This document shows positions 1 through 64,000 of a DNA stretch of 64,000 nucleotides, piece by piece (positions within the stretch are counted from its first letter, which is position 1; each line of letters opens with the position of its first letter). The notes beneath the pieces are model-generated. The model worked only from the letters and a program-made list of their open reading frames with translations, was not told the DNA's origin and did no database searches. Position numbers and translations under genes: made by a program. Origin of the DNA: Stictocephala bisonia (lineage: Eukaryota > Arthropoda > Insecta > Hemiptera > Membracidae); assembly GCA_035578905.1 (NCBI GenBank), contig JAQJVL010000782.1, forward strand, positions 32,501 through 96,500, read 5' to 3'.

Positions 1-440
1 TGTTTAATCATATAAAGTGTAAAATATCTTTTTAAAGACTAATAAGCACTTTGTAAGGATCTGTTGGGATTAGTTGTAAAACATACAACAATGAATACAT
101 CAGTTCATCTGTAATAATTCGCAACTCATATTATATTGACGGTCAGTGCACTAAATCTAATGATGATTACTGTCAATTAATCTACTTAAATTAACGTTTT
201 TACACTATAAGCATGGATGGGTAACCAACCTGGTTGGTAAAACTTACTATAGGTGTATTTAGTTTGCAACCATATGAAAAGAAAGAAGCACTCGTGACAC
301 ACAAATGTTCGTTTTTGTGAATCCCTTGTTGGTGATAATGTCAAAGGAAAATGAGGACTATGGGGAAATTGAATAATGTGGGATATTTATCAGGACGAGA
401 TAGAAACTAAACGGTTGTAGAAATAAATTATATAATCTAA
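1..440. other. AT-rich flank, no gene seen
   Basis: No open frame or repeat family is recognised. A 6-bp-stem palindrome (ACCAAC/GTTGGT) lies near 223-238. The first satellite begins directly after this stretch. Confidence 0.6.
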
Positions 441-1939
441 TTACGTGTACGTCTGGATTGTATTACGTGTACGTCTGGTTTGTATTACGTATACGTCTGG
501 GTTGTATTACGTGTACGTCTGGGTTGTATTACGTGTACTTCTGTTTTGTATTTCGTGTACGTCTGGTTTGTATTACGTGTACGTCTGGGTTGTATTACGT
601 GTACGTCTGGTTTTGTATTACGTGTACGTCTGGGTTGTATTACGTGTACGTCTGGTTTGTATTACGTGTACGTCTGGTTTGTATTACGTGTACGTCTGGG
701 TTGTATTACGTGTACGTCTGGGTTGTATTACGCGTACGTCTGGGTTGTATTACGTGTACGTCTGGGTTGTATTACGTGTACGTCTGGTTTGTATTACGTG
801 TACGTCTGGGTTGTATTACGTGTACGTCTGGGTTGTATTACGTGTACGTCTGGGTTGTATTACGTGTACGTCTGGGTTGTATTACGTGTACGTCTGGGTT
901 GTATTACGTGTACGTCTGGGTTGTATTACGTGTACGTCTGGGTTGTATTACGTGTACGTCTGGTTTGTATTACGTGTACGTCTGGGTTGTATTACGTGTA
1001 CGTCTGGGTTGTATTACGTGTACGTCTGGTTTGTATTACGTGTACGTCTGGTTTGTATTACGTGTACGTCTGGGTTGTATTACGTGTACGTCTGGGTTGT
1101 ATTACGTGTACGTCTGGGTTGTATTACGTGTACGTCTGGGTTGTATTACGTGTACGTCTGGGTTGTATTACGTGTACGTCTGGGTTGTATTACGTGTACG
1201 TCTGGGTTGTATTACGTGTACGTCTGGGTTGTATTCCGTGTACGTCTGGGCTGTATTACGTGTACGTCTGGGTTGTATTACGTGTACGCCTGGGTTGTAT
1301 TCCGTGTACGTCTGGGCTGTATTACGTGTACGTCTGGGTTGTATTACGTGTACGTCTGGGTTGTATTACGTGTACGTCTGGTTTGTATTACGTGTACGTC
1401 TGGGTTGTATTACGTGTACGTCTGGGTTGTATTACGTGTACGTCTGGTTTGTATTACGTGTACGTCTGGGTTGTATTACGTGTACGTCTGGGTTGTATTA
1501 CGTGTACGTCTGGGTTGTATTACGTGTACGTCTGGGTTGTATTACGTGTACGTCTGGTTTGTATTACGTGTACGTCTGGTTTGTATTACGTGTACGTCTG
1601 GGTTGTATTACGTGTACGTCTGGGTTGTATTACGTGTACGTCTGGTTTGTATTACGTGTACGTCTGGTTTGTATTACGTGTACGTCTGGGTTGTATTACG
1701 TGTACGTCTGGGTTGTATTACGTGTACGTCTGGGTTGTATTACGTGTACGTCTGGGTTGTATTACGTGTACGTCTGGGTTGTATTACGTGTACGTCTGGG
1801 TTGTATTACGTGTACGTCTGGGTTGTATTACGTGTACGTCTGGGTTGTATTCCGTGTACGTCTGGGCTGTATTACGTGTACGTCTGGGTTGTATTACGTG
1901 TACGTCTGGGTTGTATTACGTGTACGTCTGGGATGTATT
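441..1939. repeat. 22-bp satellite array, about 68 copies
   Basis: Tandem repeats of a 22-bp unit, ATTACGTGTACGTCTGGGTT followed by GT. The main variation is a G/T site in the run after GTCTGG. Rarer variants include ATTCCGTG and GGGCTG. The period is not a multiple of three and the unit has no stop in the forward frames, so all three plus-strand frames stay open for about 500 codons. Those frames are a by-product of the repeat and not genes. Each unit carries one TACGTG core. Confidence 0.97.
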
Positions 1940-2559
1940 ATCTACTATGATCAATAAATAATATTTAGAAAACAATCTTCAATGGGGATTAAAACGCCTG
2001 TACTAGAACAAATTAATAATGCGTTTTGTAAGTATAGAACAATTTCATCGGATGTGTATATTTTTACAACGAAGTGAAAATCCAGTTTTAAAATGTTAGT
2101 TGATGTATTTTTTATCCCTAAATAAAAACGTAAACAGTTTTACTCTTAGTAAAAGAAGATAATGGAGGGGTGATTGCTTATTCACAACTCCCCAATGTTA
2201 TTAGCTTACGTTGTTCGAAACACTGCGCGTTTGTTATGAATATCTCTCTACAAAAATAAAGCTGACTAAAATGAAAAATTGCATTCTTATATTTTGTATT
2301 TACTAGTTAGGTATCAATTCTTCGTTGTGTATATAAAAACATTTTTTTAAATCCAAGTAAATAAATGTTATTCTTATTAATGATAAGTATTTTAAAATAG
2401 CAACAATTGAAATATAAAATTGCTACATAAAATATTGAATAAAAGCATATGAATGTAACTTGCAAGCATAAACTAAGTATAAAAGTGTATTGAAAAAATG
2501 CACTCTTATTTTACCGTGAAATAAGAAAAAGGCAAGTAAACAAAAAAATACAACGACCG
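1940..2559. other. AT-rich spacer
   Basis: Nothing recognised apart from AT-rich sequence and scattered A/T runs. Confidence 0.5.
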
Positions 2560-2875
2560 AAATTGAGCTTAGGCTCTTCATGGAATCTCTTTCGGAAGTG
2601 TACGGGGTGTGAGTTTATGCCAAAGTACTAAATTATGAAATGAACAATCAATCATGGGTTTAAGAAGAAGCCGATCTTCTTTTTAAACTTACCCCGATCT
2701 TTGAAAATAACTTAATCAAACAGAATTGGGGATAAATCGTACATACGAGGTGAATATTACTAATAAAAACTCAAAGTCAAGGTCAGGCTTTGAACCAACG
2801 TTATATCTAACTCAGGTACCAAGTCCTGGCACCTAAGACCTCTTGGTCACTGGCTGTCCGAGCGGTAATATGTTT
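2560..2875 (-). repeat. Possible tRNA-derived SINE (minus strand)
   Basis: On the minus strand the part at about 2770-2870 reads like a decayed class II (Ser/Leu-type) tRNA. It has an A-box-like block near 2830-2850, a long middle region and a B-box-like GGTTCAAAGCC near 2785-2797. A tail of about 200 bp follows towards 2560. The acceptor and T stems do not pair cleanly, so this is not a functional tRNA. A tRNA-headed SINE is the simplest reading, but the ends and any target duplication are not clear. Confidence 0.3.
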
Positions 2876-2895
2876 ATGTTTGTATAAATAATATT

Positions 2896-2926
2896 TTATA
2901 TATATATATATGTGTGTGTGTGTGTA
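2896..2926. repeat. (TA)n-(TG)n microsatellite
   Basis: A run of TA followed directly by a run of TG dinucleotides. Confidence 0.9.
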
Positions 2927-3046
2927 TTAAACTTATAATATAGAATAACAATTGAGCAGCCTTTTAAATTGTATTGAATTAACACCAACCGGTTTTATTT
3001 TGTATTATAACTTTATTATTCATAGCAGCCCTAGGAATTACAAATT

Positions 3047-3049
<3 letters not shown>

Positions 3050-3111
<62 letters not shown>
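3050..3111. repeat. (TA)n microsatellite
   Basis: About 31 uninterrupted TA dinucleotides. The open frame crossing it is a by-product that encodes alternating Tyr/Ile. Confidence 0.95.
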
Positions 3112-3113
<2 letters not shown>

Positions 3114-5368
3114 AAACTATATAGTTGCCGTATTGTAGATGCTATATCGTATTGTAAATGTCAGGAAACTTACCATTTAGATAAGTGTAAAACAAATGTT
3201 AACCATCAATATTTTTATTGGACTATAAGTAGATTCCTAGGTAATAACCACTTACTAATTCAAAAATTTGCAAAAGAGGGTTACTTTTAAAAAATCGTTC
3301 GGGTAATTAGTCACGTATACTTACTTTATACTGTATATTCTAATCGTCGGAAACATATCACAGGATATATTCAGTGAACAATGTGAACTAAGATTATAAC
3401 ATTAGATGCATGAAATATATTGAAATATTAAATATACGTATTACACACACAAAATTACAGATGCCCAGATGTTGATGTAACATAAGATCAAGATGGTAAT
3501 CAATCATTAAAATAAAAGTTGATAATAGTGTTCCTTTTATATTTAAAAAAGTATTTAATACTTAATTATGTTCAAATTAAGTATTATTATTGTAGTCCGC
3601 ATTCACAAGTATTTCTATACTTAGTGTATCTAATAATGTAATATGTATTTTTCAATAACGCTTTCTATATTTTGTTAAATGTGTGCTTTATAAAATTATA
3701 AAGTTTTATTACCCTTCTTAATTGTTTAATTAAAACATAAATTAAACATTATAACATCTATAATTTAATAAAATACGATTTACATTTACATTTAAATTTA
3801 ACTCGTACATAACAGTAAAAGCTGCACTTGCAAAGCTGTTTTCTCTACGTCAACATATCTCTATATTTGTCTTGTAATATTGCAATTAAGACAATTTATA
3901 TTACGAGTATATTTACTGAAAATAAGCATGTAATATTATATGTAGTATAAGAAATTAATTATTATATACAAAATTGAGGAATGCGTGTGAATGAATTAGA
4001 TTATGGACTGAAACAAAACATAATAAGTAAATACAGTAAAAATGTTTTTAAAGAATGTCCTGCTCTCTTGTTAAATATATATAATAGCTTTTTTCAATTT
4101 TAGTTTTTTATTTGTTATATATATATATATATATATATATACTTTTTAGCTTTTTAGGTTTCATTTTTAGCTTTTTTCAAATTTAGTTTTTATTTGTGTG
4201 TATATACTAAAACAAGGGATTCAAAGACTTCAAAGAGATGCGCAATATTTCATAAATACTTGTAATTTAAGTTCTTGAAACTATCCAATCATTTTGTTGT
4301 ACAATCTAACTGTTTTCTGACATGCATAATTACAATACTTGAGTGGATAGTGGGCCGTAAGTTAACCAATTTGTAACACCGTTTATAAACATAAAGTTTT
4401 CAAACATTTTATGAACCATTACTATTACTTAAATATAAAAGTGTTATATAAATATAAAAAAGGCATGAGGAATTTTAATGACCTCACCGATTTCACAGGC
4501 TAATCCATAATGATAATCCATTTCTTTATTGATGAAATACTTGTCAGGAATTTAAACCTTCCGTATTCCAGTGGAAATCCTCATACGTCTATTTTACTTG
4601 GTTTAAATTTTGAATTTAAAAAGATAAGATAGTTATCGAATATCATATTAATGCTAAGTATTGGCTCAAAATAACCGATAATGTATTCAGATAGTAATTA
4701 AATTGTTACCAGACCATTCCTCTTTCATTTGAACATTTTATAAGACCTATACATCTCCAAACAAATGTGTTTATCTGTTTTGAATATGAAGAATATTATG
4801 TTCCGCACGTGACGTAACACTTATTTTCGCGAATATTTCACGATTCGTACGAGTATTATATGGATAACTCACCAAACCATAACCAAACTATCAAATTTTG
4901 CAATGTTTGGTTTGACAACTCATATTGTAAAAGTGGAACATTGACATTTCATAAGCAAAAAAATCATATGAACATTAACTTTCCTTAATCAAGTACTTTA
5001 ATGATAAATTATTCTGAAATGATTTTTATCAATCTTTAAAGATGTTGTGTCGTTTTAAAAATATAAATGTTCACTTAGTTAAAAATATATTATAAGGTTG
5101 TTGTTACGTGTTTGTCTTTAAACTATGAAGTTGTAGTAGACATTTTCCTTTTTTTTCTTTTTTTTTAACGTTGAGTACACAATAGTTTGGCTTTCATGTT
5201 GGGGTTTATGTAGTTTGACTACTTTCTTTCTGGTCAAGAACAAATATTTTAATATTATATTAATATTATACTTGAAAAGTCCCTTGGAAAAATAACTACG
5301 AGACAATTCGTGTATAAACTCTTCATACAAAGCTATACACTGTGTGTTGCACTCAACATACTGTATAG
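3112..5368. other. AT-rich intergenic DNA
   Basis: No gene recognised. It contains a short (TA)n run at about 4116-4141, flanked by repeated TTTTAGCTTTTT-type words, and many A/T homopolymers. A 96-codon minus-strand frame near 5118-5408 has no ATG start, a poly-Lys end and runs into the satellite, so it is not called. Confidence 0.5.
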
Positions 5369-8300
5369 CTTTGCTGGTATTAACTTTGTGGAAGTTTATT
5401 TCAGACAAACTAGTCTCACTGTATAAACCTAGTGTATCCAGAATGTAAACTAAAGCATTACATATACTTTGCTGGTATTAACTTTGTGGAAGTTTATTTC
5501 CGACAAACTAGTCCACTGTATAAACCAAGTGTATCCAGAATGTAAACTAAAGCATTACATATACTTTGCTGGTATTAACTTTGCGGAAGTTTATTTCCGA
5601 CAAACTAGTCTCACTGTATAAACCTAGTGTATCCAGAATGTAAACTAAAGCATTACATATACTTTGCTGGTATTAACTTTGTGGAAGGTTATTTCCGACA
5701 AACTAGTCTCACTGTATAAACCTAGTGTATCCAGAATGTAAACTAAAGCATTACATATACTTTGCTGGTATTAACTTTGTGGAAGTTTATTTCCGACAAA
5801 CTAGTCTCACTGTATAAACCTAGTGTATCCAGAATGTAAACTAAAGCATTACATATACTTTGCTGGTGTTAACTTTGTGTAAGTTTATTTCCGACAAACT
5901 AGTCTCACTGTATAAACCTAGTGTATCCAGAATGTAAACTAAAGCATTACATATACTTTGCTGGTGTTAACTTTGTGGTAAGTTTATTTCAGACAAACTA
6001 GTCTCACTGTATAAACCTAGTGTATCCAGAATGTAAACTAAAGCATTACATATACTTTGCTGGTGTTAACTTTGTGTAAGTTTATTTCCGACAAACTAGT
6101 CTCACTGTATAAACCTAGTGTATCCAGAATGTAAACTAAAGCATTACATATACTTTGCTGGTGTTAACTTTGTGTAAGTTTATTTCCGACAAACTAGTCT
6201 CACTGTATAAACCTAGTGTATCCAGAATGTAAACTAAAGCATTACATATACTTTGCTGGTGTTAACTTTGTGTAAGTTTATTTCCGACAAACTAGTCTCA
6301 CTGTATAAACCTAGTGTATCCAGAATGTAAACTAAAGCATTACATATACTTTGCTGGTGTTAACTTTGTGTAAGTTTATTTCAGACAAACTAGTCTCACT
6401 GTATAAACCTAGTGTATCCAGAATGTAAAGTAAAGCATTACATATACTTTGCTGGTGTTAACTTTGTGTAAGTTTATTTCCGACAAACTAGTCTCACTGT
6501 ATAAACCTAGTGTATCCAGAATGTAAACTAAAGCATTACATATACTTTGCTGGTGTTAACTTTGTGTAAGTTTATTTCAGACAAACTAGTCTCACTGTAT
6601 AAACCTAGTGTATCCAGAATGTAAACTAAAGCATTACATATACTTTGCTGGTGTTAACTTTGTGTAAGTTTATTTCAGACAAACTAGTCTCACTGTATAA
6701 ACCTAGTGTATCCAGAATGTAAACTAAAGCATTACATATACTTTGCTGGTGTTAACTTTGTGTAAGTTTATTTCCGACAAACTAGTCTCACTGTATAAAC
6801 CTAGTGTATCCAGAATGTAAACTAAAGCATTACATATACTTTGCTGGTGTTAACTTTGTGTAAGTTTATTTCCGACAAACTAGTCTCACTGTATAAACCT
6901 AGTGTATCCAGAATGTAAACTAAAGCATTACATATACTTTGCTGGTGTTAACTTTGTGTAAGTTTATTTCCGACAAACTAGTCTCACTGTATAAACCTAG
7001 TGTATCCAGAATGTAAACTAAAGCATTACATATACTTTGCTGGTGTTAACTTTGTGTAAGTTTATTTCAGACAAACTAGTCTCACTGTATAAACCTAGTG
7101 TATCCAGAATGTAAACTAAAGCATTACATATACTTTGCTGGTGTTAACCTTGTGTAAGTTTATTTCCGACAAACTAGTCTCACTGTATAAACCTAGTGTA
7201 TCCAGAATGTAAACTAAAGCATTACATATACTTTGCTGGTGTTAACTTTGTGTAAGTTTATTTCAGACAAACTAGTCTCACTGTATAAACCTAGTGTATC
7301 CAGAATGTAAACTAAAGCATTACATATACTTTGCTGGTGTTAACTTTATGTAAGTTTATTTCCGACAAACTAGTCTCACTGTATAAACCTAGTGTATCCA
7401 GAATGTAAACTAAAGCATTACATATACTTTGCTGGTGTTAACTTTGTGTAAGTTTATTTCCGACAAACTAGTCTCACTGTATAAACCTAGTGTATCCAGA
7501 ATGTAAACTAAAGCATTACATATACTTTGCTGGTGTTAACTTTGTGTAAGTTTATTTCAGACAAACTAGTCTCACTGTATAAACCTAGTGTATCCAGAAT
7601 GTAAACTAAAGCATTACATATACTTTGCTGGTGTTAACTTTGTGTAAGTTTATTTCCGACAAACTAGTCTCACTGTATAAACCTAGTGTATCCAGAATGT
7701 AAACTAAAGCATTACATATACTTTGCTGGTGTTAACTTTGTGTAAGTTTATTTCCGACAAACTAGTCTCACTGTATAAACCTAGTGTATCCAGAATGTAA
7801 ACTAAAGCATTACATATACTTTGCTGGTGTTAACTTTGTGTAAGTTTATTTCCGACAAACTAGTCTCACTGTATAAACCTAGTGTATCCAGAATGTAAAC
7901 TAAAGCATTACATATACTTTGCTGGTGTTAACTTTGTGTAAGTTTATTTCCGACAAACTAGTCTCACTGTATAAACCTAGTGTATCCAGAATGTAAACTA
8001 AAGCATTACATATACTTTGCTGGTGTTAACTTTGTGTAAGTTTATTTCAGACAAACTAGTCTCACTGTATAAACCTAGTGTATCCAGAATGTAAACTAAA
8101 GCATTACATATACTTTGCTGGTATTAACTTTGTGGAAGTTTATTTCCGACAAACTAGTCTCACTGTATAAACCTAGTGTATCCAGAATGTAAACTAAAGC
8201 ATTACATATACTTTGCTGGTATTAACTTTGTGGAAGTTTATTTCCGACAAACTAGTCTCACTGTATAAACCTAGTGTATCCAGAATGTAAACTAAAGCAT

Positions 8301-9483
8301 TACATATACTTTGCTGGTGTTAACTTTGTGTAAGTTTATTTCAGACAAACTAGTCTCACTGTATAAACCTAGTGTATCCAGAATGTAAACTAAAGCATTA
8401 CATATACTTTGCTGGTAGTTAACTTTGTGTAAGTTTATTTCCGACAAACTAGTCTCACTGTATAAACCTAGTGTATCCAGAATGTAAACTAAAGCATTAC
8501 ATATACTTTGCTGGTGTTAACTTTGTGGAAGGTTATTTCCGACAAACTAGTCTCACTGTATAAACCTAGTGTATCCAGAATGTAAACTAAAGCATTACAT
8601 ATACTTTGCTGGTATTAACTTTGTGGGGAGGTTATTTCCGACAAACTAGTCTCACTGTATAAACCTAGTGTATCCAGAACGTAAACTAAAGCATTACATA
8701 TACTTTGCTGGTATTAACTTTGTGGAAGTTTATTTCAGACAAACTAGTCTCACTGTATAAACCTAGTGTATCCAGAATGTAAACTAAAGCATTACATATA
8801 CTTTGCTGGTATTAACTTTGTGGAAGTTTATTTCCGACAAACTAGTCTCACTGTATAAACCTAGTGTATCCAGAACGTAAACTAAAGCATTACATATACT
8901 TTGCTGGTATTAATTTTTTTGAAGGTTATTTCAGACAAACTAGTCTCACTGTATAAACCTAGTGTATCCAGAATGTAAACTAAAGCATTACATATACTTT
9001 GCTGGTATTAATTTTTTTGAAGTTTATTTCCGACAAACTAGTCTCACTGTATAAACCAAGTGTATCCAGAATGTAAACTAAAGCATTACATATACTTTGC
9101 TGGTATTAACTTTGTGGAAGGTTATTTCCGACAAACTAGTCTCACTGTATAAACCTAGTGTATCCAGAATGTAAACTAAAGCATTACATATACTTTGCTG
9201 GTATTAACTTTGTGTAAGTTTATTTCAGACAAACTAGTCTCACTGTATAAACCTAGTGTATCCAGAATGTAAACTAAAGCATTACATATACTTTGCTGGT
9301 GTTAACTTTGTGTAAGTTTATTTCCGACAAACTAGTCTCACTGTATAAACCTAGTGTATCCAGAATGTAAACTAAAGCATTACATATACTTTGCTGGTGT
9401 TAACTTTGTGTAAGTTTATTTCAGACAAACTAGTCTCACTGTATAAACCTAGTGTATCCAGAATGTAAACTAAAGAATTACAT
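5369..9483. repeat. 98-bp satellite array, about 42 copies
   Basis: Tandem repeats of a roughly 98-bp AT-rich unit. Each unit runs from TTTGCTGGTRTTAACTTTGT through TTTATTTCMGACAAACTAG to GTATCCAGAATGTAAACTAA. Two diagnostic sites define subfamilies. Units near both edges (about 5369-5860 and 8100-9200) carry GGTATTAACTTTGTGGAAG. Almost all central units carry GGTGTTAACTTTGTGTAAG. A second site (TTCCGAC or TTCAGAC) varies between neighbours. Edge units also hold the odd changes, such as TAATTTTTTTGAAG near 8910 and 9010. Homogenised centre and divergent edges fit unequal exchange. No protein is encoded. Confidence 0.97.
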
Positions 9484-9914
9484 TAGGTTGTGGTTATTAC
9501 TGTTAGGCAATAATTAATAGTTATACATTCTAATTTTCCCAAAATTCTTTTAACGAACCAATGGATTACTCTGATAATAATGGCACTAATGACTTCCATT
9601 AGCTCACGGTAACTCTGTAAATATTGTAATAAAACAACTCAGCATTGTTTTTACAATACTATAGTCTGCTTTAAGTCTGCTATTTGGCCAAAGCAGTTTG
9701 GCTATTAAAAAGCTATATACTGGATATGAATAATTTATAATATTCTTCATTTGTAGAAAAACCTTTTCCGCCATAACAATCGTTCCTATAAAACTTTAAC
9801 ACTATTTATTGGTTAGAAATAGTATTCAGATATACATTTTTCAACAAAAATAACTAATACAATATTAATAAATATCATTTACCAATATAGGAATCATACA
9901 TACATAAAACTTTG
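9484..9914. other. AT-rich spacer
   Basis: Nothing recognised between the satellite and the TIR element. Confidence 0.5.
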
Positions 9915-9916
9915 TA

Positions 9917-10496
9917 CAGTGACATAGGCCGTAAAATTGAACTTTTTTATGCAATCAGTAGCTTTTCACCACCTAAGGCCCATAAAGATTCTTAACTGTA
10001 AACAAACGTCAATGTGCATAACATTTTAAAGGTCTTAATTAGTAGAAGATGATGCCGTAAATTAAACCTCAAAAGATTAATTCTAAACAAAATGGCGGCG
10101 CTCGAAAGTTTCAATACTGATCTTATGTTATACATCTACTTATACAATACAAACATCTACTTAAAGATTTATTCATTGCCCTTTTCCTGTATTCCTCTAT
10201 GGGAATGGTCTATGAGGAGTCAGCAGAAAAATTTTAATTTAAGCTTAGATTGATATGCACATTAATCTACAGGGATGGCGAAGCAAAGAAAAATGCCGAA
10301 AATGCGCTTCAGAAGCTTTATTCGTTTCAAAATGGTTGGGATTAAAATATTTTAAACCACCAACATTTTGAACCGGATGCATTAACGTATGCTTACATTT
10401 AAGATGTTCTATTGACTCCTTACAGGGTCATACCTCTGAGGCAATGAAGAGCTACTGATTGCATCATAAAGTTCAATGTTATGCTCTATGTCACTG
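9917..10496. mobile_element. Non-autonomous TIR element, Tc1/mariner-like, 580 bp
   Basis: The ends form an imperfect inverted repeat of about 70 bp. The left end reads CAGTGACATAGGC and continues through TTGAAC and ATGCAATCAGTAGCT. The right end is the matching complement, finishing GCTCTATGTCACTG. Both ends are bounded by TA (9915-9916 and 10497-10498), the target duplication of the Tc1/mariner superfamily, and the CAGTG start also fits. No transposase frame is inside, so it would depend on one in trans. Superfamily assignment is inferred from the termini only. Confidence 0.75.
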
Positions 10497-10551
10497 TATG
10501 TTAACGAGTACATAAGACATTAAACCGTTCTAAGACTTTTCAGTACCCCTG

Positions 10552-10626
10552 TATATATTTACCATACTGTAAAACGTTAAGTTTAATGTCCAATCAAAGT
10601 AATATACAGTAGTGTTACAGCGATAT
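10552..10626 (+). repeat. Direct repeat copy 1 (pair at 12879)
   Basis: About 75 bp that recurs, diverged, at 12879-12950. Shared words include CCAATCAAAGTAATATA, ATATATTTA, CCATA.TGTAAAA and GTTTTACAG/GTGTTACAG. The 64-bp minisatellite lies between the two copies. The nature of the repeat is unknown. Confidence 0.65.
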
Positions 10627-11584
10627 GGGAAATAAACAAAATATGTACAGGTAAAAAATGTTGGTAGAGACTAGTTTTCCAAATATTCCTAATTTTTTGC
10701 TCATAAGAAGGTATTCATTTTCCTAATTTTTACGGTTTAATTAGCGATAAGTTAAGTATAGGTAATTAATTTTTAATATTAATTTTGATTTTAGAGTACG
10801 ACTAGAAATTATCAGCTATTGGGTCAGTTGTATTTAAAATTGCCTAAGCGTTCGTTAAACTCAATTTGAATTCACAAACTTGTTTTATTGTTAAGGAATA
10901 ATTCATTGTTTTTGACTATTCAATTTTTTTAAATTCAATTTCTTAATACACTCTCTATACTCTAAACAAGAAATTCTTACATTACTATCTTAAAACTACT
11001 TTTATAAATCATCAAAATCCTACGGTGTTTATACATAATTTCTGTCTTTTTTAAGAATTATACTCGAACTCATAAACATGATTGTTGTAATCGTTTTACT
11101 CAAGTACAGACCACGACCTTTCTTTTCTTACATATATATATATATATATATATATATACTGTATATAATATATAACTTTATTTCCAAACATGTGTTTTAC
11201 ATGATATTAATTGATACCAAAACAATTCCTAAGTAATTAATTTTGTTTGCATAAACACTTAAATAAACTACTGTAGTAATATACTGGTAATTCAATTTCT
11301 GCTAAAAAGAACCTTTAAAGAGAGGCCAAAACTCAAATTCCATAAATCTTAGAAAGAGTGGTATTAAAGATATACACATGTAGACCAAACATAATTAATA
11401 CAATATTAATAAATTGGAGTATAGTAAAGAGAATGATAAGAACAATGTGTTTTTGACCAGACTGTACACTGATCACAGCTTCAATTTAATTTTAATACGG
11501 TATATTGATCTATTGTTTTACTTACAGGTGTATATAAAACACGGTGTTGTATTGGGATGAAGTTACACATCTGGTAAATATAAA
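10627..11584. other. AT-rich spacer with a (TA)n run
   Basis: No gene recognised. A (TA)n microsatellite lies at 11132-11158. Confidence 0.5.
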
Positions 11585-12849
11585 TTGACCCACCCACTCA
11601 CCCATACATCTACAGTGGTATTGATCCACCCACCTACCTATACATCTACAATAGTATTGACCCACCCATACACATACAGTGGTATTGACCCACCCGCCTA
11701 CCTATACATCTACAGTAGCATTTACCCACCCTTACACATACAGTGGTATTGACCCACCCGCCTACTCATACATCTACAGTAGTATTGACCCACCCATACA
11801 TCTACAGTGGTATTGACCCACCCGCCTACCTATACATCTACAGTAATATTTACCCACCTATACATCTACTTTGGTATTGACCCACCCGCCTACCTATACA
11901 TCTACAGTAGTATTTACCCACCCATACACATACAGTGGTATTGACCCACCCGCCTACCTATACATCTACAGTAGTATTTACCCACCCATACACATACAGT
12001 GGTATTGACCCACCCGCCTACCTATACATCTACAGTAGTATTTACCCACCCATACACATACAGTGGTATTGACCCACCCGCCTACCTATACATCTACAGT
12101 AGTATTTACCTACCCATACACATACAGTGGTATTGACCCACCCGCCTACCTATACATCTACAGTAGTATTGACCCACCCATACACATACAGTGGTATTGA
12201 CCCACCCGCTTACCTATACATCTACAGTAGTATTGACCCACCCACCTACCCATACATCTACAGTAGTATTGACCCACCCATACATCTACAGTGGTATTGA
12301 CCCACCCACCTACCCATACATCTACAGTAGTATTTACCCACCCATACATCTACTTTGGTATTGACCCACCCGCCTACCTATACATCTACAGTAGTATTTA
12401 CCCACCCATACACATACAGTGGTATTGACCCACCCGCCTACCTATACATCTACAGTAGTATTTACCCACCCATACACATACAGTGGTATTGACCCACCCG
12501 CCTACCTATACATCTACAGTAGTATTTACCTACCCATACACATACAGTGGTATTGACCCACCCGCCTACTCATACATCTACAGAAGTATTGACCCACCCA
12601 TACATCTATAGTGGTATTGACCCACTCGCCTACCTATACATCTACAGTAATATTTACCCACCTATACACATACAGTGGTATTGACCCACCCGCCTACCTA
12701 TACATCTACAGTAGTATTTTCCCACCCATACACATACAGTGGTATTGACCCACCCGCCTACCTATACATATACAGTAGTATTTAACCACCCATACACATA
12801 CAGTGGTATTGACCCACCTGCCTACCCATACACCTACAGTAGTATTGAT
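11585..12849. repeat. 64-bp two-part minisatellite, about 20 copies
   Basis: The unit is a dimer of two related halves of about 32 bp: ACCCACCCGCCTACCTATAC then ATCTACAGTAGTATTTACCC, and CACCCATACACATACAGTGG then TATTG. Conserved words are GACCCACCC, CCTATACATCTACAGT and TATTGACC. Strand composition is skewed (C-rich plus strand, G-rich minus strand). The short minus-strand frame near 12158-12349 is a repeat by-product. Confidence 0.95.
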
Positions 12850-12878
12850 GTAAATATATGTTTACCTATGTAAGAAAC

Positions 12879-12950
12879 ATATATTTATACCATATTGTAA
12901 AAAATTTAATTTAATTACCAATCAAAGTAATATAGTTTTACAGAAATATC
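12879..12950 (+). repeat. Direct repeat copy 2 (pair at 10552)
   Basis: Diverged copy of the segment at 10552-10626, keeping CCAATCAAAGTAATATA and the following TTTTACAG.AATAT block. Same orientation as copy 1. Confidence 0.65.
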
Positions 12951-13236
12951 TTTTTACAATTTAAGCTCTAAGCTTCAACTGTAGTTTTTGTTTTCTTAAA
13001 GAAATGTTCACAAGAATATTAGTTTTTTACATTTTCCAAAAACAATTTTTAGAATTTTCTTTCAGATGTTTCTTTCTTTTGCACAAAATACCTTCTTTGA
13101 TGTAATAATGTGTCATAAACTCACTAAGCAGCCCCAAGAAAGTTTCAGTATTGTAATAAATAAGTCCCAGCGTAAGTAATAAAGTGGTACGTGAAAAACT
13201 AATTAATTATTAGGGATCAAACTATTGAAATGTATT
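12951..13236. other. AT-rich spacer
   Basis: Nothing recognised. Confidence 0.45.
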
Positions 13237-13546
13237 AAAAATACATACACTCCTCTAAAATATATATACTCCTCTAAAATACATACACTTTTCTAAAATA
13301 CAAACTCTCCTCTAAAATACATACACTCCTCTAAAATACATACACTCCTCTAAAATACATACACTCCTCTAAAATATATACACACCTCTAAAATACAAAC
13401 ACTCCTCTAAAATACATACACTCCTCTAAAATATATACTCACCTCTAAAATACATACACTCCTCTAAAATACATACACTCCTCTAAAATATATACACTCC
13501 TTTAAAATACATACACTCCTCTAAAATACATACACTTCTCTAAAAT
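13237..13546. repeat. 19-bp minisatellite, block 1
   Basis: About 16 copies of a 19-bp unit, CTCTAAAATACATACACTC, with small variants (ATATATAC, ATACAAAC). The same array resumes at 13941 after an inserted LINE fragment. Confidence 0.95.
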
Positions 13547-13940
13547 AATAATAATATGTTTATTTTCCCAAAAGCATACAATATGTTTACATACATTATT
13601 TAGGAATAATAACCCCCTTATAATCCAGTAATTGGTGGCTATATTAATAAAAAATATATATTATAAATAACTATAAATTAAAGATAATACATTGTCCAGT
13701 CTTCTATAATGACTACTGAAAAAGTTGGCTGCTGTGGCGTGAAGCAAAAATAAAAGAAAGTCTGAACTATACATAAAATTAACTTAATATGGAAAATAAG
13801 AATTCAACATTATTTACATTAGTCAACCATTTTTAAGCTGTTTGGAAAATGAAAAAATACTATTAGCTCTTTTAATGTCAACAGGCAAAAGGTTAAACAA
13901 TTACGGGCCTAAATAGAAAGGTGTTTTTGAAAAAAAAAAA
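13547..13940 (-). pseudogene. 5'-truncated LINE 3' end inserted in the minisatellite
   Basis: Read on the minus strand, this is the very end of a LINE ORF2 and its 3' UTR. A frame at about 13840-13930 reads like the C-terminus of CR1/Jockey-type polymerases (the LGP.LFN.LPVDIK pattern, then a Phe-Ser-rich stretch and stop), with one in-frame stop inside it. The 3' UTR ends with AATAAAC and an (ATT)n tail at 13547-13556. Everything upstream of the last 35 or so codons is missing, as expected from incomplete target-primed reverse transcription. The tail type matches the LINE at 61.3 kb but the UTR sequence differs. Confidence 0.75.
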
Positions 13941-14072
13941 TACACACTCCTATAAAATACATACACTCCTATAAAATACATACACTTATCTAAAATACAA
14001 ACACTCCTCTAAAATACATACACTCCTCTAAAATACATACACTTCTCTAAAATACTAACACTCCTCTAAAAT
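13941..14072. repeat. 19-bp minisatellite, block 2
   Basis: About 7 copies of the same unit as block 1 at 13237-13546. The array was cut by the LINE fragment insertion. Confidence 0.93.
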
Positions 14073-14358
14073 AACTATAATAAACCAAATATTTTTCACC
14101 TACCTAAATATCAACTTGAACGGGCATTTTTCAGTAATAATAAAATACTGTTTGCCATACTTTTAAAATTATCTATCTGATATTATTGAGTATTGTTTTA
14201 AAATAAATCATAGTGGAAAATATTTTATGAAAATAAGAGATACATAATTATAATTAAGTAAAATACTGTATACATCTTTCAAAGTAATATTTTAAGACAT
14301 ATATATGTTGATAAATCACTGGTACTCTTTATTTAACTGAGTAAATACGGTCAATGTA

Positions 14359-14531
14359 TTCAATATCACTATCGTGGTCCTCTGGGTCCGAGCGTGTCAA
14401 ACTATGTACCCATAGTGTACATAGTTTTACACGGTCGGACCCTGAAGTGTACATAGTTTGACACTGTCGGACCCAGAAGGGTACATAGTTTGACACGGTC
14501 GGAACCAGAGGACCACGATAGTGATATTGAA
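14359..14531. mobile_element. Small fold-back/TIR element, 173 bp
   Basis: Near-perfect inverted ends: TTCAATATCACTATCGTGGT continuing to CCTCTGGGTCCGA on the left, and the matching complement ending CCACGATAGTGATATTGAA on the right. The interior holds three copies of a sub-repeat built on GTACATAGTTTGACAC and GTCGGACCC. As single-stranded DNA or RNA nearly the whole element would fold. There is no coding capacity. It is called as a MITE or fold-back repeat, with the family unknown. Confidence 0.75.
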
Positions 14532-17500
14532 GATTTAACTTGTATTATTTATTTATTCTGTATGTATGAAAAAAATATCGATCTTTTTTGAGGAAGGTTT
14601 TTTTAAGATTTCTTTGTTTTATTTGTTTTCATATGAATCACTATTGTTCATATAAAACAAAGAGTTACCGTATAGTAGTTGTTGAATTTAGTTGAATAAT
14701 TTTGTAATAATAAAACAATTGCAAGCCAACTTGTAACTATCTAGATATAGTTTTTACGAATTACTATTATTTCATTGATAAAAGTGTTCATCGTTCATAA
14801 AATCTATAAATTTTTATGAAACATACTACTTATATAGTGTAAATATACTGTCATTGCACTTGATTCTAAAAGTAGTTTGTTAATATGACAGTTTCTCTCA
14901 GTATTGTCATAAAGTTTCTTTTGAAAAAAAAAAATGCTTCCCCTTGTATATATTTAGATAATGGTTTTAATTATGTTTAGAAACACTAAAATATATGTAT
15001 AGTTTAAAATATATGAGAGGCAGACTCCCTTTTGATGATAATAACTATGACACAAAATGTATATTCCTGAGCTGTTGAAATTTAAATGGTTCAAGCCTAA
15101 ATAAATCTCGAAATGTATTAAATATCTCTGCAACGTTTGTTTATTCGCAAATACAAGGGCAAATTTAGTTTGTTTTTTTTTTTTTTTACAGTACTCGTAT
15201 TATATCAAAATTGAAATACGTGAATTTTTTGAAACAACGACTATTAAAGCTGTGATGGCTTAAAATTGTAACTTAATTAATGATTACCTATTCTTATTTA
15301 CAAATCTAACATTGTGATTCTAATATCCACTGGTGCCTGGACGCCATGTTATTTTGGTTTCATTTATCTACCGAATAAATTATTGTACTTCTAAAATACA
15401 CATTTCACTATTGCATATTCTCCTGCTTTTATCATAAAATATTGCTGAATATTACTTATGGCGAAACCTATTTGTAATGGACCTCTTGCGAATAAAAATA
15501 TATTTTGTTATTATATGTGGACAAATAAATTAGTGTCAATTAGTTTACATAAATTTTTTTTTGGAAAACCATTCAAACAATGAATGGGGGCTATAGGCTC
15601 TACATTGGCCAGTCGGCATGGAATATCGACTCTTAAAGTCTTTAATGATGTAACTTGTGGAAACTGAGTTTACTGTATTAACTAATTCTTCTTATGAGTG
15701 GCTTTTACTCTATTTTTTATTTGAATTATAATACTGTTTTAATTCCAATGCACAAACTTTTTGAAAAAATGAACTTAATAAATTATGAGTAGCTAAGATT
15801 AGTAAAATATTATTAACAAAAAGAGTCTAAACTCTTTAATGAGCGTGTAAAAATTTAATATTAAATACTAATACTGTAACATTTTAAATCATTATGAAAA
15901 CAAAATTTTTCAATAAGCTTTCAATATTTTATTGAAAATATTACCGATATTCTGTTATATGACAATTACCAAACGTATCTCTAATTGATGAAGTAAATCA
16001 TTTTTATCCTTATGGAAACTATGCCATATTAAATAATTTACTTAGTAAACCTTGCATGAACACAACAACAACGATCAAGTAAAATAGACTCAAACACTAG
16101 TAGAGAACCAACACACTTCTGACAACCACAGAAACTAGGAGCAAACACGCTGATCGAGTGTTTCTATCATGAGTGTAAACTCCCAGACAACTAACTAACT
16201 AGTTAGTTAGTTAGTTATAATGAGTAGTAACATGTCTTATGGACGCAACAAGCCTAATGTGCATTTACATCTAGTATTATATATTTATTGTATTACCAAC
16301 ATATAGCCCAAACGATTTAGTTAAGTCTAATACGATTATACTGTAGAAAAATAAATGTTGTTCTCAAGTGGCTTTTATAAACAGAAAGAAATAAAAATAC
16401 AACAGTAATGAAAAGAATGATGGTAAAATAAAAACAGTTTTCTGTGACAAACCGTGCATCTTTGCACGACGTATTTCCCTGGAGTGACACAGCCTGTTTA
16501 TACTCCAGTATTCTTAGGGTTTATAGCGCTATCAACTTCTTGAATATTATCAGTTAAGATTGCATCTCTCTAGAGACGTTTTTGAATAATATGTTTTATT
16601 ACATCAGAGATTAATACTAACTTTTTATATTTCTATATACGCTAGTGGAATGCTTATTTGGTTTTTTTTTTTGGGAAATGTACCATCCATCCCGGGATTT
16701 GAGCATCTTGCCCAATGCATTAACCCAGGATTGCTAATTCATAAATTAGAAAGTGGCTTAAATTAATTCTAAAAACCATTTAAAAAATACTATTTTCAAT
16801 TTCTACCAGTCATAATTAATTGATAGTGAGATACAGAGAATTACAGAAGGCATACATGGAACTAATTAATTGCAAAATATTACTAATATGCTGATATTCT
16901 CATTGAAACTTCTAAATCTATTTCAATATTAATAATTTTAAAGTTACTCTTAAAACTTGAAGTTTGTTTATTTGACAACAATATATTACAAGGAGGTTTA
17001 ATGAAGTATGAATAATACTCCAATTTATTATATTCATCTATGTTTGCTCTTCTTTATCAAGTAGTTAAATTGAATTTAGTTCATATAAACACAATCACTC
17101 TATTGGTTATGACTAGCTACTTTTTATTTTCAGTATTAATTATTTTACACCAATGAATCACAGAGGTAGAGTTGGTGGGTGGAACATTAACGATTCGTGT
17201 GTATGTATAGGTTGAGTGGGAGACTCATCACCGAATACTACACGTATGGATTGAAAACGTCTGTATACGTTTTTCCGATTTAATATTTTGTGTCGCCTAG
17301 AATCTTTATAATTATAAATCAAAAGATGAGGATAGGAAAGAGCACTAGGTAAAATATTTAGCCTAAGTGATCATATTGTAAAATGAGATGAATCTTTTTT
17401 GCTTGCTTTATAGTAAAAGTTAATTTAACAACAAAAACTGTTATAATTTATTCAGATATTTAAAGCTTTACTTTGGAAATATTTAAACAACAGGAATTCT

Positions 17501-20099
17501 TTACTAGGTCATTATTTTGAAAGTAAATACTATGAAAATTATAAAGCAGTGTCTTTGAAAAGGGTAGATATGTCAAGAGGCACATTTCAATTTATTACTC
17601 GAAGCCTTGTCCCAAAAACCATTTGATGGAACATATGTTTTATCATAGTAATATGATAGCTACTAAGTGCATGCCAAATATTTATTATTTTCACTTATGT
17701 CTTGTCTACCTTGACTAGGCTAGGTTACATTACGCTAGATTTATATTGATAGTTGTATTCTATGGAATAAATTAATGATACGACTCGTATATAACCAACC
17801 CTTTGAAATCAACACTAATTTATAATTTATTATATTTAGAATATGTGTAATTATGACTGACATGTATCAGAAAAGATAAAAATAGTAAATAAACAACTTT
17901 ATTGGACCAACCCATGCTCTGAGACATGCTTATTAATTTGATGATGTATATTTTCTGTAAATTTTATATTTGAGTAATTGTTTCCATAACCCATTAAAGT
18001 ACTCTATTATATTTACATTAATTTTATTTTATCAAGTATTGTCAATTATCTTTTCATAATTGTAAAGATAATAGAAACAAATGCTGATAACATAGATAAT
18101 ATATAATATTACTTTTTTGTATGCTGCATTTATAGTTTAATTTGCAATGTCACTTAAATTAACTTCAATTAATTATTATTAATTTTTTATTTAATAATTT
18201 GTATAGTAAGATGCTGTAGGAGTTTTAATGTAAATTATTCTCTAGTAAGAGAACATGTCAATACTAAACAAAAAAGAGAGTGAGTATATACTGATCCCTC
18301 ATAAGTTTGTAACTTAATCTTTGAATGGTTAACTTACATACATTTCTATTTATGCCTGGATGGCTCTGCCCTAAAAATTATTTAACGGTGCCTGCTTTTA
18401 ATAATAATAATAATAATGTGGGTTCTAAATCCGATACATAGAGAATAGTGTTATCGGATTTGAATTCGGCTCAAGATTTGTTATTGGAATTCAGCTCAGA
18501 CCCTAATGCTGAATTCCAATGCAGTAAAAAAATATTTGTTCATGAAATTAATGAGAATGTAATAATGTTTTATATGTGTTATGATAAAAAATATATGAGC
18601 ATAAAAGATTCAGGTACGTTCTTAAAATTCAATTTTTTTCATAACTGTTATATGAATATTTTACCAATTAAAGTGTAATTAGAATATGTTTTAATACTTC
18701 AGTAACATTCACAATCAGTACAGGCCGACTAGTTTAAATTATTTGGGTAAACAGATTTTGTAAAATGTATACATATATGTTTGTCTCTTCCTAAAACACA
18801 ATGATAATCAAACAAAATGGATTTTCCTTACCTAGTTTATTAATTATTGTTTTAATAATGATCTAAAACTGAGTTCTAAAGAAATAAATATTATAATTAC
18901 TGTATAAAGATCGAACAAATCTAAAAAGATGGTAAAATTATATAAAACGGACTTTTTAATTGGCTACTTAACAATAGCCTGTTATTCTCTTTCTTGTTTG
19001 CTAAGAACACTTAATAGATTCAATATTTCACTATCGAAATTTAAGTGTACATACACTCTATAGCATTTACAATACAGTGCATATCTCCCGAAATTGTAGA
19101 AATATAGGCCTACTATGTTAATTTGGAGAGAAAGTATGATATCTGTAGAATCGTCCCCAAAGAAAAGCTAGGTTTTTGCCGGACTTGATTTTTTACACTA
19201 AACACGAATTTAAATACTATTGTACTTTAATTTGATTATTTATTTTAAAAGTATAGTACTTTAGTCAAACGTGAAAATATTACAATTAGAACCTCTGAAC
19301 TGACTTCCAATCACTGATTGGTTCATCTATTTTAACGGAGAAACCATCAGCAGTTCAATATCTTAAACTTGCAACACAATATATAAATATTCATTCCAAC
19401 AATGAAATAGTTTTAAATGTTTTATACAATCTTTTGTTGAAGCCTTACTTTGATATTTCATCATCCCCTAAAATATTTACATATGACCAAATATACAAAG
19501 TTTTACAAATGTATGTCTGCACAACGTGGCACCTAAGCTAACCTAACCTAACCTAACCTTTCACCTACTGTAAACCTAACCTAATTTGTATCGTGGAAGT
19601 ATCAGTACCTAACAGTACATGCCTTCTCTGTAGAGTCCTACTTCAAACTTTGAAATTTTTTTTGATGAACCAGTTTAATTCTATTCAATTAATTAACCAC
19701 AAGGATTAAGCATAAATATTGTTTGTACATTTAAACTGTATAATAAAGGGAATCTTCTTGACATGTAAACCGTAAAAAAAGAAATACAGACCATTACTTG
19801 GATGTATGGTGCACTCCACGTAGAGAATATTCCGCTGCAAAACCAACATTTTTGATGGACACTATACACATTGTTTGTATGAAATATACGTATTTGACGC
19901 GTTCTGTGACAGTATACATATTTCAAAATAAATTTATATTTTCTCAGTGTAAAGCATTTAAAACACGTCAATCCTTTTTATATGAAGATTGTTTAATCGA
20001 CAATAATTTAGATGGAAAAATATTTGTAAGTTTGTATTGTTATTTAAATAAAGGCCCATATTTACATTAAAGCTATAACATTTTTTATTTCATTAAAGC
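14532..20099. other. AT-rich intergenic DNA, no gene recognised
   Basis: Contains a (CTAA)n/(TTAG)n palindrome at about 16189-16217, an (AAT)n run near 18400-18415, and a GC-richer patch near 16680-16740. A 76-codon frame at 18448-18678 starts with TTG and contains a possible splice donor (CAG|GTACGT near 18614). It is too weak to call. Two overlapping frames near 19693-20070 on opposite strands have no recognisable motif. Confidence 0.5.
19537..19559. repeat. Short interstitial telomere-like repeat (CCTAA)n
   Basis: Four to five units of CCTAA, complementary to the insect telomere pentamer TTAGG, with two more units at about 19575-19584. It is far too short to be a telomere. The same word recurs at about 39890-39903. 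Confidence 0.7.
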
Positions 20100-20338
20100 T
20101 ATTCATTAAAGCTATAACATTCTGTATTTCAATAGATGGCAGTGGCTGAACAGTGCAGACGTGTTACAAGATTGCTCTTCCAAACTTTGCAGTTTAGTGA
20201 TAATAAACTACATGCTAACATTATTTCTTGACTGAGTTGTATAGCAAGAGCCTATGTTTAAAGAATAGTGATAAAATATCCTTGATAAATAGCGTTAAAG
20301 TCGAAAGTTGCTGTCTAACCTCAAACATAACCTCCAAA

Positions 20339-21253
20339 ATGGCTGCTTGTGGTGTTTGTTGCAAGAAATTTAACAGTAGGCAAATTAAAGTATCGTGTTC
20401 GGACTGTAAGAAAGATTTTCATGGAATGTGTGTCAATGTAAGCAATGCTGACATCGAGTGTCTGGCCAGCGAGGGTACTGTGTGGAGGTGCGAGCCTTGT
20501 AGTGCTGAACGTCGCAGTAGCTTGACTTTGGAAGCACAGGCAAACGAAGGACGGCTAACACTCAAGGACCTAATGAAAGTAATTAGTGAGCTGAGAAAAG
20601 ACCAAAAACAATCCCTAATAGATTTTAATACCTCGTATGAAATGATGAACACTAAATTAGATGAAAACACTGAAGCCCTCAAACAGAACACTGACAAAAT
20701 GAATATGTATTTGGACAAAATTGATTCCCTTGTATCTGAAAATCAAGCACTGAAACAAAAAGTCTCTACACTTGAAAATAGAATAGAAGATTTAGAACAA
20801 TATTCGAGAAGAAACTGTGTAGAGATACAGGGCCTACCATGTAAACCTGATGAAGTGATGGACACAATCAAGAGTGTAGGCCAGGCATTACAAATCCCCA
20901 TAGAAGACAAAATGATTGATGCATGTCACCTACTTGGCAAAAGGCCTGATTCTGAACGCCCTCCAGGTATCATAGTTAAATTTGTTCGTAGGATTGATGC
21001 TGAAAATATACTTTTGGCTAGTAGGGCCAAAAAGCTTTCTACACGACATCTGGGACAATCTAGTGACAATCCTATTTATTTAAATGAATCTTTGACTCCT
21101 ATGAAGAGAAAACTGCTCGCCCTGGCTAGAGAGGCTAAGACCAAGAAGAACTACAAGTGGATATGGGTGAGAGGAGGCAAAATCATGCTCAGGAAAGAAG
21201 ATAACGGACCAGTATCTGTAGTTAAATGCATAGGTGATTTGGAAAAACTGTAA
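20339..21253 (+). CDS. LINE ORF1 protein: PHD finger, coiled coil, RNA-binding domain
   Basis: 304 residues from the ATG in AAAATGGCT. The frame is open further upstream but without an earlier ATG. Residues 4-54 form a PHD-type zinc finger: C4-C7, C20-C23, H28-C31, W49, C51-C54, with spacing typical of the family. Residues about 85-150 are a heptad-rich coiled coil (repeated Leu/Ile, Glu/Lys), likely for trimer or multimer formation. From about 150 an RRM-like and C-terminal region follow, resembling the L1 ORF1/transposase-22 fold, with a basic end. The known role of such proteins is to coat the LINE RNA as a chaperone. A PHD finger on ORF1 is typical of arthropod CR1-type elements and may bind histone tails; that is inferred. 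The reading frame is intact. Confidence 0.88.
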   Translation: MAACGVCCKKFNSRQIKVSCSDCKKDFHGMCVNVSNADIECLASEGTVWRCEPCSAERRSSLTLEAQANEGRLTLKDLMKVISELRKDQKQSLIDFNTSYEMMNTKLDENTEALKQNTDKMNMYLDKIDSLVSENQALKQKVSTLENRIEDLEQYSRRNCVEIQGLPCKPDEVMDTIKSVGQALQIPIEDKMIDACHLLGKRPDSERPPGIIVKFVRRIDAENILLASRAKKLSTRHLGQSSDNPIYLNESLTPMKRKLLALAREAKTKKNYKWIWVRGGKIMLRKEDNGPVSVVKCIGDLEKL

Positions 21254-21389
21254 GTAGGCTAATTTTTATTCGCTGTACAATATTATGTTAAGCAAAATTG
21301 TATGAGCCAATAAATATTTAACAGTTAATTTTACTAGCTTTATCGTACATAATAATTTTAAATTATCACACTTGTTATAGTAATTAAAA

Positions 21390-22268
21390 ATGAAACAACA
21401 GGATATTGAATTCATTAGTAGAGATACTGGTATCGTATTAGCTCATCAAAATATAAGGAGTATGAGAGCAAATTTTGATTCATTCTTAGTTCATTTGTCA
21501 GTATTAACAACAAAACCAAAAATAATTGTACTTACAGAAATTTGGATTATAAACTCTGAAACTAACCTATATCAAATACCTAATTATAATGCATATTATA
21601 GAACAAATGAATTACATAGGGCTGGAGGAGTGGCCATTTTTGTCCATAATAGTATAAATCAAGTTATACAGACGGATGTTGTATTTTGCTCAGCAGACGT
21701 AATAGAACTTAACTTTACGGCACTAGGCGATAAATTTAAATTGTTTGCTTTATACAGGCTGCATGAAAAATCTTCTGAACTATTTATAAGTGAGATAAAC
21801 AACTACCTACGGTGCGATACTTCTAAAAGTTGCAAAAACTTAATAATAATTGGAGACATGAACCTCAATTTATTAAATGATAATCCTTTAATTGATGAAT
21901 ATAAACTTACATTAGCATATCACGGTCTGGAATCTTTTATAAATACTCCAACTAGAATCACCGATCAATCCAAAAGCTGTATTGACCACATATTGATTAG
22001 GATTAAAAACAAACATAACATTAACCTAGAAGCAGCGGTTGTTGACAGCCGAATAACTGATCATTGTCTAACAGCTGTTTGGTTATCAACAGGCGAGGAG
22101 GGGATTCACATGCGCGACAAAGTCAAGGTCACGCAGCCAAATTGTCACTATCGCATCAATTACGAGCGTTTTAGTGAGTTACTAGATAAAACTGATTGGA
22201 ATCCTGTTTTTATAGAACAAAATGCCTCACGCGCCTATGATCAGTTTATTAAAATTTTATTAATATAA
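21390..22268 (+). CDS. LINE ORF2 part 1: APE-type endonuclease
   Basis: 292 codons from an ATG, 136 bp after ORF1. It is the N-terminal apurinic-like endonuclease domain that nicks the target DNA for target-primed reverse transcription. Motifs seen: HQNIRS near residue 19 with its metal-binding Asn, LTEIW with the catalytic Glu about residue 50, GDMN near 155, and a terminal TDH triad (about 223-225) in place of the more common SDH. The frame ends at TAA (22266-22268), whose last base is the first base of the ATG that opens the RT frame. In related LINEs endonuclease and RT are one protein, so I read this as a one-base frame change in a single ORF2, although TAATG could in principle allow stop-and-restart. 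Confidence 0.85.
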   Translation: MKQQDIEFISRDTGIVLAHQNIRSMRANFDSFLVHLSVLTTKPKIIVLTEIWIINSETNLYQIPNYNAYYRTNELHRAGGVAIFVHNSINQVIQTDVVFCSADVIELNFTALGDKFKLFALYRLHEKSSELFISEINNYLRCDTSKSCKNLIIIGDMNLNLLNDNPLIDEYKLTLAYHGLESFINTPTRITDQSKSCIDHILIRIKNKHNINLEAAVVDSRITDHCLTAVWLSTGEEGIHMRDKVKVTQPNCHYRINYERFSELLDKTDWNPVFIEQNASRAYDQFIKILLI

Positions 22269-24328
22269 TGCATAGCAGCAGAGAAGAAATAAAAAATAAA
22301 AACAGGGATATAATAAGATTGAAACCTTGGATTAGTAATGATATTTGCAAGCGTATTAAAAAAAGGAATTCGTTAATTAAAATACTAAAAAAACAGCCTG
22401 ATAATCATACATTAAAAGCATATTTTATAGAATTTAGAAATAAATTGCAAGGTGATATACGTAATCTTAAAAACAATTATTACTGTTGTCTTTTTGAAAA
22501 GAATAAGCGGAATACCAAGGAAACTTGGAATATTGTTAAGGAAATTACGGGACAAAATTCAGTAAAGCATGACACAATTACTTTAGAAATTAACAATATA
22601 AAGGAAAATGACCCATTTAAAGTAGCTAATACATTCAATAGATTCTTTGTGTCAATTGCTGAAGAACTAAATGTAGGAAGAAATATAACTGACCATTTTA
22701 ACTCTCTTAATTTTAAAAATTATTTCACAGAATCAAATATACCTCAATCAATGTTCCTGGGTCCTGTGGTGGAAAATGATATTTTGAATGCCGTTAATTC
22801 ATTAAAAAATGGAAAATCACCAGGAATAGATGGTATCAATTCACAAATTGTAAAAAAATTCTGTAAAAAGTTCGTTCAAGTTCTATTGCATATTATAAAT
22901 CTTAGTTTTGAAACTGGGGTTTTCCCTGAAAAAATGAAAGAAGCCGTAGTAATACCGATATACAAGAAAGAATCAAAATTAAATTGTAGTAACTACAGAC
23001 CAATATCATTACTCTCAACGTTTTCAAAAATAATAGAAAAGATTATGAAACAAAAACTCGTATCATTTTTGGAAAAGGTAAAATTTTTTAGTAATAATCA
23101 ATTTGGATTTCGTCAAGGAATGAACACGGAAACAGCACTTTTAAATTTTATGAATATAGTTTCAGGAGGGTTAAATAGTGACAAAAAGGCAAGTGGTCTT
23201 TTTCTAGATATTACTAAAGCCTTCGATACGGTGGATCATAGAATTTTACTTGATAAGTTATTTAACTGTGGGTTAAGGGGTGTCACTTATAATTGGTTTA
23301 GAAGCTATTTGACGGGTAGAAAACAGTGCGTTAAAGTAAATGGTATATTGAGTGAAATGTGTGAAATTAAGTATGGTGTACCTCAGGGATCAGTATTAGG
23401 TGCTATCCTTTTCTTAATATACATTAACGATCTCTGTTGTGGAAATTTTCACGGGCAAGTCACTTCATTTGCAGACGACACTGCTTTGTGTTATGTAAAT
23501 AATACATGGGAGGACATTGAGCATCAAATAAACTCTGACTTAGAGGCTATTCAGTGGTGGTTTTTCAAAAACAACATGGTATTAAGTTCGACTAAGACTA
23601 GTTATTTAAATTTCTGTTTAAGAGGAGAAGCTTCTTTTACAAATCAAATAATATCTAAATGTCTTGATTGTATTTGCAAATATAGGGTGTGTAATGTGGA
23701 CTGTGCTGAAGTAAAAAGCGTGGAAAGCATAAAGTACTTGGGTGTTGTTCTAGAAAAAGGGCTTACATGGAAAATTCATGTACTGAATTTAAAGAAGAAA
23801 CTTAATAATATTTTACGCTTATTCTACTTTTTACGTAGCCTTTGTAATAATGATGTATTGCGAACGTTATATTTTTCTTTGGTACACAGTAGACTGGACT
23901 ATGGTATTGCATGCTGGGGGGGAACGTATATTTCAAACCTAAAAAGTTTAATGACAAGTCAGAAACAGTTTGTTAGATTAATATTAAGGAAAAATAAAAC
24001 TGAAGCATCTTTTCCTCTGTTCTGTGTATTGAAAATATTACCACTAAGATACATGTACTCCTATAAAGTTTTGACAATATTTTACATTCGAAGTCGGAAC
24101 AGTACACAATTGAGCATCCACAAATATAAATTACGCAATTCAAAAGATCTGTACGTTCCTAAGCCAACCAACACATATTTTACAAAAACGTTTGACTACC
24201 AAGCTCCTAAAATGTACAATAAACTGCCCAATGAGATTCGGAATTGTAAAACTATTAACAATTTTACAAAATCTTTAAGAAAGTGGTTATTTTCTATTGA
24301 TGAAATAGAGCAGATCCTATTTCTGTAA
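22268..24328 (+). CDS. LINE ORF2 part 2: reverse transcriptase
   Basis: 686 codons. It carries the complete non-LTR reverse transcriptase: NYRPISLLS (about 242-250), motif A LDITKAFD with the first catalytic Asp near 314, GVPQGSVLG (370-378), and motif C FADD (401-404) with both aspartates. The C-terminal part has the CWGGT region and ends with the LPNEIR-type block shared by CR1/Jockey polymerases. A Cys-rich insert (residues about 460-478) follows motif C and has a counterpart in the LINE at 61.3 kb. No RNase H or Cys-His terminal domain is present, as is usual for CR1. The frame is intact to its stop. The only defect is the break from the endonuclease frame immediately upstream. Confidence 0.88.
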   Translation: MHSSREEIKNKNRDIIRLKPWISNDICKRIKKRNSLIKILKKQPDNHTLKAYFIEFRNKLQGDIRNLKNNYYCCLFEKNKRNTKETWNIVKEITGQNSVKHDTITLEINNIKENDPFKVANTFNRFFVSIAEELNVGRNITDHFNSLNFKNYFTESNIPQSMFLGPVVENDILNAVNSLKNGKSPGIDGINSQIVKKFCKKFVQVLLHIINLSFETGVFPEKMKEAVVIPIYKKESKLNCSNYRPISLLSTFSKIIEKIMKQKLVSFLEKVKFFSNNQFGFRQGMNTETALLNFMNIVSGGLNSDKKASGLFLDITKAFDTVDHRILLDKLFNCGLRGVTYNWFRSYLTGRKQCVKVNGILSEMCEIKYGVPQGSVLGAILFLIYINDLCCGNFHGQVTSFADDTALCYVNNTWEDIEHQINSDLEAIQWWFFKNNMVLSSTKTSYLNFCLRGEASFTNQIISKCLDCICKYRVCNVDCAEVKSVESIKYLGVVLEKGLTWKIHVLNLKKKLNNILRLFYFLRSLCNNDVLRTLYFSLVHSRLDYGIACWGGTYISNLKSLMTSQKQFVRLILRKNKTEASFPLFCVLKILPLRYMYSYKVLTIFYIRSRNSTQLSIHKYKLRNSKDLYVPKPTNTYFTKTFDYQAPKMYNKLPNEIRNCKTINNFTKSLRKWLFSIDEIEQILFL

Positions 24329-24676
24329 CTTTCAACCAATACATAATATCGACCTTTAAAATTTAATATTTATAGGCTCAAGCTACTCTCTGTTAGTAAT
24401 TGTCTTAACAATAGATTAAATTTAAATTTATATAAAAACTATGTCAGCTAGGAGTAAAGTTTGGAACTATGTTTTGTTTATTTTTTTGCAATTTTATTCA
24501 TTGTTCATAGCCACAAATGTGTATTATTAGGAATGTTTCTGTACCTCCAAACAGGCTTAGCCTTGGAGGTCTATATTTTCGAAACATATTTATGGGTTAT
24601 TATGCATGTATGTATGTAATGTTTGTAGATTTGTTTTGGAAATAAACGTTTATTATTTATTTATTTATTTATTTAT
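24329..24676 (+). other. LINE 3' UTR and (TTTA)n tail
   Basis: Non-coding 3' end of the LINE. It holds a short inverted pair (CCTCCAAACAGGCTTAGCCT with TTGGAGG) at about 24543-24570, of the stem-loop kind used for template recognition in CR1-type 3' ends. It is followed by AATAAACG and the tetranucleotide tail. Confidence 0.7.
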
Positions 24677-27082
24677 TTTATGGTTAACCTTCATAATACA
24701 GTACTGGATTTGTAAAAATCACCTTTTTATCACTGAAAATATTTGAGAGTGATAATAATAGAACAATTTATGATACACTTTTATTGTTGATTACATTAAA
24801 AATAAATATTATTGATAGTGGTTTTCAATCATTTAAGGAGCTCTATCCTTTTTTTTATGAAGACTTAAACATTGTTATCAACACGAGCGTGTAGTTATTT
24901 CAGCTACACTCAAAGTGGTCATACTCAAGTGGTAGGTTGTGTTTCATTACAATACTTATACCTTTTACAGTGATTATTCCCCCAACAATCAAACTTAATG
25001 GTATGATTATTAAAGCACACTCACACTGTTCTAAGCTACTTTGTGTTCATAAACTGAGAACCATGTACATACTACAACTAACCATAAAACTAAAGGTTCG
25101 AATCATTTTATAAATAGACATTCGTTTCCCATACAAATCAGTTAAAAGTTAATGATCGTCTTATTTCACCAGACGAAGTTAAGTCTACGTAGACCTCTCT
25201 CCTCTCCAACACTTAGTTAACCTGGGGACCAATGGCTTAACGTGACTTCCGAACCGTGGGAGCGTCAGGGCAAAAACTGTTAATGGTAACACCTGGAATC
25301 GAACTTAATTGAAAATATTAACATATTATAAATATTTTTCATAAACCCTGAAACCGGTGAGCAACATAACAAAATGCCTTGCAACGACAGTTGTTTGACA
25401 TTGTACATTCTGTATTATTTGATTTTATCATATCAGTGACAAAATAAACATTGCATTACTGAAACACATCCATAATTACACACTTCCCTTCGAGGATGGT
25501 CGAGTCCAATCAGTATATTGCATTTATTAATTACCATTTGGGTTATATCACATATAATAACTTCAAATATAAACTGTTTATTTTCATTTGTTATAGTAAA
25601 TGTGAATTGTTGTGATTTCAGTTGTACATTATTCAACCAGTTAGTATTCATTTTTAATAATAATTTGGTTTTGGAGGAAGGGTTAAAATGTAGGGGGAAT
25701 TTTATATCCACCAGAGGTTTGTTGTATTTAAATGAATTAACTATGTAACTCGTACTTTCATTAATTTGTAAGTGTTGGCGTGTCATAAACGTCAGTATGT
25801 AGTAAATATATTAAAATTGTTTTTATATTACAATATTCTGTAATTTGTAAGTGCAGTTTTCTTTATTTTTTATTTCCAAACGTTATATGCATTGTATTCC
25901 TGCAGAGAAGCAACTCGAATTTCACACTGTATAATGTGCCTCACGGGATATTTGTTAGCGGGATTGTTTGTAAAAAATTACGACAAAATAATAACTTCAA
26001 CATTTACCAACTTCTATTTGTAAATACACACTTGTTTTATATATTATAAAGAAAATGTGAAAACATTTTTTACAGAGTGAAAACTAATGAAAAACACTAT
26101 TTACATTCTATATTCCATATTTACATTTATATATTTGTTAATAGTAGTACTTTTATGTTCATTAACTGAAACGTAACAGGATTATTGTGTTCTAGCTAAA
26201 TAGTTCAATAAAATACTCAACAATTACTTTAAGCAACTGTCTTATTCTTGGTCTTATATATTTGTTTCTGATAAAAACATATTGAAGTTGATTTCAAACA
26301 TTATATTTTATATTTATTTTACAAGCCTGTATTAGAAAAATAATCCATTTATTCTTTTCGTATTATTTGTTTAATATTTATATTCCTATGTTATTTTCCT
26401 GGAGATTTTTATTTACATCGAATTATAAATACATTTCCGTTCTGCTAATGTGTTTTTTCGTCTATATGAGAGGTTATTTTCCAAAGTAAACAGTGCTAGC
26501 AAACACAAATACTATTAACAGTAACAAAAACATACGAGGTTTTCCACGCTACCTTTGTCTCGTGGGATATATTTGCTTCAGAATTACCTTGTAAACAGAA
26601 CAGGCTGGAAATAGAATTACATTTTCTACTTGTTTTCTATCTGCACACGTGTATATTTTTCCATAGTTAAATAATACTTTTGACAACTTGAATAAAACTA
26701 ATACTTTCTAACATGAGTGACAAATTAATATTCAAATTAAAATGTTTAATTTTGTGGGTACATATATAACATAATATTTCTAAAAACGACGTGTTTCTAG
26801 AATGTTTGATCACATTTAAATTTATATATGTACACAAAACACAAGTTTTATGATTATATGTGTTATTTATTATATTTGACTCACCCATCACTGTATATAA
26901 AAAGTGCTAGCCTCCCAGACTGACATTTTGTAGGTACTATGTTGTTGTTATAAAATGAAAAGAGATTTTGAATAATTGTTCGTATTTTCGTAATATCACC
27001 AGTTTTAGTGAGGAAATTTTGTAACAGTGCTTTCCTATTTTGCCTGTTGAGACTAAATAATTGGTCCAGTTTACAAATTATT
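24677..27082. other. AT-rich intergenic DNA
   Basis: No gene recognised. Opposed short frames near 25433-25786 lack recognisable motifs. Patches at about 25180-25290 and 26520-26600 are less AT-rich but match nothing I know. Confidence 0.5.
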
Positions 27083-27267
27083 ATTATCACTAACAAATTC
27101 TCTATCTTCGGGGTTCGACCGCGTCACTGGGCTATGTACTAACATTGCCGACGTTTCGGCCACATTACAGTTGGCCATCCTCAGGGCGAGACGATCACTG
27201 TCACAGAACTCGACTTAGCCCAGTGGCGCGGTCCAACCCCGAAGACCGAAAATTTGTTAGTGATAAT
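27083..27267. mobile_element. Small TIR element (MITE), 185 bp
   Basis: Long inverted ends. The left begins ATTATCACTAACAAATT and continues to CTTCGGGGTT, GACCGCG and CACTGGGCT. The right is the matching complement with a few substitutions, ending AATTTGTTAGTGATAAT. The short centre contains GACGTTTCGGCCACATTACA and GTTGGCCATCCTCAGGG. It is GC-richer than its surroundings and non-coding. The transposase family that would mobilise it is not evident. Confidence 0.75.
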
Positions 27268-28349
27268 GACGACTGTGGAAGCCAATCCATGAAGAAATTA
27301 CTATTATTTACAGCATCACATTTGAGACGATCTACAACTTTGCACCGTATTCAATACGTTTTGCTTTGAATTGCCTCCTTTACCCTAGGTAGAGCTATAA
27401 ATTCGATTAGTATGTGTAACCCAAAATTTCACATTGAAATCAGATTTCCGAGGGTTTCTTTTTTTAAAAATACCCTTACATCTAATAGGATGTATGTATA
27501 ATTTTGCAAATAAAAAGAAAAATCTGTATAATTACGGTAATTTTCGTAAATTACGTGTAAAGAAGACGAAAGACACTGATTCATACACAACTGAGTTACT
27601 TAGCGCCATATAAAAGCAGACTCATATATCCTCTTGATATTATTATTTTCATACATCATGCAAATACACCCTCTTTACATCTAAAGAGTCCTTGATGAGT
27701 TGAGTTAATCATACATATAACACGTTTATAATGTTATGTAAATAGAAATGTTTTGTCCATTATTGAATATAATACGTAAGAATAAATTATGTTTTTAACA
27801 ATACAAAATAATAGCCTAGTATCGAGTTAATTTCTAGTACAAGTAGGTTCCAATCTACAAAATGATTTACCGCATATAATTTAAAGGAAACAGATGTTTT
27901 ATGTCATTTAAAGCCCTTAATAGATCACCTAAAACGGCATTTTAATATCGTAAAGTATTTATAAATACAAATTATAGGACGTTAAAAGTATGAGCTCTAG
28001 CAAAACAGAAGTTTCAAAATTAATTTTACCTTTAAAATTGTACTTAAAAAAATACTATCACAAACTATCAAAGTTAACATTTTATAATTTTAATTATATA
28101 ATAAATGAAATTATATAAACTATAATAATTATAGAAGTATCAAAAACAACTTCTATACTTTGTGTTTTTATTTTTTTTTTTTTTTATTTTTTTACTAATG
28201 TCGTATAATCTTAACTAAGATTTTGAGAGTTCAGTTTGATATTTAAAAGAATCTTTGAACTACAATTAAATAGCTGTAGATATTGCATGTAATAACAATT
28301 TTAAATTAACTACTCGTTCCAGTCAACATAGATTTATATATACCCATAA

Positions 28350-28425
28350 GTCCGGTCTTTTGCTACGGGTAGTATATTAAAGGGAGTAGAATGAGGCATT
28401 TTAAATCTTGCAATTTTAAACAATA
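28350..28425 (+). repeat. Direct repeat copy 1 (pair at 29087)
   Basis: Shares GGTCTTTTGCTAC, GGTA.TATATTAAA and CATTTTAAATCTTGC with 29087-29155. The similarity looks like two fragments of one old dispersed repeat. Confidence 0.5.
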
Positions 28426-29086
28426 AGAGTTATTCATAAGAAAACTATAATCAAATGACCATTTCTTTAGGAAAACTCAAATATACAGTTATAGATGTAA
28501 TAAGATTTGAATGATTAATATTATTCATAAGTACATCTTTTGAGAAAAATAAAAAAAAACAACTAATCATTTATGGAAATGCATCTAAAAAGTAAGTGTT
28601 ATTTTACTAGTCAAAGTTAAAACTAACAGGTCCACTCTAACACGTTTAAGCCATTGAGCAATGACAAAGGTACTAGGTGACTACGGGCAGAGACCTCCTA
28701 TTATCCCTACATCCAATTTTAAAGTGCCCAACGGCTATTTTTTCTGTTTATTAATGTTAACTTGAAGAAGTGTGCAACATTTCAAGTCAGTCGAATAATC
28801 CGTTCTTGAGTTATTCATTTTTTGTAAAAAATATTCTCAAAAATGCTATTCTCTATTTAAATTTGGTGTAGACTCCGAAAAGTAACAGTCAGAATACGTT
28901 TTTTCAAAATTAAATAAGCGTTAAAAAGCATTGCTTTAAAAAAACAAGAACTGTTTTCATATTCAAAGAAATTGTGTTCAGTGTGTGATATTCAATTGTA
29001 ATAGCATTGACTGATGACTAACAAACAAACATATTAAAACTTCTATATGGAGGCTTATTTTTTTCTATTACAACTCCTATGTGTGG

Positions 29087-29155
29087 TCTTTTGCTACAGG
29101 TAATATATATTAAAAAGAGTATAAACTGGTATTTTAAATCTTGCTAACATCAAGG
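29087..29155 (+). repeat. Direct repeat copy 2 (pair at 28350)
   Basis: Diverged second copy, about 740 bp downstream in the same orientation. Confidence 0.5.
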
Positions 29156-30429
29156 CCATAAATTATGCATCTGGAAGGTCCCTTTTGTCATGGTTTGTTT
29201 CCTGTCTATGAAATTATGGCTCATTTCATTTTCCCCCTTCATAATCACAGAAGAAAATAATAGTAAATTTTCCCACGGTTGTGTTATATAACATTGTATA
29301 CTAATGTAAACATTACAGCAGTTCCCAATGGTGCTAGCAGTAATTAGCTATTGGAATGGCAATACCGTAATGATTAATTACCTGCATGTCAATCAACTAC
29401 CTAATTATTAATGTTGTGCGACAATATTCTATTTTAGGTATTTTACTAAGTACAAGAAGAATTCCCCAGTAACATAATTGTAATAATAAAAATATATGTA
29501 TATAATATTTGCTTGGATGTTTATTCATTTTTTATTTCACAATATTTACAAACAAATACTAGTATATTTAATTGTCATCCTTTTATCTATATTGACTTGT
29601 GAAATTGAATTCCTTAAAATGTATATGTTACAATCTTTTTTGTTTTTTTTTTTCAAAAATCATTCATGAGCTGGACAGAGTACAAAACTATAAACAATAA
29701 ATTCTCTTATTCCCACAATACTTAAAAGCCACGATTTTCCAATGGTTTTAAATATCAACAGTGCTATTTAATGATAGAACGTGTAAAGGTATTTGCTGCT
29801 ATAGTACGTTTATATTTCATATACAAAAACTGTTATTTTCATTTAATCAATCAAACGTCCAATATTCCCCAATACAACAATGTGTGGCTTGAAATGTATG
29901 ATGATTAACCAACACTCGCAGCTCAAAACTAGAAAACATCAAATCCATCTCCCTCAAGAGTTGTTCCAAAACCGCTGAGGGGCGTGTCAATACCAACGCA
30001 CACTGTATGGAGTACTGCCAGGATTGGAACTGGGACTATTGCTGTTCCAATCGCCCCAGGACAAATACCCCCCTTGTGACAAGCAATCAGTTCCATCGAT
30101 CCCAGATATGACGATACTGAGCCTCCTTGTTATGGTTACATTTACACTGTATCTCTGATTTTGCTGAGTGCGACATTTTTTTTAGTATTCGACTGTTATT
30201 AAAAACATAAAATATTTTAGTATATAAAAAGACTATTACAAATAAAAACATACCATTCACACGTATAACAACCAACTACACAGAATAACATTGATGGTTA
30301 TTTTAAAAATATAAATTTAAATACATAGATGTAAAAACACACAAAATACTATATCAGACCACTAAACTTGTGATTATCATTTACAATATTAAATTATTTA
30401 AAACCAAAGTACTTCCAATAAAAGGTTTA

Positions 30430-32290
30430 TAAGAGCAGTAACAAATGGATTTAAATTCTTTTAAAACTAAAACAGCAATTAAAAAAACAAGATTGGTTAA
30501 TTATCACAAGAAAAATTAATGAAATGAAAAGATTGATCAATGAAAAATACAACACCCTAATTAATTGGAGTGTTAACCTATGAAATGGACATCTTCATGC
30601 CTAAAACATACAAAACTTATAAAAGTTACACAAATATAAACTTTTGAGATGAAAATACTCTACAAATGAATAAAGCCTTAAGAGCAGCTCAGGGCAAATC
30701 AACCTTAACAAATTACCACCGAAACAAACCGCTGTACAACTGGTTAAAGAAAGAGTACGATGAAATGGTTAAGAATAACAAAGCTGAAAAAACAAAATCA
30801 ATAATAGTGGTGACCCCAAACCAAAAATAAATATATATAGAAAACAATAAATATAGAATGCCAGCCTGTAAAGTCAAGAGAAGATAAAATTAAAAAAAAA
30901 AATAAAACAATAAAAATACAAACAGGATATGCGAGCATTTCAATGATTACTTCATATTTGATCGTAAAAAATCAGGACCAAGTGGAAGACACTACATTAA
31001 ATTATAGATACCCATAAATTGAGCTCTAACACTACTATGCAAAATTACTTCAATCCTATGTTAAAAGGAAAACAGGTATATGGACATCTATTAGATATAC
31101 AAAAGACCTTTGATAGCCTCAACAGAAAAGGCCTCATTAAAAAACTAAAAAAAAAACTTCAAATAAAATATCAGGCTCTAAGTTGGCTAATTGACTACCT
31201 CTCACATAACAACCAGATTATTAAAATAGAATACTTTGTTAAAATCCTAAAACAAAATTACAAGTTAACCCTAAAAGAAACCAAAGCAGGCATAACTTAT
31301 AACTCGGTACTCGACCCACTGCTTTTCTTAATATACATAAACTGAAGAAAACCTATTGCAAAAGAAACCGTAATATTTGCAGATGATACAACCATCCTGG
31401 CACCGTTTGATTCAAAAAGAAACATTGATCAACAAGTAGCAGAAACTATAAAACAAGGAACTGACATACAAGGAATAAACAAAGAAAAAACAATAAAAAT
31501 AAATTTCACCGGTACAAAAATTACCAAGCACCACGTACCTTAGACACTGACCTAGCTGGCATTGCTACGTTCCTTGGGATAACACTAGATAAAACTTTAT
31601 CTTGGCACGCCCACATGGAAAACCTAAACAACAAATTATCTATCATAATACACGCAATTAGAAGACTAAGAAAAACAAAAATAAATAAATAGCTAAAATA
31701 GCTTACCATGCTCTTTTTGAGTCACAATTAAGATTTCGTTTAATAGCGTTAGGATCAGCCAGTCAATCACAATTCTTGTATTTAAAAAAAAAGGCCATAA
31801 GAACCGTCCTAGAAATCACTGGAAATAATGTTTTTAATCAAACAATAAATATGTAATTATATATGTGTTGTAATGTGTTTGTGTAATTTTCTTGAAAGAA
31901 TTACATAAATAATTTTTGTTGTTTTAAGCACACAAACAAAAACCATAACTAGAATAGGTCACAATTCCAATATTCCACACCACAGATAAACTAAAACAAG
32001 CAAGACTCCTCACATAATGGGAATTAAGTTGTTTAACATGCTACTAAAATCTCTTAAATCAATAAAACCAACACACCTTTCTAAAAAAGCCTCAAATTTT
32101 ATTTATTAGAAAGACCATCCTATACAATAAATTAATGGTGTCATGAACACAGCAACACAAGAGTATGAACAGCTACATACATGCAAACATAAAACACAAA
32201 GGACACAACCTATCAAACCTAGGACGTGTAGAGGATGGCAACAAGTCCTATCCTCAGTCCTATTGACAACTCCCTATTCTTGAGGAATGT
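30430..32290 (+). pseudogene. Decayed LINE reverse transcriptase
   Basis: A strongly mutated, A-rich non-LTR RT. The longest open piece (31019-31345) keeps the region around motif A (LLDIQKTFD) and ends just after the motif B2 region, where the usual VPQGS loop has become NSVLDPLLFLIYIN. A stop follows, then motif C FADDT at about 31378-31392. Further fragments read as post-RT LINE sequence: FLGITLDKTLSWH (about 31572-31610), then a SQLRF..IALGSASQSQF-type block (about 31722-31770), and a terminal region to about 32290. Many stops and frame changes make it inactive. It differs from the LINE at 20-24.7 kb and belongs to another LINE family. Confidence 0.8.
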
Positions 32291-35200
32291 GGCTTAAGAT
32301 TGTGGTGGCAAATGGTAAATATTCATTAAACAGTAATTTCGTTATTGTAATTTTATAGGTGGGTTAAATGCTATTACTACTATTGTAACGATAACTCTAC
32401 TGATGAGTTAGTTTAATTTAAATTCTTTGTTAATTTGATCAAAAATTATGCAAATTAAGTTTGATTCTCTTATCTCAGGGTTAAATTTAATGGGTAAATC
32501 GGTGAGGCTGTAAATTACAATGAATAAAGACTCTTGTATTACAAAGGTAATTTATTAATACATTCTTTTATTTATTTTTTATTACTTTCTTTTTCAAAAT
32601 TTAAATATAACAAAAATGAATTTAATTATTTATTGATTATTAATGACTAAAACATAGGATATTCAGTTAATAACTAAACTTATCTTTAAACTTAGTTGTT
32701 TGTAGCTCCACGTGGTCTTCATTTTTCATGAATTAGTGTTTGTATCGAATTTACAAAAATTATACGAAAAAGATCTGAACTACTTAATTGTTTTCCATTA
32801 ACATACTTTCACAATTTGATGAATTTAGTTTTAATTTAAACAGTCACACGCGGTAACACATGCGGTCTGCCGGGTGCATCACCATGTCTCTGGGTGTTGC
32901 TTCTTCCGTAGATTGACTGAAAGTGAACGAGCTTGGAATGTTTAGCGTGGGTTCCCCTTCCTACGTTTTTTCCGTTAAAACCAATGATATTGGGTTAGAG
33001 ATGCAACTTCCGCCCATGCCATGCGGTTCTTACCCCGGTAGGTGGTGCCCCTGGTGATTATTTTTTTTAGCTAAATACGTCTCTCATCTACCTTGGACTC
33101 GACCAGTGTATGTCACAGTGACACCCCTCTGGGTTGCCATATAGACTCGTCTGACGACGCGACGGCACATGTCTTATCTGTCTCGCTAACAATGAATAGA
33201 ATGTTGTTTATGATTTTGAACGACTGCCTGGGACAAATATACCTGCCCACTTCTCTATATTTGTTGGCTATTAATTTACAATGGATTCCGAATATTATTT
33301 GAATGTTCAGTTATTGTTTTAATTAAATGTATCTATTTCTTCATTAAAATAATTTATTCTTTATTTAATTTAATTAATTTAATCGTCAATGTGATGGACC
33401 TGTTACACTATGTGGGTTAATGCTTGTTCACTTGATGGACCAGCATGTGGTTTTAAAAGTAAAAAAGTGCTGAACAGAAATTTTAATATGGTAAAATACT
33501 GTTTTCATTAACACCACTTTCAACAGGTAAATTATTAATTTATTGTAATTTTTTAATTTAATAAAATATTATACTGACATCTCAAATTTAATATTGGGAG
33601 GATAACTTAGTCAATGTAAACTATATATGTTTAAAGTGAATTTTTCAATACAAATCGACCATTTTCCCTTTAAAAAGTACGTCCTGTCACATAGGTCAGT
33701 ATCTAAGGTAAGGCTGGAAGAACATAAATATAATGTGAATAGAACATAAATCATTAACGTTTTTAGAGTATCAAAAATTATTATTGAATTTTATAATAAC
33801 CTTATTCTAAATGTTTGTACTTAAATTCGTATTTTATTACAATAATGAAATTATTGTAATGAAATACGATGCAGCATCGTATACTATTATTATGTATTAC
33901 TATTATGTATTACTACATGTATTATTATTATGTATTACTGCAGCATCGTCCTTGACAAGGTGTTATTTAAATTTTTTACAAAATCAAAAAGGTATTAGAC
34001 TTTATATGTTATGTTTATTTGTGAACCTTACCTTATAATACTAAATAGTTCATCCTTTTCATTCAACAATCACAAAATTTAAACACTAATAAATCCACAA
34101 TTTTCCCTGTTCAAACATAGATCGTGATAAAAAGGTCTGTATAATATTAGCATAACTGATCTTGTACATCGTATATCATTATATGAAATATTAAACACAT
34201 TGATATTCAAATGTTTAGTAAAAATTAAAAAACCTCAGTGTATATGTAAATAAATAATTTTACCATATAATCTCACTTAATTGCGAATATTGTTAAATGT
34301 TTTTCCATTGTTCCTAACAACATTTTACTATCTAATATTAAGTCTTGCATGACAATGAATTATTGTTGTATATGTCTACTGATCATATATTTAACAATGC
34401 AATCCTAAAAATCGCTCTTGTTTTAGTAAGTATTACATATTTTCAAATGTATATCACTAAAGAGACTTATTTTGTATGGCTAAATATCCCCAAACATAAA
34501 CCTTACAAATGTAAACACATTGCAGCAATAGCCGCGTATTATATAAATGGCTGCACCTTAACCCTCGGCCAACCATCTTGTTGGACACAAATGGGACTAT
34601 TATTGTCTCCCCAATACACCGTGCAATACAAATGGCCACCTGGAATCGATGTTATTGGCCTTCGTATACGGTGTAAATATTTACGTTTATTTTTATCTCT
34701 CTATAAAGATTCTCATCAAAAACCACGAGTTGAATTTATTTTTTTTAATTTCTTAGCTGTACACTTAATAATTAAATACTAAAGAAAATATTATATAATG
34801 AATTCTTTAATTAGCCTGTACTAGACAGAAATTCCCGTCAATTCGTAAGAGAACAAAAGTATTTTAGGAAGATGCAATAGAAAACCTAGATATTGTGAAA
34901 CTTTTTATATATTCTGAAAAATTACTATTTTAGCCGACAAACCAGTAGTATAGCTTTTAATATAATTTAAAGGAATGTTTTGTTTTAAAATAATATTTTT
35001 ACAATACATTGTTCTAATTTTATAATTTGTTACGGTGATCATTAATTTTAAATGTTAGCCTAAAACATTTAATTGTGATATGTGAAAGGAAAATTATTTC
35101 TATCGAAATGAATATCATTTAGAGAATTTTTTTTTAACTGTTATGTTAGGCTATATTAGTTAACACTATGTAAGGTGTTTCTATGGCTCGACATAATAAC

Positions 35201-35529
35201 GGTACCACAAAAAAACAAATTGTATGCTCGTTTTTAGCATAATTAAGCATATAAAATATAAAATATTCTCTAAATAATAGTTAACCGAATTTGTTTTTAA
35301 CATGCATAGTAAGTTATGTTTTAGATTCTAGTTTTGATGACTCATTTTATTTAATTTTGGTATAAGTGTACACACTCTAATACAACTTGTAGCTTCCAGG
35401 TGTGTAATGGATGTGTCTGAGGCGTAGGAAAGAAAATTAGATTTTCTCCTGGTCGAATGGAGATCAAAATATAATATATTTTTATAGTGCTTTATTTGAG
35501 AATTATACAATTATAAATTGTCAAAATTT
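32291..35529. other. AT-rich intergenic DNA
   Basis: No gene recognised. A GC-richer patch at about 32840-33250 and an ATTATTATGTATTACT-type cluster at about 33875-33945 flanked by GCAGCATCGT words are present. The 145-codon frame at 34345-34782 starts with TTG and has no recognisable domain, so it is not called. Confidence 0.5.
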
Positions 35530-35645
35530 ATAATTACTAACTATATATAGAGTATAATAATATACGAGGCTTATAATTTATTTCAATGTCAGAAGAGCAC
35601 TTATTTTCACAAATAATTACAGTTTTATGTGGTTTTATTTAAATT
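35530..35645 (+). repeat. Direct repeat copy 1 (pair at 37036)
   Basis: About 115 bp, matching 37036-37150 with scattered changes: TATATAGAG.., TATACGAG.CTTATAATTTA, TTTC.ATGTCAGAA, AGCACTTATTT, TTACAGTT, TATGTG.TTTTATTT. Same orientation. Two fragments of a dispersed repeat, or the ends of a longer element. Confidence 0.65.
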
Positions 35646-36009
35646 AAAATAGGCATTCAGTCTGTCTACATTTACAAAATCGCTAGTGTAAAATACACTG
35701 TGTTTTTACACATTGTTAAAAATTGAATACTAAATTACTTTTGGGACAAGTAAATAAATAATTTTCATTTATAACAATAATAAATAAGTTTAGTTTCTGT
35801 TAATCCTTCTATTATTCGTCTTGACTCTTTGAAACAAGATAATAAATCCTATAATAAATCCTTTGACAGTACAGGTCCTTTCTCTCCAGACCTTATCAGT
35901 ATGCGTGAGCACGAGACACTGTATACACAATGTCTTCTACATAATACACAGCTCTGTATGCTTCCCTGGGTAAAGATCTCAGGCAAAATATATTATTAGA
36001 AGAAAAATC

Positions 36010-36347
36010 AAATATACTTAAGTACTAAGCTGTAAAGTAAATGTTCCACCAAGCAGATGTATTGTCAAGGAATAGCTAAAATAAAGTACACCAAATATAC
36101 TTAAGTACTAAGCTGTAAAGTAAATGTTCCACCAAGCAGATGTATTGTCAAGTAATAGCTAAAATAAAGTACACCAAATATACTTAAGTACTAAGCTGTA
36201 AAGTAAATGTTCCACCAAGCAGATGTATTGTCAAGGAATAGCTAAAATAAAGTACACCAAATATACTTAAGTACTAAGCTGTAAAGTAAATGTTCCACCA
36301 AGCAGATGTATTGTCAAGTAATAGCTAAAATAAAGTACACCAAATAT
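36010..36347. repeat. 83-bp tandem repeat, four copies
   Basis: Four nearly identical copies of an 83-bp unit starting AAATATACTTAAGTACTAAG and containing GTAAATGTTCCACCAAGCAG. Copies 1 and 3 carry CAAGGAATAG; copies 2 and 4 carry CAAGTAATAG. The array is therefore best read as a 166-bp dimer duplicated once. Confidence 0.95.
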
Positions 36348-37035
36348 CAAAACTCAAAGTATAAACTCAGTTTATACAATCTATGGATACTGGAAAAGCT
36401 AAATTGAACCTATATTGAAAAAATGGCAAAATTATATAGAAACTTAAGTGTGGTCATAATTATCATAATACAAATAATGTTTAAAAAAACTTTTTGTTTC
36501 TAAACAAATATTTATTTTGTATCAAATAAGATAGTTGTCTTATTTTTTTGTTATAATGATTAATACTGAGTATTTTTTTCTCATTTATAATTTCATATTA
36601 ATATTTGAATATTATATAATAAAAACATTATCTAGTTATATATATTTTCCATCAACTAGCATATAGCTAGATGGTTTATTTGTGCACTGCAGCAATGTGT
36701 ATTTGCGCTTGCGAAAATGAATTGAATTGAATTGAATTTAATTGAAACATAAAATTACATATATGAATATAATTTAAAAAATATTTAAAGAATATATAAT
36801 GTCTTCCATTATAAAATCTAATGCTAAAATGAGTAGTAGCTTTGAACAAGTTGGTCAATAAAGAAATAAATACCTCAATAACATAATCACTTAACTAATA
36901 CTAAATTATTACAGCAATAAGTATAGTATCACAGGGGTGTGCTTCATGTAAAAACGAGTTTAGTGATCTTCATGTCTTGGACACGAGATGAAATGTCATG
37001 GACAAAATAATATAAAAAAATATTACCAGGTCTAA
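36348..37035. other. AT-rich spacer
   Basis: Nothing recognised apart from GAATTGAATTGAATTGAATT-type short repeats near 36717-36740. Confidence 0.5.
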
Positions 37036-37150
37036 TTACTCATTATATAGAGAGGATAATAATAGTATACGAGACTTATAATTTATTTCGATGTCAGAAT
37101 AGCACTTATTTACGCAATTAGTTACAGTTATATGTGATTTTATTTTAATC
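37036..37150 (+). repeat. Direct repeat copy 2 (pair at 35530)
   Basis: Diverged second copy of 35530-35645; the 83-bp array lies between the two copies. Confidence 0.65.
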
Positions 37151-38118
37151 GTATTTTTATGCATTACAGTAACTATGAAACCCATAAAAGAGTATTTTTC
37201 TCAAATTCCAATTAAAGGCACATTTCTTGAAAATAAGATCAAAATTAATGATAATTTGTTATTTAAACGCAAATTTTACCTTCTTCTAATAAAAAAAGCA
37301 GACCCCGGTTGGTAACCTAGGAGATAAGTATATAAACTACATTATTAAGTCCAACAATCTATGAATTACATCTCAATATTGCAATAATACAATGTCTTCT
37401 AGAAATATTATAGAAATTTTAATCTGAAGGATACTCTTCATGGTACATAATTACACAGTACATAAGTTTTCAGTTCATTACCAAGTACTAGGACATTCAG
37501 ATAGTAATGGATTAAGGCATCTCATGGCAAATTCAACATGAACCAGGATACGAATAAATGCCACTGACTTTAGAGCTTATCTACTAAACTTTAGGCTTTT
37601 TTCACTTTTTATTGCGTTCATAATCTCATTTTTTCAAATAGTATTAACTTTCCAAAATTGGGCTTACCGTTTGTAAAATTTCCCAAAACTAAAATAAAGT
37701 AAACTTGTAACTAAATGTGTCATTTACTTTTAGACAAATTTCATTGCATATAGGAAGTTTTCTTACTGGTAAATATTTCCTAAAAGAGCTATTTACCGTA
37801 CAAATTATATTATTTCATATTCTGTCCATAAATTAAAATTGTTGAATTAATAATATTGTACCAAACAAAGGTCATATCAGGAATAAATTAAGCCCAAACT
37901 AAATGGCGCTTAGGGCGGATAGTTTGAGAGATACGGATGTTCTTCCTTTATCTAACGGAACCGTCTTGCAAGGTACAGTCGAGCCTGTAAGTTTGTCTGT
38001 TAATAGACGTAGACAGCAGTAGTATTGATCTCCTATATATAATGCACTCATACTAAAATTGCAACTGCTGTAAAAAAATTATGGAAATTGTTTCAAATGG
38101 AAAATCTAATTCTTTCAG
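37151..38118. other. AT-rich spacer
   Basis: No gene recognised. Confidence 0.45.
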
Positions 38119-38258
38119 AACTGTTAGCATATTAAGAATTCTCAATCCTCCCCTTTCAACGCCATGCTACAAAACCCTTAAATGTCCTGCGTGCGAATGT
38201 TTTACAGCGGAAGTCTTGATGTACGTTAGGAAACTGGCCGTTGAAGGTTTTACAGTCG
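38119..38258 (+). other. Candidate internal exon (140 bp), identity unknown
   Basis: Bounded by a good acceptor (TTCTTTCAG ending 38118) and a strong donor (GTAAGTGA from 38259). One frame is open through the whole stretch (46 codons) and includes a CPACEC cysteine cluster. Base composition is less AT-rich than the surroundings. No neighbouring exon is recognised, and the protein is not known to me. It could equally be a chance combination of splice-like words in a decayed repeat. Confidence 0.25.
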
Positions 38259-39621
38259 GTAAGTGAATGAACTGTCATAAGACTCCGGCACGCAATCCCC
38301 TCGTTTAGCGTGATTCCATTTAATCTGAGTGTATTTATGAATGTTTCATAAATACTCTCAGTAGTTTTTAGTTTAGGCGTGATAATTTCATCCGATATTG
38401 TTGACTTACTTATCTACTTGACTGTCAAGACGCATATATAAGATGTGAAGCTTCTACATATATCGATCTGAAATATCAAAAGATTTCAAATGTAATACTA
38501 CTTACTATAGAAAAAGACAGTCCAAGGCAATGAATTTGCTGTATATGCGCGCCTGAGCTACTCTCTAACGGTTATTTGTTTAAATAAGTGCCCGGACGAC
38601 TGTTTGGCGTACTATTAGCTCAACTATTAGTCACTTCAGCGTGTGCTGGATATAGACAGTGGGAGGGATGAATATAGATAGACCGCTGGCGCTACCTGTG
38701 AAAACCGAACGAACTAATTTCACTGAACAGGAACTTCATGGGCCGAGTGAATAGTCTTTTTGTTTCTATAGTCAACGGTAATGTTTTTACAATATTAATG
38801 TCTAAGTAATTGCGTTTTGCATCATTGCGCTTTCAACACTCTTTTTGGTTTGGCATTTTGCAATTTATGTGTAGTTTATAGGCAACGTTTGAAACAACTA
38901 ACGGTTTACATTTTATTACTATTACAATTCACAAAAGATGTTTTATGGACTTTTCTTACTCTAAATGGACGGTTTCTTCCAGGTAAGTTGATACTGGAGA
39001 AGTAAGGTGATCTATCTTGGGTAATATTGGTCAATAGCTAGTGGATATGTTTCAGTTTGGTTAGTGATTTTATAATTGCGTATTTCATTATAGTAGTTAT
39101 ATATTGTTGTTTTGGTGGTGTAGTGTTATAGCTATTTAAGAGTTATATTATATTTAGTTTTTAATTAATTATAAATTAATGAAAGAATGAAAAGTAATTA
39201 AAGTTAAAGGTGTGGTAGTATGTGATATTTATAAGTATTCAATAAATAATTATAAATAAAACAATACTAATAAATGTGACAGAGCATTGCAGTCGATATG
39301 TAGTATTGTGAAAATAGTTTTACTTTTGTTGAAGTGTTAAATAAACATAATCCAAGGGTTTTGAATGGGCCATCTTTTTTATGAGTTTCTAAAGGATCGA
39401 TGGTATAAGTGATTATTATTACACAGAACAACATCAGTTTAATTGGAATATTGATGCTGGAGGACCGATCCTAAAATGTTTTTGCAGATTTTTGTCAAAT
39501 TTGTTGACTTTGATCAAAATTAGCAACAATGTTTTAAAAGACTGTAAATATAACAGCATGGTTCATATTCTACATTAGTTCAAAAATTAACTTCTTTTAT
39601 AAAATTTGTAGAATCGTAATT
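38259..39621. other. Intergenic DNA, partly GC-richer
   Basis: 38.28-38.80 kb is GC-richer than most of the region. A second donor-like site (CAG|GTAAGTT) occurs at 38982/38983. The 62-codon frame ending there starts with TTG and has no recognised domain. The rest is AT-rich. Confidence 0.4.
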
Positions 39622-39981
39622 AGGACATTTCCATTAATTCACTACCACTATGTTTTGTCTTTCCGTTAATTCACTACCGCTTGATAAATATTCTAATTGC
39701 TCTAAAAACTGTTCCAAAATCATTGTTACGTCCACTGTGGCATTCCCTATCCGCAAGGCGTCCGATATCTCTTGTCTTATCTTATCACTTTCCCAGAACG
39801 TACACTCGGAGAGAGCATTCAGTGGTAACTCATCGTTAGATTTACTAGTTTGTGATCAACGTTATTAGCCACATAACCAAACTAACTTAACTTAACCTAA
39901 CCTAAACGTAATAACGATAAACAAGGTAGTGGTAGTGAAGTGACGGAAAAAGTAGTGGTAGTGATTTAATGGAAAAGGTCG
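39622..39981. mobile_element. TIR element, about 360 bp
   Basis: Imperfect inverted ends of about 55 bp. The left contains TTTCCATTAATTCACTACCA, TTTCCGT and TTCACTACCGC. The right carries the complements ending AGTGGTAGTGATTTAATGGA and AA. Each arm itself holds two copies of the CACTACC word. The interior holds a short telomere-like CCTAACCTAA stretch. There is no coding capacity. The transposon family is unassigned. Confidence 0.65.
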
Positions 39982-40389
39982 CTTTGTTTTACTTTTACTT
40001 ATAGGAAATCTATTTACTAGTTTATGATTATTTGGTAGCCCTAAACAGAATATGTATGTTATTTTAAACGAATAAAAGTATATAATAGTTAATAAAACTA
40101 AACAATTTAACTATAACCATGGTTGTTATATACTAGATTATACAACATGGGTTATTTCCATTCAACTCTATTCTATCTCTCAATCCAATGTGTTCCACTG
40201 TCAAGAGAAATCAAATTACTCCCATTTATCATTTGTGAACACGCCCAGATTTAGACTATTATATCTGTTTTTTGGTGGCTTTATATATAGGGGAACATAC
40301 ACGGAATTGGGATAAACACCGTCATAATTATAATTATATTTGATTCAGATATTCAATTGAGTTTGTAATTGCATTTAGGGTTTTATCTA

Positions 40390-40568
40390 TGTAATGTTAT
40401 TACTTTAAAGAAAACGTAAATTAGTTTGAAAATACACTTTAATAAATAGTGTCCCTAACACTAACTAAAATGACAACAAAAACCAAAAATACACCATATG
40501 ATTCAAATTGTCCATGTAAATAAACGTATGGCTTAAACTAACATGTAAATAAACTTAAATATATTACA
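40390..40568 (-). repeat. 3' LTR of the gypsy-type element
   Basis: 179 bp. It differs from the other LTR by about five substitutions and one 4-bp indel, roughly 3 percent. The last codons of the integrase frame lie inside this LTR. Confidence 0.88.
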
Positions 40569-41545
40569 TTTCTCCCCTTCCCAAATGTCTTTGGTCGAGA
40601 ATGAGTATCAAGGTAAAACTTTTGTTGTTCTAGAGACTTTTCCATTTTATGTCTTACATCTGGTTTGAGTGTATGAATCAGGGTCCTTAGATTTCTCTTA
40701 AAAAAAAGCTCGGCTGGTGTTCTCCCGGTTGAGGAATGAGGTGTTGTTCTATAAGACAAAAGAACCCTCTGAAGTCTCTGCTCATGATCATTGATGTCAG
40801 TCATCAAATATTTATTCTGGAATGTTTGAATGACTCTTTCAACACACCCATTGGATCGACTATGGTATGGTGTTGTTCTGACGTGGACTATGTTGTTTTT
40901 GCGACAAAACTCTTTAAATTCATCTGCCACGAATTGGTTTTCATTGTCTGTAACTAACTTTTTTACTAGTCCATATCTACAAAAAAGTTCTCTAAGTCGT
41001 TTAATAACAGACTGACTAGTTGCATTCTTCATTGGAAATATTTCTAGCCAACGAGAATAGGCATCTATTATTACTAGCCACATATATCCATCAAAAGACC
41101 CTTTAAAATCTATGTGGATCCGCTCCCATGCATTCTCAGGAATGTTCCACGAGTTGAGTGGTGTTTCTATGTCTTGTCTTCTAAACGTTTAACATCTAGA
41201 GCAAGCTTTTACTAAATGTTCTATATCTTCATCTATCTTTGGCCAGTAAACATACATCTTGGCTAAAAAGCGCATTGCAACAATACCTGGATGTGAGACA
41301 TGTAGATATTCAAGAATATGATTCCTCAATGATCTCGGAACTACTATTCTTTCCTGCCAAAGTAAAATTCCTTCTCCATATGACAGTTCAAATCGTTTGT
41401 CATAAAATATCTTCAAATCGTTTGGTATTAAATTCCTTTGAGGCCATCCTCTTACACAGTAAGATATAATGTGTTTCAGTTCGACGTCTCTGTGAGTATT
41501 ATCTTGAAGTGTCCGTTTAGTTAATGGCAAATCTTCAATTCTCAT
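40538..41545 (-). pseudogene. Integrase part of the gypsy-type element
   Basis: One frame carrying the end of pol, broken by a single in-frame TAA at 41189-41191. Upstream piece (41192-41545): H2C2 zinc-binding domain with His pair near HVSHPG and Cys pair in KACSRC. After the stop the same frame continues into the DDE core. The first catalytic Asp lies in the HIDF block just before the internal Met at 41083. The second is in VTDN (residue 46 of the downstream piece) and the Glu in CVER (residue 82). The normally conserved Gly after that TDN is Glu here. A YRTTPHSSTGRTPAELFF block follows, typical of Ty3/gypsy integrases. The integrase would insert the cDNA; this copy cannot make it in one piece. 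Confidence 0.85.
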
Positions 41546-41773
41546 TGACCTAATTGATTTACTTCGTTAAGGTTCTGAATGATTCCAATAGATTTTATTT
41601 CTGTCAATGGAAGTCTGCTTAGCAATCAGCTAGAACTATGATAGCTCGGATGTGTTCTTGGGTGGAGGCTGTCTCTTTATAGCTTCGACACGATCTTCAA
41701 CTGGTTGGATCCCTAGAGCACTGATCTTGTGTCCGAGGTAGGTTACACTTTCTTGAAAAAGCTGCAATTTATC
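41546..41773 (-). pseudogene. Deletion scar between RT and integrase
   Basis: RT-type sequence continues for about 55 codons after the stop at 41774-41776 (the YLGH.IS block and the region just before the FLG.. thumb motif), then breaks off near 41650. It is followed at once by the LSRLPL-type tail that lies just upstream of the integrase in this family. The missing middle would include the RT thumb and all of RNase H. The scar also has small frame changes. The deletion is inferred from domain order. Confidence 0.75.
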
Positions 41774-43867
41774 TTAACGTGTACAAAGTCCAGTTTTTCT
41801 CAATACATTTAAAACTGTTTTGATCCTTTCAATGTGTTCTGGTCCATTTTTGCCCCCTATGCAAATGTCATAGAAATACCATGCAATATTGTCAATTCCG
41901 ACTAAAAGCTGGTCCATTAACTTTTGAAAAATTTTAGGAGCTGTTTTAATACCAAAAGGTAACCTACTGAATGTGAAGTAACCTTTGTGTGTCGCGATTA
42001 CTAAATATTTCTTCAATTCTTCGTCAACAGGAAGCTGTAAATAGGTATCTTTCAAGTCAATAACAGAAAATATTTTAGATCCATTCAACTTCAAAATGGT
42101 TTCTTCAAAGGTTGGAATTGAATATTCGTCATCAACCAAGTGAGGATTGATTGATACTTTGAAATATGCGCACAATCTTACTTCTCCATTAGCCTTTGGA
42201 ACAACAACTATTGGCAAAGCACAAATAATTGGAGTAGTAGAAGGATCTACAGGATCTACCACCCCTACAGAAACCAAACGGACCAGTTCTTTGCTTGTGG
42301 CACTGTGAAGTGCAAAAGGAACTGGCCTGGGTTTGTGTATTGGTAACTGTACGTCATCGGCTACCCTCACCTTTACTTTAATATTACGTACCGTATCCAA
42401 GTTGTTTGAAATTATATCCTTGAACTCTTTGTATATTTGCTGATTTACTCTCTCTTTGTCAAAAATATCGGCGTCGATATAATTAATATTGTGAAAACTT
42501 TGTTTACGTACGTGTTGACAGTTAGGGTCTAGTTTGAATGCAACAATCCAATCTTTGCCAAGTAAAGGAGTACCTGTCAAGCTATCAGTGACAGCCACAT
42601 CCAACTCCAAACAAGTTGAATCCAATTCAACAGTAACTTTTGTTTCGCCTAACATTTTTATTTGAAATGACGGATACGCACCCAGTTTCTCCGTAGGAGA
42701 TAATTTAGGTTCACCAATATGTTTCCATGAAGACTTACTTATTATTGTTCTGGCAGCAGCAGTGTCGTATTCCATAGCAATAGGAACACTATTTATTGTT
42801 AATAGTACTATGTATGAAAATCGTTCCACCTTGTTTATATCATTAACGTTATTTACCAAGGCTATGTGACTGATTTCTGGATCATCATTCATTTGAACTG
42901 AGTTGTTATAATGATCACGTGAATCGTCATTACCATTGTCAACGTTATACAAATCACTTTTGATATTACCATCAATTTGTCTGATTTGCCTTTTTAAGCT
43001 ATTTTTGCTGAGTACTACATTATTAGATTTAAGACAAACTCGTTCAAAATGTCCTACTTTCCCGCAAGCTCTACACGTAGTGTTAAGTGCTTTACAGTTC
43101 TCATCTTGTGGCTTATGTTTTCCCAAACCACATCTAAAACAATGAATATCTTGATTTAAAATAAATTTAGGTCTCAATCTTTGAGCTGTTGGTTGTGTGG
43201 TGTGTGAAAATTTAATTTTATTTACCTGTGTGTTGGTAATAAAAGTTCCTACTTGCTTTTGGTGAGTGTGTGCCATTTCCATGATACAAGCATCCTTTAC
43301 AATGTCTTGTAGTCTAGCCTTTTCCTCAGGATGGTTCCTGATAAGCTCTTCTTGCATTTTCGGATCGTTTAGTCCCAGTAAAAATTGGTCATGTAGCCGC
43401 TCATCAAGCGTGTCCTTGAATTGACAATCAGTAGCTCCAGCCCTCAGATTGTTAAGAAATAAACTGACAGATTGTTCTTTTTCCTTTAAAATTTTACCAA
43501 ACTTTAGTCTTTCAGCTAAATAAGATGTTTTAGGTTTGTAAAAACTAGATATGAAATCAACTATGTCATCGTATTCAATAGTCAAAATAGGTTTTGGGTA
43601 AAAGTTGTCTACAATTATTTTATAATGCTGAGCACCAGTCCATTTCAAAAGTAAAATTTGTTTTGCTGTTGTGTTATTCTGTAGCCCACATACATTAATT
43701 TCTAGCTGAAATTGCTGATAGTAGTATTTCCAAGGTTCTTTGTTAGTATCGAATGTTTCAAATTTGAAATGTGTTAAATCTTTACCTGTTGTGTTTTCGT
43801 TTGATGTTTCAGTTAATGAAAATGATACGTGTTCTTTATCATTTATATCCTGTCCGTACAGTGCCAT
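41774..43867 (-). pseudogene. Gag-protease-RT of the gypsy-type element
   Basis: 697 codons from an ATG three bases inside the 5' LTR edge. Residues about 30-200 are a retrotransposon Gag. Two CCHC-like zinc knuckles follow (C243, C246, H251, C258; C265, C268, H273, C278). An aspartic-protease region at about 355-445 has DTA at 368-370 where family members normally have DTG. RT fingers and palm run from about 500 to 697, with motif A VIDLKD (Asp 604) and the RLPFG block (635-639). The catalytic YxDD box reads YFYD (664-667), so its first Asp is Tyr. Gag and Pol are in one frame. A stop at 41774-41776 ends the frame inside RT. Loss of the RT aspartate, the early stop and the downstream deletion make it non-functional. 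Confidence 0.87.
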
Positions 43868-43869
43868 TA

Positions 43870-44052
43870 TGTAATGTTATTACTTTAAAGAAAACGTAAA
43901 TTAGTTTGAGAATACACTTTAATAAATAGTGTCCCTAACACTAACTAAGATGTCAACAAAAACCAAAAATAAATACACCATATGATTCAAAGTGTCCATG
44001 TAAATAAACATATGGCTTAAACTAACATGTAAATAAACTTAAATATATTACA
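43870..44052 (-). repeat. 5' LTR of the gypsy-type element
   Basis: 183 bp, TG...CA bounded. On the minus strand the gag ATG begins two bases after its end, so there is essentially no leader. Confidence 0.88.
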
Positions 44053-45479
44053 AACTACAAATAACAAACTAATACATGTTCAAGTGAATTTTATAAATAC
44101 ACATTTTAAAGTTACGAGAGAATTAACTGAAACTAAGGTAACGGACTCAAATATTTAACTAACCATGTTTTTTACTCATAAGTATGGGTGTTCTTAATTC
44201 ACCAAGATGTTGAACACTACTAACCATTGAAACGACGGTTCCATTAATAAGGCAGTGTTAGGATAAAAAACATATTTCAATATTCTATTCATTTTGTAAA
44301 GAATAGTACTTCTAATAGATAAAAAATGTAAATTCTTACAGTTGTAGGGTGAACAAATTAACTTATTGTGAGTCTCTCGGATAAATTTAGGCTTATATAA
44401 TTAAAACATGGTAATTAGGTTCAGGTACATCAATTTTTTTTTTTTTTTACTCTCAAATTCTGAGTTGACTTAAAAATAGTAAAGTAGTAAATATATATGA
44501 CAGAAAAAGATATACTAAAGATTATAAATTATAGGAGTTTACACCAATACCTAACTATATTCTTGGTGAGATGGTGGAAAAAGAAGAGTTTCAGGACTTC
44601 TGTTTTGTCGGCATGTACATGGCAACATTAACGGTCCCCGCATTTTCACTTTGATGGTAAAAACATGTAGGCTATGCACTCTAATATAAACATAGTTTAT
44701 TACAATGGCAACTTTTAAGAACTACATAATGTTGTCTACGAAAGCTATGAGGTAAATAGATGTCGTAAGCATATCAGACCTAAATAATAAGTCAGTTATG
44801 ATTGTTCTAAGATATACTATTATTGAAAATTAAATTAAAAATATACAAGAACCGAAATCTACCAAAACCAAATTTGTAAATATGGTGTAAAGATCATAAA
44901 TTTTGAATAATTAAAGAAGATTTATCCTCAAAAATTCAATAAATTATACCTTTCATTAAAAAAATAAAGTTTCAATATTGATGAAGTAACTAATAGTTAT
45001 ATAACCAAAATTACCTATTATCAAATAATTTAGGTAGTTCTGTATGTTTTATATTGTTAAATAAGTATCTATGTCAGACTAAAAAAATCTGAGTTCACGT
45101 TAATCAATTATTACATATATTATTATTGAGTTTTAATATCCCTGTACAGAACTGTCTTCATGTAACTAATATTTATTTAACATCGACATAATCGTTAATC
45201 ATTATATTCCTGCGGACTATATTGTATCTAACGCCTTGGCAGTAAGTGAACTTGGCAGCTTACCTCTACTCGTAATAAATATTCATCGATGGTAACGGTA
45301 GAGCAAACGTTTAAGATTTGTTGTATAGCTGAAATAGCGTGAATTTATGTATGTATGTGTGTATATCGTATGGTTTTTGGTAGAAACCCTAAAAACCAAT
45401 GAAGATAAAATGAAAATACTCAAAAAGCAATATTCTTGTTAACTATTAAGATTATAAAATGAAACTAAACTAAGACAAA
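44053..45479. other. AT-rich intergenic DNA
   Basis: No gene recognised; a T-run lies near 44430. Confidence 0.5.
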
Positions 45480-46839
45480 AATAATACTACAATTAAAATG
45501 ATCTCCCTTTACACAACAAAGCCCAAACCCTCAATCAGTCTACATAATCCGCACTGCTTCATAAAGCCCGCTAATCCTTCCGAGAGAAGTGATTCTCTAC
45601 GAGGCTCATTGTTTGGAAATCGGCCCCACAGTCTCAGGATCGCTCGTTGGCCTATCCCCACCTTGCTTTCCAGTAATTGCATCTACCCACGTCAGTTTTG
45701 AGGCGATTCAGTGCCACCTTGAATGAAATTACGTACTTTAATCTCTCCTCAATATTCAATCCAAGATTTTGTTGTGGAGAAATTGCTATATGTAGGGTAC
45801 GGGTCAGCTGCAGGGATGTTTTCGGGATGGTACTGAGACCCATCCCCCCCCACCAAAGCTGGTAAGCGTGCCAACCGGGGGATGGCTCAAAACAAGTCGA
45901 GCGATGGGATCACGGGTGGCAGTTGGAGGGTCAAAATAACACTCGGCAGCTGAGCAAAACTCATTTATTAATAAGAAAACAAACTGGCAGGCAGAAGACC
46001 ACAACAAAAGGCAGAAGGCCCCAATAAAAATTTGCAATTAAATAAATAACAACACACTAAAATTACCAAGAAACTACACAATAATAACAAACGCTATAAA
46101 TACCACAAACTCTACAAATACCAAAATTTAACAATTAATCAACTGTATGGCCTATCTGCAGTTTAGCCTGAGACACCCCAAAACGTAAGAAAATATTAAG
46201 CCCCAAATAAAAGTGAAAATTTAGAAAACTTTTGGATCACAACATTTAAACCGGCAATTTAGCCCGAATCCCTTGATTCCACCGGGCCAGGGAGTAAGCC
46301 GGAATCCCTGGGCAGCTCCGAATTAAAAGTTAAGCAAAAGAACAATAATCCCCTTTTGGTGAAAGTTTAAAAATTAAATAATTTAAAAGAAAATATAACA
46401 CGGTACCGTTCGAGTAAAAATTCACTTCAAAACCCCCCCCTAATACAGTTAACAAAAAAAATAAATAACAATAACTAGGCCTAAGCATATAAATCAATAA
46501 TAACAGGATTTAACAATGGGGACCTAACAAATATAAAAATCTAAACAAATGTAATAAGAAAATAAACTAATTAAAAATAAATAACAATAAATATTAACAG
46601 CGAACGTTCTTTGTGTAATTTAAAGTTTTTCTTTCTTTAATAAATAAATATGTCCCCAATGGCTGTGTTGCATTAATCACTGTTCAGTCTTAGGCCTAGG
46701 CCACATAAATATATCCATAAACTTTTTTTTCTTCTTTCTATGCACTTGTTTTTTTTTCTTTTTTTTTTTTTCTTTTAAACGATGCACCAACAAAACCCCC
46801 CCAGCTCAGCCGCCGGGAAAATAAGATGGAAAGCACTGA
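45480..46839. other. Mixed-composition segment, unrecognised
   Basis: 45.48-45.95 kb is clearly GC-richer than upstream, then composition drops again with an A-rich stretch and polypyrimidine runs (about 46735-46790). Short frames on both strands (for example 45652-45843 minus) lack clear motifs. It could be part of an unrecognised mobile element. Confidence 0.4.
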
Positions 46840-47545
46840 CCTGAGGACAGAAGACTCATACCCAAAGATGTAGGTGGGGCAGCAGGGTCACCAATGGCCT
46901 CTATACATGGTCCTCAGGCCAGGCTGGCAGTGTGGATGGTAGAACTTTGCCCGGACGACCGGCTGAGGGAAAATGTCCCACTCGAGGACCCTGGAGTTTT
47001 AGTTTGTCTAGCCAAACATGGTAAGGAGGTTCGGCCGAGTAGAACTCCTCTAGAACAATCTAGACTGAACAGACAGGCCAACCTGACCGAAGCTGCTGGA
47101 ACACGGAACGAAACGGAACCGGGCCAACGGCTACCAAAGTACGCGGAACGCAGAGCGTGAGCGATCTCAGGCAGCCTGGCAGACAACGAAAAAAAAACCG
47201 AAATGTACCGGTCAAAGACCCGGTACAGTACACAACTTCGCACTGGGGGGCAGATTCTGCAGGAAACTGGCGGCCGACACGATCTTCTTAGACTCTCCTA
47301 ACAGAGCATCTCTACGACAAATCTCAGGGGGAGCCATATTGCACTATACTGGAGGTGGAGTAGCCATGAGAGTGCCAATAATTGTTCTCGTGGCCCTGTT
47401 CAACTGCGTATTAACATCGCTGACTTGAGCACTGTTAAACCGTACAGGACCACAATATTCAGCAGTCGAAAATATCAAGGACAAAGTTAGTAGAAGGGAT
47501 ATGTTCCTTTTGCAACGTCCCATGAGGAGTTTTCGTCATGTGAGC

Positions 47546-47634
47546 AGGTCAAAGGTCAAAGGTCAGGGGTCAAAGGTCAGGCCACAAAGGTCAAAGGTCA
47601 GGGGTCAAAGGTCAAAGGTCAGGGGTCAAAGGTG
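47546..47634 (+). promoter_or_regulatory. Cluster of AGGTCA direct repeats (DR1-like)
   Basis: About ten copies of GGTCA, many in the exact arrangement AGGTCAAAGGTCA, two nuclear-receptor half-sites spaced by one base. DR1 is the known binding arrangement for RXR/USP- and HNF4-class receptors. Flanking copies of GAGTTTTCGTC lie on both sides. It may be a simple minisatellite that happens to contain these sites; binding is inference. Confidence 0.5.
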
Positions 47635-47904
47635 AGTTTTCGTCAAACGGTGAGTCGGTGGTGGGGGAAGTCACGTGACCTTCCCCCACCCTCTGGCGGC
47701 GGTCAATCGTCGAGGTCCTGTGTAAGCAGATCGGTCAGCGATCAGTTGTCGACGAGCCTTCGAGCGGCAAGTACTGTTCTCTCCTGACTCTCTGATTCCT
47801 GCCTGCGCAGAACTTCTCTGTTGGTGAGTATTTAGAAAATATACGGTCGGTGTTAGAGACAAGCCTTGAGTCTTTGTGATTCGGCCAGTTTTAAACACCG
47901 ATCA

Positions 47905-47946
47905 GTCCTTTAGCCAACTTTGCAAGGCTAAAGTTTGCTAAAGGAC
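47905..47946 (+). other. Strong hairpin, 42 nt
   Basis: GTCCTTTAGC pairs with GCTAAAGGAC (10 bp), then one mismatch, then AACTTT with AAAGTT (6 bp), with an 8-nt loop. It lies in the GC-rich segment about 330 bp before the palindrome. Its role is unknown. Confidence 0.7.
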
Positions 47947-48344
47947 TCGCAGGGGATTCCGTGAGAGTGGTGGGACGCACTCTCGACCAACTTCGACTTG
48001 GCAGCGGATACCCGGGTGGGGCCAGCGTGTGACGCACTGGCTTTTCCTCATAAGGCAACTGCCGTTAGGAGTCGTCACTAGGTTCCCTTAGCTTGCTTTT
48101 ACCCTCCCCAGTGCCGTGTTAGAACACCGATGTGTCTAACACTGAGCCACTTTCTGGTCTTTAGGTATTCTCCGAAACAATCAATATATTTCCCGCAAAA
48201 AGTGGTTTTTTGCTTATATCTCGAAAACGGTGCGTCCTAGAGCCTTGAAAAATTTTTTCGACCCCCTTAACACGAACAACATCCCACCGATTTAGGCAAT
48301 TTCCGACATAACTGGAAGAAAAAATTCCAAGAATATCGTCTCTG

Positions 48345-48583
48345 GACTTATCTTTACCCCCACCACTCCGGATCTAGTTTCGTTATTTACCGTCTGATTT
48401 CGCTCAAATTTGGTACACGTGTACAGATACGCATGCCATACAATATAAACCGTTTGTATTATGTATATGTCGTCTCTGGACTTATCTTTACACCCACCAC
48501 TCCGGATCTAGTTTCGTTATTTACCGTTCGATTTCGCTCAAATTTGGTACACGTGTACAGATACGCATGCAATACAATATAGC
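48345..48583 (+). repeat. Terminal direct repeats of the left unit
   Basis: Two tandem copies (about 48345-48455 and 48470-48583) sharing CGTCTCTGGACTTATCTTTA, CCACTCCGGATCTAGTTTCG and GGTACACGTGTACAGATACG. The palindromic GTACACGTGTAC core may be a protein-binding site. The reverse complements lie at 61163-61345 and 63863 onward. Confidence 0.8.
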
Positions 48584-48650
48584 TAGGCTAAAAGTGCATT
48601 TTATATAGTACAAAAGGGAATTTGAGGGAATTTTTGGGAGGGAAAATTCC
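48584..48650 (+). repeat. Subterminal motif shared with the inner unit ends
   Basis: GGCTAAAAGTGCATTTTATA then TAGTA and GGGAATTTGAGGGAATTT. An inverted, diverged version lies at the inner end of the same unit (about 54061-54130). Each 6-kb unit therefore has its own terminal inverted repeat. Confidence 0.7.
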
Positions 48651-48693
48651 CAACAGGTTGTCAGGACTGGGGGCCGCCATCTTGGATCCGGGG

Positions 48694-48736
48694 CATATAT
48701 ATTACGATGATTTCAGGACAATTCTCATTCAGTCTC
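48694..48736 (+). promoter_or_regulatory. Candidate TATA/initiator promoter of the left unit
   Basis: CATATATATTA at 48694-48704 is followed about 33-35 bases later by TTCAGTCT, an arthropod-type initiator. The zinc-finger ORF begins 80-90 bases further on. The same arrangement is present in the right arm. Prediction from motif spacing only. Confidence 0.4.
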
Positions 48737-48816
48737 AGACTTTTGAACGAGACACATCTAGCAGCTCCGCTATTTACAACGTACATAACCTACAAATTCA
48801 TTTGCAGATCATCATC

Positions 48817-49449
48817 ATGAACCCCAACCAGATTGCATGCCCCAGATGCGGCAAGCTCGTATCTCGGAAGAACATAGTTCGCCACCTCAAGAGCTGCACC
48901 GGACCTACAACAACCCAGGAGCCTCAACGTCCCTGTCCGGCTTGTGGACTCATGATAACTATCTCCAACCTCAGACGTCACCTCAAGAAGTGTAGCCCCG
49001 CTCACCTCAAGAGGAAAGCCGACGAGCCAGCCCCCTCCACTTCCAAGGTTGCTCGTTTTGAGGACGACCCCCAACCGTCAACCAGCACTTCCATCATTGA
49101 TACCGTCCGCTCAACCATCGTATCGGCATACAATACGGCTAAGGGAGCAGTAGATCATCTGATTGGAGGAAAGCAGCTCCGTATTGAAGAGATCGCGAAG
49201 GCGTTCCGGGACAGGATGAAGACCTACTCCGTCGTCAATCGTCCCGGTATTAAGGATCCAGCTGGATTCCTCCGACAAGCCCGAGAGCTAATCATGGCGA
49301 AGATTGCAGAAAACTTGCATGCAGAGAACATCAAGACGCAAGTCGTTTGCATCGCCGAGTATAAGAAGCCAGTAGGCGATAACGATGAGAGGAAGGAGAT
49401 GAACTTCAAGACTAAGAACGCATCATCCTTCCCACCACTAACATTGTGA
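48817..49449 (+). CDS. Double zinc-finger protein, left unit (N-terminal part of polymerase protein?)
   Basis: 210 codons from the first ATG. Two closely similar CCHC-type fingers begin it: CPRCGKLV..HLKSC and CPACGLMI..HLKKC (residues about 8-28 and 39-59). A Lys-rich, Pro/Ser-rich linker follows, then a region with the pattern FRDRMKTY..NRPGIKDPAGFL. In related insect proteins that I recall this region continues directly into the DNA polymerase. Here the frame stops four bases into the polymerase frame, so I read it as the N-terminus cut off by a frame change that is also present in the right copy. It probably binds nucleic acid. TTG-initiated upstream extension is not convincing. Confidence 0.65.
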   Translation: MNPNQIACPRCGKLVSRKNIVRHLKSCTGPTTTQEPQRPCPACGLMITISNLRRHLKKCSPAHLKRKADEPAPSTSKVARFEDDPQPSTSTSIIDTVRSTIVSAYNTAKGAVDHLIGGKQLRIEEIAKAFRDRMKTYSVVNRPGIKDPAGFLRQARELIMAKIAENLHAENIKTQVVCIAEYKKPVGDNDERKEMNFKTKNASSFPPLTL

Positions 49450-52400
49450 ACTATCTGGAGGACGCCGAGGGGAAGCTTCTAAAGGAAATGGATGAGTTCT
49501 ACGCCAAGGGATCCGGGTGGACCCTCAGCAAGATCATCTCCCTGGAACTGAGAATCAACAACTATAAGCCTCTTCGTGGATCAACATACTGTGAACTACC
49601 AAAGAAAATTGCAGCTAAACACGCCGTGCTCAATATTAATAACAACAACAACAAGTGTTTCCTGTGGTCTGTGCTAGCCGCACTTCACCCTATTCACCGA
49701 AAAGACCAACCTCATCGGGTTCAACACTATCTACCCTATGAGCACGCCTTTGACCAATTCCTTCAAGGCATCACATTCCCCATCAGCCTCGACCACGTCA
49801 AGTTATTTGAGAAGAGGTCTGGGATCTCCATCAATGTCTACGCCTACGATGAAAAGTTCGTAGTGTACCCGCTGCTGGTCACGGATAGGGAGCAGCAGAA
49901 ACACATCGACCTGCTATATATAAAGGACAAGAACAACGCCCACTATTGCCTAATTCGAGATCTCGCCAGATTAGCTGGCCGGCAAATTACAAAAAACCAT
50001 ATAAGAACATGGATATGCCGTAGGTGTCTACAGCACTATGGAAGAGAATATCTGCTAGCCTCACACATGGAATACTGCAACGACCAAGAAGCTGTTAGGA
50101 TTGAAATGCCTAAACAGGGCAGCAAAATCAAGTTCGAGGAAGGGAATAGAACGATGAGAGTACCCTTCGCTGGATACGCCGACTTCGAATGCATGCTGAC
50201 CGCCATTGAGACGGAGGAGGATGAAAGGATGGACGAGTATGGAGCAGCAAAGTCATATACCAAGCAGTATCAGAAGCATGAGGCTGTAAGTTTCTGCTAC
50301 TATATTGTCTACGCTGATGATCACTACGGAGAACCTGTGAAATACTTTGGATCCGATGCAGCACAAGTTTTTGTCGAGAGTCTGTTCAGAGAGTTGAAGA
50401 AAATTGCTCACCTGTACTCTTCTGCAGCAGCCAAACCGATGGACCTAACCCCAGAAGATTTCACTACCATCGCCAACTCTACAATCTGCCATATTTGCGA
50501 GAAGCCTTTTACTGACCCGGAAGACTACAAAGTCAGAGACCACGACCATCTTACTGGAAAATTCAGAGGCATCGCTCACAACACCTGCAATCTCAAGTTC
50601 CGCAAACCTAATTTCATTCCAATCTTCATCCACAACTTGAGCGGCTATGACACACATCTTTTCATAAAAATGTTCGGACTCAATGACGAAACTATTAGCG
50701 TCATCCCGAATAACGAGGAGCGATACATTTCCTACACCGTAGAGATTGAGGGAGGAGTAAAACTACGGTTCCTTGATTCTTGCCGCTTTATGATGTCCAG
50801 CCTCGACTCACTGGCGAAGATCTTAACGACACCACAATTCCGCGAAACATCAAAATTCTACTCTGGAGAGAAACTACAACTACTCATCAAGAAGGGTATC
50901 TACCCCTACGACCATATGGACTCCTTGGAAAAATATCAGCTCACCAACCTACCAGAAAAGAATGACTTTTACAACAGGCTAAACAAGACGGATATCACAG
51001 ATGCAGAACACGAACACGCTCAGACAGTATGGAACACATTCAAAATCTCCAACATAGAAGAATACACTCTCCTGTACAACCAGACGGACGTTCTGCTTTT
51101 GGCGGACATTATGGAGAACTTTAGAGACGTTTGTATGAACACCTACAAGCTCGACCCAGCATGGTATTTCACCGCTCCCGGACTGGCATGGAGTGCAATG
51201 CTTAAAACTACGAGAGTTGAACTGGATCTGTTGACCGACAATGAAATGCGGCTGATGATCGCCCGAGGTATTCGAGGAGGAATATCCCAGTGTTCCAACC
51301 GTTATGCAAAGGCAAACAACCCCTATATGGAGGATTATGACATGGACAGGCCTACTACTTACCTCACATATCTCGACGCTAATAATTTATATGGATGAAC
51401 TATGAGCCAGCCTATGCCTCATGCAGACTTTCTATGGGTGCACGATCCTGAAAACATCGACATCATGAGCATACCGGATGACGCTCCTAGAGGCTACATC
51501 TTCGAAGTGGATCTAGAGTACCCTCGAGAGCTGCACGACACCCATTCGGACTATCCATTGGCACCAGAGCAGCGCATTCCTCCAGGCTCCAAGAACATGA
51601 AACTCCTACTCACTCTCTTCAACAAGGAGAAATATGTTATTCACTACCGAAACCTAAAACAGTACATCTCCCTTGGCATGCGGGTGAAGAAAATCCATAG
51701 AGCTGTCAGCTTTATGTAAAGTACTTGGCTAAAGGCTTACATCGATTTAAACACCAACATGAGAATAAGAGCAACAAACGAATTTGAGAAAGACTTTTAT
51801 AAGCTGATGAACAACTCAGTCTTCGGTAAAACTATGGAAAACATATTAAACAGAGTGGATATCCGCCTCGCAACCAAGGAAACACAAGCTGATAAGTGGA
51901 TGGCGCAGCCTAATTTTAAGAGCCGTACCATATTCACAGAGCACCTGGCTGCAGTCCATATGAGTAAGACACGTCTGTTCTTCAATAAGGCTATATACGT
52001 AGGCATGAGCATCCTGGACGTTTCTAAGTTGTTGATGTATGAGTTTCACTACAATGTGATCAAGAAGAAATATGGTGAAAAAGCGCAACTCCAGTATACG
52101 GACACAGACTCGCTTACATATATGATTGAAACAGTTGACTGGTATAAAGACATGAAGGAGATGATTCATCTGTTCGACACCAGCGATTACTCCGACCCCA
52201 ACCGTTTTGACATTCCAAGAGTTAATAAAAAAGTGTTGGGTGTGATGAAGGATGAGCTTAGCGGACGTATAATGTTTGAGTACGTGGGACTACGCTCTAA
52301 AATGTACGCTAGCCGGTCTGAAAACGGAGAAGCTAAGAAGGCAAAAGGAGTCAAAAAATCTGTAGTAAAGAATGAACTAGAGTTTTCTGACTATAAGGAG

Positions 52401-52661
52401 TGCCTCGATAAATTCTGTCTCCTCTACAGTACTGTGAATGTTATGTTGGATGAGGCTTTGGAGAGAAATGAAAAGTATAAATCCTGCCAAGTGAATAGAA
52501 AAATGAATCTAATTAGGAGTCGCCGCCATGAACTGTACAGCATAGAGCAAAATAAAATAGCGCTTTCAGCCTACGATGATAAGCGTTTCATTTTGGAAGG
52601 AGGCATAAAGACCCTGCCATGGGGACATTATTCCATCGATGAAGAAGCGATGATTGACTGA
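49446..52661 (+). pseudogene. Family B DNA polymerase (protein-primed type), left unit
   Basis: One frame of 1,071 sense positions broken by TGA (51396-51398) and TAA (51717-51719). Order: a region with C191, C194, H207, C211; Exo I YADFEC (244-249); a Cys/His HNH-like insert with C348, C351, a DHDH..GK..G segment and C381; Exo II NLSGYD (397-402); Exo III YNQTD (544-548). Polymerase motif A DANNLYG (644-650) is immediately followed by the TGA, where relatives usually have Trp. After the TAA come motif B KLMNNSVFGKT (15-25 of the last piece) and motif C YTDTDS (113-118). This matches the organellar/viral PolB family used by Polintons, which replicate by protein priming. The first codon used here is GTG; there is no ATG because the frame continues from the zinc-finger ORF by a frame change. 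Confidence 0.88.
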
Positions 52662-52721
52662 GCCGTCTTAGACGCGCTGATGGTGGAGTAAGGAGACAGA
52701 TGGGAGCACAAGAGTGCAGGA

Positions 52722-52778
52722 GGTAGCAAATAGAAGAAGGTCGGCTACCACTTTCCGCAGCGGGGAGGGGCTGCGGAA
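52722..52778 (+). terminator. Two-stem structured motif A, after the polymerase
   Basis: Stem 1: GGTAGC (52722-52727) with GCTACC (52744-52749). Stem 2: TTCCGCAGC (52753-52761) with GCTGCGGAA (52770-52778), loop GGGGAGGG. It starts 61 bases after the polymerase stop and is followed by AATAAA at 52792. A role in transcript 3'-end formation is inferred, comparable to the 3' hairpins of some giant viruses. Confidence 0.55.
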
Positions 52779-52827
52779 TCCCTTAAAAACCAATAAATAT
52801 TTTGGTTTACAACAATCTTAATCAGTT

Positions 52828-52968
52828 ATGAATTGGACACAATTCAAACCAGTTATGAATGTGAGAGAAATCATCGCCAAAGAGCTACACGCTCCAGCCA
52901 GAAGAACATTTCCCACCAGACCTGTGGAAGTCAAAGGATGGGCTCAACTCGTCCGTAGTACAATGTAA
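52828..52968 (+). pseudogene. Possible N-terminal fragment of a Polinton-type integrase, left unit
   Basis: A 46-codon ATG frame. Residues about 17-38 read AKELHAPARRTFPTRPVEVK. This is the pattern I associate with the segment before the catalytic core of Polinton c-integrases and related transposon proteins (ELH.PARR.FP.R.V, then a Trp-containing ADL block). The Trp is present, but the frame then diverges and stops, so no DDE core remains. It lies 160 bases after the polymerase and is followed by a splice-donor-like CAGGTAAGT at about 53018. Recognition is from memory of the motif, not from a search. Confidence 0.45.
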
Positions 52969-53623
52969 AAACCTCGTACTGGACGAACCTTCTTCTTAAT
53001 TACGGTAACTCCTACGCCAGGTAAGTAATGTTAAGTTAGTTTTAAGTAAACTCTTTTACCGTCAACCTTTAAAAACAATCTGTAAAATAAATTCTGTTAT
53101 AATATGGTCACTTTTGTGAGTTTACATAACTACAATTTATTAACGGATATCTCCAGCTCTGTGTGAATTTCTATAGAATACCGTACCATCGAGGTGAGGG
53201 CGGCCCACATTCAATAAAAAAGCCCGACTGTTCTCTAAGGCAGCCGTAAAACGCATAAGACCTGAGGCAGTCCTGCAGCTTGGGGCTGGGCTAATCCCCG
53301 TAAGACCTTGAGTCGCAGTCCGGGCCCTCGTACGGTACGTGTATGATTGAATGTTACACTCTATGGCTGGACAGTATCCGTAGGTCCTGTGTGTGAGGGA
53401 GAGTAACCTACAAAAAAGAAAAAAACACACAAAACCTACTGTAAAAAACAGAATTAAAAAATAATAAAAACAAATTTATAAATAAAAACCCCTTTGTAAG
53501 TCTGTACGTCACATTGAAAGGCTTCTCTAAGTAAAGTGTTGTCTTTACTTACAGAGGGACCCAAAAAATACAAAAAATAAATACAAAAAAATTTATAAAA
53601 ACAATAACTAAATAATACTGGGA
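52969..53623. other. Non-coding part of the left unit
   Basis: No convincing gene. GC-richer block at 53140-53400, then A-rich DNA. Confidence 0.45.
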
Positions 53624-53677
53624 GGTAGCATTTTGTTGGTTGGCTACCACCTTAATGAGCGAGGTTGGGGCTCATTA
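53624..53677 (+). terminator. Two-stem structured motif B, left unit
   Basis: Stem 1 GGTAGC (53624-53629) with GCTACC (53643-53648). Stem 2 TAATGAGC (53653-53660) with GCTCATTA (53670-53677), loop GAGGTTGGG. Same layout as motif A (52722-52778) with the same first stem and ACC(A/C)..TT joint, but an entirely different second stem that still pairs. This is strong evidence for selection on structure. Confidence 0.6.
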
Positions 53678-54060
53678 CACTAAAATACCCGTGGGGGATA
53701 CCAGTCCTCTATCGGGCGCGTCCCATGGGAATTGGGCAATGCCCTTCAGTTTTGCCTTCAGCTTACTTGAGGGTAGTGAGGAATTAAATACTCACCGTGA
53801 AAAAAACTGGTTAAATCAGTTTTTCTAAACATTAAAAAACCTTTAAAATTATCTAATAGACTCTTTATAAACTTAGTTTGTGCTCAAAACAACACACAAA
53901 AGACCAAACACAAACTCTACATATAAGACTCTTGGTTAACCACCCACCTACTCAACATACAACAACTCTGATAGATCATCCACCTAACCATTACATAAAA
54001 CCTTTGATAGACCACCAATACACATGAACAACCTACCTACCTACCTACATAACAGTACCA
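53678..54060. other. Non-coding part of the left unit
   Basis: No gene called. A 62-codon frame overlapping motif B begins with TTG and has no known domain. CCACCTACC/CTACCTAC-type short repeats lie at 53940-54050. Confidence 0.45.
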
Positions 54061-54270
54061 CCCTCCCAAATTTCCCGCCAAATTTCCCTCAAATTCCCTC
54101 GTTATACTATATAAAATGTACTCTTAGCCAAAATGCACTCTATTTACAGTCTGGGTTGGGCTAACGTGGGTTAACACAACGTGGGTTATTAAAGCCCGGG
54201 TTAACCCACGTTGATTTAAAGCCCCCAGAGGGCAGAAAAGTAAGGATGATTCGTCCATATATTATCTACT
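54061..54270 (-). repeat. Inner end of the left unit with iteron-like repeats
   Basis: Carries the inverted subterminal motif (54061-54130), then AACGTGGGTTA twice direct (54163-54173, 54178-54188) and once inverted (54202-54212). It ends at TATTATCTACT, which reads 5'-AGTAGATAATA on the other strand; a 5'-AG end fits Polinton termini. Confidence 0.65.
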
Positions 54271-55443
54271 AACAGGAAAACAGAAAAACAGGAAAACAGG
54301 AAAACAGAAAAACAGAAAAACAGAAAAACAGAAAAACAGAAAAACAGAAAAACAGAAAAACATAAAAACAGAAAAACAGAAAAACAGGAAAACAGAAAAA
54401 CAGAAAAACAGAAAAACAGAAAAACAGAAAAACATAAAAACAGAAAAACAGAAAAACAGGAAAACAGAAAAACAGAAAAACAGAAAAACAGAAAAACAGA
54501 AAAACAGAAAAACAGATCCTGTTTTTCTGTTTTCCTGTTTTCCTGTTTTTCTGTTTTTCTGTTTTTCTGTTTTCCTGTTTTCCTGTTTTTCTGTTTTTCT
54601 GTTTTTCTGTTTTTCTGTTTTTCTGTTTTTCTGTTTTTCTGTTTTTCTGTTTTTCTGTTTTTCTGTTTTTCTGTTTTTCTGTTTTTCTGTTTTTCTGTTT
54701 TTCTGTTTTTCTGTTTTTCTGTTTTTCTGTTTTTCTGTTTTTCTGTTTTTCTGTTTTTCTGTTTTTCTGTTTTTCTGTTTTTCTGCTTTTCTGTTTTTCT
54801 GTTTTTCTGTTTTTCTGTTTTTCTGTTTTTCTGTTTTTCTGTTTTTCTGTTTTTCGGTTTTTCTGTTTTTCTGTTTTTCTGTTTTTCTGTTTTTCTGTTT
54901 TTCTGTTTTTCTGTTTTTCTGTTTTTCTGTTTTTCTGTTTTTCTGTTTTTCTGTTTTTCTGTTTTTCTGTTTTTCTGTTTTTCTGTTTTTCTGTTTTTCT
55001 GTTTTTCTGTTTTTCTGTTTTTCTGTTTTTCTGTTTTTCTGTTTTTCTGTTTTTCTGTTTTTCTGTTTTTCTGTTTTTCTGTTTTTCTGTTTTTCTGTTT
55101 TTCTGTTTTTCTGTTTTTCTGTTTTTCTGTTTTTCTGTTTTTCTGTTTTTCTGTTTTTCTGTTTTTCTGTTTTTCTGTTTTTCTGTTTTTCTGTTTTTCT
55201 GTTTTTCTGTTTTTCTGTTTTTCTGTTTTTCTGTTTTTCTGTTTTTCTGTTTTTCTGTTTTTCTGTTTTTCTGTTTTTATGTTTTTCTGTTTTTCTGTTT
55301 TTCTGTTTTTCTGTTTTTCTGTTTTTCTCTTTTTCTGTTTTTCTGTTTTTATGTTTTTCTGTTTTTCTGTTTTTCTGTTTTTCTGTTTTCCTGTTTTCCT
55401 GTTCTCCTGTTTTTCTGTTTTCCTGTTTTTCTGTTTTCCTGTT
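54271..55443. repeat. Octanucleotide array at the palindrome centre
   Basis: 54271-54516 is (AAAAACAG)n, about 31 copies. At ATCCT near 54517 it turns into (CTGTTTTT)n, about 116 copies to 55443. Variants with GGAAAACAG/CTGTTTTCC cluster at the outer edges and the centre. The two sides have very unequal length. Confidence 0.95.
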
Positions 55444-55660
55444 AGTAGATAATATATGGACGAATCATCCTTACTTTTCTGCCCTCTGGGGGCTTTAAAT
55501 CAACGTGGGTTAACCCGGGCTTTAATAACCCACGTTGTGTTAACCTACGTTAGCCCAACCCAGACTGTAAATAGAGTGCATTTTGGCTAAGAGTACATTT
55601 TATATAGTATAACGAGGGAATTTGAGGGAAATTTGGCGGGAAATTTGGGAGGGTGGTACT
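55444..55660 (+). repeat. Inner end of the right unit with iteron-like repeats
   Basis: Reverse complement of 54061-54270 with one change in an iteron (AACCTACGTT instead of AACCCACGTT). Confidence 0.65.
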
Positions 55661-56036
55661 GTTATGTAGGTAGGTAGGTAGGTTGTTCATGTGTATTGGT
55701 GGTCTATCAAAGGTTTTATGTAATGGTTAGGTGGATGATCTATCAGAGTTGTTGTATGTTGAGTAGGTGGGTGATTAACCAAGAGTCTTATATGTAGAGT
55801 TTGTGTTTGGTCTTTTGTGTGTTGTTTTGAGCACAAACTAAGTTTATAAAGAGTCTATTAGATAATTTTAAAGGTTTTTTAATGTTTAGAAAAACTGATT
55901 TAACCAGTTTTTTTCACGGTGAGTATTTAATTCCTCACTACCCTCAAGTAAGCTGAAGGCAAAACTGAAGGGCATTGCCCAATTCCCATGGGACGTGCCC
56001 GATAGAGGACTGGTATCCCCCACGGGTATTTTAGTG
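55661..56036. other. Non-coding part of the right unit
   Basis: Mirror of 53678-54060. No gene called. Confidence 0.45.
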
Positions 56037-56090
56037 TAATGAGCCCCAACCTCGCTCATTACGGTGGTAGCCAACCAACAAAATGCTACC
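56037..56090 (-). terminator. Two-stem structured motif B, right unit
   Basis: Mirror of 53624-53677. Both stems are intact; one base in the joint differs. Confidence 0.6.
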
Positions 56091-56745
56091 TCCCAGTATT
56101 ATTTAGTTATTGTTTTTATAAATTTTTTTGTATTTATTTTTTGTATTTTTTGGGTCCCTCTGTAACTAAAGACAACACTTTACTTAGAGAAGCCTTTCAA
56201 TGTGACGTACAGACTTACAAAGGGGTTTTTATTTATAAATTTGTTTTTATTATATTTTAATTCTGTTTTTTACAGTAGGTTTTCTGTGTTTTTTTCTTTT
56301 TTGTAGGTTACTCTCCCTCACACACAGGACCTACGGATACTGTCCAGCCATAGAGTGTAACATTCAATCATACACGTACCGTACGAGGGCCCGGACTGCG
56401 ACTCAAGGTCTTACGGGGATTAGCCCAGCCCCAAGCTGCAGGACTGCCTCAGGTCTTATGCGTTTTACGGCTGCCTTAGAGAACAGTCGGGCTTTTTTAT
56501 TGAATGTGGGCCGCCCTCACCTCGATGGTACGGTATTCTATAGAAATTCACACAGAGCTGGAGATATCCGTTAATAAATTGTAGTTATGTAAACTCACAA
56601 AAGTGACCATATTATAACAGAATTTATTTTACAGATTGTTTTTAAAGGTTGACGGTAAAAGAGTTTACTTAAAACTAACTTAACATTACTTACCTGGCGT
56701 AGGAGTTACCGTAATTAAGAAGAAGGTTCGTCCAGTACGAGGTTT
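56091..56745. other. Non-coding part of the right unit
   Basis: Mirror of 52969-53623. No gene called. Confidence 0.45.
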
Positions 56746-56886
56746 TTACATTGTACTACGGACGAGTTGAGCCCATCCTTTGACTTCCACAGGTCTGGTG
56801 GGAAATGTTCTTCTGGCTGGAGCGTGTAGCTCTTTGGCGATGATTTCTCTCACATTCATAACTGGTTTGAATTGTGTCCAATTCAT
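56746..56886 (-). pseudogene. Possible integrase N-terminal fragment, right unit
   Basis: Mirror of the 46-codon frame at 52828-52968, with the same stop. It has no catalytic core, and the identification carries the same uncertainty as the left copy. Confidence 0.42.
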
Positions 56887-56935
56887 AACTGATTAAGATT
56901 GTTGTAAACCAAAATATTTATTGGTTTTTAAGGGA

Positions 56936-56992
56936 TTCCGCAGCCCCTCCCCGCTGCGGAAAGTGGTAGCCGACCTTCTTCTATTTGCTACC
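56936..56992 (-). terminator. Two-stem structured motif A, right unit
   Basis: Mirror of 52722-52778 with both stems intact, just downstream of the right polymerase copy. Confidence 0.55.
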
Positions 56993-57052
56993 TCCTGCAC
57001 TCTTGTGCTCCCATCTGTCTCCTTACTCCACCATCAGCGCGTCTAAGACGGC

Positions 57053-60000
57053 TCAGTCAATCATCGCTTCTTCATCGATGGAATAATGTCCCCATGGCAG
57101 GGTCTTTATGCCTCCTTCCAAAATGAAACGCTTATCATCGTAGGCTGAAAGCGCTATTTTATTTTGCTCTATGCTGTACAGTTCATGGCGGCGACTCCTA
57201 ATTAGATTCATTTTTCTATTCACTTGGCAGGATTTATACTTTTCATTTCTCTCCAAAGCCTCATCCAACATAACATTCACAGTACTGTAGAGGAGACAGA
57301 ATTTATCGAGGCACTCCTTATAGTCAGAAAACTCTAGTTCATTCTTTACTACAGATTTTTTGACTCCTTTTGCCTTCTTAGCTTCTCCGTTTTCAGACCG
57401 GCTAGCGTACATTTTAGAGCGTAGTCCCACGTACTCAAACATTATACGTCCGCTAAGCTCATCCTTCATCACACCCAACACTTTTTTATTAACTCTTGGA
57501 ATGTCAAAACGGTTGGGGTCGGAGTAATCGCTGGTGTCGAACAGATGAATCATCTCCTTCATGTCTTTATACCAGTCAACTGTTTCAATCATATATGTAA
57601 GCGAGTCTGTGTCCGTATACTGGAGTTGCGCTTTTTCACCATATTTCTTCTTGATCACATTGTAGTGAAACTCATACATCAACAACTTAGAAACGTCCAG
57701 GATGCTCATGCCTACGTATATAGCCTTATTGAAGAACAGACGTGTCTTACTCATATGGACTGCAGCCAGGTGCTCTGTGAATATGGTACGGCTCTTAAAA
57801 TTAGGCTGCGCCATCCACTTATCAGCTTGTGTTTCCTTGGTTGCGAGGCGGATATCCACTCTGTTTAATATGTTTTCCATAGTTTTACCGAAGACTGAGT
57901 TGTTCATCAGCTTATAAAAGTCTTTCTCAAATTCGTTTGTTGCTCTTATTCTCATGTTGGTGTTTAAATCGATGTAAGCCTTTAGCCAAGTACTTTACAT
58001 AAAGCTGACAGCTCTATGGATTTTCTTCACCCGCATGCCAAGGGAGATGTACTGTTTTAGGTTTCGGTAGTGAATAACATATTTCTCCTTGTTGAAGAGA
58101 GTGAGTAGGAGTTTCATGTTCTTGGAGCCTGGAGGAATGCGCTGCTCTGGTGCCAATGGATAGTCCGAATGGGTGTCGTGCAGCTCTCGAGGGTACTCTA
58201 GATCCACTTCGAAGATGTAGCCTCTAGGAGCGTCATCCGGTATGCTCATGATGTCGATGTTTTCAGGATCGTGCACCCATAGAAAGTCTGCATGAGGCAT
58301 AGGCTGGCTCATAGTTCATCCATATAAATTATTAGCGTCGAGATATGTGAGGTAAGTAGTAGGCCTGTCCATGTCATAATCCTCCATATAGGGGTTGTTT
58401 GCCTTTGCATAACGGTTGGAACACTGGGATATTCCTCCTCGAATACCTCGGGCGATCATCAGCCGCATTTCATTGTCGGTCAACAGATCCAGTTCAACTC
58501 TCGTAGTTTTAAGCATTGCACTCCATGCCAGTCCGGGAGCGGTGAAATACCATGCTGGGTCGAGCTTGTAGGTGTTCATACAAACGTCTCTAAAGTTCTC
58601 CATAATGTCCGCCAAAAGCAGAACGTCCGTCTGGTTGTACAGGAGAGTGTATTCTTCTATGTTGGAGATTTTGAATGTGTTCCATACTGTCTGAGCGTGT
58701 TCGTGTTCGTGTTCTGCATCTGTGATATCCGTCTTGTTTAGCCTGTTGTAAAAGTCATTCTTTTCTGGTAGGTTGGTGAGCTGATATTTTTCCAAGGAGT
58801 CCATATGGTCGTAGGGGTAGATACCCTTCTTGATGAGTAGTTGTAGTTTCTCTCCAGAGTAGAATTTTGATGTTTCGCGGAATTGTGGTGTCGTTAAGAT
58901 CTTCGCCAGTGAGTTGAGGCTGGACATCATAAAGCGGCAAGAATCAAGGAACCGTAGTTTTACTCCTCCCTCAATCTCTACGGTGTAGGAAATGTATCGC
59001 TCCTCGTTATTGGGGATGACGCTAATAGTTTCGTCATTGAGTCCGAACATTTTTATGAAAAGATGTGTGTCATAGCCGCTCAAGTTGTGGATGAAGATTG
59101 GAATGAAATTAGGTTTGCGGAACTTGAGATTGCAGGTGTTGTGAGCGATGCCTCTGAATTTTCCAGTAAGATGGTCGTGGTCTCTGACTTTGTAGTCTTC
59201 CGGGTCAGTAAAAGGCTTCTCGCAAATATGGCAGATTGTAGAGTTGGCGATGGTAGTGAAATCTTCTGGGGTTAGGTCCATCGGTTTGGCTGCTGCAGAA
59301 GAGTACAGGTGAGCAATTTTCTTCAACTCTCTGAACAGACTCTCGACAAAAACTTGTGCTGCATCGGATCCAAAGTATTTCACAGGTTCTCCGTAGTGAT
59401 CATCAGCGTAGACAATATAGTAGCAGAAACTTACAGCCTCATGCTTCTGATACTGCTTGGTATATGACTTTGCTGCTCCATCCTCGTCCATCCTTTCATC
59501 CTCCTCCGTCTCAATGGCGGTCAGCATGCATTCGAAGTCGGCGTATCCAGCGAAGGGTACTCTCATCGTTCTATTCCCTTCCTCGAACTTGATTTTGCTG
59601 CCCTGTTTAGGCATTTCAATCCTAACAGCTTCTTGGTCGTTGCAGTATTCCATGTGTGAGGCTAGCAGATATTCTCTTCCATAGTGCTGTAGACACCTAC
59701 GGCATATCCATGTTCTTATATGGTTTTTTGTAATTTGCCGGCCAGCTAATCTGGCGAGATCTCGAATTAGGCAATAGTGGGCGTTGTTCTTGTCCTTTAT
59801 ATATAGCAGGTCGATGTGTTTCTGCTGCTCCCTATCCGTGACCAGCAGCGGGTACACTACGAACTTTTCATCGTAGGCGTAGACATTGATGGAGATCCCA
59901 GACCTCTTCTCAAATAACTTGACGTGGTCGAGGCTGATGGGGAATGTGATGCCTTGAAGGAATTGGTCAAAGGCGTGCTCATAGGGTAGATAGTGTTGAA

Positions 60001-60274
60001 CCCGATGAGGTTGGTCTTTTCGGTGAATAGGGTGAAGTGCGGCTAGCACAGACCACAGGAAACACTTGTTGTCGTTTTTATTAATATTGAGCACGGCGTG
60101 TTTAGCTGTAATTTTCTTTGGTAGTTCACAGTATGTTGATCCACGAAGAGGCTTATAGTTGTTGATTCTCAGTTCCAGGGAGATGATCTTGCTGAGGGTC
60201 CACCCGGATCCCTTGGCGTAGAACTCATCCATTTCCTTTAGAAGCTTCCCCTCGGCGTCCTCCAGATAGTTCAC
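57053..60274 (-). pseudogene. Family B DNA polymerase, right unit
   Basis: Same domain order as the left copy and the same TGA (58316-58318) and TAA (57995-57997). It is two codons longer because of an extra Glu-His in the acidic/His repeat before Exo III. A few residues differ: the Asn-rich run near residue 65, Ala to Thr near 56, Tyr to Asp near 265, and Asp to Asn near 454. All exonuclease motifs and polymerase motifs A, B and C are unchanged. The copies are therefore very close, and the lesions predate their separation. Confidence 0.88.
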
Positions 60275-60903
60275 AATGTTAGTGGTGGGAAGGATGATGC
60301 GTTCTTAGTCTTGAAGTTCATCTCCTTCCTCTCATCGTTATCGCCTACTGGCTTCTTATACTCGGCGATGAAAACTACTTGCGTCTTGATGTTCTCTGCA
60401 TGCAAGTTTTCTGCAATCTTCGCCATGATTAGCTCTCGGGCTTGTCGGAGGAATCCAGCTGGATCCTTAATACCGGGACGATTGACGACGGAGTAGGTCT
60501 TCATCCTGTCCCGGAACGCCTTCGCGATCTCTTCAATACGGAGCTGCTTTCCTCCAATCAGATGATCTACTGCTCCCTTAGCCGTATTGTATGCCGATAC
60601 GATGGTTGAGCGGACGGTATCAATGATGGAAGTGCTGGTTGACGGTTGGGGGTCGTCCTCAAAACGAGCAACCTTGGAAGTGGAGGGGGCTGGCTCGTCG
60701 GCTTTCCTCTTGAGGTGAGCGGGGCTACACTTCTTGAGGTGACGTCTGAGGTTGGAGATAGTTATTATGAGTCCACAAGCCGGACAGGGACGTTGAGGCT
60801 CCTGGGTTGTTGTAGGCCCGGTGCAGCTCTTGAGGTGGCGAACTATGTTCTTCCGAGATACGAGCTTGCCGCATCTGGGGCATGCAATCTGGTTGGGGTT
60901 CAT
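60271..60903 (-). CDS. Double zinc-finger protein, right unit
   Basis: 210 codons on the minus strand from the ATG at 60903. It is the same protein as 48817-49449 apart from a few changes (Met to Ile in the second finger; Cys to Phe in the IAEYK region). Both CCHC fingers are intact. It ends at the same frame change just before the polymerase frame, with a four-base overlap. Confidence 0.65.
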   Translation of the reverse strand: MNPNQIACPRCGKLVSRKNIVRHLKSCTGPTTTQEPQRPCPACGLIITISNLRRHLKKCSPAHLKRKADEPAPSTSKVARFEDDPQPSTSTSIIDTVRSTIVSAYNTAKGAVDHLIGGKQLRIEEIAKAFRDRMKTYSVVNRPGIKDPAGFLRQARELIMAKIAENLHAENIKTQVVFIAEYKKPVGDNDERKEMNFKTKNASSFPPLTL

Positions 60904-60984
60904 GATGATGATCTGCAAATGAATTTATAGGTTATGTACGTTGTAAATAGCGGAGCTGCTAGATGTGTCTCGTTCAAAAGTCTG

Positions 60985-61028
60985 AGACTGAATGAGAATT
61001 GTCCTGAAATCATCGTAATATATATGCC
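60985..61028 (-). promoter_or_regulatory. Candidate TATA/initiator promoter of the right unit
   Basis: Mirror of 48694-48736: TAATATATATG with AGACTGAA on the plus strand, giving a TATA box and TTCAGTCT initiator on the minus strand. Motif-based only. Confidence 0.4.
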
Positions 61029-61069
61029 CCGGATCCAAGATGGCGGCCCCCAGTCCTGACAACCTGTTG

Positions 61070-61345
61070 GGAATTTTCCCTCCCAAAATTTCCCTCAAAT
61101 TCCCTTTTTGTACTATATAAAATACACAATTAGCCTTGTTATACTATATAAAATGCACTTTTAGCCTAGCTATATTGTATTGCATGCGTATCTGTACACG
61201 TGTACCAAATTTGAGCGAAATCGAACGGTAAATAACGAAACTAGATCCGGAGTGGTGGGTGTAAAGATAAGTCCAGAGACGACATATACATAATACAAAC
61301 GGTTTATATTGTATGGCATGCGTATCTGTACACGTGTACCAAATT
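61070..61345 (-). repeat. Outer end of the right unit, first part
   Basis: Mirror of the left outer end. It includes an extra tandem copy of the subterminal motif (ACTATATAAAATACACAATT and ACTATATAAAATGCACTTTT), where the left end has one. The terminal direct repeat is cut by the LINE at 61346. Confidence 0.8.
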
Positions 61346-63832
61346 GATAAAATATAATAAAAAATCTAATAATCAATCCATTGAACATTCAGGCTTTTGT
61401 ATAAATGCTCCAGTTCAAAAAAATGTAGATTTTAATCTAGTTAAAGAGAATTTACAGAATGTAAACTGGAATGATGTATACTTAGAAAACAATGTAAATA
61501 TATCCTTTGACAAGTTTTATGAAATTTTGAATAATGTTGTAAGTCTAAGTAAGAAAAGTCAAATAAGTAATAATAAGTTTCTGAAAGCCAAATCATTGAG
61601 CCCGTGGATAACGCTAAACATTTTAAATAAATTTAACAAACGTAAAAAACTGTATAAAATTTTTAAAAGGAGGCCCTACGACTCGTCATTTAAGAACTAT
61701 TTTCAAAAATTTTGTTCTGACTTAAATGGTCATATTTTTAAAACTAAAAACTTATATTATTCTAAAAAATTAGATAACTGTAAAGGTGATTCGTCACAGC
61801 AGTGGAAAATAATCAATAATTTGACTGGAGGCGCCGCAAACAAAACCGTAGACCGGATTGAATTGGACAATGGGTCAGTTGTCACAAATCCAAGCGATAT
61901 CGCTGAGGAGATAAACAACTACCTTATCTCGGTTCAGTCGGACAGGCCTCATACTGTTGCATCAGTCACTCTCCCGCCATTGCACCACTACCCGCAATCC
62001 TTCTTTGTGGCACCTACTACTGAGGATGAAATTAAAATGATTATTAAAGGTTTGAAAAATAAAAAATCTAGTGGTTTTGACAATATAAGTGTACAATTAT
62101 TAAAATTTATTGTTGATGAAATTGCACCTGTATTAGTTTATTTGGTAAATAGCAGTTTCACTAGTGGAATTTTTCCCGAAGTTTTGAAATTAAGCTCTGT
62201 TGTTCCAATATTGAAAAATAACAACTCTAGTAAATTAGATAATCTAAGACCAATTAGTGTGCTCTCAATTTTTTCAAAATTATTAGAAAAAATCATGTTA
62301 TTGCGACTTCAGAAATACTTAAAAAAAATAAAATTTTTTAGTAATCACCAGTATGGTTTTATTAAAGGTAAATCAACAGAGGATGCGCTTTTGAGTGTTT
62401 CAGAGGAAATTTACCAAAGTCTCAACTCTGGGCTTAAAGCTTGTGGGCTCTTTGTTGATTTCAAGAAAGCTTTTGATCTTGTTGATCATGAAATTCTTAT
62501 TAACAAATTAGAATCCATCGGAATAAGAGGAATCGCTCTAAATTGGTTTTCTAGTTTTCTAGTGGGTAGAAAACAACAAGTAAAGATTGGTAACAATTAC
62601 AGCTCAACTAAATTGGTCGAGAGTGGTGTGCCTCAAGGATCTGTAAGCTCAGCTGTATTGTTCCTCATATTTTTAAACGATCTTTTAAAATTGAATTTTC
62701 ATGGAAAAATTAGTGCATTTGCCGATGACATTGCTCTTTTTTATTCCAATAAGAACGTAAATATCCTTGGTGAACATATAAACCACGATCTGTTACTTTT
62801 AAGAGAGTGGTGTTTAGCGAATAAAATGATAGTAAATGTAAATAAAACAAAATATATTAATTTCGATTTTAATAGCTTCGATATACCTTCTCCTATTAAA
62901 TTTCATTCTGAAGCCTGTGATTTAAGAAGATGTAACTGTCAGACCTTGTGCAAAGTAAACAGTTTTAAATATTTAGGCATTACTCTTGATGAAAAATTTA
63001 CTTTCGAACCTCATATTACTATATTGCATAACAATTTAAGGGCATCCATTAGGAAGTTTTATTTCTTAAGAAATATTTGCAGCTCGGAATTATTAAGATC
63101 CCTTTATTTTGCTTTAATTCACTCAAAATTGCAATATGGACTGGTGTGCTGGGGTGGCACCTTTAAATATTTAATAGACAAATTAAGAATAACTCAAAAT
63201 TATTTTTTGCGTATAATATTAAAAAAACCAAGAAGAGATAGTTCATTTCCTCTTTTTCAGCAATTAAATATCTTACCAGTCCAACATCTTTTCATTTTTA
63301 AAGTTTTAAGATTATTTTTTACTAGAAGTGGAAATTTGGGAAACAATTTATTACATTACAATACTCGATATGTTGCTAATCAAAATTTCCGGTTACCAAA
63401 GGTTAAAAAAGCAATTTTTCGTCACTCTTTTAGCTATTTGGGACCAAAATGTTTTAATCAACTGCCTATAAAAATAAAAAATATTTCAAACTTGAAATCA
63501 TTTAGTAAAAACACAATTATTTGGCTTCTACTGAAAGATGAGATACATTTTGTTAATACAGTAGTCTAGTTGTTTATGTAACAAGAAGTTTTTTTTAGTA
63601 TTTTTAAATTTTATAATAAATTTTATCATTAATTAGGTTTATTTTTAAGATACCGCAGTGGCGACTTTTATATTTTTTTTCTTGCAATGCTAGACTCTAG
63701 AATGATTAGTTTCTAAGCTATTAATTTTATGTTTATTTCTTTACTGGTCACACTACTAGTAATAGTGACCAGTTTAAATTTCCAATTATTATAATGTTAC
63801 TTATAACTGTCTTTAAAAAAATGGAAATAAAA

Positions 63833-63862
<30 letters not shown>
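61346..63862 (+). mobile_element. 5'-truncated LINE inserted in the right unit
   Basis: Inserted in the terminal repeat. The uninterrupted left arm reads CCAAATTTGAG; here the break leaves CCAAATT on one side and AATTTGAG on the other, a 4-bp AATT duplication. The insert starts just after where the endonuclease domain would be and ends with AATAAA and an (ATT)n tail (about 63833-63862). No ORF1 or endonuclease is present. Same superfamily as the LINE at 20-24.7 kb, but a different family and tail. Confidence 0.88.
61430..63569 (+). CDS. LINE reverse transcriptase (ORF2 without endonuclease)
   Basis: The frame is open from the insertion edge (TTG at 61344) to TAG at 63567-63569, about 740 codons; no native start remains because the 5' end is lost. 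Start given here is approximate. It has all RT motifs: NLRPISVLS, motif A VDFKKAFD with its Asp, GVPQGSV, and FADD. A Cys-rich block (C..RRCNC..LC) follows motif C, then the CWGGT block and a C-terminal LP.KIKN segment, as in the LINE at 22.3-24.3 kb. With no stop or frame change over this length the insertion is recent. It could only act if transcribed from a flanking promoter. Confidence 0.85.
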
Positions 63863-63865
<3 letters not shown>

Positions 63866-64000
63866 TTGAGCGAAATCAGACGGTAAATAACGAAACTAGA
63901 TCCGGAGTGGTGGGGGTAAAGATAAGTCCAGAGACGATATTCTTGGAATTTTTTCTTCCAGTTATGTCGGAAATTGCCTAAATCGGTGGGATGTTGTTCG
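63863..64000 (-). repeat. Outer end of the right unit, continued past the LINE
   Basis: Reverse complement of 48273-48410, resuming directly after the LINE tail and running off the window. The true end of the element is not visible. Confidence 0.85.

Follow-up and report, generated by a model that had tools for sequence, protein, structure and literature searches.

A palindromic, polymerase-carrying Polinton derivative in the genome of Stictocephala bisonia

Protein-primed elements are able to make snap-back molecules, and Fold-back (FB) transposons, which belong to another transposon class, have repeats built of short motifs. For Polintons/Mavericks, the diagnostic pair of an AGT-type end motif and a 6-bp target duplication is taken here from passages of PMC8097293, where the inverted repeats of intact vertebrate Mavericks measure 46–1,447 bp. 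The domain order of the Polinton PolB is given as TP-vOTU-EXO-PALM in a passage of PMC11071308. Nine Polintons without capsid genes, which also lack protease and ATPase genes, are described in PMC4028283, whose passages on these capsid-less elements make no mention of a palindromic form. Here we analyse 64,000 nucleotides (the window) of the S. bisonia contig JAQJVL010000782.1 (C782). A preliminary description had proposed that it holds a head-to-head, capsid-less but polymerase-carrying Polinton derivative, a view borne out here; related copies exist in the genome.

One integrated element with giant inverted repeats

The head-to-head palindrome is real and larger than first described. It extends from position 47489 to 806 bases beyond the right window edge (C782:79989-97306, the right end being equivalent to window position 64806) and totals 17.3 kb, counting a 2.5-kb retrotransposon of the right arm. 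The start formerly set at 48273 was an artefact of the window edge, the mirror of 48273-48410 against 64000-63863 (100% identity) having reached base 64000 exactly. AGTAGA is the outermost sequence at both true ends, which are flanked by a perfect 6-bp target duplication, AAAGTT. The window element thus has the AGT-type end motif and the 6-bp target duplication that are features of Polintons/Mavericks, which implies that the palindrome was integrated as one element. Accordingly, it is a single integrated element with giant inverted repeats. The reading as two 6-kb units rather than one element with long TIRs was abandoned, since the outer ends are Polinton-type and share one target duplication; the arm is actually about 6.8 kb plus the array. 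The inverted repeat fills nearly the whole element, in place of the Polinton layout of short TIRs around a unique interior.

Positions 48407-54516 and 61345-55198 are 98.9% identical over 6,148 aligned columns; outside the array, the arms differ by 19–20 substitutions, a 32-bp indel and a 6-bp indel. The centre is an octamer array, as had been proposed, which turns from AACAGAAA to CTGTTTTT at about 54517 (Table 1). Rfam matches to MIR2118 and RNase P within this array were taken as composition matches. The inverted subterminal motif reported for each unit does exist (about 62 bp, 84% identity between outer and inner copies). Among six palindromes whose central sequence was inspected, the inner AGTAGATAAT motif occurs in C782, C439 and C5270, whereas C5, C48 and C296 have a different construction at the centre. 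AGTAGATAAT was therefore dropped as a marker of unit ends.

Table 1. Features of the palindrome at the C782 locus (window coordinates unless stated)
Feature	Position	Strand	Remarks
Left target-site duplication AAAGTT	47483..47488	+	right copy C782:97307-97312, outside window
Left arm	47489..54270	+	outer terminus AGTAGAAGGGATATG..., then PolB and a non-coding inner part reaching the octamer array
AGGTCA tandem repeat by outer end	47546..47633	+	
134-bp tandem repeat, outer arm	48333..48581	+	
Subterminal motif, outer copy	48586..48648	+	
PolB N-terminal zinc-finger part	48817..49449	+	frameshift after
PolB piece 1	49488..51398	+	OTU-like domain (candidate), exonuclease motifs (by eye), Endonuclease_7 insert; ends at in-frame TGA
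PolB piece 2	51402..51719	+	ends at in-frame TAA
PolB piece 3	51759..52661	+	palm region with YTDTDS (by eye)
Gene-end multi-hairpin motif	52684..52794	+	repeated in full-length Polintons
Polinton integrase gene start	52828..52938	+	first ~37 codons, cut off; 97.7% over 52680-52938
U1-snRNA-like stretch	52866..53028	-	best over first ~75 nt; below Rfam curated cut-off
Subterminal motif, inner inverted copy	54068..54129	-	
Octamer array AACAGAAA	54271..54516	+	left of fold-back point
Octamer array CTGTTTTT	54519..55443	+	right of fold-back point
Right arm	55444..64000	-	continuing to 64806 = C782:97306
Right-arm PolB gene	57053..60903	-	broken into same pieces as left
Retrotransposon fragment	61346..63862	+	right arm only; RVT_1; non-LTR by ATT tail

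What had been described as a separate zinc-finger gene is, together with the polymerase reading frames, part of one PolB gene. This gene is broken in both arms of the window copy, while other copies have open PolB frames. Its assignment as a putative Polinton-type protein-primed family B polymerase rests on homology: it shares 95–97% DNA identity with the PolB of full-length Polintons. Pfam matches to the PolB pieces included Endonuclease_7 and no polymerase model; PF03175, which we take to be DNA_pol_B_2, was precomputed on a few PolB relatives. PDB sequence searches with two PolB pieces gave no match. In a structure search with the PolB model (mean pLDDT 63.7), the 14 top matches were all OTU-type proteins, the best having a probability of 0.92 and an E-value of 0.07, with none at E ≤ 0.001. 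Of the integrase gene, whole in the full-length relatives, only the first ~110 bp are left, and neither a double jelly-roll (DJR) capsid gene nor a packaging ATPase gene was found in the window arms. The structured RNA motif noted earlier is supported at the gene end (z = -4.38). Rfam at its gathering cut-off returned nothing in the window, and the U1-like part was not found in the full-length element C26.

A palindrome family beside full-length Polintons

Eighteen head-to-head palindromes were found in the genome, six of them known only from paired junctions, and three further ones carry a diverged PolB. Forty of 616 candidate PolB hits were scored. Of these, 12 palindromes account for 19 and capsid-module elements for 14, and 7 are unresolved. 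Likewise, 40 of 1,398 candidate junction hits were scored; 13 convergent pairs account for 26 of them and two divergent pairs for 4, the other 10 being single. Target duplications of 6 bp were present in seven of the nine palindromes read at both ends (besides C782: ATAAAT in C439, CCTATA in C48, CGTCCC in C5, ATTATC in C296, ATAATT in C9 and GATAAT in C5021), and pairing left and right flanks across different loci as a control (seven loci, one of them full-length) gave 0/42 matches. The other two, C7656 and C5146, lack a target duplication and are shorter (12.8 and 11.9 kb), while C439, C48, C5 and C296 measure 14.6–15.7 kb. The array reverses its direction at the centre of C782, C48, C5270, C6459, C5146 and C2582; in C439, C5 and C7656, it is one-directional in that part of the centre which was read. 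C2826 and C972 are palindromes of opposite layout.

Two full-length Polintons, C26 and C1525, were examined in detail, and 105 capsid loci were scored. The two are 17.6 and 18.0 kb long, and capsid and ATPase were found in both; C26 encodes DJR capsid, PLA2, A32 ATPase, rve integrase and PolB. The TIR of C1525 measures 250 bp, and this element is flanked by a target duplication of its own, TTCCTT; no target duplication was seen in C26. An AGGTCAA repeat similar to the AGGTCA repeat of the window lies at the left end of C26, which also has 3.8 copies of the 134-bp repeat in the corresponding region. The octamer array occurs in both elements, its end lying 325 bp from the midpoint in C26 and 71 bp in C1525, and the palindrome junction has no match in either. 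The concern that the unit might be only part of a standard Polinton was thus half justified: full-length elements do share a closely related PolB end, but the palindromic form is found at many loci and has its own junction.

These observations bear on two alternative explanations. If the DNA of a single resident copy broke within the array and was repaired by fold-back, an inverted duplication could have formed in place; the array at the centre would fit, and in yeast, breaks are known to give rise to fold-back inverted duplications (PMC10622511). Such repair, however, should mirror the flanking chromosome, whereas the mirror stops at the terminus (sequence L011 matches the window at 47487-48272 only). 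Moreover, a single 6-bp duplication flanks both ends at seven of nine loci, and convergent pairs of the same junction are present at 13 loci. We consider this host-side accident very improbable; at the C782 locus the breakage-and-repair origin suggested earlier is rejected, because it would not leave a single duplication enclosing the two arms. An assembly artefact, in which two haplotypes or a chimeric read were joined in head-to-head orientation, might account for the very high arm identity, and contig C2582 does end inside its own second arm and C762 inside a PolB. This explanation is scarcely credible in view of the unrelated flanking sequences with a common 6-bp duplication outside both ends, the differences between the arms (the 2.5-kb insertion, two indels and ~20 substitutions) and the occurrence of the same structure inside contigs of 0.38–9.1 Mb.

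Origin and maintenance of the palindromes

We think it likely that the palindrome is a fold-back (snap-back) derivative of a Polinton that kept one terminus and PolB, lost the capsid module and was folded at the array. The best reading is that this derivative multiplies as a palindrome using the integrase of the full-length family. Protein-primed synthesis would start at the PolB-side terminus and, inside the array or close to it, switch to its complementary strand and copy back to the same terminus, yielding a product with two identical origins, for which integrase would be supplied in trans by the full-length family. Doubling would restore a length (14.6–15.7 kb in the four elements above) close to that of the full-length Polintons, which perhaps meets a packaging need. 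Likeness of the arms may be maintained through hairpin intermediates of replication, through post-insertion gene conversion, or through both.

In a PolB tree, the two arms of one palindrome group as sisters in 7 of the 8 cases tested. The full-length C26 and C1525 fall within the two palindrome-holding clades, which implies either that PolB was exchanged or that palindromes arose more than once. A stretch in the arms matches the far end of the full-length element at 69–89%, pointing to derivation in more than one step. Identical tracts between the arms exceed random placement in C782, C5270, C7656 and C6459, the longest in C782 (2,625 bp) being reached in 0/5,000 simulations; the same test showed no excess in C439, C48, C5 and C296. 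The long tracts suggest that gene conversion after insertion contributes to arm likeness and may explain part of it. Arm divergence was therefore discarded as a pure age clock, and the stops shared by both arms, which lie inside the longest identical tract, are weakened as proof of descent from one dead arm.

Alternatively, the inverted repeats of an ordinary Polinton may have grown inward from the PolB end by repeated gene conversion, with no fold-back intermediate. Conversion-like tracts in four of eight elements, the short TIR of a full-length element (250 bp, C1525) as starting point and the PolB exchange that the tree allows would be consistent with such creep. Yet conversion would have had to replace the capsid half symmetrically as far as the octamer array, half-grown TIRs are absent among the elements individually read, and the array reversal at the centre of the six palindromes listed above is what fold-back would leave. 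We therefore regard this alternative as rather unlikely.

More tentatively, the fold-back derivative might be an inherited satellite of an endogenous virus: a self-complementary Polinton with a single gene, which replicates in hairpin form from its two identical origins, borrows integrase and perhaps capsids from the full-length family and has lasted long enough for several lineages to diverge, the array being the built-in hinge of the fold-back. The palindromes offer a natural test of the mode of Polinton replication, of the tolerated length and of whether an endogenous virus can harbour a parasitic derivative of its own. Inverted repeats of this size could also be used as an insertion-age clock if gene conversion is accounted for.

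Comparison with known systems

No report of palindromic Polintons was found in a search of literature titles and abstract beginnings, with Repbase and most subscription journals outside its scope. The closest relatives are the Polintons/Mavericks (Polintoviricetes), with which the palindromes share a related PolB, a candidate OTU-like N-terminal part, AGT-type ends and a 6-bp target duplication; complete relatives that encode DJR capsid, A32 ATPase and rve integrase reside in the same genome. Unlike these, C782-type elements are palindromic and lack capsid, ATPase and a whole integrase gene, and the inverted repeats of the palindromes, about 6.8–7.6 kb, set them apart from vertebrate Mavericks. 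The absence of capsid is common to the capsid-less Polintons, but in the palindrome the integrase gene, too, is reduced to a fragment. The inverted repeat makes up most of the element, as in FB transposons; the palindrome repeats, however, carry a PolB gene and Polinton-type ends. Finally, snap-back or copy-back defective viral DNA and self-complementary AAV likewise have half a genome mirrored, two identical origins and a near normal length. In contrast to these, the palindromes, known here from genomic sequence, are inherited in host chromosomes at many loci. A form of the snap-back kind thus appears here as an inherited mobile element that has been amplified and coexists with its full-length relatives.

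Extent of the palindrome and its polymerase gene

Comparison of the window with itself revealed an inverted repeat (98.9% identity over 6,148 aligned columns) and a second mirrored piece (100%) cut exactly by the window edge. The preliminary description had bounded the palindrome at 48273..64000; these are not its real ends, since the match halts exactly at the edge and continues in L011, the adjoining 10 kb, of which only the first 808 bases match the window, mirrored to 47487-48272. In the 1.68-Gb assembly, where the window is C782:32501-96500, the element is 17,318 bp long, or about 14.8 kb without the retrotransposon fragment that interrupts its right arm. Both termini are AGTAGAAGGGATATG, and the six flanking bases at either side are AAAGTT.

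A 210-aa zinc-finger ORF, a 636-aa ORF and two more ORFs are pieces of a single PolB gene, because relatives read through continuously and other copies in the genome are open, as one stretch of about 1,300 codons, across the corresponding DNA. The zinc finger, previously listed as an item separate from PolB, accordingly belongs to that gene. One frameshift and two in-frame stops damage the window PolB, and both arms contain the same pieces. Among the eight palindromes with both arms fully read over PolB, the frame is open in both arms of three, in one arm of two and in neither arm of three. Pfam matched Endonuclease_7 in the window PolB and found no polymerase model in its pieces. The best structural matches to the predicted 636-aa piece, a model of modest quality (mean pLDDT 63.7), are OTU proteases, with weak E-values; an OTU match would be expected from the TP-vOTU-EXO-PALM layout described for Polinton polymerases (PMC11071308). 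Two viral contigs carry PolB relatives (34-36% identity), and their ORF lists can be read as including capsid and ATPase genes, plus an integrase in one. Among named organisms, the nearest PolB matches belong to a leafhopper (Macrosteles quadrilineatus), to spiders and to a stink bug.

Coordinates of features in the window and in related elements (C, contig; L, further piece of the same genome)
Feature	Position	Strand	Remark
Inverted repeat	window 48407-54516 vs 61345-55198		
Second mirrored piece	window 48273-48410 vs 64000-63863		
Retrotransposon fragment	window 61346-63862		between the two mirrored pieces; reverse transcriptase domain, ATT tail
Multi-hairpin motif	window 52684-52794		gene-end motif
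Variant of multi-hairpin motif	window 53624-53710		stems kept, letters changed
Multi-hairpin motif, full-length Polintons	L028:582-694, L028:1495-1599, L027:8236-8343, L032:1900-2005		one copy directly after PolB; of five copies folded, L028:1495-1599 was no stabler than shuffles
U1-snRNA-like stretch	window 52866-53028	-	Rfam RF00003, 31.2 bits vs curated 69.5
Octamer array	C26 1557867-1558165		near element midpoint
Octamer array	C1525 10118-10534		near element midpoint
Palindromes of reversed layout (L067-L072)	C2826:24296-33821, C972:272741-286353		PolB facing outward from centre; C972 mirror reaches both edges of the DNA taken
Satellite arrays	window 440-1940, 5364-9483, 11584-12846		22-bp, 98-bp and 64-bp units
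Endonuclease + reverse transcriptase	window 20339-24328		by type a non-LTR retrotransposon (our reading)
Reverse transcriptase + rve	window 40538-43867		by type an LTR-type element (our reading)

Full-length relatives and the anatomy of the arms

Two elements of the same genome, named after their contigs, are full-length Polintons: C26 (L027, L028) and C1525 (L031, L032). The former, about 18.0 kb long with a 214-bp inverted repeat at 83.6%, matches by Pfam a double jelly-roll capsid (E 6.5e-109), phospholipase A2, Pox_A32 ATPase and rve integrase, and its 1,291-aa PolB carries Endonuclease_7; no target duplication was seen at its ends. C1525 measures 17,551 bp; its inverted repeat is 250 bp long (99.2%), and its target duplication reads TTCCTT. 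At least 105 capsid loci, scored among 2,722 genomic candidates, are 96-100% identical, and 86 of them lack stops; the full-length family is large and apparently recent.

When mapped on the full-length element, each arm of the palindrome comprises a terminus and PolB, the gene-end hairpin motif and the first ~37 integrase codons, followed by the U1-like stretch, by DNA that resembles the full-length element's far end (69-89%), and by the octamer array. The array has the same orientation on the PolB strand in C26, in C1525 and in the window element's left arm. Fold-back copying within or near it probably produced the palindrome.

The U1-like stretch lies antisense to PolB and matches best over its first ~75 nt, so that the PolB strand there resembles a 5' splice site; it also occupies the equivalent place in L012, L014, L018, L022 and L025. 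In each of the six palindromes scanned (C782, C5, C439, C2582, C48 and C7656), Rfam detected it with a score under the curated threshold; it was not found in C26, of the two full-length elements the one included in that scan. These palindromes thus have a derived junction in common and have multiplied in palindromic form.

Copy counts, integration and likeness of the arms

Of 616 candidates in a PolB DNA search of the genome, 40 were scored. Nineteen sit in 12 palindromes (C782, C439, C48, C5270, C5, C296, C7656, C6459, C5146, C2582, C3904 and C2175); 14 belong to elements with a capsid module, ten assigned through a same-strand capsid gene ~9-14 kb away and four through a 501-base sample; seven could not be assigned to either class (C762, C2699, C471, C333, C6295, C1270 and C1238). 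A probe for the palindrome junction gave 40 scored matches among 1,398 candidates, arranged as 13 convergent pairs, 2 divergent pairs and 10 single matches. It adds C640, C1273, C455, C1253, C2182 and C14, known from paired junctions alone, for 18 palindromes in all. Since only 40 of each candidate set were scored, both counts are lower bounds. Inverted PolB pairs at 68-78% DNA identity to the reference PolBs, judged on 700-base samples per arm, occur in C9, C5021 and C7954, so that the head-to-head layout spans more than one PolB lineage.

Perfect 6-bp target duplications flank seven of the nine palindromes with both termini read, a comparison excluding C5270 (left end unreadable), C6459 and C7954 (each running off its contig at one end). 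C9 and C5021, whose PolB is diverged, have target duplications. None is present at C7656 and C5146, both termini of which were read; their arms are the most diverged among those compared (about 90% identity over 2.4 kb in C5146), as if each had been assembled from two elements.

Over the best aligned stretch of each element, arm-to-arm substitutions amount to 0.01% in C5, 0.19% in C439, 0.32% in C782, 0.36% in C296, 0.51% in C6459, 0.61% in C5270, 0.85% in C48 and 2.23% in C7656. In a PolB tree (1,903 columns, 21 rows), the two arms of the same element are sisters in seven of eight cases. In four of eight elements the longest runs of identity are longer than random placement would give, which suggests gene conversion between arms. 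C26 and C1525 nest inside the two PolB clades, which shows either exchange or repeated origin.

Relation to known elements

Polintons without capsid genes have already been described (PMC4028283). Intact vertebrate Mavericks are reported to be 12.7-24.6 kb long, with inverted repeats measuring 46-1,447 bp, 6-bp duplications and (AGT)2 as the commonest end motif (PMC8097293). The window element agrees with Polintons/Mavericks in end motif and duplication but departs from them in gene content and in lacking short inverted repeats; we therefore call it a Polinton-derived element rather than a standard Polinton. Its palindromic form invites comparison with the snap-back DNA of adenoviruses and with self-complementary AAV.
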